From NCBI GenBank assembly GCA_030679035.1, contig JAUXTH010000189.1, positions 62,001 through 126,000 of the forward strand: 64,000 nucleotides of DNA, read 5' to 3'. This document shows positions 1 through 64,000 of this stretch, piece after piece. Positions within the stretch are counted from its first letter, which is position 1. The number at the start of each line of letters is the position of its first letter. The DNA is from Methylobacter sp. Its GTDB lineage: Bacteria > Pseudomonadota > Gammaproteobacteria > Methylococcales > Methylomonadaceae. The translations under genes and the position numbers were made by a program. The notes beneath the pieces are model-generated. The model was given only the letters and a program-made list of their open reading frames with translations, was not told where the DNA came from and made no database searches.

Positions 1-177
1 AGGAACGGTATTGGAAAACTTTTGCGGGCGGTCGATTTTAAGATATCCGGTTTCTTTGTCGATTTCGTATTTAACGGTATCCGATGGGACTATCTCGATG
101 AAGGCCGTGACAACATCCGGTGTATGGTCGCCAGGGCTGATGCCATGCCAGGGATGCGCTTTGTATTGTATATTCAT
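1..177 (-). CDS. ppa: Inorganic pyrophosphatase, N-terminal part (runs off window)
   Basis: Cytoplasmic enzyme that hydrolyses pyrophosphate to phosphate and so pulls biosynthetic reactions forward. Only the first 59 codons are in the window; the gene continues past base 1 on the minus strand. The frame reads [19 protein letters not shown] and continues through [22 protein letters not shown] and [11 protein letters not shown], which is the N-terminal signature of class I soluble pyrophosphatases. The ATG at 177-175 is preceded by AT-rich sequence and has no competing start. The identification rests on this segment alone; the catalytic aspartates lie outside the window. Confidence 0.85.
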
Positions 178-231
178 GAATAATGGTTAATTTGTTAAAA
201 AATGGGAACTGCCTGTTCCTGTCTTGATGCC

Positions 232-251
232 GGGCGACCGGCCGGTCGCCC
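232..251. repeat. Perfect 20-bp GC palindrome between thyA and ppa
   Basis: GGGCGACCGGCCGGTCGCCC reads identically on both strands. It lies 10 bases after the thyA stop and before the ppa start. It could form a strong hairpin at the 3' end of the thyA message, but no T-run follows it in the minus direction, so calling it an intrinsic terminator would be a guess. Confidence 0.5.
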
Positions 252-260
252 CTTACATCG

Positions 261-1094
261 CTAAACAGAAATCGGCGCCTTGATATGTTCATGCGCTTGG
301 TAATCGACGACTTCAAAATCTTCATATTGATAATCGAATATCGATTCCGGCCTGCGCTTTATTTTTAATGTCGGCAGAGCGTAGGGCTTGCGGGTCAATT
401 GCAAGTCAGCCTGCTGCTGATGGTTCAGGTACAGATGCACGTCGCCGCCGGTCCAGATAAAATCGCCGACATCCAAATCGCACTGCTGGGCGACCATATG
501 GGTCAATAATGCATAACTGGCTATATTGAACGGCAAGCCTAAAAACGTGTCGCAACTGCGCTGATAGAGCTGACAAGACAGCTTGCCATCGGCCACGTAG
601 AACTGAAAAAACGCATGACAAGGTGCCAGCGCCATTTTGCCTTGCCCCACATTCTGCTGTGGGCTGATGCTTTCATCCGGCAAATCCGCGACATTCCAGG
701 CGGAAACGATAATCCGGCGGCTGTTCGGCGTTGCTTTAAGTTGTTCGATAACTTGCTGGATCTGGTCGATATGCCGACCGTCGGGTGTCGGCCATGAACG
801 CCATTGATGGCCATACACGGGGCCTAGCTCGCCGGTTTGATCCGCCCACTCATTCCAGATATTGACATTATGCTGATGTAAAAAGCTTAAATTAGTCTCG
901 CCTTTTAAAAACCAAAGCAATTCATAAATAATCGATTTTAAATGTATTTTCTTGGTTGTAACCAATGGAAAGCCTTCCGCCAGCGGAAAGCGCATTTGAT
1001 GACCGAAAATGGACAGCGTGCCGCTTCCGGTTCTGTCGCCTTTCTGGCTGCCTTCGGTGATGATTTTATCGAGTAATTCTAAATATTGCTTCAT
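261..1094 (-). CDS. thyA: Thymidylate synthase
   Basis: Converts dUMP to dTMP using methylene-tetrahydrofolate. The 277-residue protein has the full ThyA pattern: N-terminal [12 protein letters not shown] loop, the active-site segment [14 protein letters not shown] with nucleophile Cys159, [20 protein letters not shown], and the C-terminal [10 protein letters not shown] ending. It is longer than the 264-residue E. coli enzyme mainly because of an insertion of about 13 residues (around 140-153, [14 protein letters not shown]) just before the active-site cysteine. The gene follows lgt and a DUF6880-like gene on the same strand but is separated from them by 189 bases, and it precedes ppa. Confidence 0.97.
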
Positions 1095-1283
1095 GCGTTA
1101 TTTAACTATCGTTTTTTTAACAAAATTTACGGACATTTTGAAACTATGGCGTGCGGGAATGCAGGCTTCGCCTGCGCTGGCAAGCAGAGCTTGCACCCCA
1201 GCGACATGATAACGACATAGCCTTTTAATTTTAAATTGAAAACGCTATGTGTCGACTCATTTAATTTAATTAGTTTTGGATTT

Positions 1284-2753
1284 TTACGTAGGGTTGCCAA
1301 CTCCATCCAGAAGTTTAATGAAATTCCGCTTGGGTTTAAAGCGGACGCGCAACTCGGCCAAATAATCGCCAAACTCACGATTACGCTTTTGAGCGTTCAT
1401 TATCCCCCCAACCTTACGAATTAGCTTTACGGCATCTGCGTAAGCCGCATTGTTGGTTTGATCGACGATGGACGGGATCGTTCGCTTATAAAGGATGAGA
1501 GCATCGTTCGGATGTGTCGGCTCCAATTTACCGGCCAATGCAAGTAGCAGCCCCTGATTGCATTGGCCTGCATGTGCCGCCGTCCAAGCGGCATCAAGAT
1601 CATTCTCCCACAAAGCGATTTCAAGCCGCAAAGAATAATCAGGTATTGAAGGTTTCGGTTTCCAGTGTGTTGTCAAAGCGGCTTGATTGGCAATGACTTC
1701 GGCAACCCGCGCCAAAGCGCGCTCGCGCTGTTCGGGCCAAACGCCGAGTTGTTCGGCAACGGCGTGAAGTTTTTTGTATTGCTCCAGCGACGCCCGCTCC
1801 TCAAACTGCACCCAAGTCAATTGCAAGGCTTCATCGTTGCGCTTGCGTTGCAGATAGGCCGCCACCAGAAAATCCCGCAGCCGGTTATCCGTCGCTTTGG
1901 GGAAAGCTTGCAACCCGCGTTCCGCCCAGTCCAGCGCCTTGTCGTCCTGCCCGGCCTTGACCCATATTTCGGCGATTGCCAGATAATGGTAAGGCAACGA
2001 CAGATCTCGCGACTTGATCGCCACCAGCTCCTCCACATCGCCGCTCGCCTTGGCCAGCGACTCCATGATGCTGGTGATATGGAAGCGATGCGAGTCGTAA
2101 GCGTCGCTGCTTTGCCGTGGCTTGATCTTGGCCCACTCGGCTTCGGCCAGCTCCCGGTAGCGCCGCAGCCCTTCCTCGCCGAGCGCATCATGGTAAGTCA
2201 TGGCATTAAAACTGCAAATCCCGAACGGCGATGTCGTCTCGAAACGAAACAGGCGTTCCGCCAATGCTTTTGGCTCCGGCTTCGCCAGCTCGCAGGCGCT
2301 AAGATGCAAATCGCCAAGTGCTTGTACAATGCCGCCAACCTCGCCATTCGAATCGTCAATCTGTTCCATAGCGTTTTCCACGCGCTCAATGGCGTATTCG
2401 GCCAATCCGACCAACATCGCAGCGCTATCCGGCGTAAGCAGTTCCGCCAGCGATTCCACGACCTGATCGAGATTTGCCGCAAAGCTGCGGGACTCTCGCC
2501 AGTCAATAAAGCCCTTGATGCGTGTCGCCTGGTCTATCGCCCTGCGAAAGGCTTTGACCACATCGGTTCCCCCGGCGACACGCTGAGCCTTGAGCAATAA
2601 AGACTGATGCAATCGGTCATCACGCTTGGCCGTATCCAGCAATAGCTCGATCAATACCTCCGGCGTTTGTGTGTTCAAATAGTCCTGGATATCGCTCCAC
2701 TGATCGCGGCGTTTCTTTTTTCCGGATACTGCGCCCTCTGATTCTTTCTGCAT
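1284..2753 (-). CDS. DUF6880-like helical-repeat protein
   Basis: Protein of about 489 residues with no catalytic motif I recognise. It resembles the DUF6880 family of bacterial proteins, which often accompany or form part of SWIM zinc-finger proteins; no SWIM zinc finger is visible here. The middle (for example LAIAEIWVKAGQDDKALDWAERGL) is TPR-like, suggesting an alpha-solenoid. I place the start at the ATG at 2753, five bases after the lgt stop. An in-frame upstream extension to 2810 would overlap lgt and has a lgt-derived hydrophobic sequence, so it is less likely. The tight spacing suggests transcription with lgt. Function unknown. Confidence 0.7.
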   Translation of the reverse strand: MQKESEGAVSGKKKRRDQWSDIQDYLNTQTPEVLIELLLDTAKRDDRLHQSLLLKAQRVAGGTDVVKAFRRAIDQATRIKGFIDWRESRSFAANLDQVVESLAELLTPDSAAMLVGLAEYAIERVENAMEQIDDSNGEVGGIVQALGDLHLSACELAKPEPKALAERLFRFETTSPFGICSFNAMTYHDALGEEGLRRYRELAEAEWAKIKPRQSSDAYDSHRFHITSIMESLAKASGDVEELVAIKSRDLSLPYHYLAIAEIWVKAGQDDKALDWAERGLQAFPKATDNRLRDFLVAAYLQRKRNDEALQLTWVQFEERASLEQYKKLHAVAEQLGVWPEQRERALARVAEVIANQAALTTHWKPKPSIPDYSLRLEIALWENDLDAAWTAAHAGQCNQGLLLALAGKLEPTHPNDALILYKRTIPSIVDQTNNAAYADAVKLIRKVGGIMNAQKRNREFGDYLAELRVRFKPKRNFIKLLDGVGNPT

Positions 2754-2757
2754 CGGT

Positions 2758-3549
2758 TTACTTATTTGGAATAGTTTTTTTATAAGCAAAATAAAATAAC
2801 GCCGCACCAATCAAAATCATCGGCGTTGACAGTATCTGTCCCATGGTCACCCAGTCCAAAGCCAAATAGCCTAACTGTACGTCCGGCATCCTGAAAAACT
2901 CGACGAAAAACCTGAAGCAACCGTAAAAAAACAGCGCCATGCCGGTAGTCGCCATAACCGGTCTGGGCTTGCTCGAATATATCCAGAGGATGATGAACAA
3001 CACTACGCCTTCCAAAAAGGCTTCGTACAATTGCGAAGGGTGGCGGGCCAACGGGCCGCCGGTAGGAAATACCATGGCCCAAGGCACGTCGGTCGGCCTT
3101 CCCCATAACTCGGAATTGATAAAATTGCCGATACGCCCTGCGCCTAAACCAATAGGCGCCAGCGGCGCGATAATATCGGTCAGTTGCAGCATGCTGCATT
3201 GCTCCTTTTTGGAAAATAACCACATCGCGATAAACACGCCCAACATGCCGCCATGAAAGGACATGCCGCCTTGCCAAATTTTAAACAGCACCAGCGGGCT
3301 GTCCAGGAAACCGGCAAAATTGTAAAACAGGATATAGCCGATCCTGCCGCCCAGGACAACGCCGAACGCGCCGTAAGTAACCAAGTCTTCTATGGCTTCC
3401 GGCTTGATCGGCGACCAGGGCTGTTCTGCGCGCTTTTGCCCTATAAACCATACGGCGGCAAAACCGATCAGGTACATCAGGCCATACCAGTGAATCTTTA
3501 CCGGGCCTAGACTTAAAGCAATGGGATCAATTTGTGGGAAGTTCAGCAT
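2758..3549 (-). CDS. lgt: Prolipoprotein diacylglyceryl transferase
   Basis: Inner-membrane enzyme that moves a diacylglyceryl group from phosphatidylglycerol to the lipobox cysteine of prolipoproteins, the first step of lipoprotein maturation. The 263 residues contain several membrane helices, the family signature GRIGNFINSELWGRPTD near the middle, HGGMLGV before it and HPSQLYEAFLEG after it. Length matches the family. It heads a minus-strand group with the DUF6880-like gene. Lipoproteins elsewhere in the window (DUF2272 protein, OmpA-type protein) are possible substrates. Confidence 0.96.
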   Translation of the reverse strand: MLNFPQIDPIALSLGPVKIHWYGLMYLIGFAAVWFIGQKRAEQPWSPIKPEAIEDLVTYGAFGVVLGGRIGYILFYNFAGFLDSPLVLFKIWQGGMSFHGGMLGVFIAMWLFSKKEQCSMLQLTDIIAPLAPIGLGAGRIGNFINSELWGRPTDVPWAMVFPTGGPLARHPSQLYEAFLEGVVLFIILWIYSSKPRPVMATTGMALFFYGCFRFFVEFFRMPDVQLGYLALDWVTMGQILSTPMILIGAALFYFAYKKTIPNK

Positions 3550-3596
3550 AATTGTGGGATGAATGGTTTATTGAAATGGTGGTCATTTTATATCCA

Positions 3597-3729
3597 TCGC
3601 ACATTATTGTCGGTACCTTCGTTCCCTCTCCTGCTGGACAACTGCACGGATGCAGGAGGTAGAGCAACGCAGGAGCAGTTGCCGAGAGGGTTAGGGTGAG
3701 GAGATTTAATAACCGACAATGATGTGCGA
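3597..3729. repeat. MITE-like element with 18-bp terminal inverted repeats
   Basis: TCGCACATTATTGTCGGT at 3597-3614 is matched in inverted orientation at 3712-3729 with one mismatch, enclosing a 133-bp non-coding unit. The interior has a further inverted pair (CCCTCTC...GAGAGGG) and GC-rich sequence unlike the AT-rich flanks. No ORF is present. It fits a small non-autonomous mobile element or a structured intergenic repeat between lgt and rhuM. I could not define a target-site duplication. Confidence 0.55.
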
Positions 3730-3764
3730 ACACTATATTTGTCTTATTGTATCTTTAGCCACAT

Positions 3765-3791
3765 CTACCAGCCTAATAAGATTTGTCTCTC
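3765..3791 (+). repeat. 27-bp direct repeat, left copy (partner at 10438-10464)
   Basis: The sequence starting CTACCAGCCTAATAAGATTT is repeated in the same orientation at 10438-10464 with a single mismatch at the 21st base (G here, A there). The surrounding sequences do not match. I saw no further copy in the window. The two copies bracket rhuM, the STAND gene, the toxin-antitoxin pair, the cytochrome gene and the DUF2272 gene, so they may be junctions of a 6.7-kb insertion. Confidence 0.7.
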
Positions 3792-3880
3792 AGGCCTCGT
3801 GTTTGCATACTCGATTTACCGCTTGAATCTTCTTATTTATTCTCAATTTCCGACTGGCATTAGAATTCATCAGCAATTAT

Positions 3881-4909
3881 CTACTTCTTATGTTGCTCCG
3901 GCAGAGCCTTAGCGGCAGTCTCCAACATCTTCAAATTGTATGCTTCGCCTTCAGACTCCAGCAGTGCCCGGCGCTGGGCAGCGAATTTTGCATACTCGGC
4001 TTCGGCATGAGCGTCGGCTTGTTTCTTGGATAGGTTGCCTGCGTTGGGTAGTACATTTCGATCATTAAATGCCAAAAAGCTATTCAGTTTTTCTTCCCAA
4101 TCCTTCAAAAAAACTTCCTTGCGCCGCTTGGCTTGATCCTCGGCAAAATCCAACCACATCACCACAATTCTATTGAGCTCGCCGATCTCGTTTTCAAACA
4201 AAAAGTTTTTGGCGATGCTGACATCGGCTTTTCGTACCGTCCCTGACTTCCAGGTTGTTAAGCCCATATTCGCTTTACTGCTGTCAGCTCGTTCATGGAT
4301 CAACTCAGCAGCGGTTTTACCAGTAACAGCAAAATGCAGCTTGTTTTGAATCACTTTGAAAAACTGCGTCGTTTCCGCCAAGGTCGGCGAATAATCGGCC
4401 GCCATCGCGAAAATCTCCCGCACTCGTAAATACATGCGCCGTTCGCTGGCTCTAATATCGCGGATGCGTTCCAGCAATTCATCGAAATAATCCGGCACCC
4501 CGGAGCCTGCAACAGGCGGATTTTTCAAGCGCTGATCGTCCAGGGTAAAGCCCTTCACCAGATATTCGCGCAATCGCTCGGTAGCCCAGCGGCGGAACTG
4601 GGTGCCGCGAGTTGAGCGCACCCTGTAGCCTACGGCCAGAATCGCGTCGAGATTGTGATGGTCGATGTTACGGCTTACTTGACGACTGCCTTCCTGGCGA
4701 ACTATTAGGAATTTCCTAATAGTTGCCTCCGGTAGTAGTTCGCCATCGGCATAAATGGTTTTTAGATGTTCGTTGATGGTGGGTATTTTTACTTGAAACA
4801 ATTCCGCCATCAGCGCTTGCGTCAGCCACAGCGTGTCTTCTACGAACCGGCATTCGACTCGGGTTTTACCGTCTTCTGTTTCGTATAACAGAAATTCACC
4901 TGGAATCAT
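3881..4909 (-). CDS. rhuM: RhuM family protein
   Basis: 342-residue protein of the RhuM (Virulence_RhuM) family. The N-terminal part shows the family pattern ETEDGKTRVECRFVEDTLWLTQALMAELFQV, then SRNIDHHNLDAILAVGYRVRSTRGTQFRRWATERLREYLVKGF; the C-terminal third is helical and lysine-rich. The first part resembles a DNA-binding region, with a helix-turn-helix-like WLTQALMAELFQVKIPTINEHL. RhuM was named from a Salmonella pathogenicity island and homologues are common near restriction-modification and other defence genes; biochemical function is not established. It lies 84 bases downstream of the Mrr/STAND gene on the same strand. A second copy, reduced to its first codons, lies at 16367-16433. 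Confidence 0.88.
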   Translation of the reverse strand: MIPGEFLLYETEDGKTRVECRFVEDTLWLTQALMAELFQVKIPTINEHLKTIYADGELLPEATIRKFLIVRQEGSRQVSRNIDHHNLDAILAVGYRVRSTRGTQFRRWATERLREYLVKGFTLDDQRLKNPPVAGSGVPDYFDELLERIRDIRASERRMYLRVREIFAMAADYSPTLAETTQFFKVIQNKLHFAVTGKTAAELIHERADSSKANMGLTTWKSGTVRKADVSIAKNFLFENEIGELNRIVVMWLDFAEDQAKRRKEVFLKDWEEKLNSFLAFNDRNVLPNAGNLSKKQADAHAEAEYAKFAAQRRALLESEGEAYNLKMLETAAKALPEQHKK

Positions 4910-4993
4910 TGGTTATTCCTATAACCGTTTAAATATAGGATATGCTGAGTTCGACTCATACATATTTCACGATTTCTTACACTTTGGCGAGTT

Positions 4994-7249
4994 TTAGCCC
5001 CTATCAAATAGATCATCTATTTCATCGATAGCAAGTATCGTTGGTCCTTCTAATCTTGGCTCATTTTCTTCGTGTAAATGTTGAAAATAATCAGACAACT
5101 CTTGAGTTACATCATACGATTCCAAGATACTACTAACATCGTCCGCGCAAAAATTAACACCAAGATCTACAAGCTCCTTTTCGATTAACTTCTTCAACTC
5201 ATTGCCAGCAGCTCTATCATCCTCATATTCAACCATCGAAAACGCTAAGTTCACATCAATAAATTCAGAAAAGTTATCCGACACCACTTCGATTACATGC
5301 TCTTTTACTAATTGAACTATCTCCTTATATCCTGTCGTGGCCTCCGGGATCACCAATAAAAGCGATGATATAGCTCTCATTTCGGTGTACGAACCAACAA
5401 TATCAATGTTGCTTGAGATGAAACTCAATGCCTGCTCTGAAGTTACGATGCTTTGCTCAACACCCCACTCAACAATCTCGAACGAATCATCCGTTGCTTC
5501 TTCCCTGCCTTCATTGATAATAAAAAAAATGGCAGCATGAAAGGCCGCCGAGACATTACTCTCAAAGCCGCCGCAGCCTCTATACACGTCACAAAGTGCT
5601 GAAACATACGCAACGCTTACGCCGCCAAAATATTTCTCTGCTAAATGTTCAATTAACACATCACAAATCGACTTTGCGTCCTCTTTAGACAGGCGGCGAT
5701 CAGCCTGAAGACTGCGCAGGGTAATCAAAGATCGGAGCGTTCTGAGGCTTTGCATTCCAAGACGAAGCGCGACAACGTCTCCGGCATAACGCTCTAACAC
5801 GTAATCACCAATCGACGGATTAAACAAATCGATGATCGAAGGACCTTGGGGTGAGACAGTGCGATTAAGAAAAGAACCAGTAAGCAACCGAATATTTGAC
5901 TGAAACTCGCGCTGCCTACCGTGAAGGTTCTGGTTTTCAGGCAGTGCTAAAAAACGGTGGTACGCATCAGAAAGGATATTTTCACCAAGCGCGTAACCAT
6001 TCAGCACTACTAATAATATGATGGCGCGACCAAAATCATCCTGTTGTGCATTGAAAGGGTTTTCCCAAACTTGGGATGGATTTGTTAGCGAACGAACAAT
6101 GTGATCCCAATAGTCATCTGGCGGGCATGTTTCAAGTCTCGTCGTATCTGTGATGTAACTGATCAGACGAGGATTGAAATTTTTATGAGCAATAACTGTT
6201 CGGTATCGGCGGACATAATAGAGTTGCTCAATATATTCGTTTCCCAAATCAGAATGCCAAATGTGGTTATAGAGAATTTGTGCTTTATCTAGCTCCGTCA
6301 GGGATCGAATTCGAAGCTCATATTCGTTTTTCTGAACATTACCGTGTTCAAAATTATCAATTAAGAATTTTCCTTGATTGAGAATGGTGCTTCTTGAAGT
6401 CAAGACAAAACGCTTGTTCTTATTTGTTGCTATTCGTCGAATAAACTGCATGATCTGATTTCCTTCGTGCCCCTTAAGTGCTTCCAAGTAGTTGCGCCCC
6501 AAGAAATCATCAAAGTAAATAATCTGCCTGCTTTCAGGATCAAAGGCCGACTCCGCTTCTCGAATGTCGTCGGCAACTTTTAGATAAGCAAATCCATGAG
6601 TGACATAATGTAAGCATAAGTGGTCGGCCAGTGTGGTTTTCCCAACTCCAGGCTCACCAGTAATGATCACTACACCTAGTCGATCTAATAAATTGAGTGC
6701 AGCCTCATGGTTGGCTGTCACAACATATCGAGAGGAAGAACGAATTATTTCTTCAAGTGAGAAAGCGCTTCGTCCCATAATTGCATTATTAAAAATGTGA
6801 CCTAGAACTGTGGAACTATGAAGCCAAAGCTTATAGTGCCGTTGCTCAATGTGAGCTTTATCTTTGAGCAAATCATTTAGGTCTTCTTTACCGTAAATGT
6901 CGCTTTCGGATAGAACATACGGTGAAAGTGCACGATGAATTGCTTTTTTGTTTGCACGTGAAAGTGGGTTTGAGACCGCTAATAGATAACGATGCGGCTT
7001 AAGTGTATCGAGTTTTGGTTTTTCGTCCTTGTTTAACGCTCGAATAAGTTGCGTTAATGGAGTGTTGCTCCAGTGCTTGCACTGTAAAACTACCTCTTTG
7101 CCTTGATCGGTAAAATAACGACCGTCAACACCGCCATCTTTACCGGCTTTGAATCGCTCGAAACGGCAGCCTTGAACCTCACCAAGTAGATCGGCGCAAA
7201 GAATCTCGAATTCTTTGTCATTTAGCGATTTGAAATCGTAATCCGTCAT
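4994..7249 (-). CDS. Mrr-type nuclease fused to STAND NTPase (nSTAND3-like)
   Basis: 751-residue predicted antiphage-type STAND protein. Residues 1-60 look like an Mrr-family PD-(D/E)XK endonuclease core: E14 in the first helix, GGVDG with D42, and the strand VVLQCKHW giving the Q56-x-K58 pair. An ATPase follows: Walker A GEPGVGKTT at 198-206, Walker B IIYFDDF at 243-249 and a sensor-like RFVLTSRS further on. The C-terminal 400 residues are helical and would be the sensor arm. Known relatives (Avs and nSTAND3 proteins) detect phage proteins and then activate the nuclease; that role is inferred here. Base composition is AT-rich relative to the flanking core genes. rhuM follows 84 bases downstream. 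Confidence 0.85.
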   Translation of the reverse strand: MTDYDFKSLNDKEFEILCADLLGEVQGCRFERFKAGKDGGVDGRYFTDQGKEVVLQCKHWSNTPLTQLIRALNKDEKPKLDTLKPHRYLLAVSNPLSRANKKAIHRALSPYVLSESDIYGKEDLNDLLKDKAHIEQRHYKLWLHSSTVLGHIFNNAIMGRSAFSLEEIIRSSSRYVVTANHEAALNLLDRLGVVIITGEPGVGKTTLADHLCLHYVTHGFAYLKVADDIREAESAFDPESRQIIYFDDFLGRNYLEALKGHEGNQIMQFIRRIATNKNKRFVLTSRSTILNQGKFLIDNFEHGNVQKNEYELRIRSLTELDKAQILYNHIWHSDLGNEYIEQLYYVRRYRTVIAHKNFNPRLISYITDTTRLETCPPDDYWDHIVRSLTNPSQVWENPFNAQQDDFGRAIILLVVLNGYALGENILSDAYHRFLALPENQNLHGRQREFQSNIRLLTGSFLNRTVSPQGPSIIDLFNPSIGDYVLERYAGDVVALRLGMQSLRTLRSLITLRSLQADRRLSKEDAKSICDVLIEHLAEKYFGGVSVAYVSALCDVYRGCGGFESNVSAAFHAAIFFIINEGREEATDDSFEIVEWGVEQSIVTSEQALSFISSNIDIVGSYTEMRAISSLLLVIPEATTGYKEIVQLVKEHVIEVVSDNFSEFIDVNLAFSMVEYEDDRAAGNELKKLIEKELVDLGVNFCADDVSSILESYDVTQELSDYFQHLHEENEPRLEGPTILAIDEIDDLFDRG

Positions 7250-7339
7250 AGGTATTTATGATTCCTTAATTATCTAAAAAGATTCTTTTTCGGCGACAAA
7301 GAACATTTTCTGAGCAAGTTAAAAAAGTCAGGTACTGTT

Positions 7340-7359
7340 ACGTGTCGCGAATGACACGT
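7340..7359. repeat. Inverted repeat between tacT-like gene and STAND gene
   Basis: ACGTGTC (7340-7346) and GACACGT (7353-7359) flank a six-base loop. In the minus direction the hairpin is followed about ten bases later by a run of six T, so it may end transcription of the toxin gene, or act as an operator upstream of the STAND gene, whose start is at 7249. The sequence alone does not decide. Confidence 0.4.
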
Positions 7360-7405
7360 TACAAATATGCTGTGGTTCTTCACAAGTACGACGTTTACTT
7401 AGCTA

Positions 7406-7918
7406 TCAATCAGGCTCTGCCAAAATTAATCGAATTGTTGCTATCGTCATAAACAGAGTCATCGGTTGCAAAGGCGATTCCACGAAACCACGTGAAAGGT
7501 AGAACTGCTTGGTTTGGTCGGAAAGCGCATGAACCAATAGGGCAAACACTCCGGCATCACCAGCGACGTTGACTGCCCGTAGCATCGCGTCGCGTAGTAG
7601 TGCCTGACCTATTCCCTGATTGTGGTAGCGCTTATCGACGGCGAGTCGGCCCAGCAGCAGGACTGGCAACGGGTTGGGCATGTTACGCCGCATCGTCTTG
7701 GCTGCCGCCTCGTGGCTGATCGCTCCGGCCGACAGACTGTAGTAACCTATAACATCTGCACCGGCACACAACACGAAGCAGCGGGAAGCGCCGGAGGCAT
7801 GATTCTTAAACGCGCGTTTTTTGAGCCATTCGTTTAGGGATGATTCGCCGCTGTCAAATTCCGCCAGCTCTTGATCAGCCGTGATCGGCGCGGGCGGTGT
7901 GAAATCAAGCGCGCTCAT
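7406..7918 (-). CDS. GNAT acetyltransferase toxin (TacT/AtaT-like)
   Basis: 170-residue GNAT-fold protein, likely the toxin of a type II pair that acetylates charged aminoacyl-tRNA. The acetyl-CoA loop is visible as LAVDKRYHNQGIGQALLRDAML, preceded by a beta strand with GYYSLSAG, and the family's C-terminal FYLSRGFVESP supplies the conserved tyrosine. The start at 7918 gives an ATGA overlap with the antitoxin stop (7915-7917); an upstream in-frame ATG at 7927 is possible but would overlap further. The pairing with a DUF1778 antitoxin is the standard TacA-TacT layout. Target tRNA cannot be read from sequence. Confidence 0.9.
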   Translation of the reverse strand: MSALDFTPPAPITADQELAEFDSGESSLNEWLKKRAFKNHASGASRCFVLCAGADVIGYYSLSAGAISHEAAAKTMRRNMPNPLPVLLLGRLAVDKRYHNQGIGQALLRDAMLRAVNVAGDAGVFALLVHALSDQTKQFYLSRGFVESPLQPMTLFMTIATIRLILAEPD

Positions 7919-8202
7919 TTCTCCCAAGGCGCTTTGGTCTTGAGTAGCCGGCGTAGTTTGTCAGTCGGTGGCAATGGCTGATCGAGCAGTGCCTGAAATT
8001 TAGCAAAGGTGCCTTCATCGACGGTGAAGAATGCTTGGTCGAGCAGCACGTCTTCCGCTTCACGACAGGCGGCTTCAAGCATAAAATCTGAGCGGCTGCG
8101 GCCTAGGCGACTTGCGGCTTGGTCGATAAGATCGCGCTGTCTGGCCTTAGCGCGGATGTTGATGGAAACGGAAGCCGCTTCTTTGGTTTGTGTATTTGGC
8201 AT
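7915..8202 (-). CDS. DUF1778 antitoxin (TacA-like)
   Basis: 95-residue antitoxin with an N-terminal ribbon-helix-helix DNA-binding domain (SVSINIRAKARQRDLIDQAASRLGRSRSDFMLEAACREAEDVL) and a C-terminal tail that would wrap and neutralise the GNAT toxin. It starts at ATG 8202 behind AAGGAG (seven bases upstream) and overlaps the toxin start by four bases, so the two are translationally coupled. The nested inverted repeats just upstream are the likely binding site for autorepression by the antitoxin-toxin complex. Confidence 0.92.
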   Translation of the reverse strand: MPNTQTKEAASVSINIRAKARQRDLIDQAASRLGRSRSDFMLEAACREAEDVLLDQAFFTVDEGTFAKFQALLDQPLPPTDKLRRLLKTKAPWEK

Positions 8203-8204
8203 GG

Positions 8205-8257
8205 CTATACTCCTTTGTATGCAGCCTGAGCATACATTATTGTATAGAAGGTTACAA
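8205..8257 (-). promoter_or_regulatory. Promoter and nested operator of the DUF1778/GNAT pair
   Basis: On the minus strand, -35 TTGTAA (8257-8252) and -10 TATGCT (8234-8229) are 17 bases apart. The -10 lies inside an inverted repeat TGTATGC-N7-GCATACA (8216-8236), and an outer pair CTATAC/GTATAG (8205-8210 and 8241-8246) is centred on nearly the same base. This fits a ribbon-helix-helix operator that blocks polymerase. Confidence 0.65.
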
Positions 8258-8494
8258 CACAGGCAGCCCTATTTCCCACGCTCCGCTCCCATCGTTGTAA
8301 ACAAGTATTTCAAAGCACGTCAGGCTATACTGCTGGCGACCGCAAATCCATTCCGACCAGATTTGTGCCGGAATGACGGTATAGCGCATTACTGTTTTTA
8401 AATAATATGTGTCTAACTTAACTGGTAAAATTGATGCTGGAAATGGAAGAAGCTGGAAACTCTTTTACAAGCATAGTTTTTTGGAGCCAAAACC

Positions 8495-9346
8495 ATGTCA
8501 GATAATTATCGTACTCGCCAAACACTTTCCAGACTCTGCGCTCTGCTGCTCTATTTCATCGGGTTTTCATGTTATTCCTCTTCACTAACATTCGTTGACA
8601 ATGGCCATTTCGTCAAGATGATGGAAATCGATGAACTGGTTCGAACCGGCGGAACAAAGATGTTAACCGTGAACAACCCGACCGATTCGAGAATCAAATC
8701 TTATCAAGGCGTTTCGTTAATCCCGTTGTTGGACGCCGTTTTCAATTCAAATTGGAAAGACCGCGACGCGGTTAAATTTACAGCATCGGACGGATACCAG
8801 CCTATCATCCCCATTAGCGTCATCCTCAAGCACAACGGGATAATCGCTATAGGCGAAAACGGTCAACACGGATTTTCACAGCTGCTTGGAAACAATGGAG
8901 AGACTGTCGATCCGGGGCCATTTTTTTTGGTGTGGGAAAATATCCAAGACATCGCCGCCAAAAATGAGCCTTGGCTCAGTTGGCCGTGGCAATTAACGAC
9001 CATCGCATTAACCTCATTCGAGCGGGAATATCCACAATCTACGCCGCCCTCCGCCAGCCAGGAATCTGTTAAAAAAGGTTTTTTGGCATTTCGGCAACAT
9101 TGCATAAAATGCCATGCCATTAATGGTGACGGCGGCAATATCGGACCGGAACTCAATTATCCCGTCAGCGTTACCGAATACTGGCAGCCTGAATGGCTGG
9201 TCAGATTTATCGCCGATCCGCAAAGCGTGCGGGCAAACAGTAAAATGATCCCGTTTTACCGTGATGTCGGTAATCGAGGGGAACTCATCGCCGATATTGT
9301 CGAATATTTGAAAGTGATGGCAAGCAGAAAACCGTTGAATCGTTAG
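8495..9346 (+). CDS. Periplasmic c-type cytochrome with N-terminal substrate-like domain
   Basis: 283-residue exported protein. A hydrophobic segment at residues 12-26 is a probable signal or anchor. Residues 30-170 resemble the compact domain of sulfite-oxidase-like molybdopterin proteins (SYQGVSLIPLLDAVF, then FTASDGYQPIIPISVIL), without an obvious catalytic cysteine. Residues 190-283 are a class I cytochrome c with CIKCH at 203-207 and a probable distal ligand Met251 in SKMIPF. It probably transfers electrons in the periplasm; the partner is unknown. A DUF2272 lipoprotein gene starts 15 bases downstream, suggesting one transcript. Confidence 0.75.
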   Translation: MSDNYRTRQTLSRLCALLLYFIGFSCYSSSLTFVDNGHFVKMMEIDELVRTGGTKMLTVNNPTDSRIKSYQGVSLIPLLDAVFNSNWKDRDAVKFTASDGYQPIIPISVILKHNGIIAIGENGQHGFSQLLGNNGETVDPGPFFLVWENIQDIAAKNEPWLSWPWQLTTIALTSFEREYPQSTPPSASQESVKKGFLAFRQHCIKCHAINGDGGNIGPELNYPVSVTEYWQPEWLVRFIADPQSVRANSKMIPFYRDVGNRGELIADIVEYLKVMASRKPLNR

Positions 9347-9360
9347 AGGAGTCGATTGCC

Positions 9361-10098
9361 ATGCCTTATTTTCTACTCAGTATTGTTTTGCTTGTTAATG
9401 GCTGTGCTGTGCTAAAACAAGGCGAATTGCCTGCCATTACAGCCGATGACAATGTCAGTCCATCGTTTGTTATTCCTGACGTTAGAGATCGGATGCTGTA
9501 CCTTGCCCGCCAGGAATGGGAATTGTTCGGCCGTCCCGAAGTCAATTACGATATTGAGCCGCCTTCACTCACTTATCCAAGTGAAGCAACACATGGTCAT
9601 GAAACTCTACCGCCTTTTTTCAGCCGGATCTTCATGTATTGGTATGCTGTGACAGACCTACCGATAATCGGGCATGAAGGGGAGATTAGACCCTGGTCTG
9701 GCGCTTTTATTGTCTGGCTAGCTCGAAATGCAGGCGTGCCTGAAAGCGATTTGCCTTCTACCGTTTTGCATTGGGATTATATTGAGCATGTGATGTCGGC
9801 CGGTTCCGAAGACAGGTTTGTAGGCCATGACATCAACACTTATGCCCTTAAGCCCGGAGACATTATTTGTACGCCGCGGGGTGAAGCTTTTATCCAGTCA
9901 ATTCACAGCTATAACGATCTAAGGCGTGGGGCTTACCACTGTGATTTAGTGGTTGCACAACGGCCTGGGGAGCTTGATGTAATAGGCGGCAATGTCCTGG
10001 ATGCGGTCACCTTAGCTCATATCAAACTGGACGGAGCGGGAAAGGTGCTGCCCACAAAAACCAGGCCATGGTCGTTGGCGATAGAACAGCGAAATTAA
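9361..10098 (+). CDS. DUF2272 lipoprotein
   Basis: 245 residues. The N-terminus has a short lipoprotein signal with the lipobox-like LLVNGC, so Cys15 would be acylated by Lgt. The body matches the DUF2272 family: WSGAFIVWLARNAGVPESDLP, HWDYIEH, ALKPGDIICTPR and YHCDLVVAQRPGELDVIGGNV, a pattern that recalls NlpC/P60-like or CHAP-type papain folds, with the conserved C/D/H residues spread in that order. Enzymatic activity is not established for this family. It follows the cytochrome gene by 15 bases and precedes a good terminator. Confidence 0.8.
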   Translation: MPYFLLSIVLLVNGCAVLKQGELPAITADDNVSPSFVIPDVRDRMLYLARQEWELFGRPEVNYDIEPPSLTYPSEATHGHETLPPFFSRIFMYWYAVTDLPIIGHEGEIRPWSGAFIVWLARNAGVPESDLPSTVLHWDYIEHVMSAGSEDRFVGHDINTYALKPGDIICTPRGEAFIQSIHSYNDLRRGAYHCDLVVAQRPGELDVIGGNVLDAVTLAHIKLDGAGKVLPTKTRPWSLAIEQRN

Positions 10099-10186
10099 AA
10101 TACGAGTATTCAAGAATGGATGCATCAATCAACCAGGCAAACTATAAGGTCAGCCTGGTTGTTAAAGTGTCGTTAGATTTTTAAGT

Positions 10187-10210
10187 GTCAGTCAAACTGA
10201 CGGGGTTTTT
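10187..10210 (+). terminator. Rho-independent terminator after the DUF2272 gene
   Basis: GTCAGT-CAA-ACTGAC followed by GGGGTTTTT. It lies 90 bases after the DUF2272 stop. A weaker hairpin (AACCAGGC/GCCTGGTT, 10131-10160) precedes it. Confidence 0.65.
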
Positions 10211-11153
10211 CACTGACTCTGTCATTCGACAACAATTGTTAGATGACCAATTTAGTGAAATGGTGGCCATTGAAAAATAACTTCTTTTTCAACTTTCGTG
10301 TCACGCGAGAATGTTGTTTTGTCATAATAAATGAAAACATCCGGAACCTATGCCATTAATTGTGAAAAATTTCTGTGTGCCGAGCAGCACAGATTGGTGG
10401 GTATCATCCAAACTCATATCAGATCTTTTTGTTTATACTACCAGCCTAATAAGATTTATCTCTCGAGCAAAGACAGATTTATATATGGCTACTTTCAATA
10501 TGCGCGTGGTGGCAAGGCAAGCCTTAGTGAAAAAAGGAACATTAAATAAGTAAGCTGTTTTTCAATTTTAGTATCACCCCGACCATGTCGTTTTGACATA
10601 AATAATGAAAAATTTCTGTATCTGTGATACTAATGGTGCAAAATCAGTCCACCAAATTTATATGAGAAGAAACCCGGGGAGTCGCTGTTTTTGCGAAAGA
10701 TTTTTCGGCCGCGGACCAAAAATCGGCAAAAATTACGCGACTGCTATCGCCTGCGGCGGCCCCGATTCGTCCTGCGGCCTTTGCTAACCATCCGAACGAC
10801 AAACTCGGTCGCAATAATATCTCCATTTGCCTGCTGCTGCCCAGGGCGGTTTGAACAAGTCTCCTTCGAAGCTGGTGTGGCCGGGAATGATTGCATTGGT
10901 AGAGCCGCAGACCCTGGCTGTAAGGGTTCGCGCCATAGCGTATGTGGCCGCTGGTGGTCGTAACCGCGACCGACGACGGTGCGGCCACCAAGCTACCTCG
11001 CCGCCACAAACTTGACCTAAAATTGCATAAGAAAAAAACCGGTTCGCCTCTCCGCATCATGGCGGATTGCTGCACGAACCATACATGCCGTACGACAGTG
11101 AGGGTATTCTGCCCCGGCACTCGTGCCGTGGCTAGTTAACAGGAGGTTCTGAA
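10211..11153. other. Long intergenic region with degenerate repeats; no convincing gene
   Basis: The first half (to about 10680) is AT-rich and has two related stretches, about 10286-10335 and 10557-10610, sharing a TTTTTCAA..TTT..T.TCAC core and a TTTTG.CATAA tail; both are followed by AATGAAAA. The right copy of the 27-bp direct repeat lies between them. From about 10690 the composition turns GC-rich, matching the operon downstream. Several overlapping frames stay open there on both strands, a common effect of high GC; a minus-strand stretch (10700-11000) looks faintly like a decayed transposase zinc-finger region but I would not annotate it as a gene. Confidence 0.5.
10438..10464 (+). repeat. 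27-bp direct repeat, right copy (partner at 3765-3791)
   Basis: Same orientation as the left copy and identical except for one base. It sits in AT-rich non-coding DNA after the DUF2272 gene. Confidence 0.7.
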
Positions 11154-11948
11154 ATGTCAACAATGTTCCACGCCATCTTGCGCATTATTTTTTTTCTTCT
11201 GTGCTTCTATAAACCCAACGCCCTGGCAGATGATCAGGCCGGCGTTCCCGTTTTGAATTACCACCGATTCGGCCCCAGCGCGGCAGATAGCATGACGGTA
11301 ACTACGCCGGTGTTCGAGGCGCAATTGAAGTGGATCAAGGACAACGGCTACACCGTCATACCCTTGAAGTCCTTGGTGGACTATCTGCGCGGTAATAGTC
11401 CGCCACCGCCTGCCAAATCCGTGGTGATCACTGCAGATGACGGCCACAAATCGATCTATACCGAGATGCTGCCCATTGTGCGCCGATACCAGATCCCTAT
11501 CACCCTGTTCATTTATCCTTCGGCCATCTCCAACGCCTCTTACGCCTTGACTTGGGATCAGTTAATGGAATTGCAGCAGACGGGTCTTTTCGATATCCAG
11601 TCGCACACCCTCTGGAGTCCCAACTTTAAGAAAGACCGAAAGAGACTCCCCTTTGATGCCTATCAAGCATTTGTGAAAGAACAGCTCGAAAAGTCCAAGG
11701 CTATACTAGAGAAGAAACTGGGGAGAACAGTGGATCTTTTGGCTTGGCCCTTCGGGATTTATGATGACGACCTGGAAAAGGCGGCCGAAAAAGCGGGCTA
11801 TGTCGCCGCTTTTAGTATTGACCGCCGCCCTGCCGATGTCACCGAAAAAATCATGTCTCAACCGCGCTACTTAATGGTGAACGGCGATGATACCAAGGGC
11901 TTTGCCTCTATAATATCGCCGGCCGGACCGCAACGAAGAAAACGGTAA
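11154..11948 (+). CDS. NodB-type polysaccharide deacetylase, exported
   Basis: 264-residue carbohydrate esterase family 4 protein with a signal peptide (residues 1-25, ending LADD). Motif 1 is VVITADDGHKSIY, containing the catalytic-base and metal-binding aspartates; motif 3 is LLAWPFGIYDD. Motif 2 reads DIQSHTLWSPNF, where the usual second histidine (SHTxxHP) is a serine, so one metal ligand may be missing and activity may be reduced. Its arrangement next to a DUF4015 glycosidase-like gene recalls PgaB, which joins a deacetylase and a glycosidase in one protein. AGGAGG at 11141-11146 is a strong ribosome site for ATG 11154. First gene of a GC-rich three-gene operon. Confidence 0.85.
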   Translation: MSTMFHAILRIIFFLLCFYKPNALADDQAGVPVLNYHRFGPSAADSMTVTTPVFEAQLKWIKDNGYTVIPLKSLVDYLRGNSPPPPAKSVVITADDGHKSIYTEMLPIVRRYQIPITLFIYPSAISNASYALTWDQLMELQQTGLFDIQSHTLWSPNFKKDRKRLPFDAYQAFVKEQLEKSKAILEKKLGRTVDLLAWPFGIYDDDLEKAAEKAGYVAAFSIDRRPADVTEKIMSQPRYLMVNGDDTKGFASIISPAGPQRRKR

Positions 11949-12005
11949 AGACTAACTAGAACGCCGTCCGGCGTGGCGGCTTCAGCAACTGATGGGGAAG
12001 TAGTT

Positions 12006-13298
12006 ATGAACAAACAAGGAGGGCGTTTTCTGATCCTGATTGGAGCCATGTTTTGGGCCGCGGCCGCGCCAGCCTATGAAGGTAAGGTGATGGATGCAGA
12101 GACGGGGGCACCCATTGAGGCGGCGGTGGTCACCCTGGGCGATCAGGCGGTGCGCACCGATAAACAGGGCGCCTTTCGTTTGGAAGGGAGCGGAGAAAAG
12201 CTCAAACTTCGGGCCGCAGGCTATACGCGGCGCGAAATTGCCACCGCAGAGTTGGGCAGTCCCGACGCGGACATCGCCCTGACGCCCTTCACGGTAAAGG
12301 GACTCTATCTCACCGTCTACGGCATCGCCAGCGCCAAGCTGAGGGGCGATGCCCTGAACACCATCGAAAGGAACCATCTCAACGCCCTGGTCATCGACGT
12401 CAAGGGCGATCGGGGCTTTATCCCCTTCCGAGTGGATCTGCCGCTGGCCGAGCAGATCGGCGCGCAAAACACCATTCTGGTCAAGGACATGAAGTCGCTC
12501 TTGGCCAGCCTCAAAGAAAAAAAACTCTACCTCATCGCCCGCATCGTGGTTTTAAAAGACGATCTGCTGGCGAGGGCTAGACCGGACCTTGCTGTCAAAA
12601 AAGGCGGCAGCGTATACACAGACCGTGAAAATCTACGATGGGTGGATCCCTTCAGCCGGGAAGTCTGGGACTACAACATTGCCATTGCCAAGATCGTCGC
12701 AGAACTAGGCTTCGATGAAGTCCAGTTCGACTATGTCCGCTTTCCCGATACACGAGGGGGGGCGTTTTCCAAACCTGCCACGGAAGAAAGCCGCACCCAG
12801 GCCATCACCGGCTTCCTGGAAGCTGCTTACCGGGCTCTCACGCCTTATAACGTCATGGTCGCCGCAGATATCTTTGGCTATGTCTCGTGGAACACAGACG
12901 ATACCGACATCGGCCAGAAAATCGCTCCCATCACCAAGGTGGTGGACGTGGTCTCCCCCATGCTTTATCCTTCGGGTTATCACCTGGGTATACCCAGATA
13001 CAGCAATCCGATTGAACACCCGTACCAAATCGTCTACTTGTCCTTGAAGCGAGCCCAGGAGCGCACCGGCGCCTCGCCCTTGCGTTTCCGCCCGTGGCTT
13101 CAGGCCTTCCGCGACTATGCATTCCACGGCGGAGATTTCAAAGAGGAGAGAATGCGCATACAGATCGAGGCCTCGGACGATTTTGGGGCCAGCGGCTGGA
13201 TGTTCTGGAATCCGCGTAACATTTATCCCCAGGGGATTTTTTCCAACATCGGCCATCGTAATGAAGCTCAGAAAGAGACTCCACTAATAGTTCAATGA
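12006..13298 (+). CDS. DUF4015 putative glycoside hydrolase with N-terminal CarboxypepD-like domain
   Basis: 430 residues after a signal peptide (MNKQGGRFLILIGAMFWAAA...). Residues about 22-95 form a carboxypeptidase-regulatory-like beta sandwich (YEGKVMDAETGAPIEAAVVTLGD). The rest is a TIM-barrel-type putative glycosidase of the DUF4015 family: NALVIDVKGDRGFIPF, WVDPFSREVWDYNIAIAKIVAELGFDEVQFDYVRFPDT, VMVAADIFGYV, VDVVSPMLYPSGYH and SGWMFWNP. The D-V-K-D and FDEVQFDYVRFP segments carry the likely acidic active-site residues. The in-frame ATG at 12006 is preferred to 11973 because it begins a clean signal peptide. It overlaps the next gene by ATGA. Confidence 0.85.
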   Translation: MNKQGGRFLILIGAMFWAAAAPAYEGKVMDAETGAPIEAAVVTLGDQAVRTDKQGAFRLEGSGEKLKLRAAGYTRREIATAELGSPDADIALTPFTVKGLYLTVYGIASAKLRGDALNTIERNHLNALVIDVKGDRGFIPFRVDLPLAEQIGAQNTILVKDMKSLLASLKEKKLYLIARIVVLKDDLLARARPDLAVKKGGSVYTDRENLRWVDPFSREVWDYNIAIAKIVAELGFDEVQFDYVRFPDTRGGAFSKPATEESRTQAITGFLEAAYRALTPYNVMVAADIFGYVSWNTDDTDIGQKIAPITKVVDVVSPMLYPSGYHLGIPRYSNPIEHPYQIVYLSLKRAQERTGASPLRFRPWLQAFRDYAFHGGDFKEERMRIQIEASDDFGASGWMFWNPRNIYPQGIFSNIGHRNEAQKETPLIVQ

Positions 13299-15730
13299 GA
13301 AATAAGTTTTTAATGGCGACGTTTACAATTCCCCGGATTTATTCCTGTCTGGTCTTTACTGCGGTCGTGACCCTTATCGGCGCCGTTTTGTTCGGTGGCC
13401 TCACCGCTTGCGTCCGCATGCCGCCATCTGGCAGTGATATTGAAGCTACATCGGCAGAACCATCACTCGGCGAAATCGAGAGTCCGCGCTTTGCCGGCCT
13501 CGGTGAGGCGGCGCAACAGGAAATCGCCGCCGGACGCTTGGCCGGGGCCGTCATCCTGGTGGGCCATCAGGGCGAGATCGTCTATCGCAAGGCGTTTGGC
13601 CTCCGGGCTGTACAGCCCAGCCCACAGGCCATGACGGCAGACACGATTTTTGATCTCGCCTCCCTAACCAAGGTTGTGGCAACCGCCACTGCCATCGTGC
13701 AATTGGCCGAGCGCGGGGCTTTGGACCTGGACCATCCGGCGGCCGGCTACTGGCCGGCGTTTGCCCAAAACGGCAAGGAGCGCATCACCCTCCGTCAGCT
13801 CCTGACCCACACCTCGGGTTTGCGGGCCGAGGTGAATTCCAAGATTCGCTGGTCGGGCTACGAGGGGGCCGTGGAAGCCGTTGCGGCTGACCGGCCGGTC
13901 GAAACGCCAGGAACTGGGTTCCGCTATAGCGACGTCAACTTCATCGTGCTGGGCGAGATTGTCCGTCGTATTTCCGGGCTGCCATTGGACGAGTATTGCG
14001 CCCGGAACATTTTCGGGCCGCTGGGGCTGAAAGACACCTCCTTCAAGCCGCCGCTCCGGGGGCGCCCGCGTCTGGCGCCTTCCGACCTGCGCTGGGGAGA
14101 AGTCCAGGACCCCACAGCTTACCGCATGGGAGGGGTGGCAGGACACGCGGGCCTGTTTTCCACGGCGGACGACCTAGCCGTGCTTGCCCGGATGCTCCTT
14201 GGCGGCGGCGAGTGGCGCGGCCGGCGTCTCCTGACTCCCGCCTCCGTTGCCGCCCTGACTAAGGCGCACTCCATTCCCGGCAATTCAACTCTGCGAGGCT
14301 TGGGCTGGGATATCCGCTCGCCCTACAGTAAGGAACATAGTACCTGGTTTCCCAAGGGATCGTTCGGCCACACCGGTTATACCGGCACTTCCCTATGGAT
14401 CGATCCAAAGTCCGACATCTTCCTGATCATTCTGACCAGCCGCCTACACCCCGACGGCAAGGGGACGGTCAAGCCCTTGCGGGCAAAGGCCGCTGCCGCG
14501 GTGGCCGCTGCCGTGCCCATGGGACCACCCGACGAAGCTTTCGCTCCGGACAGCGCCGGCCCGGAAGTGGTCATGTCGGGTTGGGGGCAAGCCGACGGCG
14601 TGGAGCATGTGCAGACCGGGCTTGAGGTGCTCACGGCAGCTGAATTCGCCCCACTGGTAGGCAAGAATATCGGCATTATCACCAACCACAGCGGCATCGA
14701 CGCTGCCGGCAACTCTACGATCAACCTTCTGCACCGCGCCCCCGGCGTCAAGGTGCGTGCCATTTTCAGCCCGGAGCACGGTCTGACCGGGGAACGCGAC
14801 GAGAAAATCGCCTCCGGCCGCGACCTTGCTACCGGCTTGCCGGTTTATAGTCTCTACGGCGACACTAAAAGGCCCACCTCCAAGATGCTCGAGGGCTTGG
14901 ATGCCCTAATTTACGACATCCAAGACGTGGGCACGCGATTTTATACGTATATCACCACCATGGCCTATGCCATGGAAGCAGCGGCATCCGTCGGCCTCGA
15001 CTTCTACGTACTGGATCGTCCCAACCCCATCAACGCCTCTATCGTTCAGGGCCCGGTCATGGACCGCACGTTGAAGTCCTTCACCGGTTACTTCCCATTA
15101 CCTGTGCGCTACGGCATGACAGCCGGAGAACTGGCCAGACTGTTCAACATCGAAAACAGCATCGGTGCCAAGTTGCATGTCATTCAGATGCAAGGTTATC
15201 AACAAGGATCCTGGTTCGACGAGACCGGCTTACCATGGATCAATCCCTCGCCTAACATCCGTTCACTGACCCAGGCGATCCTGTACTCCGGGGTGGCCAT
15301 CGTTGAGTCCGCCAACCTGAGCGTCGGGCGTGGCACCGAGACGCCGTTTGAGGTGGTCGGCGCGCCCTGGATTTCTGGAGACCGGCTGGCCGATTATTTG
15401 AACCAGCGAAAAATCCCCGGGGTGGCCTTCGTATCTGCGACCTTCGAGCCCCGGTCGGACCGATTCCGATTGCAACGGTGCAACGGAGTGCGTCTGCGGC
15501 TGACGGATCGGGCTGTATTCGACGGGCCGATGCTGGGTCTTGAGCTGGCATCCGCGCTGTACCGTCTGTATCCGGGAACATTTGACATTGACCGGACGCT
15601 CAATATGTTCGGTACACCTGAGGTCCTTGATGCAATTAAAAAAGGTAAAGAACCGCAAGATATTCGCCAAAAATGGCAGTCCAGGCTGGATGAGTTCCGG
15701 TTATTACGCGCCAAGTACCTACTCTATTAG
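13295..15730 (+). CDS. Serine hydrolase (class C beta-lactamase fold) fused to NamZ-like DUF1343
   Basis: 811 residues. The N-terminus has a membrane or lipoprotein-type signal (VLFGGLTAC, lipobox-like). Residues 60-410 are a penicillin-binding/beta-lactamase-fold serine hydrolase: catalytic SLTK (FDLASLTKVV), YSD (GFRYSDVNF) and HTGYTG. Residues 440-811 match DUF1343, the family of NamZ exo-beta-N-acetylmuramidases: GKNIGIITNHSGID, IFSPEHGLTGE, YGDTKRPTSKMLEGLDALIYDIQDVGTRFYTYITTM, DRPNPI and WINPSPNIRS. A protein with both would trim peptidoglycan peptides or sugars outside the cytoplasm. It overlaps the DUF4015 gene by four bases, so the three products are probably co-expressed. GC-rich throughout. 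Confidence 0.88.
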   Translation: MRNKFLMATFTIPRIYSCLVFTAVVTLIGAVLFGGLTACVRMPPSGSDIEATSAEPSLGEIESPRFAGLGEAAQQEIAAGRLAGAVILVGHQGEIVYRKAFGLRAVQPSPQAMTADTIFDLASLTKVVATATAIVQLAERGALDLDHPAAGYWPAFAQNGKERITLRQLLTHTSGLRAEVNSKIRWSGYEGAVEAVAADRPVETPGTGFRYSDVNFIVLGEIVRRISGLPLDEYCARNIFGPLGLKDTSFKPPLRGRPRLAPSDLRWGEVQDPTAYRMGGVAGHAGLFSTADDLAVLARMLLGGGEWRGRRLLTPASVAALTKAHSIPGNSTLRGLGWDIRSPYSKEHSTWFPKGSFGHTGYTGTSLWIDPKSDIFLIILTSRLHPDGKGTVKPLRAKAAAAVAAAVPMGPPDEAFAPDSAGPEVVMSGWGQADGVEHVQTGLEVLTAAEFAPLVGKNIGIITNHSGIDAAGNSTINLLHRAPGVKVRAIFSPEHGLTGERDEKIASGRDLATGLPVYSLYGDTKRPTSKMLEGLDALIYDIQDVGTRFYTYITTMAYAMEAAASVGLDFYVLDRPNPINASIVQGPVMDRTLKSFTGYFPLPVRYGMTAGELARLFNIENSIGAKLHVIQMQGYQQGSWFDETGLPWINPSPNIRSLTQAILYSGVAIVESANLSVGRGTETPFEVVGAPWISGDRLADYLNQRKIPGVAFVSATFEPRSDRFRLQRCNGVRLRLTDRAVFDGPMLGLELASALYRLYPGTFDIDRTLNMFGTPEVLDAIKKGKEPQDIRQKWQSRLDEFRLLRAKYLLY

Positions 15731-15950
15731 GACCTTTTTCCTGGTCCCATACAACTAAGGTTGGAAAACGGCTTTCAGTTTTTTCCACTAATCAGCGTGG
15801 CGTTGCCATCCACTAAAAATTCGCATGCTTTTATTATCAATAAGATAGAAATTAATTTTGGAAAATTTTAACGCTCTTTTTGTATAAAATTGGCAAAATT
15901 TCGCCGCCGTTTTCCATTCCAGGGCCTCTATCTCAAACGGGCACAAGCCT
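15731..15950. other. Intergenic tail, probably includes one end of the IS remnant
   Basis: Immediately after the NamZ-fusion stop is a short inverted pair (GGACC...GGTCC, about 15731-15747). From about 15880 the sequence (AAATTTCGCCGCCGTTTTCC, then GGGCCTCTATCTCAAACGGG) has the look of an IS terminal region leading into the transposase remnant. I could not locate a matching inverted repeat at the other end. Confidence 0.35.
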
Positions 15951-16369
15951 TTAAGCCGAACTCGTTTCGGTGAATAACATTTTTCTGGTCAAAAACAGCA
16001 AGAGTAGGCTTGGTTTCATCGTTTTGGTGATCAAAATCAGCGCAAAAAATAGCCTCATCCAGAGACTGGAATTCCAAGCCACGGCTGCCATCAATAGATT
16101 GATGCAGTCATCGGCTACGCCCTTGAGGAAATTTCTCACTAACCGAAAGTCGGACTTTAAATGACCAATGATCGACTCAATGGTTGCCCGGCGCTGGCAG
16201 CGCTTGCGCTTTTTGTCGCATTTTAGCGGAGAAACCGGCAAAAATGATTTGTGTGTCGCCAACTATTTTGGGACTACGGTAACCATGGTCGCCAACACCG
16301 GTTTTCACGGCTTTTTCGCGACTGTTTTGGCAACGCGTCCGCACTTCCGTCAAGGTTTTGCTGTTTCGA
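15951..16369 (-). pseudogene. IS5-family transposase remnant, frameshifted and 5'-truncated
   Basis: Reading on the minus strand from about 16369, one frame gives SKTLTEVRTRCQNSREK, then KTGVGDHGYRSPKIVGDT, and the neighbouring frame continues with HKSFLPVSPLKCDKKRKRCQRRATIESIIGHLKSDFRLVRNFLKGVADDCINLLMAAVAWNSSLWMR. The second part is the characteristic C-terminal region of IS5-type DDE transposases, including the final glutamate (ATIESIIGHLK). A frameshift lies near 16240-16260, and the N-terminal half of the transposase is missing. The upstream edge joins directly to a rhuM fragment at about 16367-16370. Confidence 0.8.
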
Positions 16370-16433
16370 ACCGGCATTCTACTCGGGTTTTACCATCTTA
16401 GGTTTCGTATAGCAGAAATTCACCTGGATACAT
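16367..16433 (-). pseudogene. rhuM 5' remnant, cut by the IS5-type element
   Basis: The minus strand from ATG 16433 reads MYPGEFLLYET, then a TAA stop, then DGKTRVECRF, where the intact rhuM at 4909 reads MIPGEFLLYETEDGKTRVECRF. The nucleotide match to the intact gene holds over about 65 bases with a handful of differences, then ends abruptly at the transposase. Besides the truncation, codon 12 is a stop (TAA for GAA). It lies 38 bases after the stop of the 1381-residue STAND gene on the same strand, the same relative position that intact rhuM has behind the other STAND gene. Confidence 0.85.
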
Positions 16434-16470
16434 TGATTGCTCTCCAAGCTAAACACCCTTTGTCGCCAAT

Positions 16471-19400
16471 TCAAGAAGTCAACGTGGCAGACTCTATCTC
16501 CAAACACACCGGGTGGCGTGGATGTGAAATATCCAGTACTACAGAACGTACTTTGATAGCGTCATTGGAGTTTTGTTGGGCTTGTTTTTCAGCATCTTGT
16601 CGAAGTCCGGCAATAGATTTTCTTTTTGACTGACCAAACCAGCCAACTAAATAAATTCCATGGGTTCGGGTAACATCATCCAAATATTGAGCAACTAATT
16701 GCTCGGCAATATCTTTTGCCGGTTTGGCTTTATTATCTGGTTTAACTTCAATGACCACACAAAGATTCGGCAGGTTTGTATTTCCATTTGGAGCAACGGT
16801 TTGAATCATTAAATCGGTTCGCTCACCGATTCCAGAATCCCGCCAATTTTTAATCTCGACTTCTCGGTCAATGATAATGCGCCGTTCACGCCATTCCCTT
16901 TTCAAATAAAACTTCAAAAAATCTGATAAACGCTGCTCGGAAATAGGTGTACCTGTTTTTTCATTCCAAAGAAAAACGGCTAAAGGCGGCGAGCCGTGTT
17001 GGGCTTCATGCGCAAAACGTTGTAAAGCTGCTTCTACGGCATCCATCAATTCCCGACTGTTGCGAACGACCGAAGTGTGATCATCCGACAATAATGTTAG
17101 TGAATCGGTAAAGGACAGTTGAGTCCGCTGTTTTTGCCAAAGATTCTTACAGGCTTTCGCTTTGGCACGGATTAACCATGAATCGTCAGGATAGGCTTGG
17201 CAAATTCGGTCTAGTTCTTTTATTGATTCTAAGTTTCCTAATTTTGAAAGCCAGCCGATCATACTGTCTCTAAACCTAGCCGCATCATGTCTTGGTGTGA
17301 CTGTGTACCCCTGATTGTTGACCGGCGGGTCTTCCGAAGGAGGAAACAAAATCCTTAGACGATCATATAACCAGCCCAGTTGACTCACATCCAAATTTGA
17401 ATAAATTTCGTCCGAATATCCGCCGGAATAGGCAACAGACAAGATAACTTCCCGTGCTAATTCAACACCTTCTGTCAAAAACCGTTGAATATCGTCCCAA
17501 GCTTGCACTGGAGCATGTTGAAACAGAACTATTGCCGTAGAACGGCGATTGTCGGTATCGGGCTCGTTTTTCAACCAATAGATTAGTTGTTCGATAATAT
17601 TGTCCGCATTATTCTGAATCAAAAACTCAGCTAAACTTAAGCGGCTATTAAATTTCCAATTTGTTGCATTTAATTGACTGTCGGCCAGTTTCTGCAAAAA
17701 ACTCGGATGCCAAATTTCGCGACAAGATTGCAATAAGTGAACAGAACCAGTTTCCCCTTGTTGATCGATTACCTTCAATACCACAGCGTCAAACGCTTCT
17801 GGAACCAATGGTCTTACTTGGCGGAACAGTTGCCGCTGGGTTTCCGGTTCAAAGAAATGGGTGACCACCACTAAACACCAACGCCTTAAGTGTTCTCGGG
17901 GTAAGCGCTGCAAACAATTCGTCTCAGCGAGAATGGCAACAGCTAGTCCGCAAGCTGCTTGAGCAATCGTGCGTGAATTTTGCAGTAATACCTCATCCTC
18001 GGGTGGCATTGCTTGTTGTAGGTAATTTAAAGCAACCTCGGCAATTCGGTTGCGCAGACTGTCATCGGCTTTTTGCCAACCCGGTAGGGAGTCTGGATCA
18101 TTTGGGAATATTTGAGAACCATCTTCTTGTAGCGCTAAGGATGAAATCAAATATTCCCAACGGCTAACATCACCAGCTTCGCAAGCTGCTAGATCAATTT
18201 GAATATAAAATTCAGGTGGATTGGGTAGATTACTTTGAGCTTCTGAGCGCTGATTAAGTCTCAACATTAACTCTTTATTCTCAAAATATTGTTTTCGGTA
18301 ATCAATGGTTGCTTGGCTAGTTAAATCTGTAGGCTTAACCAACCATTCAAAATGCTCAGCTAATATGAGATCAGGTTTAGTAGCCTCTAAACCGGCTCTG
18401 ATTAATACTTCTTCAACGGCATTGCGATTTTCATGTCGTCCAATGAGTAGATTAAGTGAAGCGGCAATGACATGACGTTCAGATTCTGAAGAAGTGGTGT
18501 TATCAAACCACTCAAATAACCACATGCAATCTTCTTCTCTAAAACAATCGATAGAGAAAAATTTCCAAACCTCGCTTGCATCAATTTGTTTTATTAGTTC
18601 AGTTAGAACAATACGTCGCTTGGAAACATCAACGAAAAAGTCTTGCCGCTCGTCTTTTCCTAAATCATCAAATAATTGGTCGCAATGACTACGCAGTACT
18701 TTGATCGCATCAACTAAAGCCTCGGTTACACCTTGCTCAGTCAAATATCCAAAAGCCTTGGCTAATAACTTACTTTTCAGTTTGTTCGAAGCGAACTGAT
18801 CGTGGCTTATTGGCGCGTATTTAGCTATCCATTGCAATCCAACAATTAGCCCATCAGTATTCAACTCATTTAAAAACAAGTCCTGATGAATCTGGTAGCG
18901 AAGATCGCCAGATACATTTTCAAGAAAACCCGGTGAAATTTGCTTAAAAAACGCTTCCGCCCCCATCAAACGCAAACCAAGCGTTGAAAGAGCTATGGCT
19001 TTAAACGATGCGTTTTGTACAGATTCTGCTAACGGGATTAAAAGCCTTTTCGCATCATCACCCATGTTATCCATATAGGAGGCAGCCAACTTACGCAGTT
19101 CCATATCTTCCTGCTGATTTAAAGCCACCTCCGCCAATACCGTCCCTAACCCTTGCAACTCACAAGCATTGACCATTTTAATTGCCAAGCTACGGGCAAC
19201 CAATGGGTTGCGTTTATCGATAATAAAACTACGCAGCTTTTCTTCCAAACCCGGATATTTAAGCTTGGCAAGTCTTTGCCATCCGTAAGAAGCTCGTTGC
19301 TCTTCTACGGCAAGCTGTAACAATCCATCAACTAAAACCGGTAAGTCGCTCTGCTCTAGTGTGGCAAAGTCGGCTTCTAATGCGGCTTCTGGTTCATGTT

Positions 19401-20616
19401 TAACCAGCCAAACCAGAAATTCTGAATCGAGCGCAGCCAGCCATGCTACTGTCTCATGTAGGTCTGGGAGCAAACGTTGGCTATCGGGGTGTAACAGTAC
19501 TTTTAACTTTTGCACGATAGATACGTTACTATTTGCAATGAACCACGCCGTCAAAAACTCGCCGAAAGTGCGACTGGCAAATTGAAAGCGTTCGCCGTCA
19601 AGCCGGGCAAAGATGCCGGTTTGTTCTAAAGTTTCACTGACGGCTGGTTCAGTGATTTCAGGCTGTGGTTTTTTGCTAGTAACCTGCTTGGCATCAAATA
19701 ATCCGCTTGAACACTCAACACTTGGGCCGTTCCAAATGCCATTACAGCCTTGCAGGATATAACCCAGTGCAATTCTAGCGGCGGTTTGAAAACGCACGTC
19801 AGCTGAGATTTGACTTTTAATCGTAGAGCTTCGTCGTTCTGGGCTGTCTGCGCAAAGCAGTTTTAAGCCCTTTTCGAAAATTTCGGTTCGTTGGCTGGGC
19901 AGCTCGCCTTTTTGGTAAAGTCCCAAGATGAATTGCAGGGTAACCGGTAATGCAGCCAGTTGCTCAATATGCCGCTCAGCAATGGTTTTGAGCAGTGGCT
20001 CGGCATCAATGCTGCTAAGCTGGGCAGCAGTACGAACATCATCTTCAAGCAATGGGCATAAGCGCCATGTTTCAACCGTTGTTTTGGCTACTGAGTTCCA
20101 CCGATCTTGAAATGCGGTTTGCAATTGTTCCGGCCAATATGATGGCCGACAGGTAATTCGAACAAAAACTCGTTCTGGATTATTGATTTTATTTATAAAT
20201 CGATCAATCAACCAGTTTGCCGGACTTGGCAATGTGCATTCATCAAGACCATCAAGCAGTATCCATAATCGCCGACCTTGGTCAACTAAATGAAACTTAT
20301 CGTCATCCAATAACTGTTTTTCATCACCAGCAACAGCTGTTTTCAGATCAAAGAATATTATTAAATCGTCAGGCTGCTGCTCAGAAAGACGATTTTTCTC
20401 ATCGCTCAGAGTTTGACTTTTCCCATAACCCGGTTCGCCCAAGAGAACCAAAACCGGTATTTCAGTTAAATCAGCCAGCTCCTTGGGAACAGCAGGATAA
20501 AAGGGGCTATATTCTGCGTGTGGTAACTGTAGAAACCCTCCTTGAACAAATTCTTGATAATGGACATTCCCTTCCGGGAACCAATAACGTTTCCAAGGGA
20601 ATATAGTCTTATTCAT
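16471..20616 (-). CDS. Giant NACHT-like ATPase with helical repeats and C-terminal PD-(D/E)XK nuclease motif
   Basis: 1381 residues. The N-terminal ATPase has Walker A GEPGYGKS (60-67) and Walker B LWILLDGLDEC (117-127), the D-G-L-D-E form typical of NACHT/STAND proteins, and RVFVRITCRPSYW as sensor. Residues about 330-1150 are a long series of alpha helices with HEAT-like character and no catalytic motif, a plausible ligand-sensing solenoid. The C-terminus has R-T-D1268-L-M..., then VVIEVKPDN with E1290-x-K1292, followed by AEQLVAQYLDD with Q1306/Q1310, fitting a PD-(D/E)XK nuclease core. The start is 21 bases after the gyrB stop, with no obvious ribosome site, so it may rely on transcription through gyrB. 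AT-rich. Predicted abortive-infection type defence protein; function inferred. Confidence 0.82.
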   Translation of the reverse strand: MNKTIFPWKRYWFPEGNVHYQEFVQGGFLQLPHAEYSPFYPAVPKELADLTEIPVLVLLGEPGYGKSQTLSDEKNRLSEQQPDDLIIFFDLKTAVAGDEKQLLDDDKFHLVDQGRRLWILLDGLDECTLPSPANWLIDRFINKINNPERVFVRITCRPSYWPEQLQTAFQDRWNSVAKTTVETWRLCPLLEDDVRTAAQLSSIDAEPLLKTIAERHIEQLAALPVTLQFILGLYQKGELPSQRTEIFEKGLKLLCADSPERRSSTIKSQISADVRFQTAARIALGYILQGCNGIWNGPSVECSSGLFDAKQVTSKKPQPEITEPAVSETLEQTGIFARLDGERFQFASRTFGEFLTAWFIANSNVSIVQKLKVLLHPDSQRLLPDLHETVAWLAALDSEFLVWLVKHEPEAALEADFATLEQSDLPVLVDGLLQLAVEEQRASYGWQRLAKLKYPGLEEKLRSFIIDKRNPLVARSLAIKMVNACELQGLGTVLAEVALNQQEDMELRKLAASYMDNMGDDAKRLLIPLAESVQNASFKAIALSTLGLRLMGAEAFFKQISPGFLENVSGDLRYQIHQDLFLNELNTDGLIVGLQWIAKYAPISHDQFASNKLKSKLLAKAFGYLTEQGVTEALVDAIKVLRSHCDQLFDDLGKDERQDFFVDVSKRRIVLTELIKQIDASEVWKFFSIDCFREEDCMWLFEWFDNTTSSESERHVIAASLNLLIGRHENRNAVEEVLIRAGLEATKPDLILAEHFEWLVKPTDLTSQATIDYRKQYFENKELMLRLNQRSEAQSNLPNPPEFYIQIDLAACEAGDVSRWEYLISSLALQEDGSQIFPNDPDSLPGWQKADDSLRNRIAEVALNYLQQAMPPEDEVLLQNSRTIAQAACGLAVAILAETNCLQRLPREHLRRWCLVVVTHFFEPETQRQLFRQVRPLVPEAFDAVVLKVIDQQGETGSVHLLQSCREIWHPSFLQKLADSQLNATNWKFNSRLSLAEFLIQNNADNIIEQLIYWLKNEPDTDNRRSTAIVLFQHAPVQAWDDIQRFLTEGVELAREVILSVAYSGGYSDEIYSNLDVSQLGWLYDRLRILFPPSEDPPVNNQGYTVTPRHDAARFRDSMIGWLSKLGNLESIKELDRICQAYPDDSWLIRAKAKACKNLWQKQRTQLSFTDSLTLLSDDHTSVVRNSRELMDAVEAALQRFAHEAQHGSPPLAVFLWNEKTGTPISEQRLSDFLKFYLKREWRERRIIIDREVEIKNWRDSGIGERTDLMIQTVAPNGNTNLPNLCVVIEVKPDNKAKPAKDIAEQLVAQYLDDVTRTHGIYLVGWFGQSKRKSIAGLRQDAEKQAQQNSNDAIKVRSVVLDISHPRHPVCLEIESATLTS

Positions 20617-20637
20617 TGAATATTAACTTTAAAAAAG

Positions 20638-24196
<3,559 letters not shown>

Positions 24197-24206
24197 TACT
24201 GCACTA

Positions 24207-25358
24207 TCACAGTCTCATGGGCATAACGATAAATTTATACCCGCAATCACCCGGTTCATCGATAAAACAACTGCTGGCATTGCTGGCAATGGTCAGAACT
24301 GCTAACTCGGAATCCAGGTTGGAAACAGCATCCAATAAATACTGGGCATTAAAAGCAATCGTTAACGGTTCGCCGGTGTATTCGATCACCAGCTCTTCCT
24401 CGGCTTCGTCATGCTCTGGATTATGGGTGCTCATTTTTAAACTGTCGGGGCTGATGTCAAAAGTTACACCCTTGAATTTTTCATTAGCCAAGATGGCGAC
24501 ACGGGTCAATGCTTCTTTCAGTATTTGTTTTTGAATATGAATCTGGTTAAAGAATTCCTGTTGGAAAACTTTGCCGAAATCAGGATATTTTGAATCGACC
24601 AGTTTTGCAGAGAAAATCAGGTTCTTGATAAAAACTCGAATATTGTTGCTGGAGAACTCAACTTTTAATTCAGCTTCCGGATCATCGAGCAGACGGCTAA
24701 GTTCAAGCACGCCTTTTCTGGGAAGAATGATTCGGGCTTCAAAACCGGTAGCATGATCCAGATTATCTTCATAAATGGACAAACGGTGACCATCGGATGC
24801 GACCAGTTTCAACTTGCTGTTGGATACATTAAGCAACAGGCCATTCAGGTAATACCGAACATCCTGATTAGCCATGCAGAATACCGTCTTATCAAGCGCC
24901 TTTTTAAATTTTCCGGCATTGATGAATAAATGGTTTTCCAATTCGGATTCGGCAAACTCAGGATAATTATCGGCGGGCAAACAACTCAAGGAAAAACGGC
25001 TGCGGCTGGATGCAATCTTTACCTTATCGTCCACTAACTCGAATTTAATTTCAGCGCCATTAGGTAACAGCCTGCAAATATCCAAAAATTTTCTGGCTGG
25101 TACCGTAATCGAACCAGGGGTGGCTGTTGCGATCGCCGAACCTGCTCCCGGCAGGTTTTCGGCATACACACCGTCCTTGGCGATATTGATTTTGGCAATG
25201 ATCTGAATTTCCAGATCGGTTCCGGTTAAAACCAGCTGGTCATCCTCGATAACCATCAGCACATTGGAAAGAATAGGCATGGTTTGCCTTTTTTCAATCA
25301 CGCTGACTATTTGCTGCAAAGGAAGCAGGATTTCTTCTCTATTAATAATAAATTTCAT
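24207..25358 (-). CDS. dnaN: DNA polymerase III sliding clamp (beta)
   Basis: 383-residue beta clamp that holds the replicative polymerase on DNA. The start MKFIINREEILLPLQQIVSVIEKRQTMPILSNVLM is the canonical N-terminus; three repeated clamp domains are covered, and the end is CGYKFIVMPMRL as in gammaproteobacterial DnaN. It follows dnaA by 188 bases that contain the putative origin elements and precedes recF by ten bases. Confidence 0.98.
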   Translation of the reverse strand: MKFIINREEILLPLQQIVSVIEKRQTMPILSNVLMVIEDDQLVLTGTDLEIQIIAKINIAKDGVYAENLPGAGSAIATATPGSITVPARKFLDICRLLPNGAEIKFELVDDKVKIASSRSRFSLSCLPADNYPEFAESELENHLFINAGKFKKALDKTVFCMANQDVRYYLNGLLLNVSNSKLKLVASDGHRLSIYEDNLDHATGFEARIILPRKGVLELSRLLDDPEAELKVEFSSNNIRVFIKNLIFSAKLVDSKYPDFGKVFQQEFFNQIHIQKQILKEALTRVAILANEKFKGVTFDISPDSLKMSTHNPEHDEAEEELVIEYTGEPLTIAFNAQYLLDAVSNLDSELAVLTIASNASSCFIDEPGDCGYKFIVMPMRL

Positions 25359-25546
25359 AAAAGAATATTTTTCTATTATTACTATTAGCTTAAAAGGAAA
25401 CTGTGGAAAACAGGTTTTTATCCTTTATAATCAATTAGCTATGTTGTTAAAAACGATGTGGTTAAGGGTGCTATTTTAACGTGTACGGTTTGTGCTTAAG
25501 TTAAAGGTGTTAACAAAAACTCATTTTATCCACAACTTGCTCCCAG
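25359..25546. other. Putative oriC region (dnaA-dnaN gap)
   Basis: AT-rich 188-bp gap with a perfect DnaA box TTATCCACA at 25526-25534 and a good box TTTTCCACA on the minus strand (25402-25410). The strand switch of gene direction (minus for dnaA-dnaN-recF-gyrB, plus for rpmH onward) is at the dnaA-rpmH gap instead, so the true initiation site could be in either interval; I found no clear box in the dnaA-rpmH gap. Two boxes are few for an oriC, so this is a candidate only. Confidence 0.5.
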
Positions 25547-26863
25547 TTAATGAGACAGGGTTCTCAACAGGTTGGAATAATCTTCCGCAATCTTGTTATC
25601 GGCTTCTTTTAACTCGGCAATCCGCTTACAGGCATTCATTACCGTGGTGTGATCACGTCCGCCAAAGGCATCGCCGATTTCAGGAAAGCTGTGTGATGTC
25701 AGCTCCCTGGCCAAGCACATAGCTATTTGCCTGGGCCGGGTAATGGATTGCTTTCTGTTTTTAGAAGACAAATCGGCAACGCGGATTTTAAAATATTCGG
25801 CAACCGTTTTCTGGATATTGTCGATATTAACCAGTTTATCCTGCAAGGAAATTAAATCATGCAGCGCTTCCTTGGTAAATTCGATGGTGATTTCACGACC
25901 GGTAAACTGGGCGTTGGCAATAACCCGCCTTAAAGCGCCTTCCAGATCCCGAACATTGGAAGGGATCCGTTTAGCGATAAAAAAAGCCACATCCTGAGCG
26001 AGTTCTATATGAACCATAGCTGCTTTTTTCATTAAGATGGCGGCTCTGGTTTCCAGGTCGGGAGGCTCGATTAAAACAGGAAGGCCCCAACCAAATCTTG
26101 ATTTCAAGCGGTCTTCAAGCCCTACGATCTCTTTAGGATATTTGTCACAGGTTAGAATCACTTGACGTTTGTTTTCCAGCAGCGTGTTGAACGTATGAAA
26201 AAATTCTTCCTGGGAGCGATCCTTGCCGGCAAAAAACTGGATGTCATCGATTAACAGCACATCAACGCCGCGATAAAATTCTTTAAAGGCATTAATGGAG
26301 TTTTGCTGCAATGCTTTGACCATATCCTGGACAAATTTTTCAGAATGCAGATAAACAACGGTCGCGGAAGGATTTTTTTGTAAAACCGCATTGCCTATCG
26401 CATGCATCATATGGGTTTTACCCAAACCTGAACTGCCGTAAATTAGTAACGGGTTGTAAGCCTTGCCGATATTTTCAGCAACCTGCATAGAGGCCGCTCT
26501 GGCCAATTGATTGGATTTACCTTCAACAAAATTGTCGAAGGTAAACGCCTTATTGAGAAAATTGGGACTGGATTTTTTGGTTCCGGCAGGCTTGGCCATT
26601 TTTGCGACGCCGGCAGCGGGCGAATTTTTGGAACCGATTTCCAGACGCAACTTTAATGTTCCGTTGGAAAAGTCATAAATAGTTTGTTCAATTTTTGCAA
26701 AATGATGCTCTTTAACCCAGTCCAGCACAAAGCGGTTTGGGGCTAATAATTGTATTTGTCCATCGCTTTCTATGGCCTGAAGGGGGCGTATCCATGTACT
26801 GAAGTCCGAACCTGAAATTTCATTTTCAAGTTTAGAAAGACAGTTGTTCCAAATTGAGCTCAT
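25547..26863 (-). CDS. dnaA: Chromosomal replication initiator DnaA
   Basis: 438 residues. Domain I is at the N-terminus ([30 protein letters not shown]), domain III has Walker [18 protein letters not shown] and Walker [17 protein letters not shown], with [15 protein letters not shown] as sensor region, and domain IV has the DnaA-box recognition helix ([40 protein letters not shown]). Length is normal. It binds DnaA boxes at the origin and controls initiation. Confidence 0.98.
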
Positions 26864-26947
26864 CGAATAATAGTAAAAAGTTGATTAATATAATAAAGTA
26901 ATTGTGCTTCGTAGCACTATACAGCAATAAAACATTGCGCTACAGAA

Positions 26948-26976
26948 TTGACAGTTCTGGTGGTTTATTTTATCAT
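26948..26976 (+). promoter_or_regulatory. Sigma-70 promoter of the rpmH-rnpA-yidD-yidC operon
   Basis: TTGACA (26948-26953), 17-base spacer, TATCAT (26971-26976); about 50 bases upstream of rpmH. It lies in the divergent dnaA-rpmH gap. Confidence 0.75.
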
Positions 26977-27032
26977 CCGCTGTCTTTTTTATCTGTTTTT
27001 GTTAACACTCATCCGATCAGGCCTTAAGTACA

Positions 27033-27167
27033 ATGAAAAGAACATACCAACCAAGTAAAATCAAACGCGCAAGAACCCACGGTTTTCGTGCAAGAATGGC
27101 GACAGTAGGTGGCCGTAAAGTTATTAATGCTCGTAGAGCAAAAGGTCGCGCCCAGTTAACCGTTTAG
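27033..27167 (+). CDS. rpmH: 50S ribosomal protein L34
   Basis: 44-residue basic ribosomal protein, [18 protein letters not shown]... to the end AKGRAQLTV, the standard L34 sequence. It starts at ATG 27033, divergent from dnaA, and is followed after seven bases by rnpA, the universal arrangement. Confidence 0.97.
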
Positions 27168-27177
27168 TTGACGGTTG

Positions 27178-27546
27178 GTGGCTGAAGAAGTTTTTGGTTT
27201 CTCCCCGCAGTTACGGTTAAAAAAACCGGCTGAATATAAAAAGGTTTTTGCTAAGCCTGTAAAATCAAGTGACCAATATTTTACCCTATTAGCCATAAAG
27301 AATGATTTCGATCATCCGCGGCTAGGCTTGGCAATTGCTAAAAAAAATATAAGAAAGGCAGTGCACAGGAATGTGATTAAACGAACTGTCCGGGAAAACT
27401 TTAGAATAAAACAACACGATTTGGGGAATATTGATATTGTTGTTTTGGCTCGTAGAGAAGCCGTAGATGCTCCGCTGGATTTGTTAAGAAAATCATTGGA
27501 AAGGCATTGGCTTAAGTTGGTATCCCGATGCGATTCATACTCATAG
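27178..27546 (+). CDS. rnpA: Ribonuclease P protein component
   Basis: About 122-residue basic protein that assists the RNase P RNA in trimming tRNA 5' ends. The family motif is [29 protein letters not shown]. No ATG is available; GTG 27178 (or TTG 27175, one codon earlier) begins the protein. It overlaps the yidD start by 19 bases. Confidence 0.95.
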
Positions 27547-27761
27547 CAATTATAAAGTTTTATAAATACTTTATTAGCCCTCTGCTAGGCGATAGATGTC
27601 GCTTCTATCCAAGTTGTTCAAGTTATTCTCTGGAAGCGCTTCAGCTCCACGGGGCCATTATCGGCTCTTATCTCTCCCTGAAAAGATTATTAAAATGCCA
27701 TCCGTTCCATGAAGGTGGCATTGATCCCGTTCCAGAAAAATTTGGTAATAAGAATGGATAA
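27528..27761 (+). CDS. yidD: Membrane protein insertion efficiency factor YidD
   Basis: 77 residues with the YidD pattern: amphipathic N-terminal helix [28 protein letters not shown] with the three conserved cysteines, then [20 protein letters not shown] small inner-membrane-associated helper of YidC. It overlaps rnpA at its start and yidC at its end. Confidence 0.96.
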
Positions 27762-29469
27762 TATAAGATTTGTACTGATCGTTACTTTTGCAATGCTGGT
27801 TTTTATGTTGCAACAAGCCTGGCAACAGGATTATGGCCCGAAGCCTGAAGTTGCAGCTATTGCAGATCCTGTAGCTGCCGGCGCCAAAGAAGATTTGCCT
27901 GTCGCCACTGGTGCAGCAGCCCAAACAGAAACGGCAGAACAAAATACCTCCGCCGTTCCATTGGCGACAGCGTCATCCGCCAACGTCATTACCGTAAAAA
28001 CCGATGTACTTGCACTTCAAATCGACCTGCAAGGCGGCACAATCCAGAATCTGGATTTGCTGACTTATTCGGTAGAAAAATCCAACACTGTCGTAGATAA
28101 ATTACGGACTTTGGTCGGCTTATCCGTTGCGGAAAAAGACACCGCTCCGGTACGCTTATTTAACAGCAGCCAGGAAAAATTATTTGTCGCGCAAAGCGGC
28201 TTGATTGCCGACAGCGGATTTGCGACTGCGCCGACACATCACACAGTATTTAAAAATGAAAAGACCAGTTATGATTTAAAGCCGGGTGAAGAAAGTTTAA
28301 CCGTACCGTTGACATGGACCGATAGCAGCGGTCTGACTATCACCAAGTCATTCACCTTCAAACGCGGCAGTTACGACATAACACTGGAACAAAAAGTCAA
28401 AAACAATTCCGATAAGCCTTGGTCGGGCAGACAATACAGCCAGCTGCTTAGAGCGCCGGATACGAGCAGCAACGGTGGAGGTATGCTGACTGGCGGTATG
28501 AGAGCTTATGCCGGTGGCGTTATCTATACCGAAAAAGACAAATACCAAAAAATAAGCTATGACGACATGGTGGATGAAAATCTTGATGTCGCCACCAAAG
28601 GCGGTTGGACAGCGCTGATTCAGCATTATTTCGCTTCCGCATGGATTCCGCCTGCCGATCAGGAAAATCACTTTTACACCAAAGCTTTGAATGACGGACG
28701 TTACGTTATCGGGACCTATTCTGCACCGGTCACCGTTAACGCAAATTCGGATGCACAGTTTGTTGCTCAATTATTCGCCGGTCCTAAAATCCAACCTATG
28801 ATGGAAAAAATAGCGCCGGGTCTTGAGCTTACCGTTGATTACAGCTTTTTAACATTTATCGGCAAACCTATTTATTGGTTATTGAATCAGATCCACGATG
28901 CCGCCGGTAACTGGGGCGTAGCCATTATCGGCGTAACGCTGTGTATTAAATTGTTGTTCTTCCCATTGTCGCAATCGAGCTACAAGTCAATGGCCAAGAT
29001 GCGCAAAATTCAGCCGCGTCTTAAAGAGCTGCAAGAACGTTTTGCCGATGACAGACCGCGTTTCAATACCGAAATGATGGCTCTGTATAAAAAAGAAAAG
29101 GTTAATCCCTTGGGTGGATGTTTGCCCATTTTGGTGCAGATTCCGGTATTCATGTGTTTATACTGGGTATTGAGCGAAACCGTCGAGTTCCGTCAAGCGC
29201 CATTCATGTTGTGGATACAGGATTTATCGATACAAGACCCGTTCTATGTGTTGCCGGTCATCATGGGCATCACCATGAAAATTCAGCAAAGCCTAAACCC
29301 TGCGCCGATTGATCCGATCCAGGCGAAAGTGATGAAGATGTTCCCAATTGTCTTTACCATCTTCTTCTTGTTTTTCCCGGCCGGTCTGGTTTTATATTGG
29401 GTGGTCAATAATACCCTGTCTATCATTCAACAGTCGTATATTACCAAACAGATAAACAAAACGGCATAA
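27754..29469 (+). CDS. yidC: Membrane protein insertase YidC
   Basis: 571-residue inner-membrane insertase. The N-terminal helix starts at [23 protein letters not shown], followed by an Ala-rich linker and the large periplasmic beta domain (residues 80-330). The conserved insertase core follows with [67 protein letters not shown] and [18 protein letters not shown] chose ATG 27754 because it starts the membrane helix; an upstream in-frame start at 27709 would fall inside yidD. Confidence 0.97.
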
Positions 29470-29480
29470 TTTGGATCTAA

Positions 29481-30878
29481 GTGGAGATTGAAAACCTAGA
29501 TACCATTGCAGCCATTGCAACACCGCCAGGGAACGGCGGTGTTGGTATCATTCGCATTTCGGGGGCATTGGTTCCCGAAATCGCCAAACAGTTTATTCGC
29601 CGCGCCTGTTCCCAACAGGCTAGCGGCATACACTCCATCCCTGGAGATAATAAAACATTAACCCCCCGACTGGCTCAATACTCATCTTTTACCGATGAAG
29701 ACGGCTCGGTAATCGACTCCGGCATCAGCCTCTATTTCCCTGCTCCCGCCTCGTATACCGGCGAAGACATCCTCGAACTTCAAGGCCACGGCGGCTCGGT
29801 CGTATTGGATATGCTGCTGCGGCGGGTATTATCCTTGGGCGCACGTTTAGCCAACCCAGGCGAATTTACCGAACGCGCATTCCTTAACGACAAGCTCGAT
29901 TTAGCCCAGGCCGAAGCTGTCGCCGATTTGATAGAAAGCAGCACCGAACAATCAGTTCGATCCGCGCAAAAATCAATGCAGGGCGTATTTTCAATACAGG
30001 TTAACGAACTGGTCGAAGAACTGACCGAGCTTAGAACTTACGTCGAAGCGGCCATCGATTTTGTCGATGAAGAAATCGACTTCCTGACCGATGGCGTAGT
30101 CGAAAACCGGATCGTCACCCTACTGCACCGCCTCGAACAAATCCAGCAAACGGCGCAACAAGGCCGCCTGCTGCGCGACGGCATGACCGTGGTATTGGCC
30201 GGAAAACCCAACGCAGGAAAATCCAGCCTGCTTAATGCGCTGACCGGACATGAAGCCGCGATAGTCACCGACATAGCCGGAACCACGCGCGACGTGTTAA
30301 AAGAGCGCATCCAGTTGGACGGAATGCCCTTGCATATTATCGACACCGCAGGCCTGCGCGAAAGCGACAATGCGATAGAACAAGAAGGCATCCGTAGGGC
30401 TCACCAGGAAATCAAAAACGCCGATAAAATCCTATTGCTGATCGATGCAAGGGAACCGGAAATAAATTCGGTGTTAAAAACCTTGCCGCCCGGCGTCAAC
30501 ATTACCCGCATCTACAACAAAATAGATTTGCTAGGGTTAGAGCCGGAAATCAAGCAAACCGAACTCGGCAGCGAAATCTACCTGTCCATAAAAACCGGCG
30601 ACGGCATGGAACTGCTAAAACAGCACCTCAAACAAAGCGTCGGCTTTAACGAAGCGACCGACAACGTATTCATCGCCCGAAGACGGCACATTGAAGCTTT
30701 GAACAAAGGCCATGAGTTTGTCGATAGCGCCTTAAACCAGTTAAGAGAAAGCCAAGCCGGAGAACTGGTCGCCGAAGATTTAAGACAGGCGCAAATGAGC
30801 CTTGCGGAAATCACCGGAAAATTCACCTCGGATGATTTGTTGGGGAAAATTTTTTCCAGTTTTTGTATTGGTAAATAG
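29481..30878 (+). CDS. mnmE: tRNA modification GTPase MnmE
   Basis: 465 residues, GTG start at 29481. With MnmG it makes the cmnm5 modification at wobble uridine 34. N-terminal folate-binding domain (AIATPPGNGGVGIIRISG), inserted G domain with AGKPNAGKSSLLNALTG, DIAGTTRD, DTAGLRES and NKID, and the complete C-terminus FCIGK with the conserved cysteine. It is the last gene of the origin-side operon; mnmG does not follow. The 3' end of this gene is a known integration site for SGI1-type islands, and a defence island follows. Confidence 0.97.
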   Translation: MEIENLDTIAAIATPPGNGGVGIIRISGALVPEIAKQFIRRACSQQASGIHSIPGDNKTLTPRLAQYSSFTDEDGSVIDSGISLYFPAPASYTGEDILELQGHGGSVVLDMLLRRVLSLGARLANPGEFTERAFLNDKLDLAQAEAVADLIESSTEQSVRSAQKSMQGVFSIQVNELVEELTELRTYVEAAIDFVDEEIDFLTDGVVENRIVTLLHRLEQIQQTAQQGRLLRDGMTVVLAGKPNAGKSSLLNALTGHEAAIVTDIAGTTRDVLKERIQLDGMPLHIIDTAGLRESDNAIEQEGIRRAHQEIKNADKILLLIDAREPEINSVLKTLPPGVNITRIYNKIDLLGLEPEIKQTELGSEIYLSIKTGDGMELLKQHLKQSVGFNEATDNVFIARRRHIEALNKGHEFVDSALNQLRESQAGELVAEDLRQAQMSLAEITGKFTSDDLLGKIFSSFCIGK

Positions 30879-30879
30879 C

Positions 30880-31151
30880 GCGTAAGAAGCGCGAGGCTTC
30901 GCCTCGGCAATCGCTCCTTTCTGCATCCATGCTGTTGTAAAGCACCTACTTTTGGTGTTTGCGCAGCAGGCGAAGCCTGCACTCCGATTCGTGTGCAGAC
31001 TCTGCCGAACAAACAGTGAATTATCATAGTCAAGCTGTTAGTATAAGCGGCATTCCATAGACGCTGGTTTCCAAGTTTGAGCCTGAGAACTAGCACAGAA
31101 AAGATATGGGGTTCGCTTCGCTGTGCTAATGATTAAACTGAGGATGTAATC
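30880..31151. other. mnmE-trlF intergenic region with small hairpins
   Basis: Contains CGAGGC-TTC-GCCTCG just after mnmE, which can form a tight hairpin without a following T-run, and a later GCAGGCGAAGCCTGC palindrome (about 30968-30982) related to GCAGGCTTCGCCTGC near 1161. No gene seen. The region marks the edge between core and accessory DNA. Confidence 0.4.
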
Positions 31152-34100
31152 ATGACAACTAACAAATTTGAACGTGGTGCTGAATGGAGGCAATGGGATC
31201 TCCACATTCATACACCGGCATCGTTTCACTGGACAGGATCACGTTTTGATTCGGATTCTAATTCAAAAGCGAATACTGTTCTTGTGGATGAAATGATTTC
31301 AGCTCTTAATAATGCAGAACCTGCTGTTTTTGCGTTGATGGATTATTGGACATTTGATGGCTGGTTCGCACTGAAAAATCGGATTGCACAAGAAGGGGCA
31401 CCGAAGTTATATAAGAAAGTATTTCCTGGTATCGAGTTGAGGCTTGTTGCGCCAATGGCCGGGCGACTAAATGCCCATGTGCTTTTTTCAAATGCCGTTG
31501 AAGATCAGATACTCCGTGACTTCAAATCGGCTCTTAATGTGGAGTTAATCAATCGTCCGCTTTCTGACGATGCATTAGTCGCACTTGCTCGAATGGTTAA
31601 TGATGACAAACTAATTCACCATGGATTCAATAAAATCGATGTTAATACTGACCTTACGCAAGCATTACGCGCTGGTTCAACAATAGCGGAGATTAACTGT
31701 GATAGTTACAAAAAAGCTATAACAAGCGTTCCAGATGGACAGGCAGTTGGATTTATGCCTTTCAATACTAGTGATAGACTCGCTGATGTGAAGTGGCAAG
31801 AGCATTATGCGTATTGTTTAGGCCTGTTTAAATCCGCTCCCATTTTTGAAACACGCGATACAGATACTTGGGCTGCTTTCGTAGGTGAGCGAACGCCTGG
31901 AAATACTAAATGGATCGATAATTTCCAAAAGGCATTAGGTGGCATTCCTAGGCTAGCGGTTTCCGGAAGCGATGCTCATTGTTTCGTCGGAAAACCGGGA
32001 GATAACGATAAGCGTGGATATGGTGATTTCCCTTCGGGCAAGAAAACCTGGATCAAAGCCGACCCCACATTTTTAGGTTTACTACAAGCAATCAAAGAAC
32101 CATCAAAGCGTTCGTTCATTGGTGAACGACCTAACAAACTGCGAGAAATTGAAGAAAATAAGACATTCTTCATTGATAAGATCAGTGTTACAAAGAACCC
32201 CGGAGTTACCCTTACTGATAATTGGCTTGCGGGCACGAATGTTTCACTTAATCCTGACCTAGTTGCAATTATTGGGAACAAAGGAAATGGAAAAAGTGCA
32301 CTTGCTGACGTTATTGCTCTACTAGGTAATTCGCACCAGAAAGAACATTTTTCTTTTTTAGCCAAAAATCGCTTTCGAGGAAAATCGGGAGACCCGGCAA
32401 AACACTTTAGTGGCAAAATTGAATGGCTGAGCGGTAACAATGCGAGTCGCAATCTAAATGAAGACCCGCCTGACTCCAGTGCTCAATTAATTCGTTATAT
32501 TCCGCAAGGACACTTTGAAAGCCTTTGCAATGATCATATTTCCGGAAAATCGAACGCATTCCAAAAAGAGCTACAAGCAGTTATTTTTGATCATGCTAGC
32601 GATGCTATTCGCCTTGGTGCATTGGATTTTGACCAGTTGGTTGATCAGCAAGAAGGTACATTTCGCGATCAATTAATTGAATACAGAAAAGATTTAACAC
32701 GGCTTAATGGGGAGATTGCGGCTCTTGAGAATCAAAGTCAGCCTCAAGTTAAACAAGCATTACAAGAGCTTCTTGATCTAAAGAATGCGCAAATTGCAGA
32801 GCATCATGCTAACAAACCTGATGTTAAGGACAAACCCTCTGAGCTGTTATCTCTAGCGCAACAGGAAGCAGCAAATAAGCTTGAAACGATTGCAAAGGCG
32901 CTTAAGGACATCGAAGACCAGGAGCAAACAAGCAAGAATAAGCGCTTATCAATTGCAGCAAAACGTAAAGCTGTTCATTCTATACGAGATCGGATTGGTA
33001 TATTGGAACGACAGTATGCTCAGTTCCAAACTGAAACAGTCGCCGATTTTCAACAATTGGAATTGGAGCAGGCCGATCTTGTGGGTTTAACTGTTAATGT
33101 TTCTGCTTTTGAAACTATCGAAGAAAATTGTATCAATGAGGAGCAAGCAGTTGAAGCGACTGTAATAAAATCTAATAGTAACAAAGACTTACTTTTTAAG
33201 CAACAAGCAGAATTGCAAACCAAGCTTAACGAACCTCAGCTTCAATATCAGCAATACCTCAAAGCAATTGAGCAATGGACTGCCAAATTGCAGGAACTTA
33301 TTGGCACAGAGGATGCGCCGGAAACCCTGCGGGGGTTAGAAACAAGAATCTCGCAGCTTAACGATATTCCTCAACAACTCGTATCAAAACGAGAAAGCCG
33401 TGAAGGACTTGCTAGCGATATATTTGATGCATTGAACGCACAAAGAAAGGCTCGGGAGGAGTTGTTCAAACCAGTTCAAGACTTGATCGAAAGTAATAAA
33501 CTCATAAGGGATGAATACAGACTTCAGTTTCAAGCTACTTTAGGTGGCTCGTCTGACGTTCTTACTTCGGAGTTATTTTCGTTGATAAAACAAAAAGGTG
33601 AGTTCCGTGGAGAGGATGAAAGCTACGCCACGGTAAAACGCTTAGCCGAGCAATTTGATCTAAGCACCAAATCAGATGCCTTGCGGTTCGTAAATGAACT
33701 AGATGTTAGAATTAACGATGCAGTGTCAAATGGTAACACCGATGTGGTCGGTATTGCCTCAATACTTCGCAAAGATAGAACTGCAAGTGCAGTTTACGAT
33801 TTACTTTATGGGTTGAGTTACTTGGAGCCGCGCTACTCGCTATTATTCCAAGACGCCCCAATTGAGCAACTATCTCCCGGTCAACGCGGCGCATTGCTTT
33901 TGATTTTTTACCTATTGGTGGATAACGGACGCACCCCAATTATTCTTGACCAGCCGGAAGAAAATCTTGATAACGAGACTGTGGTAAGTCTATTGGTGCC
34001 TGTCCTTACCGAAGCCAAAAAGAAACGGCAAATCATAATGGTCACTCATAATCCTAATCTTGCCGTGGTATGCGATGCCGAACAGATCATATACTCGACG

Positions 34101-34235
34101 TTTGATCGAAAGAATGGTTTCAAAATTTCTTATGTTTCTGGTGCTATCGAAAATCCAGTGATAAATGCCCATGTTGTTAATGTGCTGGAGGGTACTAAAC
34201 CCGCATTTAATAACCGCAGAGTCAAATATCACTGA
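31152..34235 (+). CDS. TrlF-like protein: PHP phosphoesterase fused to SMC/ABC-type ATPase
   Basis: 1027 residues. N-terminal PHP domain: DLHIHTPAS with the metal-binding H18-x-H20 pair, and later SGSDAHCF. From about residue 360 an SMC-type ATPase begins: Walker A IIGNKGNGKSALADV (about 373-381), a long coiled-coil region (roughly 490-720) rich in Glu, Gln and Lys, the ABC signature LSPGQRG (about 905) and Walker B PIILDQPEENLDN (about 929), then the H-loop MVTHNPNLAVV. This is the PHP-SMC layout of TrlF-family proteins, which occur in defence islands and are suspected nucleic-acid-directed effectors. First gene of the island behind mnmE; sole gene of its transcript. Confidence 0.85.
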   Translation: MTTNKFERGAEWRQWDLHIHTPASFHWTGSRFDSDSNSKANTVLVDEMISALNNAEPAVFALMDYWTFDGWFALKNRIAQEGAPKLYKKVFPGIELRLVAPMAGRLNAHVLFSNAVEDQILRDFKSALNVELINRPLSDDALVALARMVNDDKLIHHGFNKIDVNTDLTQALRAGSTIAEINCDSYKKAITSVPDGQAVGFMPFNTSDRLADVKWQEHYAYCLGLFKSAPIFETRDTDTWAAFVGERTPGNTKWIDNFQKALGGIPRLAVSGSDAHCFVGKPGDNDKRGYGDFPSGKKTWIKADPTFLGLLQAIKEPSKRSFIGERPNKLREIEENKTFFIDKISVTKNPGVTLTDNWLAGTNVSLNPDLVAIIGNKGNGKSALADVIALLGNSHQKEHFSFLAKNRFRGKSGDPAKHFSGKIEWLSGNNASRNLNEDPPDSSAQLIRYIPQGHFESLCNDHISGKSNAFQKELQAVIFDHASDAIRLGALDFDQLVDQQEGTFRDQLIEYRKDLTRLNGEIAALENQSQPQVKQALQELLDLKNAQIAEHHANKPDVKDKPSELLSLAQQEAANKLETIAKALKDIEDQEQTSKNKRLSIAAKRKAVHSIRDRIGILERQYAQFQTETVADFQQLELEQADLVGLTVNVSAFETIEENCINEEQAVEATVIKSNSNKDLLFKQQAELQTKLNEPQLQYQQYLKAIEQWTAKLQELIGTEDAPETLRGLETRISQLNDIPQQLVSKRESREGLASDIFDALNAQRKAREELFKPVQDLIESNKLIRDEYRLQFQATLGGSSDVLTSELFSLIKQKGEFRGEDESYATVKRLAEQFDLSTKSDALRFVNELDVRINDAVSNGNTDVVGIASILRKDRTASAVYDLLYGLSYLEPRYSLLFQDAPIEQLSPGQRGALLLIFYLLVDNGRTPIILDQPEENLDNETVVSLLVPVLTEAKKKRQIIMVTHNPNLAVVCDAEQIIYSTFDRKNGFKISYVSGAIENPVINAHVVNVLEGTKPAFNNRRVKYH

Positions 34236-34684
34236 CATTTAGGTTGGTAAGATGAGTAGAGCAGGGATGTTTGCAGAGGCGAGGCTTGTAACTCACGTGA
34301 GTATTGGTCGAATAACTCAAAAAATCCTTTGGACATTGTCCTGAATTATTAGAATTAACCAGATCTCCAGACCTTATTCGATGAGGATACTCGCTTTACT
34401 CCTTTCAGGTCTTTTTTCCGGCTTCACACAATCTACCAGCGACCATTACAAATGGGGAATAGCCGTAATACCCTTTGCTGCCTGAAGACGGGGCAAAGCT
34501 TATTTTGCCGTTTAACCGACGTAGCACAGAAGATTTATCGAGTTGAGTGGTATTACTTGGCTATCGATAAAGCTTAATGCCGCTAGCGTTTGGCGTAATA
34601 GCTGAAGCCGGATAACTCCTGCTATTTTGTGTTTACTATTTGAATCTTATTGACCGCATGTAATCGAACGAATACAATTAAACC
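34236..34684. other. Intergenic region upstream of the HigBA-like pair
   Basis: About 450 bases with no ORF worth calling. It has several small palindromes (CTCACGTGAG near 34298) and ends with the strong promoter at 34650-34678. A stretch of mixed short direct and inverted repeats (34440-34620) may be remnants of a gene, but I recognise nothing. Confidence 0.4.
34650..34678 (+). promoter_or_regulatory. Strong sigma-70 promoter placing transcript start at the toxin ATG
   Basis: TTGACC (34650-34655), 17-base spacer, TACAAT (34673-34678). The normal start point, about seven bases after the -10, coincides with the ATG at 34685, and there is no Shine-Dalgarno sequence, so the toxin message is probably leaderless or nearly so. 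Confidence 0.65.
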
Positions 34685-34981
34685 ATGATTACAATACGCA
34701 CCTTACCCAAGTTCGATGCTTGGCTTTCCGGTCTACGCGATGGGATGACCAAGCGCCGGTTAGTGGCTCGATTGAGAAAGGCCCAACTTGGCAATCTGGG
34801 CGACATTAAGCCTGTAGGTGATGGCATAGTTGAAATGCGTGAACACTTCGGCCCTGGTTGGCGTATGTATTATGTCCAGAGAGGTGATGTAATAATTATC
34901 ATGTTGGGCGGCGGCGATAAGTCCACCCAGGCCGCAGATATTGCCGAAGCCAAACAGTTGGCCGATTCTTTGGAGGATTAA
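34685..34981 (+). CDS. RelE/ParE-superfamily toxin (HigB-like)
   Basis: 98-residue basic toxin of the addiction-module killer family. Recognisable parts are FDAWLSGLRDGMTKRRLVARLRKAQLGNLGDIKPVGDGIVEMREHFGPGWRMYYVQRGDVIIIMLGGGDKSTQ. Homologues are ribosome-dependent mRNA interferases; activity here is inferred. Toxin precedes antitoxin, as in HigBA. Three bases separate it from the antitoxin start. Confidence 0.9.
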   Translation: MITIRTLPKFDAWLSGLRDGMTKRRLVARLRKAQLGNLGDIKPVGDGIVEMREHFGPGWRMYYVQRGDVIIIMLGGGDKSTQAADIAEAKQLADSLED

Positions 34982-34984
34982 ACC

Positions 34985-35284
34985 GTGACCGATAAAATTA
35001 AAATCTCAAGCCTGCCTGAGTTTGACGCTTCACACTATCTGGACAGCGAAACAGCAATAGCAGAGTACTTAACGGCTATTATGGATGATGGCGATTCGGC
35101 GTTATTGGCAGCGGCACTGGGCGATATTGCCAGAGCGCGGGGCATGTCAGACATTGCTAAATCAGCAGGACTTACACGCGAAGCACTTTATAAAGCACTT
35201 CGACCCAACGCACACCCACGCTTTGATACCATTTCTAAAGTTTGCAAGGCGCTTGGGGTTAAGCTCCATGTTGAGCCTATTTAA
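34985..35284 (+). CDS. HigA-like antitoxin with helix-turn-helix
   Basis: 99 residues, GTG start at 34985. The C-terminal half is an XRE-type helix-turn-helix (ARARGMSDIAKSAGLTREALYKALRPNAHPRFDTISKVCKALGVKLHV); the N-terminal half (SSLPEFDASHYLDSETAIAEYLTAIMDD) matches the addiction-module antidote family and would bind the toxin. It probably represses the promoter at 34650. Confidence 0.9.
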   Translation: MTDKIKISSLPEFDASHYLDSETAIAEYLTAIMDDGDSALLAAALGDIARARGMSDIAKSAGLTREALYKALRPNAHPRFDTISKVCKALGVKLHVEPI

Positions 35285-35659
35285 GGCAATGACCGGACAG
35301 GGGGTATTCCAGGCTTCCGTTTCAAAAAATTGAATAATTTTTCACTTTTTACCCCTATATTACCCCTCAATCATATTAAGTTATTGTATTAAAAGGCTAC
35401 GTTACTTTATGCATTGGAAAGTGATGGTCTGGAAAATTAATCGTACAAAGCCCTCAAAGAAAATATGGATGATGTTTTAAACGGTATCCTTTGTGTAATT
35501 GGAAAATAAGTTCACACACTGCATCAGTTACAGATAAGTTTTGATCACGGGTGTTTGCATGTTAGCCTCTCTTTTAGCTGTTTCTTCGTAGACATACCCC
35601 TGCATTCAGGTAAAGCTAATGCAGACGGCTGTTTACAATATTTACAAATGGATAGTTCC
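35285..35659. other. Intergenic region before hsdR
   Basis: About 375 bases, AT-rich (TTTTTCACTTTTTACCCC and following). An in-frame extension of hsdR to 35555 exists but its residues do not look like HsdR. No RNA gene or repeat recognised. Confidence 0.4.
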
Positions 35660-38458
35660 ATGGCATTAGAACCTGCGGCAAGGAAAATCATTGACCGTTT
35701 GCTGGAAGCAGCTGGCTGGTTAATTTTTGATAATGATAAAGCCAATATTTACGCCGCACGCGGCATTGCCATTCGGGAATTCTCTTTAAAACAGGGATAC
35801 GGTTTTGCCGACTACCTGCTTTATATAGATGGCAAAGCGGCCGGAGTGATCGAAGCCAAAAAAGCAGGCACCACCTTAAGAGGGGTGGAAATCCAATCAA
35901 AGCAATATAACGAAGGCCTGCCGCAAGCGTTACCCTCTTGGGCGCACCCTTTACCGTTCGCGTATGAATCCACCGGCATTGAAACCCACTTTACCAACGG
36001 CCTGGATCCTAAGCCGCGTGCAAGGGATGTCTTTGCGTTTCATCGACCTGAACAACTTGCCGCTTGGTTAAATACACCCAAAGCTCAAATCGCCGAAACT
36101 CCACCGGACTACCTGCAGCAAGGCAGGACCTTCTTAGCGCGAATGCAGCAGCTCCCCCCGTTAATTGAAAACGGCTTATGGCCTGCGCAAATCGAGGCCA
36201 TCAAAAATTTAGAGGTTTCCCTGGCGGCCAACAGACCCCGTGCCTTAGTGCAAATGGCAACCGGTTCGGGCAAGACTTTTACCGCCATTAATCTGGCCTA
36301 TCGCCTGATTAAATTCGGCGGCGCAAAGCGGGTGCTGTTTTTAGTCGACAGAGGAAACCTTGGCGACCAGACCTTAAAGGAATTTCAGCAATATCAATCG
36401 CCTTACAACAACTTTAAATTTAGCGAAGAATACATAGTCCAGCGTTTGACTTCAAATGCTCTGGATGATTCGTCCCGAGTGTGCATTTGCACCATACAGC
36501 GGATGTTTTCGATGCTCAAAGGCAAGGACCTGACTGAAGACGAAGACGAAACATCCACTGAAGAACTGGCAGCGCTGTTTAAAAAACCGCCGCCTATCGA
36601 TTACAACCCGGCAATTCCGATTGAAACCTTCGATATCATACTGGTAGATGAATGCCATCGCTCCATTTATAATCTGTGGGCGCAGGTTTTGGAGTATTTC
36701 GATGCCTACCTTATCGGCTTGACCGCCACACCGAACAAACAAACATTCGGTTTTTTCAATCAAAACCTGATGATGGAATACACCCACGATCAGGCGGTCG
36801 CTGACGGCGTTAACGTCCCTTTTGATGTGTACAACATCCGCACCAGAATAACCGAGGGCGGCGCTACGGTTGAAGCCGGTTACTCCGTGCAAAAACAGCA
36901 TCGTGAAACCCGCGAAAAACGCTGGGAACAACTGGACGAAGATTTTAACTACCAGGCCAGCCAACTCGACCGCGATGTCACAACCAAAGACCAGATTCGC
37001 ACCGTCCTGCAAACATTCCGTGACAAGGCCTTGCCCGAAACTTTCCCTCACCGAACCTGGGTGCCCAAAACCCTGATCTTTGCCAAAGACGACAACCACG
37101 CCGAAAACATCGTCGACATGGTGCGGGAAGTGTTCGACGAGGGCAACGAGTTCGTACAAAAAATCACCTATAAAACCAGCGGCAAAAAACCCAAAGAGCT
37201 GATCAAGGCATTTCGCACCAGTCCCATGCCGCGTATTGCGGTAACCGTCGATATGATCGCCACCGGCACCGATATTAAACCGGTGGAAATCGTGTTCTTT
37301 ATGCGCTCGGTTAATTCTCGCGGCTTTTTCGACCAGATGAAAGGCCGCGGCGTTCGGATCATTAACCCCGACGATTTAAAAGCGGTCACGCCCGATGCGC
37401 CCTATAAAGACAGCTTCGTTATTATCGACGCCGTCGGCGTATGCGAAGCGACTAAAACCGATTCCAAAACCCTCGAACAACAACGCCACGTACCCTTGGA
37501 TAAATTGTTGTACGCAGCAGGCTTGGGCACTACCGAAACCGAGGCGTTAACCAGCTTGGCTGGGAGACTGGCAAGGTTGGAGCATCGAGTCACATCGGCT
37601 GAAGCCAAACAAATCCGCGAAACATCGAGCGGCCTGGATCTTAAAACCTTAAGCCGCCGGTTGATTGACTCCGTTAATCCCGATCGGCATCTGCAACAGG
37701 CGCAACAACTCACAGGGCAACAACAGCCCGACGAACAAGCCGTCCAGCAGGCGGCGGTCGAATTAATGCGCGAAGCCTGCAAGCCTTTTGCGAGTGCCGA
37801 ACTGCGCGAATTACTGGCCGGACTTAGTAAAAAAGAAGAAATCGTCATCGATCCGGTCAGCAAAGATGAATTGACCGAAGCCGGATTCAGCCAAGCGGCC
37901 AAGGAAAAAGCCCAGGGACTTGTGCAAACCTTTGAGCACTATATCAAAGAACACAAAGACGAAATCACCGCCTTACAGATACTGTTCAACCGCCCTTATG
38001 CGGCACGTTTGCAGCTAAAAGAGATTCAGGAACTGGCCGAGCAAATCAAAAAACCGCCGTATCATCTAACCGAGGATAAACTCTGGCAGGCTTACGCCAC
38101 ACTGGAACAAAGCAAAGTCAAAGGAGCCTCGAACCAACATATCCTGACCGATCTGGTATCCTTGGTGCGCTTTGCGATGCATCAGGACAATGAGTTGGTG
38201 CCGTTCCCGGAACGGGTGCAGGCCAACTTTAACGGCTGGTTGGCTCAGCAGCAGAACCAAGGCAAAATCTTTACCGGCCGGCAAATCGGCTGGCTGGAAA
38301 AAATACGCGACCATATTGCCGGAAGCTTATCGGTGGATGTGCAGGATTTTGATTACGGACGATTCGAACAGGCCGGTGGCTTGGGCGCATTTTACGAGGC
38401 GTTCGGAGAGGATTACGTGACTGTGATTGATGAATTGAATCGGGTTTTGGTGGGATAG
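35660..38458 (+). CDS. hsdR: Type I restriction enzyme R subunit
   Basis: About 932 residues from ATG 35660 (MALEPAARKIIDRLLEAAGW). The PD-(D/E)XK nuclease is at residues 30-80 (GFADYLLYIDGKAAGVIEAKK). The superfamily 2 motor follows: Walker A MATGSGKTF (about 195), DECHRS (about 330), LTATP, and late motifs RIAVTVDMIATGTDI and MRSVNSRGFFDQMKGRGVRII. It translocates DNA and cleaves at a distance when the HsdS/HsdM complex meets an unmethylated site. It is followed by a short hsdS start remnant and a repeat before hsdS itself. Confidence 0.95.
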   Translation: MALEPAARKIIDRLLEAAGWLIFDNDKANIYAARGIAIREFSLKQGYGFADYLLYIDGKAAGVIEAKKAGTTLRGVEIQSKQYNEGLPQALPSWAHPLPFAYESTGIETHFTNGLDPKPRARDVFAFHRPEQLAAWLNTPKAQIAETPPDYLQQGRTFLARMQQLPPLIENGLWPAQIEAIKNLEVSLAANRPRALVQMATGSGKTFTAINLAYRLIKFGGAKRVLFLVDRGNLGDQTLKEFQQYQSPYNNFKFSEEYIVQRLTSNALDDSSRVCICTIQRMFSMLKGKDLTEDEDETSTEELAALFKKPPPIDYNPAIPIETFDIILVDECHRSIYNLWAQVLEYFDAYLIGLTATPNKQTFGFFNQNLMMEYTHDQAVADGVNVPFDVYNIRTRITEGGATVEAGYSVQKQHRETREKRWEQLDEDFNYQASQLDRDVTTKDQIRTVLQTFRDKALPETFPHRTWVPKTLIFAKDDNHAENIVDMVREVFDEGNEFVQKITYKTSGKKPKELIKAFRTSPMPRIAVTVDMIATGTDIKPVEIVFFMRSVNSRGFFDQMKGRGVRIINPDDLKAVTPDAPYKDSFVIIDAVGVCEATKTDSKTLEQQRHVPLDKLLYAAGLGTTETEALTSLAGRLARLEHRVTSAEAKQIRETSSGLDLKTLSRRLIDSVNPDRHLQQAQQLTGQQQPDEQAVQQAAVELMREACKPFASAELRELLAGLSKKEEIVIDPVSKDELTEAGFSQAAKEKAQGLVQTFEHYIKEHKDEITALQILFNRPYAARLQLKEIQELAEQIKKPPYHLTEDKLWQAYATLEQSKVKGASNQHILTDLVSLVRFAMHQDNELVPFPERVQANFNGWLAQQQNQGKIFTGRQIGWLEKIRDHIAGSLSVDVQDFDYGRFEQAGGLGAFYEAFGEDYVTVIDELNRVLVG

Positions 38459-38465
38459 GAATAGG

Positions 38466-38493
38466 ATGACGGATCAAGAAAATGGGTTACCGG
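38466..38493 (+). pseudogene. Remnant of an older hsdS start
   Basis: ATGACGGATCAAGAAAATGG... encodes MTDQENGLP and closely matches the start of the active hsdS at 38685 (MIDQENGLP). 23 of 28 bases agree and most differences are silent, so the two have diverged rather than being a fresh duplication. The frame runs on only into the repeat at 38508-38650. Confidence 0.65.
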
Positions 38494-38507
38494 AATCCAG
38501 ATACCTA

Positions 38508-38650
38508 GTTCCCACGCGCTACGCCCATCTTTATACACAGGTTGTAGGGTACGCTGTGCGTACCTTATCGACCGCCACGATACTGAACAATGGTACGCGC
38601 AGCGTACCCTACATGACTGCGTTCCCACGCGGCGCGTGGGAACGAGACAA
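38508..38650. repeat. REP-like intergenic repeat between hsdR and hsdS
   Basis: Outer copies GTTCCCACGCGCTACGCC (about 38509) and GTTCCCACGCGGCGCGTGGGAAC (about 38622-38645) enclose an inner inverted pair GTAGGGTACGC...GCGTACCCTAC. The palindrome TTCCCACGC..GCGTGGGAA recurs at 47277-47400. It is a non-coding dispersed repeat family. Confidence 0.65.
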
Positions 38651-38684
38651 CTCACACATTAACCGGACAAAGTAGAATTAATAG

Positions 38685-40160
38685 ATGATAGATCAAGAGA
38701 ATGGATTGCCGGTTGGGTGGACTTTGACAACTTTAGGACAAGTTTGCAAAACCACAAGTGGAGGAACGCCAAGCAGAAAATTCAAGGAGTATTTTCAAGG
38801 CGATATACCTTGGGTCAAGTCGGGAGAACTACCGGACAACGTTATTTCAACCGTGGAAGAATATATTACAAAAGAGGCTCTAACTAATTCGAGCGCCAAG
38901 CTTTTTCCAGAAGACACACTATTAATTGCACTTTACGGTGCAACTGTCGGTAAATTAGGGATATTAAAAAAAACTGCTGCAACTAACCAGGCGGTATGTG
39001 CAATTTTTCCAAAAGTTGATTTATGTACAAAATATTTATTTTGGTATCTTCGCTTTATCCGGTCATATTTAATCTCTCAGGCAGTCGGTGGGGCTCAACC
39101 GAATATCAATCAAAGCATATTACAAAATTTACCAATCCATCTCGCCCCACTCCCCGAACAACACCGCATCGTAGCCGAAATCGAAAAGCAAGTTTCCCGT
39201 CTCGATGAAGCAGTGGCCGGATTAAAACGCATTCAGGCTAACCTGAAGCGTTACCGGGCCTCGGTTTTAAAATCCGCCGTAGAAGGCAAGCTGACTGCCA
39301 AATGGCGAAAACAGCATCCCGACACCGAACCTGCCGAACAACTGTTGCAACGCATCTTAAAAGAACGCCGCGAGCACTGGGAACAAGCCGAGCAGGAAAA
39401 AATGCAGGGCGCAGGCAAGCCGCCTAAAGACGATAAATGGAAGCAGAAATACAAAGAACCCATTGCACCGGATGTATCAAGTTTGCCAGTATTGCCAGAA
39501 GGGTGGATTTGGGGCAGTTTTGAGCAAGTAGCCGAGAGAGTTACTGTAGGGTTTGTTGGTTCAATGAAACATCAATATGTTGATTCGGGTATTCCTTTTT
39601 TACGATCTCAAAACGTTAGAGAAAATAGATATGAACCACAAGGATTGAAGTATATAAGCCAAGAATTTCATCAACAAATCAAGAAGTCATCATTAGTACC
39701 GGATGATTTAGTAGTAGTTCGCTCTGGAAGTGTTGGAGTTACTTGCGTACTTCCTGAAACTTTAGGGATAGCAAATTGCTCTGATTTAGTAATAATAAAA
39801 AGACCGATAGGATTTATTCCAAAATACGGTGCTTATTATATGAACTCAATTGTAAATACTAGAGTTGCATCAAAAAAGGTTGGCGTTGCTTTAACTCATT
39901 TTAATACGCAATCTGTGGCGCAAATGCCAATACCACTGCCACCACTTCAAGAACAAACCCAAATCGTCTTAGAAATAGAGCGCCGCCTATCAATCGCCGA
40001 TGAAGTCGAGCAACAAATCAACACCAACCTGAAACGTGCCGAGCGACTGCGCCAGTCGATCTTGAAAAAAGCCTTTAGCGGCAGACTGGTTCCTCAAGAT
40101 TCAAACGATGAACCCGCCGACATGTTGCTGGAAAAAATAAAGCAGGCACAACGCGCATGA
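38685..40160 (+). CDS. hsdS: Type I restriction specificity subunit
   Basis: 491 residues with the HsdS plan: target-recognition domain 1 (about 5-155), central conserved helix (EQHRIVAEIEKQVSRLDEAVAGLKRIQANLKRYRASVLKSAVEGKLT, about 155-205), target-recognition domain 2 (about 265-415), and C-terminal conserved helix (EQTQIVLEIERRLSIADEVEQQINTNLKRAERLRQSILKKAFSGRLVPQD). Each domain reads half of a split DNA target. The recognition domains are more AT-rich than the conserved helices, which fits domain exchange between systems. It overlaps the next gene by ATGA. Confidence 0.95.
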   Translation: MIDQENGLPVGWTLTTLGQVCKTTSGGTPSRKFKEYFQGDIPWVKSGELPDNVISTVEEYITKEALTNSSAKLFPEDTLLIALYGATVGKLGILKKTAATNQAVCAIFPKVDLCTKYLFWYLRFIRSYLISQAVGGAQPNINQSILQNLPIHLAPLPEQHRIVAEIEKQVSRLDEAVAGLKRIQANLKRYRASVLKSAVEGKLTAKWRKQHPDTEPAEQLLQRILKERREHWEQAEQEKMQGAGKPPKDDKWKQKYKEPIAPDVSSLPVLPEGWIWGSFEQVAERVTVGFVGSMKHQYVDSGIPFLRSQNVRENRYEPQGLKYISQEFHQQIKKSSLVPDDLVVVRSGSVGVTCVLPETLGIANCSDLVIIKRPIGFIPKYGAYYMNSIVNTRVASKKVGVALTHFNTQSVAQMPIPLPPLQEQTQIVLEIERRLSIADEVEQQINTNLKRAERLRQSILKKAFSGRLVPQDSNDEPADMLLEKIKQAQRA

Positions 40161-41989
40161 CCGAAGCGGAATTGCTGAACCTGCTCGACCTCGGCGAAGA
40201 CCAGGAAATCGAGTTCAAATCAGCCGACGGCGGGCTGCCTAAATCCATCTGGGAAACGGTTTCTTCATTCGCCAATACCGAGGGCGGTTACCTAGTTTTA
40301 GGTGTGCAGGAAAAACACGGCCTATGCCAACTTGCCGGTATCAAAAATCCGGAAGCGCAACGCAAGGCCTTTTGGGATTGCCACAACGACGCGAAAAAAC
40401 TCAGCATGCCGCTGTGTCATGAAGACGATGTGCAAATCTTAAGCGTACAGGGCAAACAACTGTTATTGATCCACATCCCTCAAGCCACACGTATCCAGCG
40501 TCCGGTTTATATTAACGGCAATCCGTTAATCGGTACTTACAAACGTAACTTTGAAGGCGATTACCGCTGCACCGAGACGGAAGTACGGCAAATGCTGCGC
40601 GATGCCGGCGACGAACCGCAGGATTCCAGTATTCTTGAACATTTCACGCTAGAAGATTTGGATACCGATACCTTGAGGGCTTATCGCAACCGGTTCGCGT
40701 CCAGAGAGCCGGATCATCCGTTTTTGGCCTTGGATAATCAAGGTTTGTTAGAACGATTAGGCGGTTGGCGGCGCGACCGTAAAACCCGGCAGGAAGGATT
40801 AACATTAGCAGGGTTGCTGATGTTCGGTCAGGAGCGCGCGTTATTGGACGCCTTGCCGCATTATCATGTGGACTATCAGGAACAACTCAGCACAGATCTT
40901 GAAACTCGGTGGACTTTTCGCATCACCGTGGATGGAATCTGGGTGCCAAACTTATTTAATTTTTACTATCGGGTTTATCCGCGTTTGGTCAGTAACCTGG
41001 CAATTCCGTTTCAATTGGATCACCAATCCGTAAGGCTGGGGGAAACTCATGTTCATGAGGCATTGCGAGAAGCTTTGGTTAATACGCTTATTCATGGCGA
41101 TCATCAATCGTCCAGACCCATTACTGTTATTAAACAACAGGATCGATTCATTTTTTCAAATCCGGGGCGTTTACGCATTCCTATTGAGCGTTTATTCGAA
41201 GGTGGGGTAAGCGATCCGCGTAATCCGAACTTGCAAAAGATGTTTCAGATGATAGGTTTAGGAGAAAAAGCAGGTTCTGGTTTTCAGAAAATTCTTAGAG
41301 CATGGAAAGAGCAATCCTGGCTGATTCCATTGGTTGAAGAAAAACTGGATTTGGATATGACTCGAGTGGTATTGCCAATTCTGAGCATGATACCGGAAGA
41401 AGTGGACGCGGAGCTTAAACACCTTATCGGGGAGGCTTATACCTCACTAACCGAGCTTGACAGAATGATTTTGGTTTTAGCACACCGCTTTGAAGAAATT
41501 GGCAATGTCGATATTAAACATTACCGCAACGAACATTCGCGCGATATAGGCGAGCGTTTAAAATATTTAGTGCAGCAAGGGATGCTTGTGCCTTCAGGAC
41601 ATGGGCGGGGTATGCGCTATTGTTTACGGGGTAAGAAAATACCGGATTTGTTTACTGAAATGGAGCCTAACTCCGAGCATTACGAAAACAACTCCGAGCA
41701 TTACCAAAACAACTCCGAGCATTACCAGCAGAAATTAGTGGAACTTGCAGCGCCGGTTCGAGAAAAAGGCAAAGCAAACAGGGAGTTGGTTAAAAGCACA
41801 ATTTTACAGGTTTGCTCAGAACATTATTTGGAACTCCGTGCATTATCGACATTACTGGGCAGAAGCCCGGAAACTATAAGAACCCATTACGTCATTCCGA
41901 TGGTAGAACAAAAATTGTTGGAACTACGTTACCCGGAACAACTTAACCACCCCAAACAAGCCTACAAAACAAGGATAGACCATCAATGA
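40157..41989 (+). CDS. AlbA_2/Schlafen-like ATP-binding protein in the hsd operon
   Basis: 610 residues. An N-terminal AlbA_2 (Schlafen-like) domain is shown by LLDLGEDQEIEFKSADGGLPKSIWETVSSFANTEGGYLVLGVQE. A GHKL-type ATP-binding region follows at about 290-390 (LREALVNTLIHGDHQSSRPITV, FSNPGRL, GLGEKAGSGFQKIL). Three 21-bp tandem repeats encode NSEHYEN-NSEHYQN-NSEHYQQ (about 505-525), and a winged-helix-like C-terminus follows. Four-base overlaps on both sides bind it into the hsdS-hsdM transcript. The role is unproven; similar genes are annotated as transcriptional regulators or RNA-binding proteins and often accompany type I systems. Confidence 0.85.
   Translation: MTEAELLNLLDLGEDQEIEFKSADGGLPKSIWETVSSFANTEGGYLVLGVQEKHGLCQLAGIKNPEAQRKAFWDCHNDAKKLSMPLCHEDDVQILSVQGKQLLLIHIPQATRIQRPVYINGNPLIGTYKRNFEGDYRCTETEVRQMLRDAGDEPQDSSILEHFTLEDLDTDTLRAYRNRFASREPDHPFLALDNQGLLERLGGWRRDRKTRQEGLTLAGLLMFGQERALLDALPHYHVDYQEQLSTDLETRWTFRITVDGIWVPNLFNFYYRVYPRLVSNLAIPFQLDHQSVRLGETHVHEALREALVNTLIHGDHQSSRPITVIKQQDRFIFSNPGRLRIPIERLFEGGVSDPRNPNLQKMFQMIGLGEKAGSGFQKILRAWKEQSWLIPLVEEKLDLDMTRVVLPILSMIPEEVDAELKHLIGEAYTSLTELDRMILVLAHRFEEIGNVDIKHYRNEHSRDIGERLKYLVQQGMLVPSGHGRGMRYCLRGKKIPDLFTEMEPNSEHYENNSEHYQNNSEHYQQKLVELAAPVREKGKANRELVKSTILQVCSEHYLELRALSTLLGRSPETIRTHYVIPMVEQKLLELRYPEQLNHPKQAYKTRIDHQ
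41669..41731 (+). repeat. Three 21-bp tandem repeats in the AlbA_2 gene
   Basis: Three units of about AACTCCGAGCATTACNAAAA(C), nearly identical, encode NSEHY-based heptads. Being in-frame, copy-number change would lengthen the linker without breaking the gene. Confidence 0.85.
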
Positions 41990-43485
41990 GTGCCGCCAAC
42001 ATCGTACAAAAACTCTGGAATTACTGCGACGTGCTGCGTGATGACGGCATGGGTTACGGAGATTATGTCGAGCAATTGACGTATTTGCTGTTCCTTAAAA
42101 TGGCGGATGAACGCAGTAAACCGCCTTATAACCAAGCCAGCATGGTGCCGGAAAATTACAACTGGCAAAGCCTGCTTGAAAAAGACGGCGATGAGCTGTT
42201 TGACCATTACCGGCATGTTTTGGAAAACCTGGGTAAAGAAAAAGGTTTGCTGGGTTTAATTTTTGCCAAATCGCAAAATAAATTTCAGGACCCTTCCAAG
42301 TTGCGGCGCTTAATCATTAACCTGATTAACAACGAGAACTGGTCGAGCATGAGCGCCGATGTCAAAGGCGATGCTTACGAAGGTTTGCTGGAAAAAAACG
42401 CTCAGGACACCAAGTCAGGGGCCGGGCAATATTTTACGCCGCGTGAATTGATCAAAGCTTTGATTGATGTCATCCAACCCAAGCCGGATGAAACCGTTTG
42501 CGATCCAGCCTGCGGAACCGGCGGTTTTTTGCTGGCGACACACGACTATATTACCAAGCACAACCCGCATTTGGATCGCGACCAAAAACGCAGGCTCAAA
42601 GAAGACAATTTCAAAGGCTGGGAACTGGTGCAAAGCACCGCCAGGCTGTGCGCGATGAACATGATGCTGCACGGCATTACCGGCAAGGAGGGCAAAGATC
42701 AGTTACCGGTATTGGTTGCCGATGCCTTGGCCGCCGATCCCGGCGACCGTTTTGACATCATCCTGACCAATCCGCCGTTCGGAAAAAAAAGCAGCACCAC
42801 TGTCGTTGCCAAAGACGGCAAAGTCAGCAAAGAAAAAGACATTGTTGAGCGCGATGACTTTTGGGCGACTACTTCGAACAAGCAGCTTAACTTTGTCCAG
42901 CATGTTAAAACCCTGCTCAAACAAAATGGACGAGCAGCCGTCGTGGTGCCGGATAATGTTTTATTTGAAGGCGGCGCAGGGGAAACGGTACGCCGTAAGT
43001 TGCTGCACGATTGCGATGTACATACTTTGCTTAGATTACCGACTGGATTATTTTATGCTCAGGGCGTTAAAGCGAACGTGCTGTTTTTTGATAAAAAACC
43101 CGCATCGACTACACCGTGGACACGTCAACTGTGGATTTACGATCTTCGCACCAACCAGCATTTCACGTTAAAAACCAATCCGCTAAAACACCAAGACTTG
43201 GAAGAGTTTATCAACCTTTACAACCCGGAAAATCGTTTTGCCCGTAAAGCCACTTGGTCGGAAGACAATTCCGAAGGCCGCTGGCGGGCTTATGATTACG
43301 AGGAGCTTGTTAACCGTGATAAAGCCAGTCTGGATATATTCTGGTTAAAGGATGACAGTTTGGAAGAATCGGACAATCTACCCGAACCTGACGTTATCGG
43401 CTTGGAAATTATTGAAGACTTAGAAGCCGCGTTGGAACAGTTCAAGTTGATTGTTGAAGATATTGGGCTTGAAGAGGTTGAATAG
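41986..43485 (+). CDS. hsdM: Type I restriction-modification methylase subunit
   Basis: 499-residue N6-adenine methyltransferase. Motif I is DPACGTGGFLLATHDY and motif IV is NPPFGKKSS; the N-terminal helical domain (IVQKLWNYCDVLRDDGMGYGDYVEQLTYLLFLKMADE) is typical of HsdM. It starts at ATG 41986 with an ATGA overlap with the AlbA_2 gene. With HsdS it methylates the target site. The operon order hsdR-hsdS-AlbA_2-hsdM is unusual because the methylase is last. Confidence 0.96.
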   Translation: MSAANIVQKLWNYCDVLRDDGMGYGDYVEQLTYLLFLKMADERSKPPYNQASMVPENYNWQSLLEKDGDELFDHYRHVLENLGKEKGLLGLIFAKSQNKFQDPSKLRRLIINLINNENWSSMSADVKGDAYEGLLEKNAQDTKSGAGQYFTPRELIKALIDVIQPKPDETVCDPACGTGGFLLATHDYITKHNPHLDRDQKRRLKEDNFKGWELVQSTARLCAMNMMLHGITGKEGKDQLPVLVADALAADPGDRFDIILTNPPFGKKSSTTVVAKDGKVSKEKDIVERDDFWATTSNKQLNFVQHVKTLLKQNGRAAVVVPDNVLFEGGAGETVRRKLLHDCDVHTLLRLPTGLFYAQGVKANVLFFDKKPASTTPWTRQLWIYDLRTNQHFTLKTNPLKHQDLEEFINLYNPENRFARKATWSEDNSEGRWRAYDYEELVNRDKASLDIFWLKDDSLEESDNLPEPDVIGLEIIEDLEAALEQFKLIVEDIGLEEVE

Positions 43486-43497
43486 GGGCTGATGGAC

Positions 43498-43522
43498 AGC
43501 CCACTGAGTTATGGGGCTTTTT
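43498..43522 (+). terminator. Terminator of the hsd operon
   Basis: AGCCC-ACTGAGTTATG-GGGCT followed by TTTTG, 13 bases after the hsdM stop. It separates the operon from the convergent pgl gene. Confidence 0.65.
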
Positions 43523-43570
43523 GTTATTAGTCTCTAAAAACAACGTATAAAAGCCTGAAACTGAAAACAG

Positions 43571-44254
43571 CTACGGCTTATAAGCATCGCTATCAATATA
43601 AACATCGACACCATTTTCAGGAGCTATGCGCGCGACCGGCAAATCCGCTCCTGAACGCCACAGCTTTACGGCCTCCTGCTTATTCGCGCCGGTGATCAAA
43701 AAGATCAGTTCCCGTGTGTTGCTTAGCGCCTTGGCGCTGATCGAAACACGCTCCGGCGGCGGTTTGGGCGAATTGTAAACGGCATGCACCAGTTCATCTT
43801 GCGGGTGTTGGTGGCCGGGAAACAAGCTGGCAGTATGCCCGTCTTCACCCATGCCCAGCAGCACCATATCGAACATACCGGCCTTGGCGACGGCGAGTTT
43901 ATAACGATCGGCGGCAACTTCCGGGCCCAGTTCGGCGGGCATGGTAAATATCTGGTTCGCCGGAATAGCGACTTTATCCAACAAAACCTGGCTTGCCATC
44001 AGGCTGTTTCTGTCTTGATGATCGACAGGCAAACAGCGCTCATCGCCGTAATAAATATGCCAGTTGGCCCAATCCGCATCGGCTTTGGCGAGCAGTCGAT
44101 AGACTTTTTCCGGGGTGCTGCCTCCGGCTAAAACCAGCTTGAATTTGCCGCGTTCCGAAATAGCAGAATCAGCGGCGTTAAGAATGTGCCGGCAGGCGGC
44201 TTCTGCAACCTGTTCTGCGGTTTCAAGAGTATGCCAGCGGCTGTTTGTTTGCAT
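43571..44254 (-). CDS. pgl: 6-phosphogluconolactonase
   Basis: 227 residues of the DevB/SOL family: FKLVLAGGSTPEKVYRLLA, YYGDERCLPVDHQDRN, MVLLGMGEDGHTASLFPGH and ISAKALSNTRELIFLITGANK. It hydrolyses 6-phosphogluconolactone made by Zwf. Its ATG directly abuts the zwf stop, so the two are translationally linked. Order on the minus strand is gnd, zwf, pgl. Confidence 0.95.
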   Translation of the reverse strand: MQTNSRWHTLETAEQVAEAACRHILNAADSAISERGKFKLVLAGGSTPEKVYRLLAKADADWANWHIYYGDERCLPVDHQDRNSLMASQVLLDKVAIPANQIFTMPAELGPEVAADRYKLAVAKAGMFDMVLLGMGEDGHTASLFPGHQHPQDELVHAVYNSPKPPPERVSISAKALSNTRELIFLITGANKQEAVKLWRSGADLPVARIAPENGVDVYIDSDAYKP

Positions 44255-45745
44255 TTAGTTACACTCCGGGGTTAATGAGCTACGCCACGATTGGCTTTCT
44301 TTGTCGAACAAGCGGCGGCTGTCTTCCGGCCCCCAGGAACCGGCGGGATAGGTGACGATATAGTCACGCTCTATCGCCCAGGTTTGCAGGATGGGGTCGA
44401 CAATGCGCCACGCATATTCTACTTCATCAAAGCGCAGAAATAACGAGCGGTCGCCTTTTAATACGTCCAGCAATAAGTCTTCATAGGCATCGATGGGTTT
44501 TTCATTTTCCTGACGGAAGCTCGCGTCCAGGCTGGTGGAGCGGGTGCGCATCTCCAGGCCGGGTTCTTTTACGGTCATTTCAATGCGGATGCACTCTTCC
44601 GGCTGTATGCCCAGCAACACCCAGTTGGGGTTCATGCACTGCACCTCGGTGCCTCGGAAAAACTGTAACGGCGGGTGGCGAAAACAAATCGAAATAGTCG
44701 ATTGCGCCTTAGCCATGCGCTTGCCGGTGCGCAGGTAAAACGGCACGCCGCGCCAGCGCCAGTTGTCGATATACAGTTTTATCGCGGCATAAGTTTCGGT
44801 CATGCTGTTGGCCGGTATACCGTCTTCCTGTAGATAGCCACTGACTTGCTCGTCGCCGATACGGCCTTTGGCATACTGGGCGCGGAAGGCGTGGCCGTGC
44901 ACGGCTTCCCTGGGAATCGGTCGGATGGATTTTAGGACTTTGACTTTTTCGTCGCGCAGCGATTCGGCTTCCATCGACACCGGCGGCTCCATGGCGACCA
45001 GCGTCAGCAATTGCAGCAGATGGCTTTGCAGCATGTCGCGCATGGCTCCGGCGTGGTCATAGTAATCGGCGCGGCTGCCGATGCCGATGTCTTCGGAATG
45101 GGTGATCTGGATATGATCGATATAATTGCGGTTCCATAGCGGTTCCAGCATTACATTGGCAAAGCGAAACACCAGCACATTTTGCACCATGCCTTTGCCC
45201 AGATAATGATCGATTCGGTAAATCTGCTCTTCCGATAAATAGCGGCTGATGCGTTTTTGTAAGGCTTGGGCGCTGTCCAGATCGTAGCCGAACGGCTTTT
45301 CGATAATCACCCGCCGCCAGCCGTATTGTTCATCGAATAAGCTGGTATTGCTCAGCATCTCCATGACCGTGCCGAAGTCTGAGGGGCTTATCGACAGATA
45401 GAAGGCGATGTTTTTAGGAAACTGGTTTTCCCTGTTGAGCGTATCGACTAGTTCCGTATAACACTGAGCTTGTTTTATATCGCCTTGATGATAATACAGT
45501 CGGGTGCTAAAGCGCTGAAACACGGTTTCATCAAAATCGCCCGGAGTTTTGTCCTTGATCATCTGCTTGACTTCCGCCAGCCATTTTTGCTGATCCCATG
45601 GCCTGCGACCAATTGCCAGAATGCGAGTGCCTTCAGGCAAACGATTTGCGGCATCCAGATGGTACAAAGCGGGCATTAATTTAATGCGGGATAAATTTCC
45701 GGTCGCGCCAAAAATAGTGTAAGTGCAGGGCTCGGCTTTCATCAT
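44255..45745 (-). CDS. zwf: Glucose-6-phosphate 1-dehydrogenase
   Basis: 496 residues. NADP-binding TIFGATGNLSRIKLMPALY, the active-site RIDHYLGKGMVQNVLVFRFAN, and EKPFGYDLDSAQ are all present. It produces 6-phosphogluconolactone and NADPH. In methylotrophs with the ribulose monophosphate cycle this branch can also oxidise formaldehyde-derived sugar phosphate cyclically; that use is inferred from the likely lineage. A 55-base gap separates it from gnd. Confidence 0.97.
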   Translation of the reverse strand: MMKAEPCTYTIFGATGNLSRIKLMPALYHLDAANRLPEGTRILAIGRRPWDQQKWLAEVKQMIKDKTPGDFDETVFQRFSTRLYYHQGDIKQAQCYTELVDTLNRENQFPKNIAFYLSISPSDFGTVMEMLSNTSLFDEQYGWRRVIIEKPFGYDLDSAQALQKRISRYLSEEQIYRIDHYLGKGMVQNVLVFRFANVMLEPLWNRNYIDHIQITHSEDIGIGSRADYYDHAGAMRDMLQSHLLQLLTLVAMEPPVSMEAESLRDEKVKVLKSIRPIPREAVHGHAFRAQYAKGRIGDEQVSGYLQEDGIPANSMTETYAAIKLYIDNWRWRGVPFYLRTGKRMAKAQSTISICFRHPPLQFFRGTEVQCMNPNWVLLGIQPEECIRIEMTVKEPGLEMRTRSTSLDASFRQENEKPIDAYEDLLLDVLKGDRSLFLRFDEVEYAWRIVDPILQTWAIERDYIVTYPAGSWGPEDSRRLFDKESQSWRSSLTPECN

Positions 45746-45800
45746 CGGTAGCGCCTCGTTGTTTTAAGGAAGGGTGCTAGCGTAACCCGAAATGCTTAAT

Positions 45801-47246
45801 TTAAACAGTATAGGTAGTCGATGCGGTTTTGCCGCCGTGCCCGGTCCAATCGGTATGAAAAAACTGGCCTCTGGGCTGATCTATCCGTTCATAAGTATGC
45901 GCACCGAAATAATCGCGTTGCGCCTGCAATAAATTAGCCGGTAATTTTTCACTGCGATAGCCGTCGTAGTAAGCCAGCGCGGAAGACAATGCCGGGGTTG
46001 GGAGGCTTAGCTCGATGCCTAATATCACCGTTTTTCGCCAACCTTCGTCGGCTTGTTTCATGGCCTTGGCAAAGAAATCGGCTAACAGCAGATTTTCTAG
46101 ATCAGGGGTGGCGTCATAGGCTCGCTTGATGTCGTTTAAAAATAGGCTACGAATAATACAGCCGCCGCGCCACATTAGCGCAATATCGCCATAATTGAGC
46201 GATAGCTGATATTCTTTTGACGCTTCGCGCATCAAGCTAAAACCTTGCGCATAGGAAATAATTTTGGCCGCGTACAAAGCATCGCGAATCGCATTAATCA
46301 TGGTTTTTTTGTTACCGATAAATTTCAGCGTCCTTTTAGGTAATACAGACGCAGCTTTAACGCGTTCCTCTTTTTGGGAGGACAGGCAGCGGGCAAAGAC
46401 CGACTCGCCAATCAAGGTTAGCGGAATGCCCAATTCCAATGCATTAATACCAGCCCATTTACCGGTGCCTTTTTGCCCGGCTGTGTCGAGAATTTGATTC
46501 AGCAACGGCAGGCCGTCCCGATCTTTGTAGGCCAAAATAGCGGCGGTGATTTCAATCAGATAGGAGCGTAATGGGCCCTGATTCCACTCGGCAAATACCG
46601 TATGCAGTTCGCGGGCGCTTAATCCCAAGCCCTCGGACATCAGTTGATACGCCTCGCAGATCAACTGCATGTCACCGTATTCAATGCCGTTATGCACCAT
46701 CTTGACGTAATGACCGGCCCCGTTATCGCCTACCCATTCGCAGCAAGGCTCGCCATCAACCTTCGCACTGATGGACTGGAAAATGGTTTTGACCGCGGGC
46801 CATGCATCTTTATTACCGCCGGGCATAATGGAAGGACCGTGTCTTGCGCCTTCCTCGCCTCCGGAAACGCCGGCGCCTATGTAAAGGATGTTTTGTTCTT
46901 TTAGGGAGAGGGTGCGGCGAGTGGTGTCCGTGAATAGCGAATTGCCGCCGTCAACGATAATATCGCCGTCTGATAATAGCGGCGCTATCTGGCCGATATA
47001 CTGATCGACGACCTCGCCGGCTTTAACCATCAGCATAACGATGCGCGGTGACTCCAGGCTATCGATCAACTCTTTCAACGAGTGTGCGCCGGTAATCTGC
47101 GTATTTTTGGCGGGACCATTTAGGAACTCGTCGATTTTATGGGTAGTGCGATTGTAGACCGCTACTTTAAAACCATGGGCATTCATATTAAGCGCCAGAT
47201 TTTGTCCCATCACTGCTAGGCCGATTAGGCCGATGTTTGCTTTCAT
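45801..47246 (-). CDS. gnd: 6-phosphogluconate dehydrogenase (decarboxylating)
   Basis: 481-residue long-form enzyme. N-terminal Rossmann segment IGLIGLAVMGQNLALNMNAHGF, IIVDGGNSLFTDTTRR, GVSGGEEGARHGPSIMPGG, and the active-site KMVHNGIEYGDMQLICEAY. It oxidises 6-phosphogluconate to ribulose 5-phosphate, CO2 and NADPH. First gene of the gnd-zwf-pgl group. The usual Gly-rich GxAxMG in the start is intact. Confidence 0.97.
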   Translation of the reverse strand: MKANIGLIGLAVMGQNLALNMNAHGFKVAVYNRTTHKIDEFLNGPAKNTQITGAHSLKELIDSLESPRIVMLMVKAGEVVDQYIGQIAPLLSDGDIIVDGGNSLFTDTTRRTLSLKEQNILYIGAGVSGGEEGARHGPSIMPGGNKDAWPAVKTIFQSISAKVDGEPCCEWVGDNGAGHYVKMVHNGIEYGDMQLICEAYQLMSEGLGLSARELHTVFAEWNQGPLRSYLIEITAAILAYKDRDGLPLLNQILDTAGQKGTGKWAGINALELGIPLTLIGESVFARCLSSQKEERVKAASVLPKRTLKFIGNKKTMINAIRDALYAAKIISYAQGFSLMREASKEYQLSLNYGDIALMWRGGCIIRSLFLNDIKRAYDATPDLENLLLADFFAKAMKQADEGWRKTVILGIELSLPTPALSSALAYYDGYRSEKLPANLLQAQRDYFGAHTYERIDQPRGQFFHTDWTGHGGKTASTTYTV

Positions 47247-47276
47247 AGTTGTCTTCTTAAAGAGTCATTTTCCTCG

Positions 47277-47400
47277 TTCCCACGCGCCGTGTGGGAATGC
47301 CGTGTTGGACGCGCTGCGTCCCTTATACGCAAGACGTTGGCTGTAACTCGCGGCGCAGCGCGCCTTGACTGCATTCCCACGCAGCGCGTGGGAACGAGAA
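47277..47400. repeat. REP-like inverted repeat pair upstream of gnd
   Basis: GTTCCCACGCGCCGTGTGGGAAT (about 47277-47299) and ATTCCCACGCAGCGCGTGGGAAC (about 47375-47397) are each near-palindromic and inverted relative to one another. Same family as the repeat before hsdS. A further short CGCCTAGAGGCG palindrome follows at about 47416. Confidence 0.65.
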
Positions 47401-47477
47401 CATTGTTTTCGTGTCGCCTAGAGGCGCCTACTTTTGGCTTTCGTGCTTTTCGTGGACAATTAATTTCCCAGGCTAAA

Positions 47478-47882
47478 TCAATGCTTGCCCGGCTCCAGTT
47501 TTACCCCGCGTCTCTCATAGGTAACATAAGCCTGTAGCGCGATCATTTTGGGGTCGTCGGCGGCCAGGGGCTGTCCTTCCAGCGGATTTTTAAGACACCA
47601 GTTGATCATTTCCCAAAGAGGGATGACTCTACCCAGCTGTTTTTGAAATTTCGGATAGGTTTCGGGATGGGTATTGGCGGCATTGGGGTGGCATTGGGCG
47701 CAAGCAACGCCGTTGGTGCCCAGCTTGGGGCTGGTCCATAACTCGCGGCCTTCGCCCACAACACTCATAAACTGCTGCTGCCAGCGCTGTACATCGGCTT
47801 CGGTAAATTCATCGGCCAAGGCAGAACCGGTGGCCGCAAACGCTAAACACAGCGTCATCGCTATTTTTTGATAAGTAGACAT
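47478..47882 (-). CDS. Small periplasmic c-type cytochrome
   Basis: 134 residues with a cleavable signal peptide (to about ALA23). One haem site CAQCH at 61-65 and the segment HPETYPKFQKQLGRVIPLWEMINWCLKNPLEGQPLAADDPKMIALQAYV, which resembles the SoxA/dihaem-like cytochromes; a lone Cys in MINWCLKNP could be an axial ligand by analogy with SoxA, but that is speculative. Third gene after the dihaem peroxidase and the phosphoesterase. Confidence 0.8.
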   Translation of the reverse strand: MSTYQKIAMTLCLAFAATGSALADEFTEADVQRWQQQFMSVVGEGRELWTSPKLGTNGVACAQCHPNAANTHPETYPKFQKQLGRVIPLWEMINWCLKNPLEGQPLAADDPKMIALQAYVTYERRGVKLEPGKH

Positions 47883-47903
47883 TTTGTTTCTCCCGTGCTG
47901 TGG

Positions 47904-48980
47904 CTAGTAGTGTGTTTGCGGGACTATCCGCGCCTTTTCGTCCTGATAGACTGCGTCTTCCGGGTGTTTTTGCTTGTCGTTGTAACGGACGATACGGCTG
48001 GTGTTGTTGTACAGCGTAAAGTTCAGATCCGCATTGCCATTGGCCACGTTGATAAATTGCCAGCCGGTAGCATCGCGCTCGAAAAACGGATCGGCCCGGT
48101 TCATCGGCACCGTCAGTTTCGGCAGGTATTGCTCCGCTTGGGCATAAGCCTGCGGATAAGGCCACGGCCAAGAGGTCGCCATCACCGAGTTGAAACTGAT
48201 ATTGCCGATCTGGTTGTACTGGATTTGGTGGACGTGACCGTAGATGACCGAAACCTTTTTGAACGGTTCCAACAACGCCTGAACCTGATCGGCGTCTTCG
48301 GTCCAGAAATTCCAGCCTTTATATATTTTTTGTAACGGTGAATGGGAGAACACCACCACCGGTGTATCTTTGTCGATTTTGTCCAGATCATCTTTCAGCC
48401 ACAGCCGCTGCTCATCGCCAACCATGAACGGCGAACTGTTCGGGTTGTCGAGTCCGGCCATTTCCAGCATACGTTGTTCGGCGGTCGGCCAGCGCTTGAA
48501 CGTCCAGTCGTCATAAGTTTTGATGCTGTTCAGCACCACGAAATGCACGCCTTTATGGTCGAAGCTGTAGTATTGCGGGCCGAACAACTTTTCCCAATAT
48601 TCGCCCAGATCCAGGTAATAATCGTGTTCGCCCATCACGTGATGAACATCGCCATGCAATGCCGACAGGATTTGGGCGCCATGATCCAGTTCGGGCTTGC
48701 TGCCAAGCTGGGCCAGGTCACCGCCGAACATTACAAAATCCGGTTTAGGCACCAGCAGATTGGTTTCGGCAACGGCGCGAATCAGACCGCGATCCCAGTT
48801 CCTGACGAAACGATTGTCCTTGATATGCTGGATATGCGCATCTGAAATATAGGCGAAGGTGAAATTTTGGCTGCTTTCGGCGAAGGCCAGCTCGACCAGG
48901 CTGATCGGCAAGGTGCTGCCGATGGCTAAAGCGCCTGCGGTTTTGATGAAATTACGGCGACTGTTATTGATGGTGTTCAT
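47904..48980 (-). CDS. Tat-exported calcineurin-like metallophosphoesterase
   Basis: 358 residues. A twin-arginine signal is seen (NSRRNFIKTAGALAIGSTLP). Metallophosphoesterase motifs occur in order: FAYISDAHIQ, MFGGDLAQLG, MGEHDYYLDLG (the GNHD/E equivalent), VVVFSHSPL and IYGHVHQIQ. It probably folds in the cytoplasm with metal ions and acts in the periplasm on an unknown phosphate ester. Its place between two cytochrome genes, 14 and 21 bases apart, makes a joint redox-linked process likely. Confidence 0.85.
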   Translation of the reverse strand: MNTINNSRRNFIKTAGALAIGSTLPISLVELAFAESSQNFTFAYISDAHIQHIKDNRFVRNWDRGLIRAVAETNLLVPKPDFVMFGGDLAQLGSKPELDHGAQILSALHGDVHHVMGEHDYYLDLGEYWEKLFGPQYYSFDHKGVHFVVLNSIKTYDDWTFKRWPTAEQRMLEMAGLDNPNSSPFMVGDEQRLWLKDDLDKIDKDTPVVVFSHSPLQKIYKGWNFWTEDADQVQALLEPFKKVSVIYGHVHQIQYNQIGNISFNSVMATSWPWPYPQAYAQAEQYLPKLTVPMNRADPFFERDATGWQFINVANGNADLNFTLYNNTSRIVRYNDKQKHPEDAVYQDEKARIVPQTHY

Positions 48981-48994
48981 AGTGAATTCCTCAT

Positions 48995-50182
48995 TCAGTT
49001 GGCCGCTTGGGTCGGTGCAGGGACCGCTTGTTTCGAGCTGAGGCTTGAACTGGTCAGGGCTTGCATAAAAGCCACCAAGTCGTCCAGCTGCGCATCGGTC
49101 AGGTTTAGCGGACGGATGCCGCCACTCAGAAAATCATTGACCGGTTCGCCCGCTTGATCCACTCCGCCGTTGTTATAATGAACCATCACCTCTTTCAGGG
49201 TTTTCAGGCTGCCGTCATGCATATACGGCGCGGTCAGTCCGACATTGCGCAAGGTAGGCGTTTTGAACGCGCCGATTTGGCTTAATTCGTCGGTCACCGC
49301 AAAGCGGCCCAATTCCGATGACCTTTTATCGGTCAATACCAGCACATCGACTTGGCCGCCTTTGTTTTTAGCCTCCAGAAAAGCTTGGGTCAGTCGGGGA
49401 ATGTCTTGCTGAATCTGATTAATACCAACGCCGATATTGTGAAACCGGCCGTCGGTAAACAGCGCGTGATCCTGCTCAATGGTATGGCAGGAAACGCAGC
49501 GGCCTTGTCCGATGAACAAATCGAATCCGCGAATCTGGGCTTCGCTCATCGCATCGGTCCGGCCTTTGAAATAATAACGGTCGAACGGCGAATTACCGGC
49601 AACCAGGTTGCGCTCGAAGCTGGCAATCGCCTTGGCGACATGGTCTATGGTTAGTTTTTTAGCGCTTACATCAAATACGGTTTGGAAGGCGACAAGATAA
49701 TCAGGATCGGTACGGACGATTTCGAGTACCTGTGTATGGTTGGTTAAGCCGTGTTCAACCGGGTTGATTAACGGCTGTTTGGATTGACTTTCGAGATCCG
49801 GTTCGCGTCCGTCCCAGAATTGCGATGGGTTGAATGCGGCGTTGAGCACGGTGGGGGCGTTGCGCGTTCCGGTCAAGCCGTGATGGCCGACAGAAACAGG
49901 TAGGCCGTCGGTAAACGCTTTTTTTTCGTCGTGGCATTTTGAGCAACTGACCGTGCCATCGACAGAAAAGCGTTTGTCATGAAACAGTTTGTCGCCCAAG
50001 GCAATCTTGGCCGGGGTTTGCGGATTGTTTGGCGGTATAGGTAGCGGCGGTAAACCTAACAGATTATTTTCGTCGGCGGCTGATGGGGGATTGGCGGCGG
50101 GTTCATTCAGCACGTAGGTGTCGGCCTGCGTATAGGCAAACCAAGCGGTCAGCACAAGAGTGAGCAACAATACATATCGCAT
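48995..50182 (-). CDS. Dihaem cytochrome c peroxidase/MauG family protein
   Basis: 395 residues with an N-terminal signal helix (MRYVLLLTLVLTAWFAYTQA). Two haem sites: CSKCH at 80-84 and CVSCH at 229-233, plus family segments LGDKLFHDKRFSVDGTVSC, SVGHHGLTGTRNAPTVLNAAFNPSQFWDGRE and TPTLRNVGLTAPYMHDGSLKTLKEVMVHYN. Members either remove peroxide using cytochrome electrons or, like MauG, mature other proteins; I cannot separate these from sequence alone. First gene of a three-gene minus-strand operon. Confidence 0.9.
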   Translation of the reverse strand: MRYVLLLTLVLTAWFAYTQADTYVLNEPAANPPSAADENNLLGLPPLPIPPNNPQTPAKIALGDKLFHDKRFSVDGTVSCSKCHDEKKAFTDGLPVSVGHHGLTGTRNAPTVLNAAFNPSQFWDGREPDLESQSKQPLINPVEHGLTNHTQVLEIVRTDPDYLVAFQTVFDVSAKKLTIDHVAKAIASFERNLVAGNSPFDRYYFKGRTDAMSEAQIRGFDLFIGQGRCVSCHTIEQDHALFTDGRFHNIGVGINQIQQDIPRLTQAFLEAKNKGGQVDVLVLTDKRSSELGRFAVTDELSQIGAFKTPTLRNVGLTAPYMHDGSLKTLKEVMVHYNNGGVDQAGEPVNDFLSGGIRPLNLTDAQLDDLVAFMQALTSSSLSSKQAVPAPTQAAN

Positions 50183-50650
50183 GGTAGGCCTCGTGATGAA
50201 GAGTAGAAGATTATGGTTATCGTTGTCCAGCCCCGCCAGGTGGCATGATAAAAAATAGCTAGAGTATGGAGGTTAGAGGAAGCGGGCGGTTCAGGCAATC
50301 GGTAGAAACACCTAGAAATTGATGCAGGCCTGTTTAGATGGATTGTTCCGATTAGGCGACATCGGTTTTCGCCTTGACTTGTGATTAATAAAACATGAAG
50401 GACTCGAATTTTTTATCTCGTTTTTCGAGGCAACTGCTCCAGCCGTTGCTCTTGCATCCATGCAGTCGCTCATGAACTTCATCTCCGTCCTGGATTTATG
50501 CCTTAGTTTGATGCGTATGCGTTTATCTCCAAGGCTGTTTTTGAGTTTTGGCCTCCCAAAGCCGCAAATGCCGGTGTTCAAAGCAGCTCAAAAAACATGG
50601 TCGGGCGGCAATAATAAAGGAAGGGAGGCCGTATGCCGGAGTAATGCCGG
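50183..50650. other. Intergenic region between the MauG-type gene and the OmpA-type gene
   Basis: About 468 bases. Frames open on both strands (89 and 92 codons) have no recognisable product and no ribosome site worth noting. The MauG operon promoter should lie near 50190-50300. Nothing else seen. Confidence 0.4.
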
Positions 50651-51271
50651 TTATTTAAGCACTTCCAACTGCACTCTGCGATTGTTGGCGCGTCCTGCTT
50701 CGGTCTCATTGCTGTCGATAGGTTGGGTTAAACCGTAGCCTTTGGCGGTTAATTTTTCCTGTGCATCTATGCGGTGGCTTAAATAGTCTTTAACGGTCTG
50801 TGCGCGGCTCTCGGATAATCTTTGGTTATAAACTTCTGTGCCGGTATTGCTGGTGTGGCCTTGCACTTCAATGTCGATGCCGGGATTGCCTTGAATGACG
50901 GTAATTGCGTTATCGAGTTCAGGATAATATTGGGGATTGATGTCGCTTTTTTCGTTGTCGAATTTTACGTCAACAATCCAGCAGCCAAGTGGATTAACAT
51001 GAGCGCCTTTTAAGGTATTAGGGCATTTATCATTACAATTGTTGATGCCGTCGACATCGTCATCCAGCGTCGAGCAGTCGGCAATCTTTGCCGGTGTTGG
51101 CGCGGGGGCTTTTATGACGGCGTATGGAGCGTCTTTAAACTCCCTGAACGGCTTAGGCGCGCAACCCAATAGGTAGGCACTCTTGAGGGGCTTTAATTCG
51201 TCGCAGATGTCGAAAGATCCCGGTTGCGATGCGCAACCCGATAAAGCGGCAACGATTAGTATTTTTTTCAT
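50651..51271 (-). CDS. OmpA-family peptidoglycan-binding lipoprotein
   Basis: 206 residues. The start MKKILIVAALSGCASQPG carries a lipobox (LSGC13), so it is a lipoprotein. A thrombospondin-type-3-like, calcium-binding segment (DDDVDGINNCNDKCPNTLKGAHVNPLGCW) precedes an OmpA C-terminal domain (FDNEKSDINPQYYPELDNAITVIQGNPGIDIEVQGHTSNTGTEVYNQRLSESRAQTVKDYL... RANNRRVQLEVLK), which binds peptidoglycan. It likely tethers the outer membrane. Confidence 0.9.
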   Translation of the reverse strand: MKKILIVAALSGCASQPGSFDICDELKPLKSAYLLGCAPKPFREFKDAPYAVIKAPAPTPAKIADCSTLDDDVDGINNCNDKCPNTLKGAHVNPLGCWIVDVKFDNEKSDINPQYYPELDNAITVIQGNPGIDIEVQGHTSNTGTEVYNQRLSESRAQTVKDYLSHRIDAQEKLTAKGYGLTQPIDSNETEAGRANNRRVQLEVLK

Positions 51272-51362
51272 GGATTATCTCCTTATCAATAAGTTTTTGA
51301 GGATAAGACATGGTTATGAGAGCCGCTTGCAAAACAAGAGATGGGCGAATGACAGCGGAATT

Positions 51363-51866
51363 TTATTCGGGACTGACCTTGCCCATCCTGATTCTGGCGC
51401 GAACCAGTGCCGTGATGATTATAATCAACAACGCCGCCAGTGAAAGCTCCAGCACCACGAATGCGGCAATCTTAAAGTAGGCAAATAGCGGGTGGACAAA
51501 TCTGACTAGCCAGCCGCCCGCTTCATCGGCTAATGCTGCCGCATAGGTCAAGCCGCTCAGCCATATTTTCAGCCGCACCGGGAACTCGGTCATCAGCATT
51601 AAATGGGTTAAGGTCAGCACCAGCATGCCCATCGAAAACAGATGGAAATGGGAGACTTCCAGCATACCTTGGTAACTGCGCGGCTGGGTGAATTGCTCCT
51701 CAGAACCTAAATAATAGGCAACCACCGAGTTAGGCGTTAAGTCCATATGGTGAAAATACATCATGCCGTTGCTCACCCATAACAGGGCGATATACACCAG
51801 GAACATCAACACCAGGGTGTTGATCAAGGATTTGCGATGCTGCTCACCGGTAACAAAATAGCGCAT
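51363..51866 (-). CDS. Four-helix membrane protein with conserved-looking histidines
   Basis: 167 residues with four predicted transmembrane helices (about 14-33, 70-92, 98-118, 130-155). Histidines in or near the helices (H39, H40, H73, H75, H88, H125) could ligate haem, as in b-type reductase subunits, but no family is assigned by me. Its start overlaps the stop of the FMN-binding gene by one base (ATGA-like), so it is surely co-translated with it. It may pass electrons from the cytoplasmic side to the FMN protein. Confidence 0.7.
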   Translation of the reverse strand: MRYFVTGEQHRKSLINTLVLMFLVYIALLWVSNGMMYFHHMDLTPNSVVAYYLGSEEQFTQPRSYQGMLEVSHFHLFSMGMLVLTLTHLMLMTEFPVRLKIWLSGLTYAAALADEAGGWLVRFVHPLFAYFKIAAFVVLELSLAALLIIIITALVRARIRMGKVSPE

Positions 51867-52420
51867 CAGTTTTTACCCTGCTCTTTTACCATGACCTGGT
51901 AAATCGCCATCACTTTGCGGACGCTGCTGACGGTTGCCCTTGTGCTTAAGGTTGCGCCGCTGATGCCGTCGATGCCTTTGTTAAAATCCATGTCGGCTAA
52001 CGGGCGTTTATACAGCTGTTCAAACCAGCGTTCCGGCGGCTGGTATTCAGGCGGTTCATGGAAAGCGAGGGTCGTGACATTGCGTAATTCGCCGTCGGGA
52101 TTTAGCACGACCATTAAGGTTTCCGGTTTGGTTCTGACCGTGACGGTTTCAATCGCGGCATAGCCTTGTACCTTGTCCTTTTGCTTGCCGACATAGAAAG
52201 TAAACAGGCCGGATTCGAGCTTAACTTTGGACAGCTCCTCGATTTTGGCGGCTTGCTGCTCATCGGGGAATAACGATAACTGCTCGACCTGAGCGTCTTT
52301 GCCGAAGGCCAGTTCCAGCGCTTCATTTTTACTGTAAAAGACGGTGGCGAAACTGGAGGATACTGCACTCAACAGTAATAGAAAGAGAATAAAAAATCCC
52401 CCTTGCCTGATTGTTTTCAT
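51866..52420 (-). CDS. FMN-binding domain protein (RnfG/NqrC type), exported
   Basis: 184 residues, with an N-terminal membrane or signal segment (GGFFILFLLLLSAVSSSFA). The flavinylation motif DGISGATLSTRATVSSV near residue 155 supplies the threonine to which FMN is attached by an ApbE-like transferase. VQGYAAIETVTVRTKPETLMVVLNPDGELRNVTTL is the domain's beta core. It probably carries electrons in the periplasm. Middle gene of a porin, FMN protein and membrane protein series. Confidence 0.88.
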   Translation of the reverse strand: MKTIRQGGFFILFLLLLSAVSSSFATVFYSKNEALELAFGKDAQVEQLSLFPDEQQAAKIEELSKVKLESGLFTFYVGKQKDKVQGYAAIETVTVRTKPETLMVVLNPDGELRNVTTLAFHEPPEYQPPERWFEQLYKRPLADMDFNKGIDGISGATLSTRATVSSVRKVMAIYQVMVKEQGKN

Positions 52421-52563
52421 AGTGTGTCTCGTGTGCGGAATTGATTAAACTTAAGTGGATAAACGCAAATAGTTTAACACCATCAACACACATTAGAATA
52501 AAGAACACGAATGGCCGCATGGTGCTGCCACTCGTGTTTGTTGTGATGAAAGACGCTTATGAG

Positions 52564-53958
52564 CTAGAAAATGAACCCGAAGCCCAGGTTGAAGTCATCC
52601 GGCAGGCTGCCTTTTTTCGCCGTGAAATTGCGATAATCGGCTTTAATCACGACATTCGGAATGGGTTTATATTGCAAGCCGAACTGGTAAATTTGCTTAT
52701 TTTTTGTTTCATCGTCAGAAAAACCGACCGGTGCGCTGGCGATAGTATCCATCTGCTCATAACGGAAAAACGGCGCCAGATATTGTGTCGTATTCGGATT
52801 CAGCAACGGCAATATGTCGTAACCGACCTCGCTGTACCAGCCGTAGTTGTCTTCGCCAATGGTTTGACCTTTGGCGGCACTCAGTACGCCCGCATCTTCG
52901 ATATGCCCTACGGAGCCCAAAGTGCGGAATTCCAGTCCGCGATATTTCCATTGCACATGTCCTTCATACAACTGGGTAAAGGCGTTGACATCCTGTTTGG
53001 CTTTCGTGGTTAAATTGGTAAAGGTTTGGTTTTGCCCTGAGTTGCCCAGATACGCCGAACCGCCGAATGACAAGCCGGGAACTATGTCTGGGGCATAATC
53101 GACCCGTCCGACAAACGCCAGATCTTCGGCTTTGGCCTGACTGCCTTGCTGTCTGCTGGAACGGATGCCGTCAGCGGTGAAATTTTTGGCATCCAAGCCG
53201 TTAACGACATAAGCGGTGTAAGTCAGGTTCGGTAATACTTCGCCAAACAGACCTACGCCGATTTCACGCCAAGTACTCGGTAGAATCAGGCGCTCCACTT
53301 CCGGGCGATTGTTGCCGAAATAAAACGGCGGTTCGTGAATCTGGTTAACAAAACCCATCGGCATCAGCACCATACCGGCCCGGACATTAGCCATCGGGTC
53401 GATAAAGAAATCCAACGCCGCAAACTCGACCGATACCGAGCCCCCATTAGAGGTCGAGCCGTGCTCAAATTCAAGCTCACTGTTAAACAAGATTTTGTCA
53501 GTGAACTTGTAACCCGCATACAACACCATTCGTTCAAAATCGGCATTATCGGTCTTGGCAGTTGCGTCACTTACCGTTGACTGATAATTGGCTTCGCCAT
53601 AACCGCCAATCGACAGACCCTTGCCAACCTGATAGACCTTGGACGCCGCAGGCCCCAAGCCATAAGCGCTTTTGTACTGAACCTCATCAGGAATGGTCAG
53701 GTTGGTGCGCAATTTCTCAACTTCTTGAGTCAAAACATCGGTTTTGCGCTCTAAATTCTTTACGTCGCCACCGGCAGTTTTGGTTGGGGCAGCAGTAGTC
53801 ATCGCCGATTTCATGTCGTCAATCTGCTTTTGCTGCGCCTGGATGATTTTCCACATATCTTCCATGGTCTGCGGTTTTTCTAATGCGCTTGCAGGCGCAC
53901 TTAAAGCGACCAGTGCTGTCAGTACCCCGCCTTTTAATAATCGATTATTTTTTTTCAT
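52564..53958 (-). CDS. Outer-membrane porin with coiled-coil N-terminus
   Basis: 464 residues: signal peptide ending ASA25, a short coiled coil (MWKIIQAQQKQIDDMKSAM... LERKTDVLTQEVEKLRTN), then a beta-barrel with alternating patterns (GKGLSIGGYGEANYQSTV, FERMVLYAGYKFTDKILFNSELEFEHG) and a C-terminal FNLGFGFIF ending in phenylalanine, the usual barrel-assembly signal. Resembles OprO/P-like or DcaP-like porins. Its promoter contains a probable Fur box, which suggests an iron-linked substrate. Confidence 0.85.
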   Translation of the reverse strand: MKKNNRLLKGGVLTALVALSAPASALEKPQTMEDMWKIIQAQQKQIDDMKSAMTTAAPTKTAGGDVKNLERKTDVLTQEVEKLRTNLTIPDEVQYKSAYGLGPAASKVYQVGKGLSIGGYGEANYQSTVSDATAKTDNADFERMVLYAGYKFTDKILFNSELEFEHGSTSNGGSVSVEFAALDFFIDPMANVRAGMVLMPMGFVNQIHEPPFYFGNNRPEVERLILPSTWREIGVGLFGEVLPNLTYTAYVVNGLDAKNFTADGIRSSRQQGSQAKAEDLAFVGRVDYAPDIVPGLSFGGSAYLGNSGQNQTFTNLTTKAKQDVNAFTQLYEGHVQWKYRGLEFRTLGSVGHIEDAGVLSAAKGQTIGEDNYGWYSEVGYDILPLLNPNTTQYLAPFFRYEQMDTIASAPVGFSDDETKNKQIYQFGLQYKPIPNVVIKADYRNFTAKKGSLPDDFNLGFGFIF

Positions 53959-53992
53959 TTACACGATCTCTCACAAATAAATTGGTGAAAGC

Positions 53993-54034
53993 AGTATAGG
54001 CTAAATAGCAATGTTATTGCAAACGATTCTTATT
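53993..54034 (-). promoter_or_regulatory. Promoter with overlapping Fur-like box upstream of the porin
   Basis: On the minus strand, -35 TTGCAA (54022-54017) and -10 TATACT (53998-53993) are 18 bases apart. The overlapping AATAAGAATCGTTTGCAAT (54034-54016) fits the AATnnGAATCnTTnnCATT form of gammaproteobacterial Fur sites. Binding would cover the -35, so iron repletion would switch the operon off. Confidence 0.6.
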
Positions 54035-54246
54035 TAGAGCTTAAAGTGGGGTTTATAGATTGGTCTAATCTTTGGTCTTTATTGGAATTTCAGGGGGTGG
54101 ATTAAGGCGGTTAATTTGAAGATAAGGTGACTTAAAGTTTTGCCAAAGAGGCGGAGGTGTTGTTGCTTGCATCGCTAAGACGATGTTTGAAGAATCTGCT
54201 GCGTCCGGTAAGATCAGACAGTAACAATGGGGAAATGGGGGAGACT

Positions 54247-55293
54247 TCAGTCGGTACTTTGTAACTGCGAGATAAGACCCTTAATCGTCTGTTCTTGAGC
54301 CATGATACTTTCGCATAATCGGAATTGGCTAACTGCGCGACGTAAGTTCTGTTCGGGTTCCGTCACTTTAAAATATCGGTTCCCTTCCAGATAATCGGTA
54401 TAAAACCGGATGCCTAATTCAAAGGGGATCAGCCGGATGGCAGGGTATAAATAGTGATAATCGTGTTCGGAAAAGAATGCACCGGCTTCGGACAAATAGC
54501 TTTTTAACAGCGCGGCGCAAATATCCAGGTCGAACCCGACCGGGTCGCTGGTGGAGCAGCAAGAGCGCAGACAATCGCCAATATCGTAATGAACCAGGCC
54601 GGGTTTGACGGTGTCCAGATCGATAATGCTGAGGATTTTGTGTGTGTGCTTATCAAACAGGAAATTGTTTAATTTGGGGTCGCCGTGAATCACTCGCAAA
54701 GACAGCAAACCTTGCTGTCTTGCGGCTTCCAGGTCATCGGCGATAGACTGAAACCTAGCGATAAAATCAGCGCAATAATGATCTTCAGGATGATCCGACT
54801 GCTGTAAAACTTGGTGGTAACGTTTTAAATAGCCCGGCGTGATATGAAAACCGGGCAGGGTGTCATGCAACAGCGAGGGATCAAGATCGCTGATCAAGCG
54901 ATGAAAATGCCCGAGCGCAAATCCGGCCTGCTCGGCGTCTCCGATAGTGCCTATAGCCTCTATGCTTTCGGTATCGGCAATAAAGCTCAACGCCCGCCAG
55001 CAATCACCGATTTGATCCTGATAAAGCGAGGCGTTAGCGGTAGTCTTTAAAATTTCCGGGATTTGCAGCTTGACTGACGCGGCGGTTTTTTGCGCGATAT
55101 GTTGATTAAGCGTTGCCAGATTTGCCATGATTTGCTCAGGCTCGGGAAAAACCGTACGGTTTATGCGTTGCAGGACAAACGGGGATGATGGTGTTGTGAC
55201 CAGATAAGTGTCATTGATCAGGCCATTACCGAGCGGGGTTATCCCGGTAACGGCGTTGGCGAACTGCTGGGCGATAGCGAATAATGTGTTCAC
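54247..55293 (-). CDS. APH-family phosphotransferase
   Basis: 348 residues with aminoglycoside-phosphotransferase/choline-kinase fold. NGLINDTYLV and FVLQRIN form the ATP-binding start; the catalytic Brenner motif is RVIHGDPKLNNFLFD and the metal-binding motif IIDLDTVKPG. The arrangement is close to N-acetylhexosamine 1-kinase (NahK)-like sugar kinases and unlike antibiotic-resistance enzymes. It starts five bases after the rdgB stop. Substrate unknown. Confidence 0.85.
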   Translation of the reverse strand: MNTLFAIAQQFANAVTGITPLGNGLINDTYLVTTPSSPFVLQRINRTVFPEPEQIMANLATLNQHIAQKTAASVKLQIPEILKTTANASLYQDQIGDCWRALSFIADTESIEAIGTIGDAEQAGFALGHFHRLISDLDPSLLHDTLPGFHITPGYLKRYHQVLQQSDHPEDHYCADFIARFQSIADDLEAARQQGLLSLRVIHGDPKLNNFLFDKHTHKILSIIDLDTVKPGLVHYDIGDCLRSCCSTSDPVGFDLDICAALLKSYLSEAGAFFSEHDYHYLYPAIRLIPFELGIRFYTDYLEGNRYFKVTEPEQNLRRAVSQFRLCESIMAQEQTIKGLISQLQSTD

Positions 55294-55297
55294 CAGA

Positions 55298-55909
55298 TCA
55301 GGCGGCTTCCCTGGCCTTGATTAATGCCGTTAAAGTCTTCAGCGCCTTCCCCCTGTGACTCAGCGCATTTTTAACGGCCGCCGACAATTCCGCCGACGCG
55401 CAACCCTGCTCCGGCACCCAGAACACCGGATCATATCCGAAACCGTTTTCGCCGACCGCATGATCCAAAATACGGCCCTCCCAAACGCCTTGGGCGATCA
55501 CGGGACAGGGATCGTTTGCATGTTCCATAAACACCATCACACAGATAAACCGCGCAGTGCGCAGTTCATCCGGGACGCCTTCAAGTTCCCGCAACAGCTT
55601 GTCCAGATTGTCCTTATCATTTGCACCAACGCCCCCATAGCGGGCGGAAATCACGCCGGGCGCGCCGTTCAGTGCATCAACCACCAGTCCAGAATCATCG
55701 GCTATCGCCGGTAATTTGCAATGCAGTGCTGCATTACGGGCTTTTAAAATCGCATTTTCTACAAACGTAGAACCGGTTTCTTCCGCGTCGATAACATTAA
55801 ACGCGGACTGCGGAACGATCGGATGATCCGCCAGTATCGCCTGGATTTCCCTGATCTTGCCTGGATTGCCGCTGGCCAGGACGATTTTTTGTAAGGTTGA
55901 AAAGGTCAT
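55298..55909 (-). CDS. rdgB: dITP/XTP pyrophosphatase
   Basis: 203 residues of the HAM1 family: [56 protein letters not shown] and GFGYDPVF. It removes deaminated purine nucleotides (dITP, XTP) from the pool. Overlaps the rph stop by four bases; a typical rph-rdgB pair. Confidence 0.96.
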
Positions 55910-56628
55910 TTATGATTTTCTATTGCGAACCGTTGTTTTTCCAGCAATTCCTTGATGCCATTACCTGCCAGTTCCAGCATAGCGTCCAACTCTTCTTTCC
56001 TGAACGCATGACCCTCTGCCGTGCCCTGCACTTCAATAAACGCGGCAGCATCGTTCATCACCACATTCATATCGGTTTCGGCATTACTGTCCTCGGCATA
56101 ATCCAGATCCAGCACCGGCACGCCGTTATAGATGCCCACAGAAACCGAAGCGATCTGCCCGTGTAGAGGATTGGTCTTGATTTGCTTGCGTTTAAGCATC
56201 TTTTGCACCGCCAGAGACAACGCGACAAAACCACCGGTGATCGCCGCAGTGCGGGTTCCGCCATCCGCCTGCAACACATCGCAGTCGATGGTGATGGTAT
56301 GCTCGCCCAAGGCCTTTAAATCAATCGCCGCTCGCAACGAACGGCCAATCAGGCGCTGAATTTCCAAAGTACGCCCGCCCTGCTTGCCGTGACTGGCCTC
56401 CCGTCCCATCCGGGTATGGGTCGAGCGCGGCAACATGCCGTATTCGGCGGTAATCCAGCCCTCGCCTTTGCCTTTAAGAAAGCGCGGGACACTCCTGTCG
56501 ACACTGGCGGTACAAAGCACCCGGGTATCGCCAAATTCAACCAGCACAGAGCCCTCTGCATGTTTGGTAAAACCGCAGGTAAATTTTATGTCTCTTAGTT
56601 GATCCGGGTTACGTCCGCTGGGTCTCAT
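55906..56628 (-). CDS. rph: Ribonuclease PH
   Basis: 240 residues from ATG 56628 ([42 protein letters not shown]). The phosphate site is shown by [17 protein letters not shown] and [13 protein letters not shown], and the core by [23 protein letters not shown]. Trims tRNA 3' ends with phosphate. An in-frame start at 56691 adds 21 residues unlike the family, so the later ATG is preferred. Confidence 0.96.
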
Positions 56629-56722
56629 ACATGTTCCGCTAAAATGAAAACCGCACAGTATACCTGAACAGCGGGCTGTCCGGCTGAGCAATTGTAACTA
56701 TTCGGCAGCAACAAAGAGAATG

Positions 56723-56809
56723 GAACGCAGATGACGCGGATGAATATGATGAACGCAGATAAATACTGAAAATCTTATCTGATCATAACTATCTGCGTCA
56801 TCTGCGTTC
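56723..56809. repeat. 19-bp inverted repeat flanking a short loop, rph-kinase gap
   Basis: GAACGCAGATGACGCGGAT (56723-56741) and its inverted partner (56791-56809) differ at one base; GAACGCAGAT recurs again at 56751. The GAACGCAGATGACGC word resembles a widely scattered intergenic repeat. The hairpin lies downstream of the kinase gene and could end its transcript. Confidence 0.55.
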
Positions 56810-56835
56810 TATTTCTTGCTGCTGAGTAGCAAGAA

Positions 56836-57735
56836 TCAACCACCAGTAAGCGTTTTTTGCAACTCGGCAACCGATTGCGGACGGTTTTCCGGATGTATCT
56901 CCATCGCCCAGTCGATGGCTTTTAACAGGTGTTCGGGAAATTTTTGTTTAAACGCTTTGACGGCGGGAATCAATGTATCTTGCCGAGATCTGTCCTGCGC
57001 AGAAACCGGCGTTTTAAGCTCCAGGCAACTGCGCATACTTGCGCCCACCGCATAAATATCCGTCCACGGGCCCAGTTCGGTGTGCAGTTCATGCTGCTCT
57101 ATCGGCGAGTAGCCTTTGGTCAAAATCTTGCTTTGCTTGCTCAGGTGCGATTTTGGAAAACTCTGAATTGCGCCAAAATCCAGCAATAACGCATCATTGC
57201 CGGGTCGAACCAGAATATTGGATGGCTTAATATCAAGATGAATAAACTGATGGTTATGGATATGCCCCAACCCAGCCAATAAGGAGTTGAACAAGGTCAA
57301 GAAAAAATCCTCGGAAACAGGCAGGGTTTTATTTTTTAACAGCTTATCCAGCGTAACCCCATAGTCATAGGTCATCACCATATAAACGGTGGAATTGGCT
57401 TTAAAAAAACCGATCACTTCGACAATGTTGGGGTGTTTTAACGTCGATAAAACCTTGGCTTCCTCAAAGAACAATATCCTGCCGCGCTTGAATAAAGTCG
57501 CTGCTTCTTCGCTGTTCGCGACCACCACATTGTTCCAGGTTCGGTGGGCAAACTTTCGGGGCAGGTATTCCTTAATGGCAACCTGAAACTGATCCTTTAT
57601 TTGCCTAGCCAGATAAACCGAACTAAAGCCGCCGTGCGCCAACTCCCGCTCAATCACATACTGGTCTATAATTGTGCCGGTTTGCAGGTAGTTCCATTCT
57701 TTGGGATAGGTTTGTGGATCGTAGTATTCAGCCAT
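56836..57735 (-). CDS. Hanks-type serine/threonine protein kinase
   Basis: 299 residues, kinase domain only, with no transmembrane segment or extracellular sensor. Glycine loop ELAHGGFSSVYLAR, catalytic lysine in QVAIKEYLPRK, catalytic loop HLDIKPSNILV, and DFG in LLDFGAIQ, then GYSPIEQHE. HLD replaces the usual HRD, so it belongs to the group that lacks the arginine and may not need activation-loop phosphorylation. Divergent from yicC by 45 bases. The target is unknown. Confidence 0.88.
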   Translation of the reverse strand: MAEYYDPQTYPKEWNYLQTGTIIDQYVIERELAHGGFSSVYLARQIKDQFQVAIKEYLPRKFAHRTWNNVVVANSEEAATLFKRGRILFFEEAKVLSTLKHPNIVEVIGFFKANSTVYMVMTYDYGVTLDKLLKNKTLPVSEDFFLTLFNSLLAGLGHIHNHQFIHLDIKPSNILVRPGNDALLLDFGAIQSFPKSHLSKQSKILTKGYSPIEQHELHTELGPWTDIYAVGASMRSCLELKTPVSAQDRSRQDTLIPAVKAFKQKFPEHLLKAIDWAMEIHPENRPQSVAELQKTLTGG

Positions 57736-57780
57736 TGTGTTGTTAGTTTGTACTAAGAGCCCGTCAATTATAGGTGAAAA

Positions 57781-58647
57781 ATGATTAGAAGCATGACCGC
57801 ATTTGCCGGTAACGAGAAGGAAATCGGCGATTTAACCCTAAGCTGCGAATTGCGCACGGTCAATCACCGTTACTGCGACATCAGCTTAAGACTGCCGGAT
57901 CGTCTGCGTTTTGTTGAAGCCGATCTGCGCTCAGCCATCGTCGCAAAGATCAGCCGAGGCAAGGTTGAATGCTCGGTGAGCTACAAAAAACAGGCTAAAA
58001 ATGGGCCAAGCTTCACTATTAATACCGATGCTGTAACCACGTTGCTGGCCGCAGCTTCCAGCATAGAGCAGCAAATGCAAGGCCCTTTGTCCTTTTCGGC
58101 GCTGGATGTACTGGCATTCCCCGGCATCCAGCAGGAACCGGATTTAGACAAAGAGCAACTTAACCGAGGCATCGTTACTCTGGTCGATCAAACGCTGACA
58201 CAACTGCTGGAAGCGCGGGAAAGAGAAGGCACGCAACTTAAACTGCTGATTGAAGAACGTTGCGCAAAAATGCTGGGGTTTGTTGTTTTGGCGGGCAAAC
58301 GCATGCCGGAAGTGCTGCTGCTGGTACGCAATAAACTCAAAGACCGGATTGCCGAGCTGGTAGCGGAGCCGGATTTTGACCGTCTGGAGCAGGAGCTGGT
58401 ACTGCTGGCTCAAAAACTGGACATCGCCGAAGAGCTCGACAGACTGGAAACCCATATCACTGAGGTGTTGCGGGTGCTCCAGCAAAAAGACCCGGTCGGC
58501 AGACGACTGGATTTTTTAATGCAGGAGTTGAACCGCGAAGCCAATACACTGGGCTCTAAATCGGCCGACAAGGAAATGACCCAGATAGCCATCGAACTCA
58601 AAGTGCTGATCGAGCAGATGCGCGAACAGGTGCAGAATATAGAGTAA
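57781..58647 (+). CDS. yicC: YicC-family endoribonuclease
   Basis: 288 residues, with N-terminal MIRSMTAFAGNEKEIGDLTLSCELRTVNHRYCDISLRLPDRLR and C-terminal REANTLGSKSADKEMTQIAIELKVLIEQMREQVQNIE, both typical of YicC/YloC. Family members are endoribonucleases with effects on RNA turnover and stationary-phase survival. Single gene on the plus strand, divergent from the kinase. Confidence 0.93.
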   Translation: MIRSMTAFAGNEKEIGDLTLSCELRTVNHRYCDISLRLPDRLRFVEADLRSAIVAKISRGKVECSVSYKKQAKNGPSFTINTDAVTTLLAAASSIEQQMQGPLSFSALDVLAFPGIQQEPDLDKEQLNRGIVTLVDQTLTQLLEAREREGTQLKLLIEERCAKMLGFVVLAGKRMPEVLLLVRNKLKDRIAELVAEPDFDRLEQELVLLAQKLDIAEELDRLETHITEVLRVLQQKDPVGRRLDFLMQELNREANTLGSKSADKEMTQIAIELKVLIEQMREQVQNIE

Positions 58648-58812
58648 TATTCAGATAAATCGTAGTTGGCTGGTTGGCGTAGCAAACCGTCAGCCGCATA
58701 AAATAGATGCTTTCCAACTGCAATATCTGCGTTCAAAGGAGTGTTTGAAGGAACAGGTTAAAAAGATACCGGCCTGATAACAATAGGCCGGTATTAGCTG
58801 AAGGAAGACAGA

Positions 58813-61128
58813 CTAGCTGGTTTTAATATCGGAACGTTCCCAGAACCGGTTGGCGATTAACGTGTCAAAAAGCCCCAGTTGATCGCCGAAATGTTTAATA
58901 GCGACAACTGGAATCGGCGAGTCGGCCATGATTTGCGAGGTTACACTGCCGAGCAGAATAGTCACGGCACTGCTGTGACCACGCGTACTCATTACGATCA
59001 GATCGGCTTCAAGCTCCTGGGCTCTGCGTAAAACAGCCTTGGCTGGGATGCTGCTCTCGACAAAATCAGGTTTTACCGTTATGCCGTGAGTGTCAATGGT
59101 AGCCAAAAACTCCTCAAAGGCATGCAGCTCGTGCCATTTAACCTCGCTAACATGCTCCTCGTAGCGTATCGTCGAAGCGTCGAAATAGACATGCACTGCG
59201 GTTATCTCGCTCAGCCCGTGCAGTTTCGCCAGCGCCGTTGCTTGCGATAAGCTGTCTGCCGAAGGCTTGGAAAAATCAACGGGTACGATAATCCGCTTGA
59301 TGTCACGGCCTGTGTGCTCAGGCACCATCCAGACCGAGGCTTTGGTGACCATCGCCAAGCGTCGGCCCAGGGAACGCTGGCCGGTACGGCTTTTACGATG
59401 GCCAAGCAGAATCAGGTCTGAGCTGGAGGTAACCGTATATTCAATCAGCTTGTCGAGACGCGATGCACCGCTCATGACGTGAAAGTTGAATTTCAAATCT
59501 TCGATAGGCGCATCGAAAAACTTTTCGACTTCCCCGCGAATACGTTGTTTGATCGACTCTTCCTGTTTTGGCTGAAGCGGTTGTTTTTGCGGCGGAATCA
59601 CATGAATGAAATGGAATTCCTTGGAAATCTCCTGCGCTGCAAGCCTGGCGGCATAATGCAGTAATTCAGCATCTTCATCGGTCATCGCCAGGGGAACGGT
59701 CACGCAATTAAATTGGCCGGGTGCGGCAATGATTTGTTGCATTTCGCAGGTAATTTCCTCGAGGTGTTCTTGTTCGCGCTTAACCGGTTTATCCAGAAAT
59801 TTAAACAGCAGCGCATAAAGCACCAACGCGGAAAGAACGCCGGTCAAAAAATCGGTCATCGGTACCATAATCGCAGTATAAATCATCAAGCCTGCATGAA
59901 ACTTATTGTGGTTCAAGACTTCTTTGATTTCAGCCGGTTTAAACATGTTGCTCGCCACCCACAGTAAAATGCCACCGATACAAGCCATCGGCACCAGTTC
60001 CAGATAGCTGGCTATATAATAAGCTAAAGCCAGCTTGAGCACTGCCTTAAAATAGCCGGCCAGCGGTGTGACGGCTCCGGCCTTGATGCTGGTTGCAGTC
60101 CGGGCCAGAGCGCCGGTGCAGGGAAAACCGTTGACCAGCGGGACAATAATTTGCACCAAACCCTGGCCCCAAAATTCCTTGTCGGGATTGAACGGCGTTT
60201 TACGATTATCGGCAAGGCGGTCGGCCATCGACGAACAAAGTAGACTCTCGACCCCGGACACGAATACGATGGCTAATACGAAATAAACGATATCAACGAT
60301 AACGCTCGAGGTCATAACCGGCAGCACAGGCGGCGTAAAGACGAAAAAATGATTAGGGATAGAGCCGTAAATGTCGCCGACTACGACGATGCCTTTATCG
60401 CCCAGTAATGTCGCCACTACCAAGGTCGATGTTGCGATAGCGATCAGCGGAGCGGGAATAAATATCGAAATGCGCAGCAGATATTTGGTCAAGAAAAAGG
60501 TGCCCAAGCCTATCAGTACGGACCAGCCGTTTATCAGGTTCAGATTAGAGTAGGCAGCTGTAATATTATGCAAAATACCGCCGGTTATGTCCTCGTCCTG
60601 GCCCAGTAGATCCTTGAAATTTTCCAAACCCAGAATATCCTCGACATTGGTCAGCGCGATAACGGCCGCGATGCCGACAGTAAAGCCGACGACTATCGAA
60701 TTCGGCACCAGTTTGGCGTATTTGCCGAGGCCGAATACGCCCATCAGCATCAACATCACACCGGCTATGATCGACACCAGCACCAAAAAACCCTGTGCTG
60801 ACTGCAAGGTGCCGCCCCCTGCTTCGCCGTACTTAGTCACCAAGCCTGCAATTAACGGTATAAAGGCCGCGGTAGGGCCGTAAACCTGATATTTTGAGCC
60901 GCCCCAGGTTCGGCCTACCGCGCAGGCCAAAGCGCCGGCAATAATGCCTTGTTCGGGCCGAAGCCCCATCGCCATTGAAAACCCCATGGCCATCGGAATC
61001 GCGGTCAGCGCAACGATCAAACCGGCGCTAAAGTCCCGGTAGGTCGTCTGTATCCAGGTATCGCGGGTTAAATCCTCCCAGCGGCTGTCAAAAAATGTGT
61101 TGAAAAGTTTTAAGCGTTGCAAAATCAT
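58813..61128 (-). CDS. SulP anion transporter with two C-terminal Usp-like domains
   Basis: 771 residues. Residues about 30-440 form a SulP/SLC26 membrane domain (DFSAGLIVALTAIPMAMGFSMAMGL, YQVYGPTAAFIPLIAGLV, NGFPCTGALARTATSIKAGAVTPLAGYFKA). In place of the usual STAS domain it carries two universal-stress-protein modules: about 475-610 (ending ILLGHRKSRTGQRSLGRRLAMVTKASVWMVP) and 615-750 (RIIVPVDFSKPSADSLSQATALAKLHG, IVMSTRGHSSAVTILLGSVTSQIMADSPIPVVAI). Likely carries sulfate or bicarbonate; the Usp modules probably bind nucleotide and gate transport. It diverges from the two-component system by 155 bases. Confidence 0.88.
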   Translation of the reverse strand: MILQRLKLFNTFFDSRWEDLTRDTWIQTTYRDFSAGLIVALTAIPMAMGFSMAMGLRPEQGIIAGALACAVGRTWGGSKYQVYGPTAAFIPLIAGLVTKYGEAGGGTLQSAQGFLVLVSIIAGVMLMLMGVFGLGKYAKLVPNSIVVGFTVGIAAVIALTNVEDILGLENFKDLLGQDEDITGGILHNITAAYSNLNLINGWSVLIGLGTFFLTKYLLRISIFIPAPLIAIATSTLVVATLLGDKGIVVVGDIYGSIPNHFFVFTPPVLPVMTSSVIVDIVYFVLAIVFVSGVESLLCSSMADRLADNRKTPFNPDKEFWGQGLVQIIVPLVNGFPCTGALARTATSIKAGAVTPLAGYFKAVLKLALAYYIASYLELVPMACIGGILLWVASNMFKPAEIKEVLNHNKFHAGLMIYTAIMVPMTDFLTGVLSALVLYALLFKFLDKPVKREQEHLEEITCEMQQIIAAPGQFNCVTVPLAMTDEDAELLHYAARLAAQEISKEFHFIHVIPPQKQPLQPKQEESIKQRIRGEVEKFFDAPIEDLKFNFHVMSGASRLDKLIEYTVTSSSDLILLGHRKSRTGQRSLGRRLAMVTKASVWMVPEHTGRDIKRIIVPVDFSKPSADSLSQATALAKLHGLSEITAVHVYFDASTIRYEEHVSEVKWHELHAFEEFLATIDTHGITVKPDFVESSIPAKAVLRRAQELEADLIVMSTRGHSSAVTILLGSVTSQIMADSPIPVVAIKHFGDQLGLFDTLIANRFWERSDIKTS

Positions 61129-61283
61129 TGGTGATTTCCTTGTGAATGGGACATGCTATTCCTTCGTCAGTCCGACCAATAACTCTTAACTTTAACGGCG
61201 GTAAGTTTTTGGTCGGCAACCATCGAATACGCTGTTATCCTAGCTCTTTAACCTTTCAAGAACCTTTCGCAACGACCTGATAC

Positions 61284-61958
61284 ATGAACATTTTATTGAT
61301 AGAGGACGATGCCGTGCTGGCTGACGGTTTGACGCACACCTTGAGCGATAGCGGTTATTCGGTGACTTCTGCTACGACCGGCGTTTACGCTGATCAGCTG
61401 CTTCAGGCGCAAGACTTCGATTTGATCGTATTGGATTTGGGTCTGCCGGATATGGACGGGCTGGAACTGTTGCGTAAACTGCGCAACCGGAAAATCCCGT
61501 TGCCGATTTTAATCTTGACGGCGCGCGACGGCGTCAACGACCGAATCATCGGCATTGAACAGGGCGCTGATGACTATATGACCAAACCCTTTGAGCTCCG
61601 GGAATTGGAAGCCAGGGTTCACGCGCTGATTCGGCGTTGTTACGGGGGTTTTAGCAAAGATATTGTGATTGGTCGCTTGGTGCTGGACACCCATAATCAT
61701 CAGGTTTTGGTAGACGGTCGGCCGATTACATTGTCGGCTCGGGAGTATGGCCTTTTGGAAATTCTGCTGATGCAGGCAGGAAAGGTCATCTGCAAAGACC
61801 GCATTGCGCAACGCTTGGCCGCAGACGGCGACGCGCTGACCGATAATGCCGTTGAAATCTATGTGCACCGATTACGCAAGCGTATCGAACCGTATGGCGC
61901 GGTGATCAGAACGGTGCGCGGACTCGGCTATTTACTGGAGCGGTTAGACGATGATTAA
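61284..61958 (+). CDS. OmpR/PhoB-type response regulator (QseB/PmrA-like)
   Basis: 224 residues. Receiver domain MNILLIEDDAVLADGLTHTL with phospho-acceptor Asp in LIVLDLGLPDMDG and the KP pair in MTKPFELRELEARV; then a winged-helix DNA-binding domain (ITLSAREYGLLEILLMQAGKVICKDRIAQRLAADGDALTDNAVEIYVHRLRKRI). Overlaps the kinase gene by eight bases. Likely regulates its own operon and possibly the divergent SulP gene. Confidence 0.93.
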   Translation: MNILLIEDDAVLADGLTHTLSDSGYSVTSATTGVYADQLLQAQDFDLIVLDLGLPDMDGLELLRKLRNRKIPLPILILTARDGVNDRIIGIEQGADDYMTKPFELRELEARVHALIRRCYGGFSKDIVIGRLVLDTHNHQVLVDGRPITLSAREYGLLEILLMQAGKVICKDRIAQRLAADGDALTDNAVEIYVHRLRKRIEPYGAVIRTVRGLGYLLERLDDD

Positions 61959-63324
61959 AAAGCGCAGCCTCAAAACCGAGATTCTTTTTCGATTGGCCGT
62001 TCCGTTAATTTTTTTTATCAGCATTGAGTCCGTGTTGTCTTATTTTGTCACGCTGCATCATGCCGACGTGGCTTACGATCGCTGGCTGCTTGATTCGGCA
62101 CGGTCATTAACCCAGGAAATCAAGGCGCGCAAAGGCAAGGTGTTCGTCGAATTGCCTCCCGCCGCGCTGGAGATTTTCAAATGGGATGAGTCGGACAAAA
62201 CCTATTTCAAAATCATCTCCGAAGAACAAGGCATGCTGGCTGGCGACAAATTCGTACCCGAGCCGTTTGATCTGGAAACCGATTGGTCGGGCCCCGTTTT
62301 CTTTGACGACGAGATGTATGGTGAACCGGTCAGGGTAGTATCCATGCAAATTGCGCCTGAGCATAGTTCGGAAAAGGTATTCGTCCACGTTGCCGAGACC
62401 TTGAATAAGCGGCGCAACATGATGATGGATATTTTGCTGGCCGATCTGGTGCCGCAGATGGTGTTGGTGTTGTTGGCCGGGATCTATCTGGTCGTAGGCG
62501 TAAAGCGCGGCTTGCAACCCTTGCATGCACTGGCCGATGAAATTGCAAAACGCTCGTCACGCGATTTGCGGCTCATTCCTGAGCAGCATGTTTTTTTGGA
62601 AGTGCGGGCGCTGACGGATACCATCAACGATTTACTGGAGCGCTTGGGATCGGCTATTGCAAGCCAGCAACGTTTTATAGCCAACGCCGCGCATCAATTA
62701 CGCACCCCGCTGGCGGGTCTGAAACTGCAAGTTGAACGCGCGTTGCGTGAGCAAGATTTGCCTGCGATGAAGCCTGCGCTGATGCAGATTCAGGGATGCG
62801 CCGACCGCATGTCACACCTGACCACGCAATTATTGATATTAGCCCGGTCGGAACCCATTGATGGCGAGTATGAATTGCGGCCGGTCGATTTATGCAAACT
62901 GGCAAAAGAAACCTGCATGGATTGGGTGCCTAAAGCCTTGCAGCGGCACATGGAGCTTAGTTTTGAAGGCTCGAAGCGGGCGTTATATGTGCGCGGTGAT
63001 GAGATTCTGTTGCGGGAGCTGCTGGCTAACTTGTTGGATAACGCCATTTGTTACGGTCATGACCAGGGCAATATAATGGTTAAAGTCGAGGCTTATCCAT
63101 CGCCTCGTCTGAGCGTTGAAGATGACGGTTCCGGCATACCCGAGCTTGAATTGGACAAAGTGTTCGAGCGATTTTATCGTATCCCCGGAAGCCCCGGCGA
63201 TGGTTGCGGGTTGGGGTTGGCAATCGTCAAGGAGATTGCCGATCTGCACAAAGCTCAGCTTGAGTTAAGCCGCGTCAGTGCGGCAGGCGGCAGCCGAGTC
63301 GATCTGGTGTTTAAGGCATTGTAA
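61951..63324 (+). CDS. Sensor histidine kinase (QseC/TctE-like)
   Basis: 457 residues, membrane-spanning near the N-terminus (ILFRLAVPLIFFISIESVLSYFV) and again near 165-185, enclosing a periplasmic sensor of about 120 residues. HAMP region GLQPLHALADEIAKRSSRDL, dimerisation-phosphoacceptor box FIANAAHQLRTPLAGL with the phospho-His, N box LLANLLDNAICYG, and G boxes VEDDGSGIPE and GCGLGLAIVKEI. The sensor signal is unknown; Mg2+, Fe3+ or tricarboxylates are bound by relatives. Confidence 0.93.
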   Translation: MIKKRSLKTEILFRLAVPLIFFISIESVLSYFVTLHHADVAYDRWLLDSARSLTQEIKARKGKVFVELPPAALEIFKWDESDKTYFKIISEEQGMLAGDKFVPEPFDLETDWSGPVFFDDEMYGEPVRVVSMQIAPEHSSEKVFVHVAETLNKRRNMMMDILLADLVPQMVLVLLAGIYLVVGVKRGLQPLHALADEIAKRSSRDLRLIPEQHVFLEVRALTDTINDLLERLGSAIASQQRFIANAAHQLRTPLAGLKLQVERALREQDLPAMKPALMQIQGCADRMSHLTTQLLILARSEPIDGEYELRPVDLCKLAKETCMDWVPKALQRHMELSFEGSKRALYVRGDEILLRELLANLLDNAICYGHDQGNIMVKVEAYPSPRLSVEDDGSGIPELELDKVFERFYRIPGSPGDGCGLGLAIVKEIADLHKAQLELSRVSAAGGSRVDLVFKAL

Positions 63325-63534
63325 AAAACAAACCGTTTTTTAATTGCTAGTCAGGTTTTTATGTCTTTGGGCGTCCGTTTCCTTTGTTGAAAGGCTACTG
63401 AAAGCTTGCAATGTTAAACTTTTCCCGTCGAAACGTTTTGAAACTTGATGGTTAGTTCTTGCACTGCCTCAGCCTTAACGTACAATTTAACCTTTTAAAC
63501 CACCAGACAAGAGCGGATAAGGAACACTAAAACC

Positions 63535-64000
63535 ATGGGGATACTCAGCATACTGCTCTGGACGCCGGCTGCCGGAGTCTTGCTGCTGGCTTTAACGCCC
63601 GGCCGGAACATTCAGCTAATCCGCTACATCGCGCATCTGTTTGCCGCTATCGCCTTTTTATTGGTTTGCTGGTTGCTGAGCATTTATAACGCGCACGATG
63701 CCCAGTTGCAGTTTAACGAATATTTCCCGCTGAACCCTAAACTGGGCAGCGCTTATGCGTTGGGCATAGACGGTTTGTCGATGCCGATGCTGGTGCTGGC
63801 GACCCTGCTCACCTCGATAGCCTTGCTGGCCTCACTGACCGTGTCCAGCAGCGTCAAGGGTTATCATATCTGCCTGTTGCTGCTGGAATTCGGCATGTTG
63901 GGCGTGTTTCTGGCTCAGGATTGGGCGCTGTTCTATATCTTCTGGGAAGTGACCTTGATCCCGCTGTTCTTCCTGATTGGCCGCTGGGGCGGCAAGAGGC
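63535..64000 (+). CDS. NuoM-like proton-translocating subunit, N-terminal part
   Basis: From ATG 63535, with an AAGGA ribosome site about ten bases upstream, the frame reads MGILSILLWTPAAGVLLLAL, then YFPLNPKLGSAYALGIDGLSMPMLVLATLLTSIALLASLTV and LLLLEFGMLGVFLAQDWALFYIFWEVTLIPLFFLIGRWGG. These are complex I subunit 4 (NuoM/NdhD) features, including the conserved glutamate in FWEVTLIP. The gene runs past the window edge. It may belong to complex I or to an Mrp- or DAB-type transporter; the SulP gene nearby makes a carbon-uptake role possible but unproven. Confidence 0.85.
   Translation, partial: MGILSILLWTPAAGVLLLALTPGRNIQLIRYIAHLFAAIAFLLVCWLLSIYNAHDAQLQFNEYFPLNPKLGSAYALGIDGLSMPMLVLATLLTSIALLASLTVSSSVKGYHICLLLLEFGMLGVFLAQDWALFYIFWEVTLIPLFFLIGRWGGKR

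Follow-up and report, generated by a model that had tools for sequence, protein, structure and literature searches.

The gene P0001 of Methylobacter sp. (contig JAUXTH010000189.1), situated directly behind gyrB, encodes a protein with an N-terminal NACHT module, a long helical solenoid and a C-terminal nuclease, and is probably an NLR-like antiphage sensor that works as a single protein and has reversed polarity. The defence role is inferred from the protein family and the genetic context, and the computational support comes from the domain content, the conserved motifs, the relation to the families EruA and HyoA, the swapping of the C-terminal module among relatives and the setting in a genomic island. 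The features in the analysed window, which is the whole stretch of 64,000 nucleotides, are listed in Table 1.

Table 1. Features of P0001 and its surroundings (positions in the window)
Feature	Position	Strand	Basis
P0001, single-gene NACHT-solenoid-nuclease protein, 1381 aa	16471..20616	-	intact ORF; homologues; EruA model, 3.4e-55
NACHT nucleotide-binding domain, residues ~1-250	19867..20616	-	without separate preceding domain
Walker A, GEPGYGKS, residues 60-67	20416..20439	-	sequence; G60, G65 and K66 invariant in alignment A3 (64 sequences)
Walker B, LWILLDGLDEC, residues 117-127	20236..20268	-	sequence; all 64 sequences of A3 have D122 and D125; strand E117-122 in model
Helical and winged-helix-like part of NACHT module, residues ~250-420	19357..19869	-	model helices and beta hairpin 336-346
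Alpha-helical solenoid, residues 424-1160, presumed sensor	17137..19347	-	all-helical model
PD-(D/E)XK nuclease core, residues 1227-1362	16531..16938	-	model, structural matches, motif counts
gyrB, island border	20638..23076	-	homology
lgt, island border	2758..3549	-	tblastn to relatives
Whole strain-variable island, gyrB to lgt, 17.1 kb	3550..20637		gyrB-lgt adjacency in relatives
Inner insertion carrying P0001, between gyrB and older island part, 10.4 kb	10231..20637		comparison with relative G018; Pfam of neighbours
Second defence candidate, Mrr-type REase + nSTAND3 (PADLOC PDC-S73)	4994..7249	-	PADLOC, 935 bits

Gene and domain architecture

The ORF of P0001 has an ATG start and contains no internal stop. 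Its coordinates and length of 1381 residues are as given in the preliminary description, from which the strand (minus) was absent, and the spacing of 21 bases to gyrB also stands (20617-20637, the gyrB ORF ending at 20638). The same description had called the gene AT-rich and hence foreign, which we reject in this form, since its G+C content (0.433) is close to that of dnaN (0.430), dnaA (0.438) and recF (0.421), with gyrB at 0.477; GC3 is lower (0.37, versus 0.54 in gyrB and 0.47 in dnaN). A foreign origin is backed less by composition and more by the variable island in which the gene lies. Scans for promoters and terminators over positions 15600-21200 gave counts equal to those in shuffled sequences (9 versus 8.9, and 7 versus 6.2, respectively) and are therefore uninformative about transcription. 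A putative borrowing of gyrB transcription by P0001 is plausible.

The N-terminus, which was tested for being a P-loop NTPase, is a NACHT-type module in both the predicted structure and the structural matches. The match to an NLRC4 entry spans residues 1-486, and residue 1 of the model already aligns to the part of 6b5b_B that bears the nucleotide-binding domain, from chain residue 125 on. As in NLRs, the P-loop nucleotide-binding domain of P0001 is accompanied by helical and winged-helix domains. In its build the protein resembles an animal inflammasome sensor, with the predicted nuclease at the tail. The Walker motifs seen earlier were recovered as well, G60, K66, D122 and D125 being identical in 64/64 sequences, with the invariance of Walker A partly selected for by the homologue search patterns. 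Pfam NACHT scored 23 bits (E 8.1e-5), below the gathering score of 26.7. Moreover, the clade has an N-terminal motif of its own, in which R10 and W12 occur in all 64 sequences and W8 in 59 of them.

The long helical-repeat region proposed before agrees with the predicted structure, which is all-helical over the solenoid. At the sequence level its matches are weak, namely alphaRep/HEAT around residues 515-559 and HEAT_2 in two homologues (below cut-off); searching the PDB by sequence gave 0 matches with P0001 alone, and a profile of the platform retrieved nothing but weak rows, alphaRep/HEAT and Hsp104 among them.

The proposed C-terminal PD-(D/E)XK fold, likewise put to the test, is borne out by the agreement of the predicted model (pLDDT 85.1, pTM 0.81, alpha-beta-beta-beta-alpha-beta order) with its structural matches, which are restriction endonucleases including BamHI, FokI and McrC, and also Can2 and Card1; VIA-align was used as a second look in the structural comparison. 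The core residues are E1227 (in a helix), D1268, E1290-x-K1292, Q1306 and Y1311. The four that had been named previously (D1268, E1290, K1292 and Q1306) lay outside the homologue search pattern and were found together in P0001 and in 38 of the 63 homologue ORFs, while they are present in 39/39 rows of alignment A2, whose rows were picked for having them. The fold assignment is based on motif and model because the only Pfam matches to the nuclease part, DpnII-MboI (0.049) and Phage ALC (0.099), were under the cut-off. A nuclease profile gave only two chance-level rows in the PDB sequence search. A DNA target and an RNA target are not distinguishable from the nuclease fold.

Genomic island and gene neighbourhood

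In 9 of the 16 informative relatives within the genus, gyrB and lgt adjoin with a spacer of 2 nt, while in the present genome they are separated by the island, which lies next to replication genes. The next gene after lgt is thyA (261-1094), both names being assigned from the sequences. Positions 8474-10230 are 95% identical to DNA abutting gyrB in relative G018, and insertions are stacked at the gyrB site, with sequence recurring after gyrB. Apart from P0001, the recognisable genes of the inner insertion, its nearest neighbours among them, are cell-wall-like and sugar genes according to Pfam, not defence genes, which counts against a defence role. The second defence candidate of the island matches nSTAND3 (2.4e-50) and Mrr_cat (1.5e-8) in Pfam, and a type I restriction set lies on the other side of oriC. 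The fragment 15951-16262 looks by eye like a transposase end and had no Pfam match. The transposition protein TniQ is encoded in 6 of 23 genomes of the genus, none listed near gyrB in the five where gyrB was located (it was not located in G019), and a Tn7-like element at the gyrB site is only a guess. The gyrB-lgt site could serve as a marker for finding variable and defence genes in this methanotroph genus.

Homologues and exchange of the C-terminal module

The search found 95 relatives, of which 80 loci were kept; 17 loci with shorter ORFs were left out before the motif count, and the 63 ORFs of at least 1150 aa, together with P0001, make up the 64 sequences. Full-length homologues span many phyla. 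Peptide patterns of P0001 alone found no close homologues, none of 50,697 phage records matched, and IMG/VR gave no match to patterns from alignment A1. In some relatives a CHAT protease or membrane helices replace the nuclease on the same platform, such swaps having been observed only in cyanobacteria and one Rhizobium lineage, and one relative (L041) has a C-terminal GT4 layout on a NACHT protein. Furthermore, two natural pairs, L074/L091 and L082/L123, have nearly identical platforms and different tail modules. A count of 13 changes comes from the quick tree, which carries a long-branch warning, and for this reason the split into three clades (EruA, HyoA and the P0001 clade) is based on the careful mixture-model tree. 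The clade labels are our own: 'EruA' has 6 rows, 4 of them over the EruA cut-off and two (L014 and L016) not, and 'HyoA' has 4 rows, with one (L029) tested against the HyoA cut-off. The 120 neighbour ORFs of the homologues are mixed.

Proposed mode of action and alternative explanations

In the explanation that we consider best, the NACHT module would be an ATP-driven switch, the 740-residue solenoid the sensor and scaffold, and the tail nuclease the effector. Resting P0001 would be inactive; a phage component, or a change caused by the phage, would bind the solenoid, upon which the NACHT modules would exchange nucleotide and assemble, the clustered nucleases would cut DNA, and the infected cell would halt before phage is made. 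Here the trigger, the assembly, DNA as the target and the abortive outcome are what we infer.

It is unlikely that P0001 is instead a restriction-like enzyme, in which the NTPase and solenoid would recognise incoming DNA or travel along it, the nuclease would cut that DNA alone and no self-destruction would follow. The similarity to BamHI, FokI and McrC would fit such an enzyme, as would the restriction set across oriC and the Mrr-type protein in the island, but the NTPase is NLR/STAND-like and no helicase or translocase, no methylase was found among the scanned island neighbours, no methylase family occurred in more than 4 of the 120 neighbour ORFs of homologues, and CHAT protease or membrane-helix tails on the same platform fit a DNA-specific recogniser poorly. 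The same sensor logic with a nuclease that cuts RNA or nicks DNA, rather than making double-strand breaks, appears quite improbable: Can2 and Card1, which are known to cut RNA and single-stranded DNA or to nick, are among the structural matches, whereas those to double-strand-cutting restriction enzymes are equal or higher. Still less probable is that P0001 is a weapon or addiction module serving the mobile island, against rival elements or island loss, more than the cell against phages. The stacked insertions with recurring sequence, and the conjugative typing of 16 of the 20 plasmid records that gave a match, speak for it; however, the homologue neighbours included no recurring candidate antitoxin gene, none was recognised beside P0001 within the window, and anti-plasmid and antiphage roles can coexist.

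Comparison with known systems

The effectors of Avs proteins are N-terminal. In Avs (AVAST) the effector precedes the STAND module, whereas P0001 has nothing before its nucleotide-binding domain, and the PADLOC Avs models gave no match to it at E up to 0.1.

Among the systems nearest to P0001 is EruA (NCBIfam NF058535, 'NACHT domain-containing antiphage protein EruA'), which has the same domain order over the full length (46-1346 versus 17-1291 of 1318, hmmscan and hhalign) and the same nuclease motif residues; P0001 scores 188 bits, far below the cut-off of 1000, and falls in a separate clade (support 100/99). The genome of the window also has an EruA over the cut-off (1039 bits). HyoA (NF058534, model length 1430) likewise combines NACHT, a long helical part and a C-terminal nuclease, the nuclease parts aligning at 96.3%, but P0001 scores 129 bits where the cut-off is 1200, and the clades are separate (support 100/100). 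The antiphage names of both are those given by NCBIfam, and the literature searched yielded no paper supporting them. The EruA of PMC12839154, according to its abstract, is a SlyA-type regulator and a different protein.

Bacterial NACHT proteins, as the introduction of PMC12169576 describes them, have an N-terminal effector and a C-terminal sensor. Its clade 6 proteins bNACHT25 and bNACHT32 join a NACHT switch to a PD-(D/E)XK DNase, as predicted for P0001, and degrade DNA upon infection, but their nuclease is N-terminal and their sensor C-terminal, so that the order in P0001 is reversed. PMC8195603 reports STAND/NACHT proteins that carry GT4 effectors at the C-terminus; the predicted effector there has the same position as in P0001 but is a glycosyltransferase. 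The nuclease-last, long-solenoid layout, previously proposed as a distinct STAND architecture, does differ from that in PMC12169576; it is nevertheless not new, since EruA and HyoA share it and C-terminal GT4 effectors have been published.

It is possible, and we suggest it tentatively, that EruA, HyoA and the P0001 clade constitute one reversed class of bacterial NLRs. Its constant part would be NACHT and solenoid, and its tail a cassette in which nuclease, CHAT protease, membrane, adaptor and glycosyltransferase modules replace one another. If so, release or clustering of the effector would take place at the distal end of the sensor and not beside the NTPase ring, and therefore activation would have to follow another geometry than in Avs, bNACHT25 and animal NLRs. 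The P0001 clade represents this opposite order across phyla, with tails swapped between closely related platforms, and its two natural pairs offer a matched way to ask how a STAND signal crosses a long solenoid and whether trigger and effector are independent of each other.

The P0001 gene, its host and its homologues

The gene for P0001, the protein with a NACHT module, a helical solenoid and a C-terminal PD-(D/E)XK nuclease, was recovered as the preliminary description had it, on the minus strand and without interruption. Its ATG indeed lies 21 bases downstream of the gyrB stop codon, and the motifs named in that description are present at the same residues. No obvious ribosome-binding site is seen by eye in the 21-base gap (20617-20637), which contains the palindrome AACTTTTTTAAAGTT; translation of P0001 may therefore be coupled or may start in an unusual way. 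The host is a methane oxidiser: its genome encodes a PmoA/AmoA-family protein (PF02461, 5.6e-130) and its GyrB shares 82% identity with that of a Methylomonas MAG.

Features in and around the inner insertion (window positions)
Feature	Position	Strand	Remarks
P0001 ORF	16471-20616	-	1381 aa, no internal stop
Cell-wall-like genes of the inner insertion	11154-15730	+	polysaccharide deacetylase, DUF4015 glycosidase-like protein, beta-lactamase/NamZ fusion
Transposase-end-like fragment	15951-16262	-	resembles an IS transposase end by eye; close downstream of the P0001 gene; no Pfam match

Judged by sequence matches, homologues are sporadic near the host. A match of any kind occurs in four of 61 genomes, counting that of the window, and the rest are short with 22-25% identity; at the class level 3 of 369 genomes have matches, again with its own genome counted, one of them full-length at 29%. 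An alignment-based scan of genome contigs gave 95 relatives, and 80 loci from many phyla were kept, among them that of the Methylomonas MAG (L046, 61% identity). In addition, 20 of 72,556 plasmid records have a match (five over 80% or more of the query), and none of 50,697 phage records does. An in-frame stop precedes the nuclease part in the homologue gene of L046 (7992-12110). This may be an assembly error, given the coverage of 2.98 stated in the contig name, and intact relatives occur elsewhere.

An exchangeable C-terminal tail

Sequence comparison indicates that the tail is a cassette. It was classified in the 63 ORFs of at least 1150 aa, leaving out the 17 of 80 loci with shorter ORFs. 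The nuclease D, E, K and Q are all kept in 38 ORFs, four are interrupted or truncated (L046, L066, L069 and L089), and 21, all cyanobacterial, have a C-terminal stretch of another type. Ten of these 21 tails were scanned with Pfam. Five are CHAT protease-like with GHG and NAC motifs (3.9e-12 and 2.4e-13 for the two scanned). Seven were assigned as membrane-helix tails, six of them reaching 1.8 or more in 19-residue hydropathy; the seventh, L090, runs off the contig end and reaches only 0.66. The other nine are small domains that we label adaptors, and the five scanned have no Pfam match above the cut-off. On a platform-only tree of 81 rows, built by a quick method, the tail labels need 13 changes against a possible minimum of 4, and the CHAT and adaptor rows are sisters on very short branches. 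Such natural tail swapping adds to the interest of the P0001 clade. Moreover, a relative on a Rhizobium plasmid (L041, 7983-12896) has a GT4-conflict glycosyltransferase tail (8.9e-113). This gene is close to genes for SIR2 and an AAA ATPase, and a glycosyltransferase is annotated at the match in four more Rhizobium plasmid records.

The gyrB-lgt hotspot and the island in the window

In the genus, lgt is the usual gene after gyrB, and the gap between them is a variable hotspot (loci L127-L142, L146 and L156-L161). A gyrB end was available in 17 genus relatives (a further one, G012, has no gyrB match), and 16 are informative, the contig of L129 being too short. The lgt gene follows 2 bases after gyrB in nine and about 240 bases after it in one, while six have other DNA there: lgt is about 5.0, 8.1 and 8.8 kb off in three, is not within 20 kb in one, and in two the contig ends first. 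The insert of L160 includes genes for HsdR, HsdM and HsdS, and L158 encodes a TIR protein some 11 kb downstream of gyrB. Pfam recognises nothing in the long ORF of L157 and no more than a SEC-C motif in the one of L156. In L046 the order is dnaA-dnaN-recF-gyrB, a small nucleotidyltransferase ORF (7628-7918, NTP_transf_2, 2e-8) and the homologue, so the position behind gyrB is common to two genomes.

The gap in the window measures 17.1 kb (3550-20637). The part at 10231-20637 (10.4 kb), which carries the P0001 gene, is one more insertion at this site, because 8474-10230 is 95% identical to the DNA directly adjoining gyrB in the relative genome G018. This inner insertion is itself mosaic, since the G+C content per kb reaches 0.635 around the cell-wall-like genes versus 0.43 for the NACHT gene. 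The sequence TTGTCGARTGACAC may be the end of a putative site-specific element; three of the 23 genus genomes (L134, L135 and L140) have it once each, always no more than 10 bases from the gyrB stop, and the window copy, with one mismatch, lies 10.4 kb further on (10219-10232, minus strand); at up to two mismatches, 0.78 copies are expected by chance. Defence-type genes lie on both flanks of the replication core. Within the island, the part next to lgt encodes a RhuM protein as well as a PDC-S73 candidate. Beyond the origin, the region behind mnmE (31152-43485) encodes a TrlF ATPase together with a type I restriction set in which HsdS and HsdM are separated by an AlbA_2 (Schlafen-like) protein.

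Possible function

A pN of 0.24 against a saturated pS of 0.77 between P0001 and L046 shows that the protein is constrained. The nuclease of bNACHT25 degrades DNA upon activation (PMC12169576). By analogy with it, and from the names of the NCBIfam antiphage families EruA and HyoA, P0001 likely has a role in antiphage abortive defence. That it works as an antiphage NLR-like sensor with the tail nuclease as effector seems to us fairly probable, the trigger, the assembly and the nuclease substrate being steps that we infer. The nearest neighbours of P0001 in the window are not defence genes, which slightly weakens this mechanism and slightly strengthens the alternative that the protein serves the mobile island itself; we still regard that alternative as very improbable. 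The cell-wall-like neighbours count against a simple 'defence island'. Among 120 ORFs beside 36 nuclease-type loci (Pfam 1e-6, PADLOC 1e-15, without a control set), no neighbour family recurs in more than four, and matches to type III restriction, pAgo and DRT2 are each in single ORFs. P0001 is a genuine and well-formed candidate for an NLR-like defence protein with the effector last.

Comparison with EruA and HyoA

The Pfam NACHT match to P0001 is weak and below the cut-off (8.1e-5, 23 versus 26.7 bits), PADLOC gives two weak matches and nothing else, and a PDB sequence search gives none. Nearly the whole protein aligns with antiphage_EruA (3.4e-55, residues 46-1346 on model positions 17-1291) and with antiphage_HyoA (1.7e-37), in both cases far below the cut-off. 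Three other tested members of its clade score 267 (L048), 245 (L051) and 164 bits (L078) for EruA. The cut-offs are exceeded by L029 for HyoA (1605 versus 1200) and by L013 for EruA (1039 versus 1000). The latter is from the genome of P0001, which therefore harbours two clades of NACHT proteins with a tail nuclease; the EruA gene (L162:6387-10391) lies close to an ORF resembling, by eye, an IS110-type transposase. Among open-licence papers, a search gave none that deals with EruA or HyoA as antiphage proteins. In a careful tree of 36 rows drawn from the 81, with group labels checked against the NCBIfam cut-offs for part of the rows, the three groups stand apart, with supports of 100/99 for this clade, 99/99 for the EruA group and 100/100 for the HyoA group; in a profile comparison, this clade and the EruA group align over 1297 columns. 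By the tree separation, the scores and the profile alignment, the P0001 clade has its architecture and ancestry in common with EruA and HyoA, but P0001 belongs to neither family. Curators already recognise proteins of this kind, among which P0001 represents a new clade.
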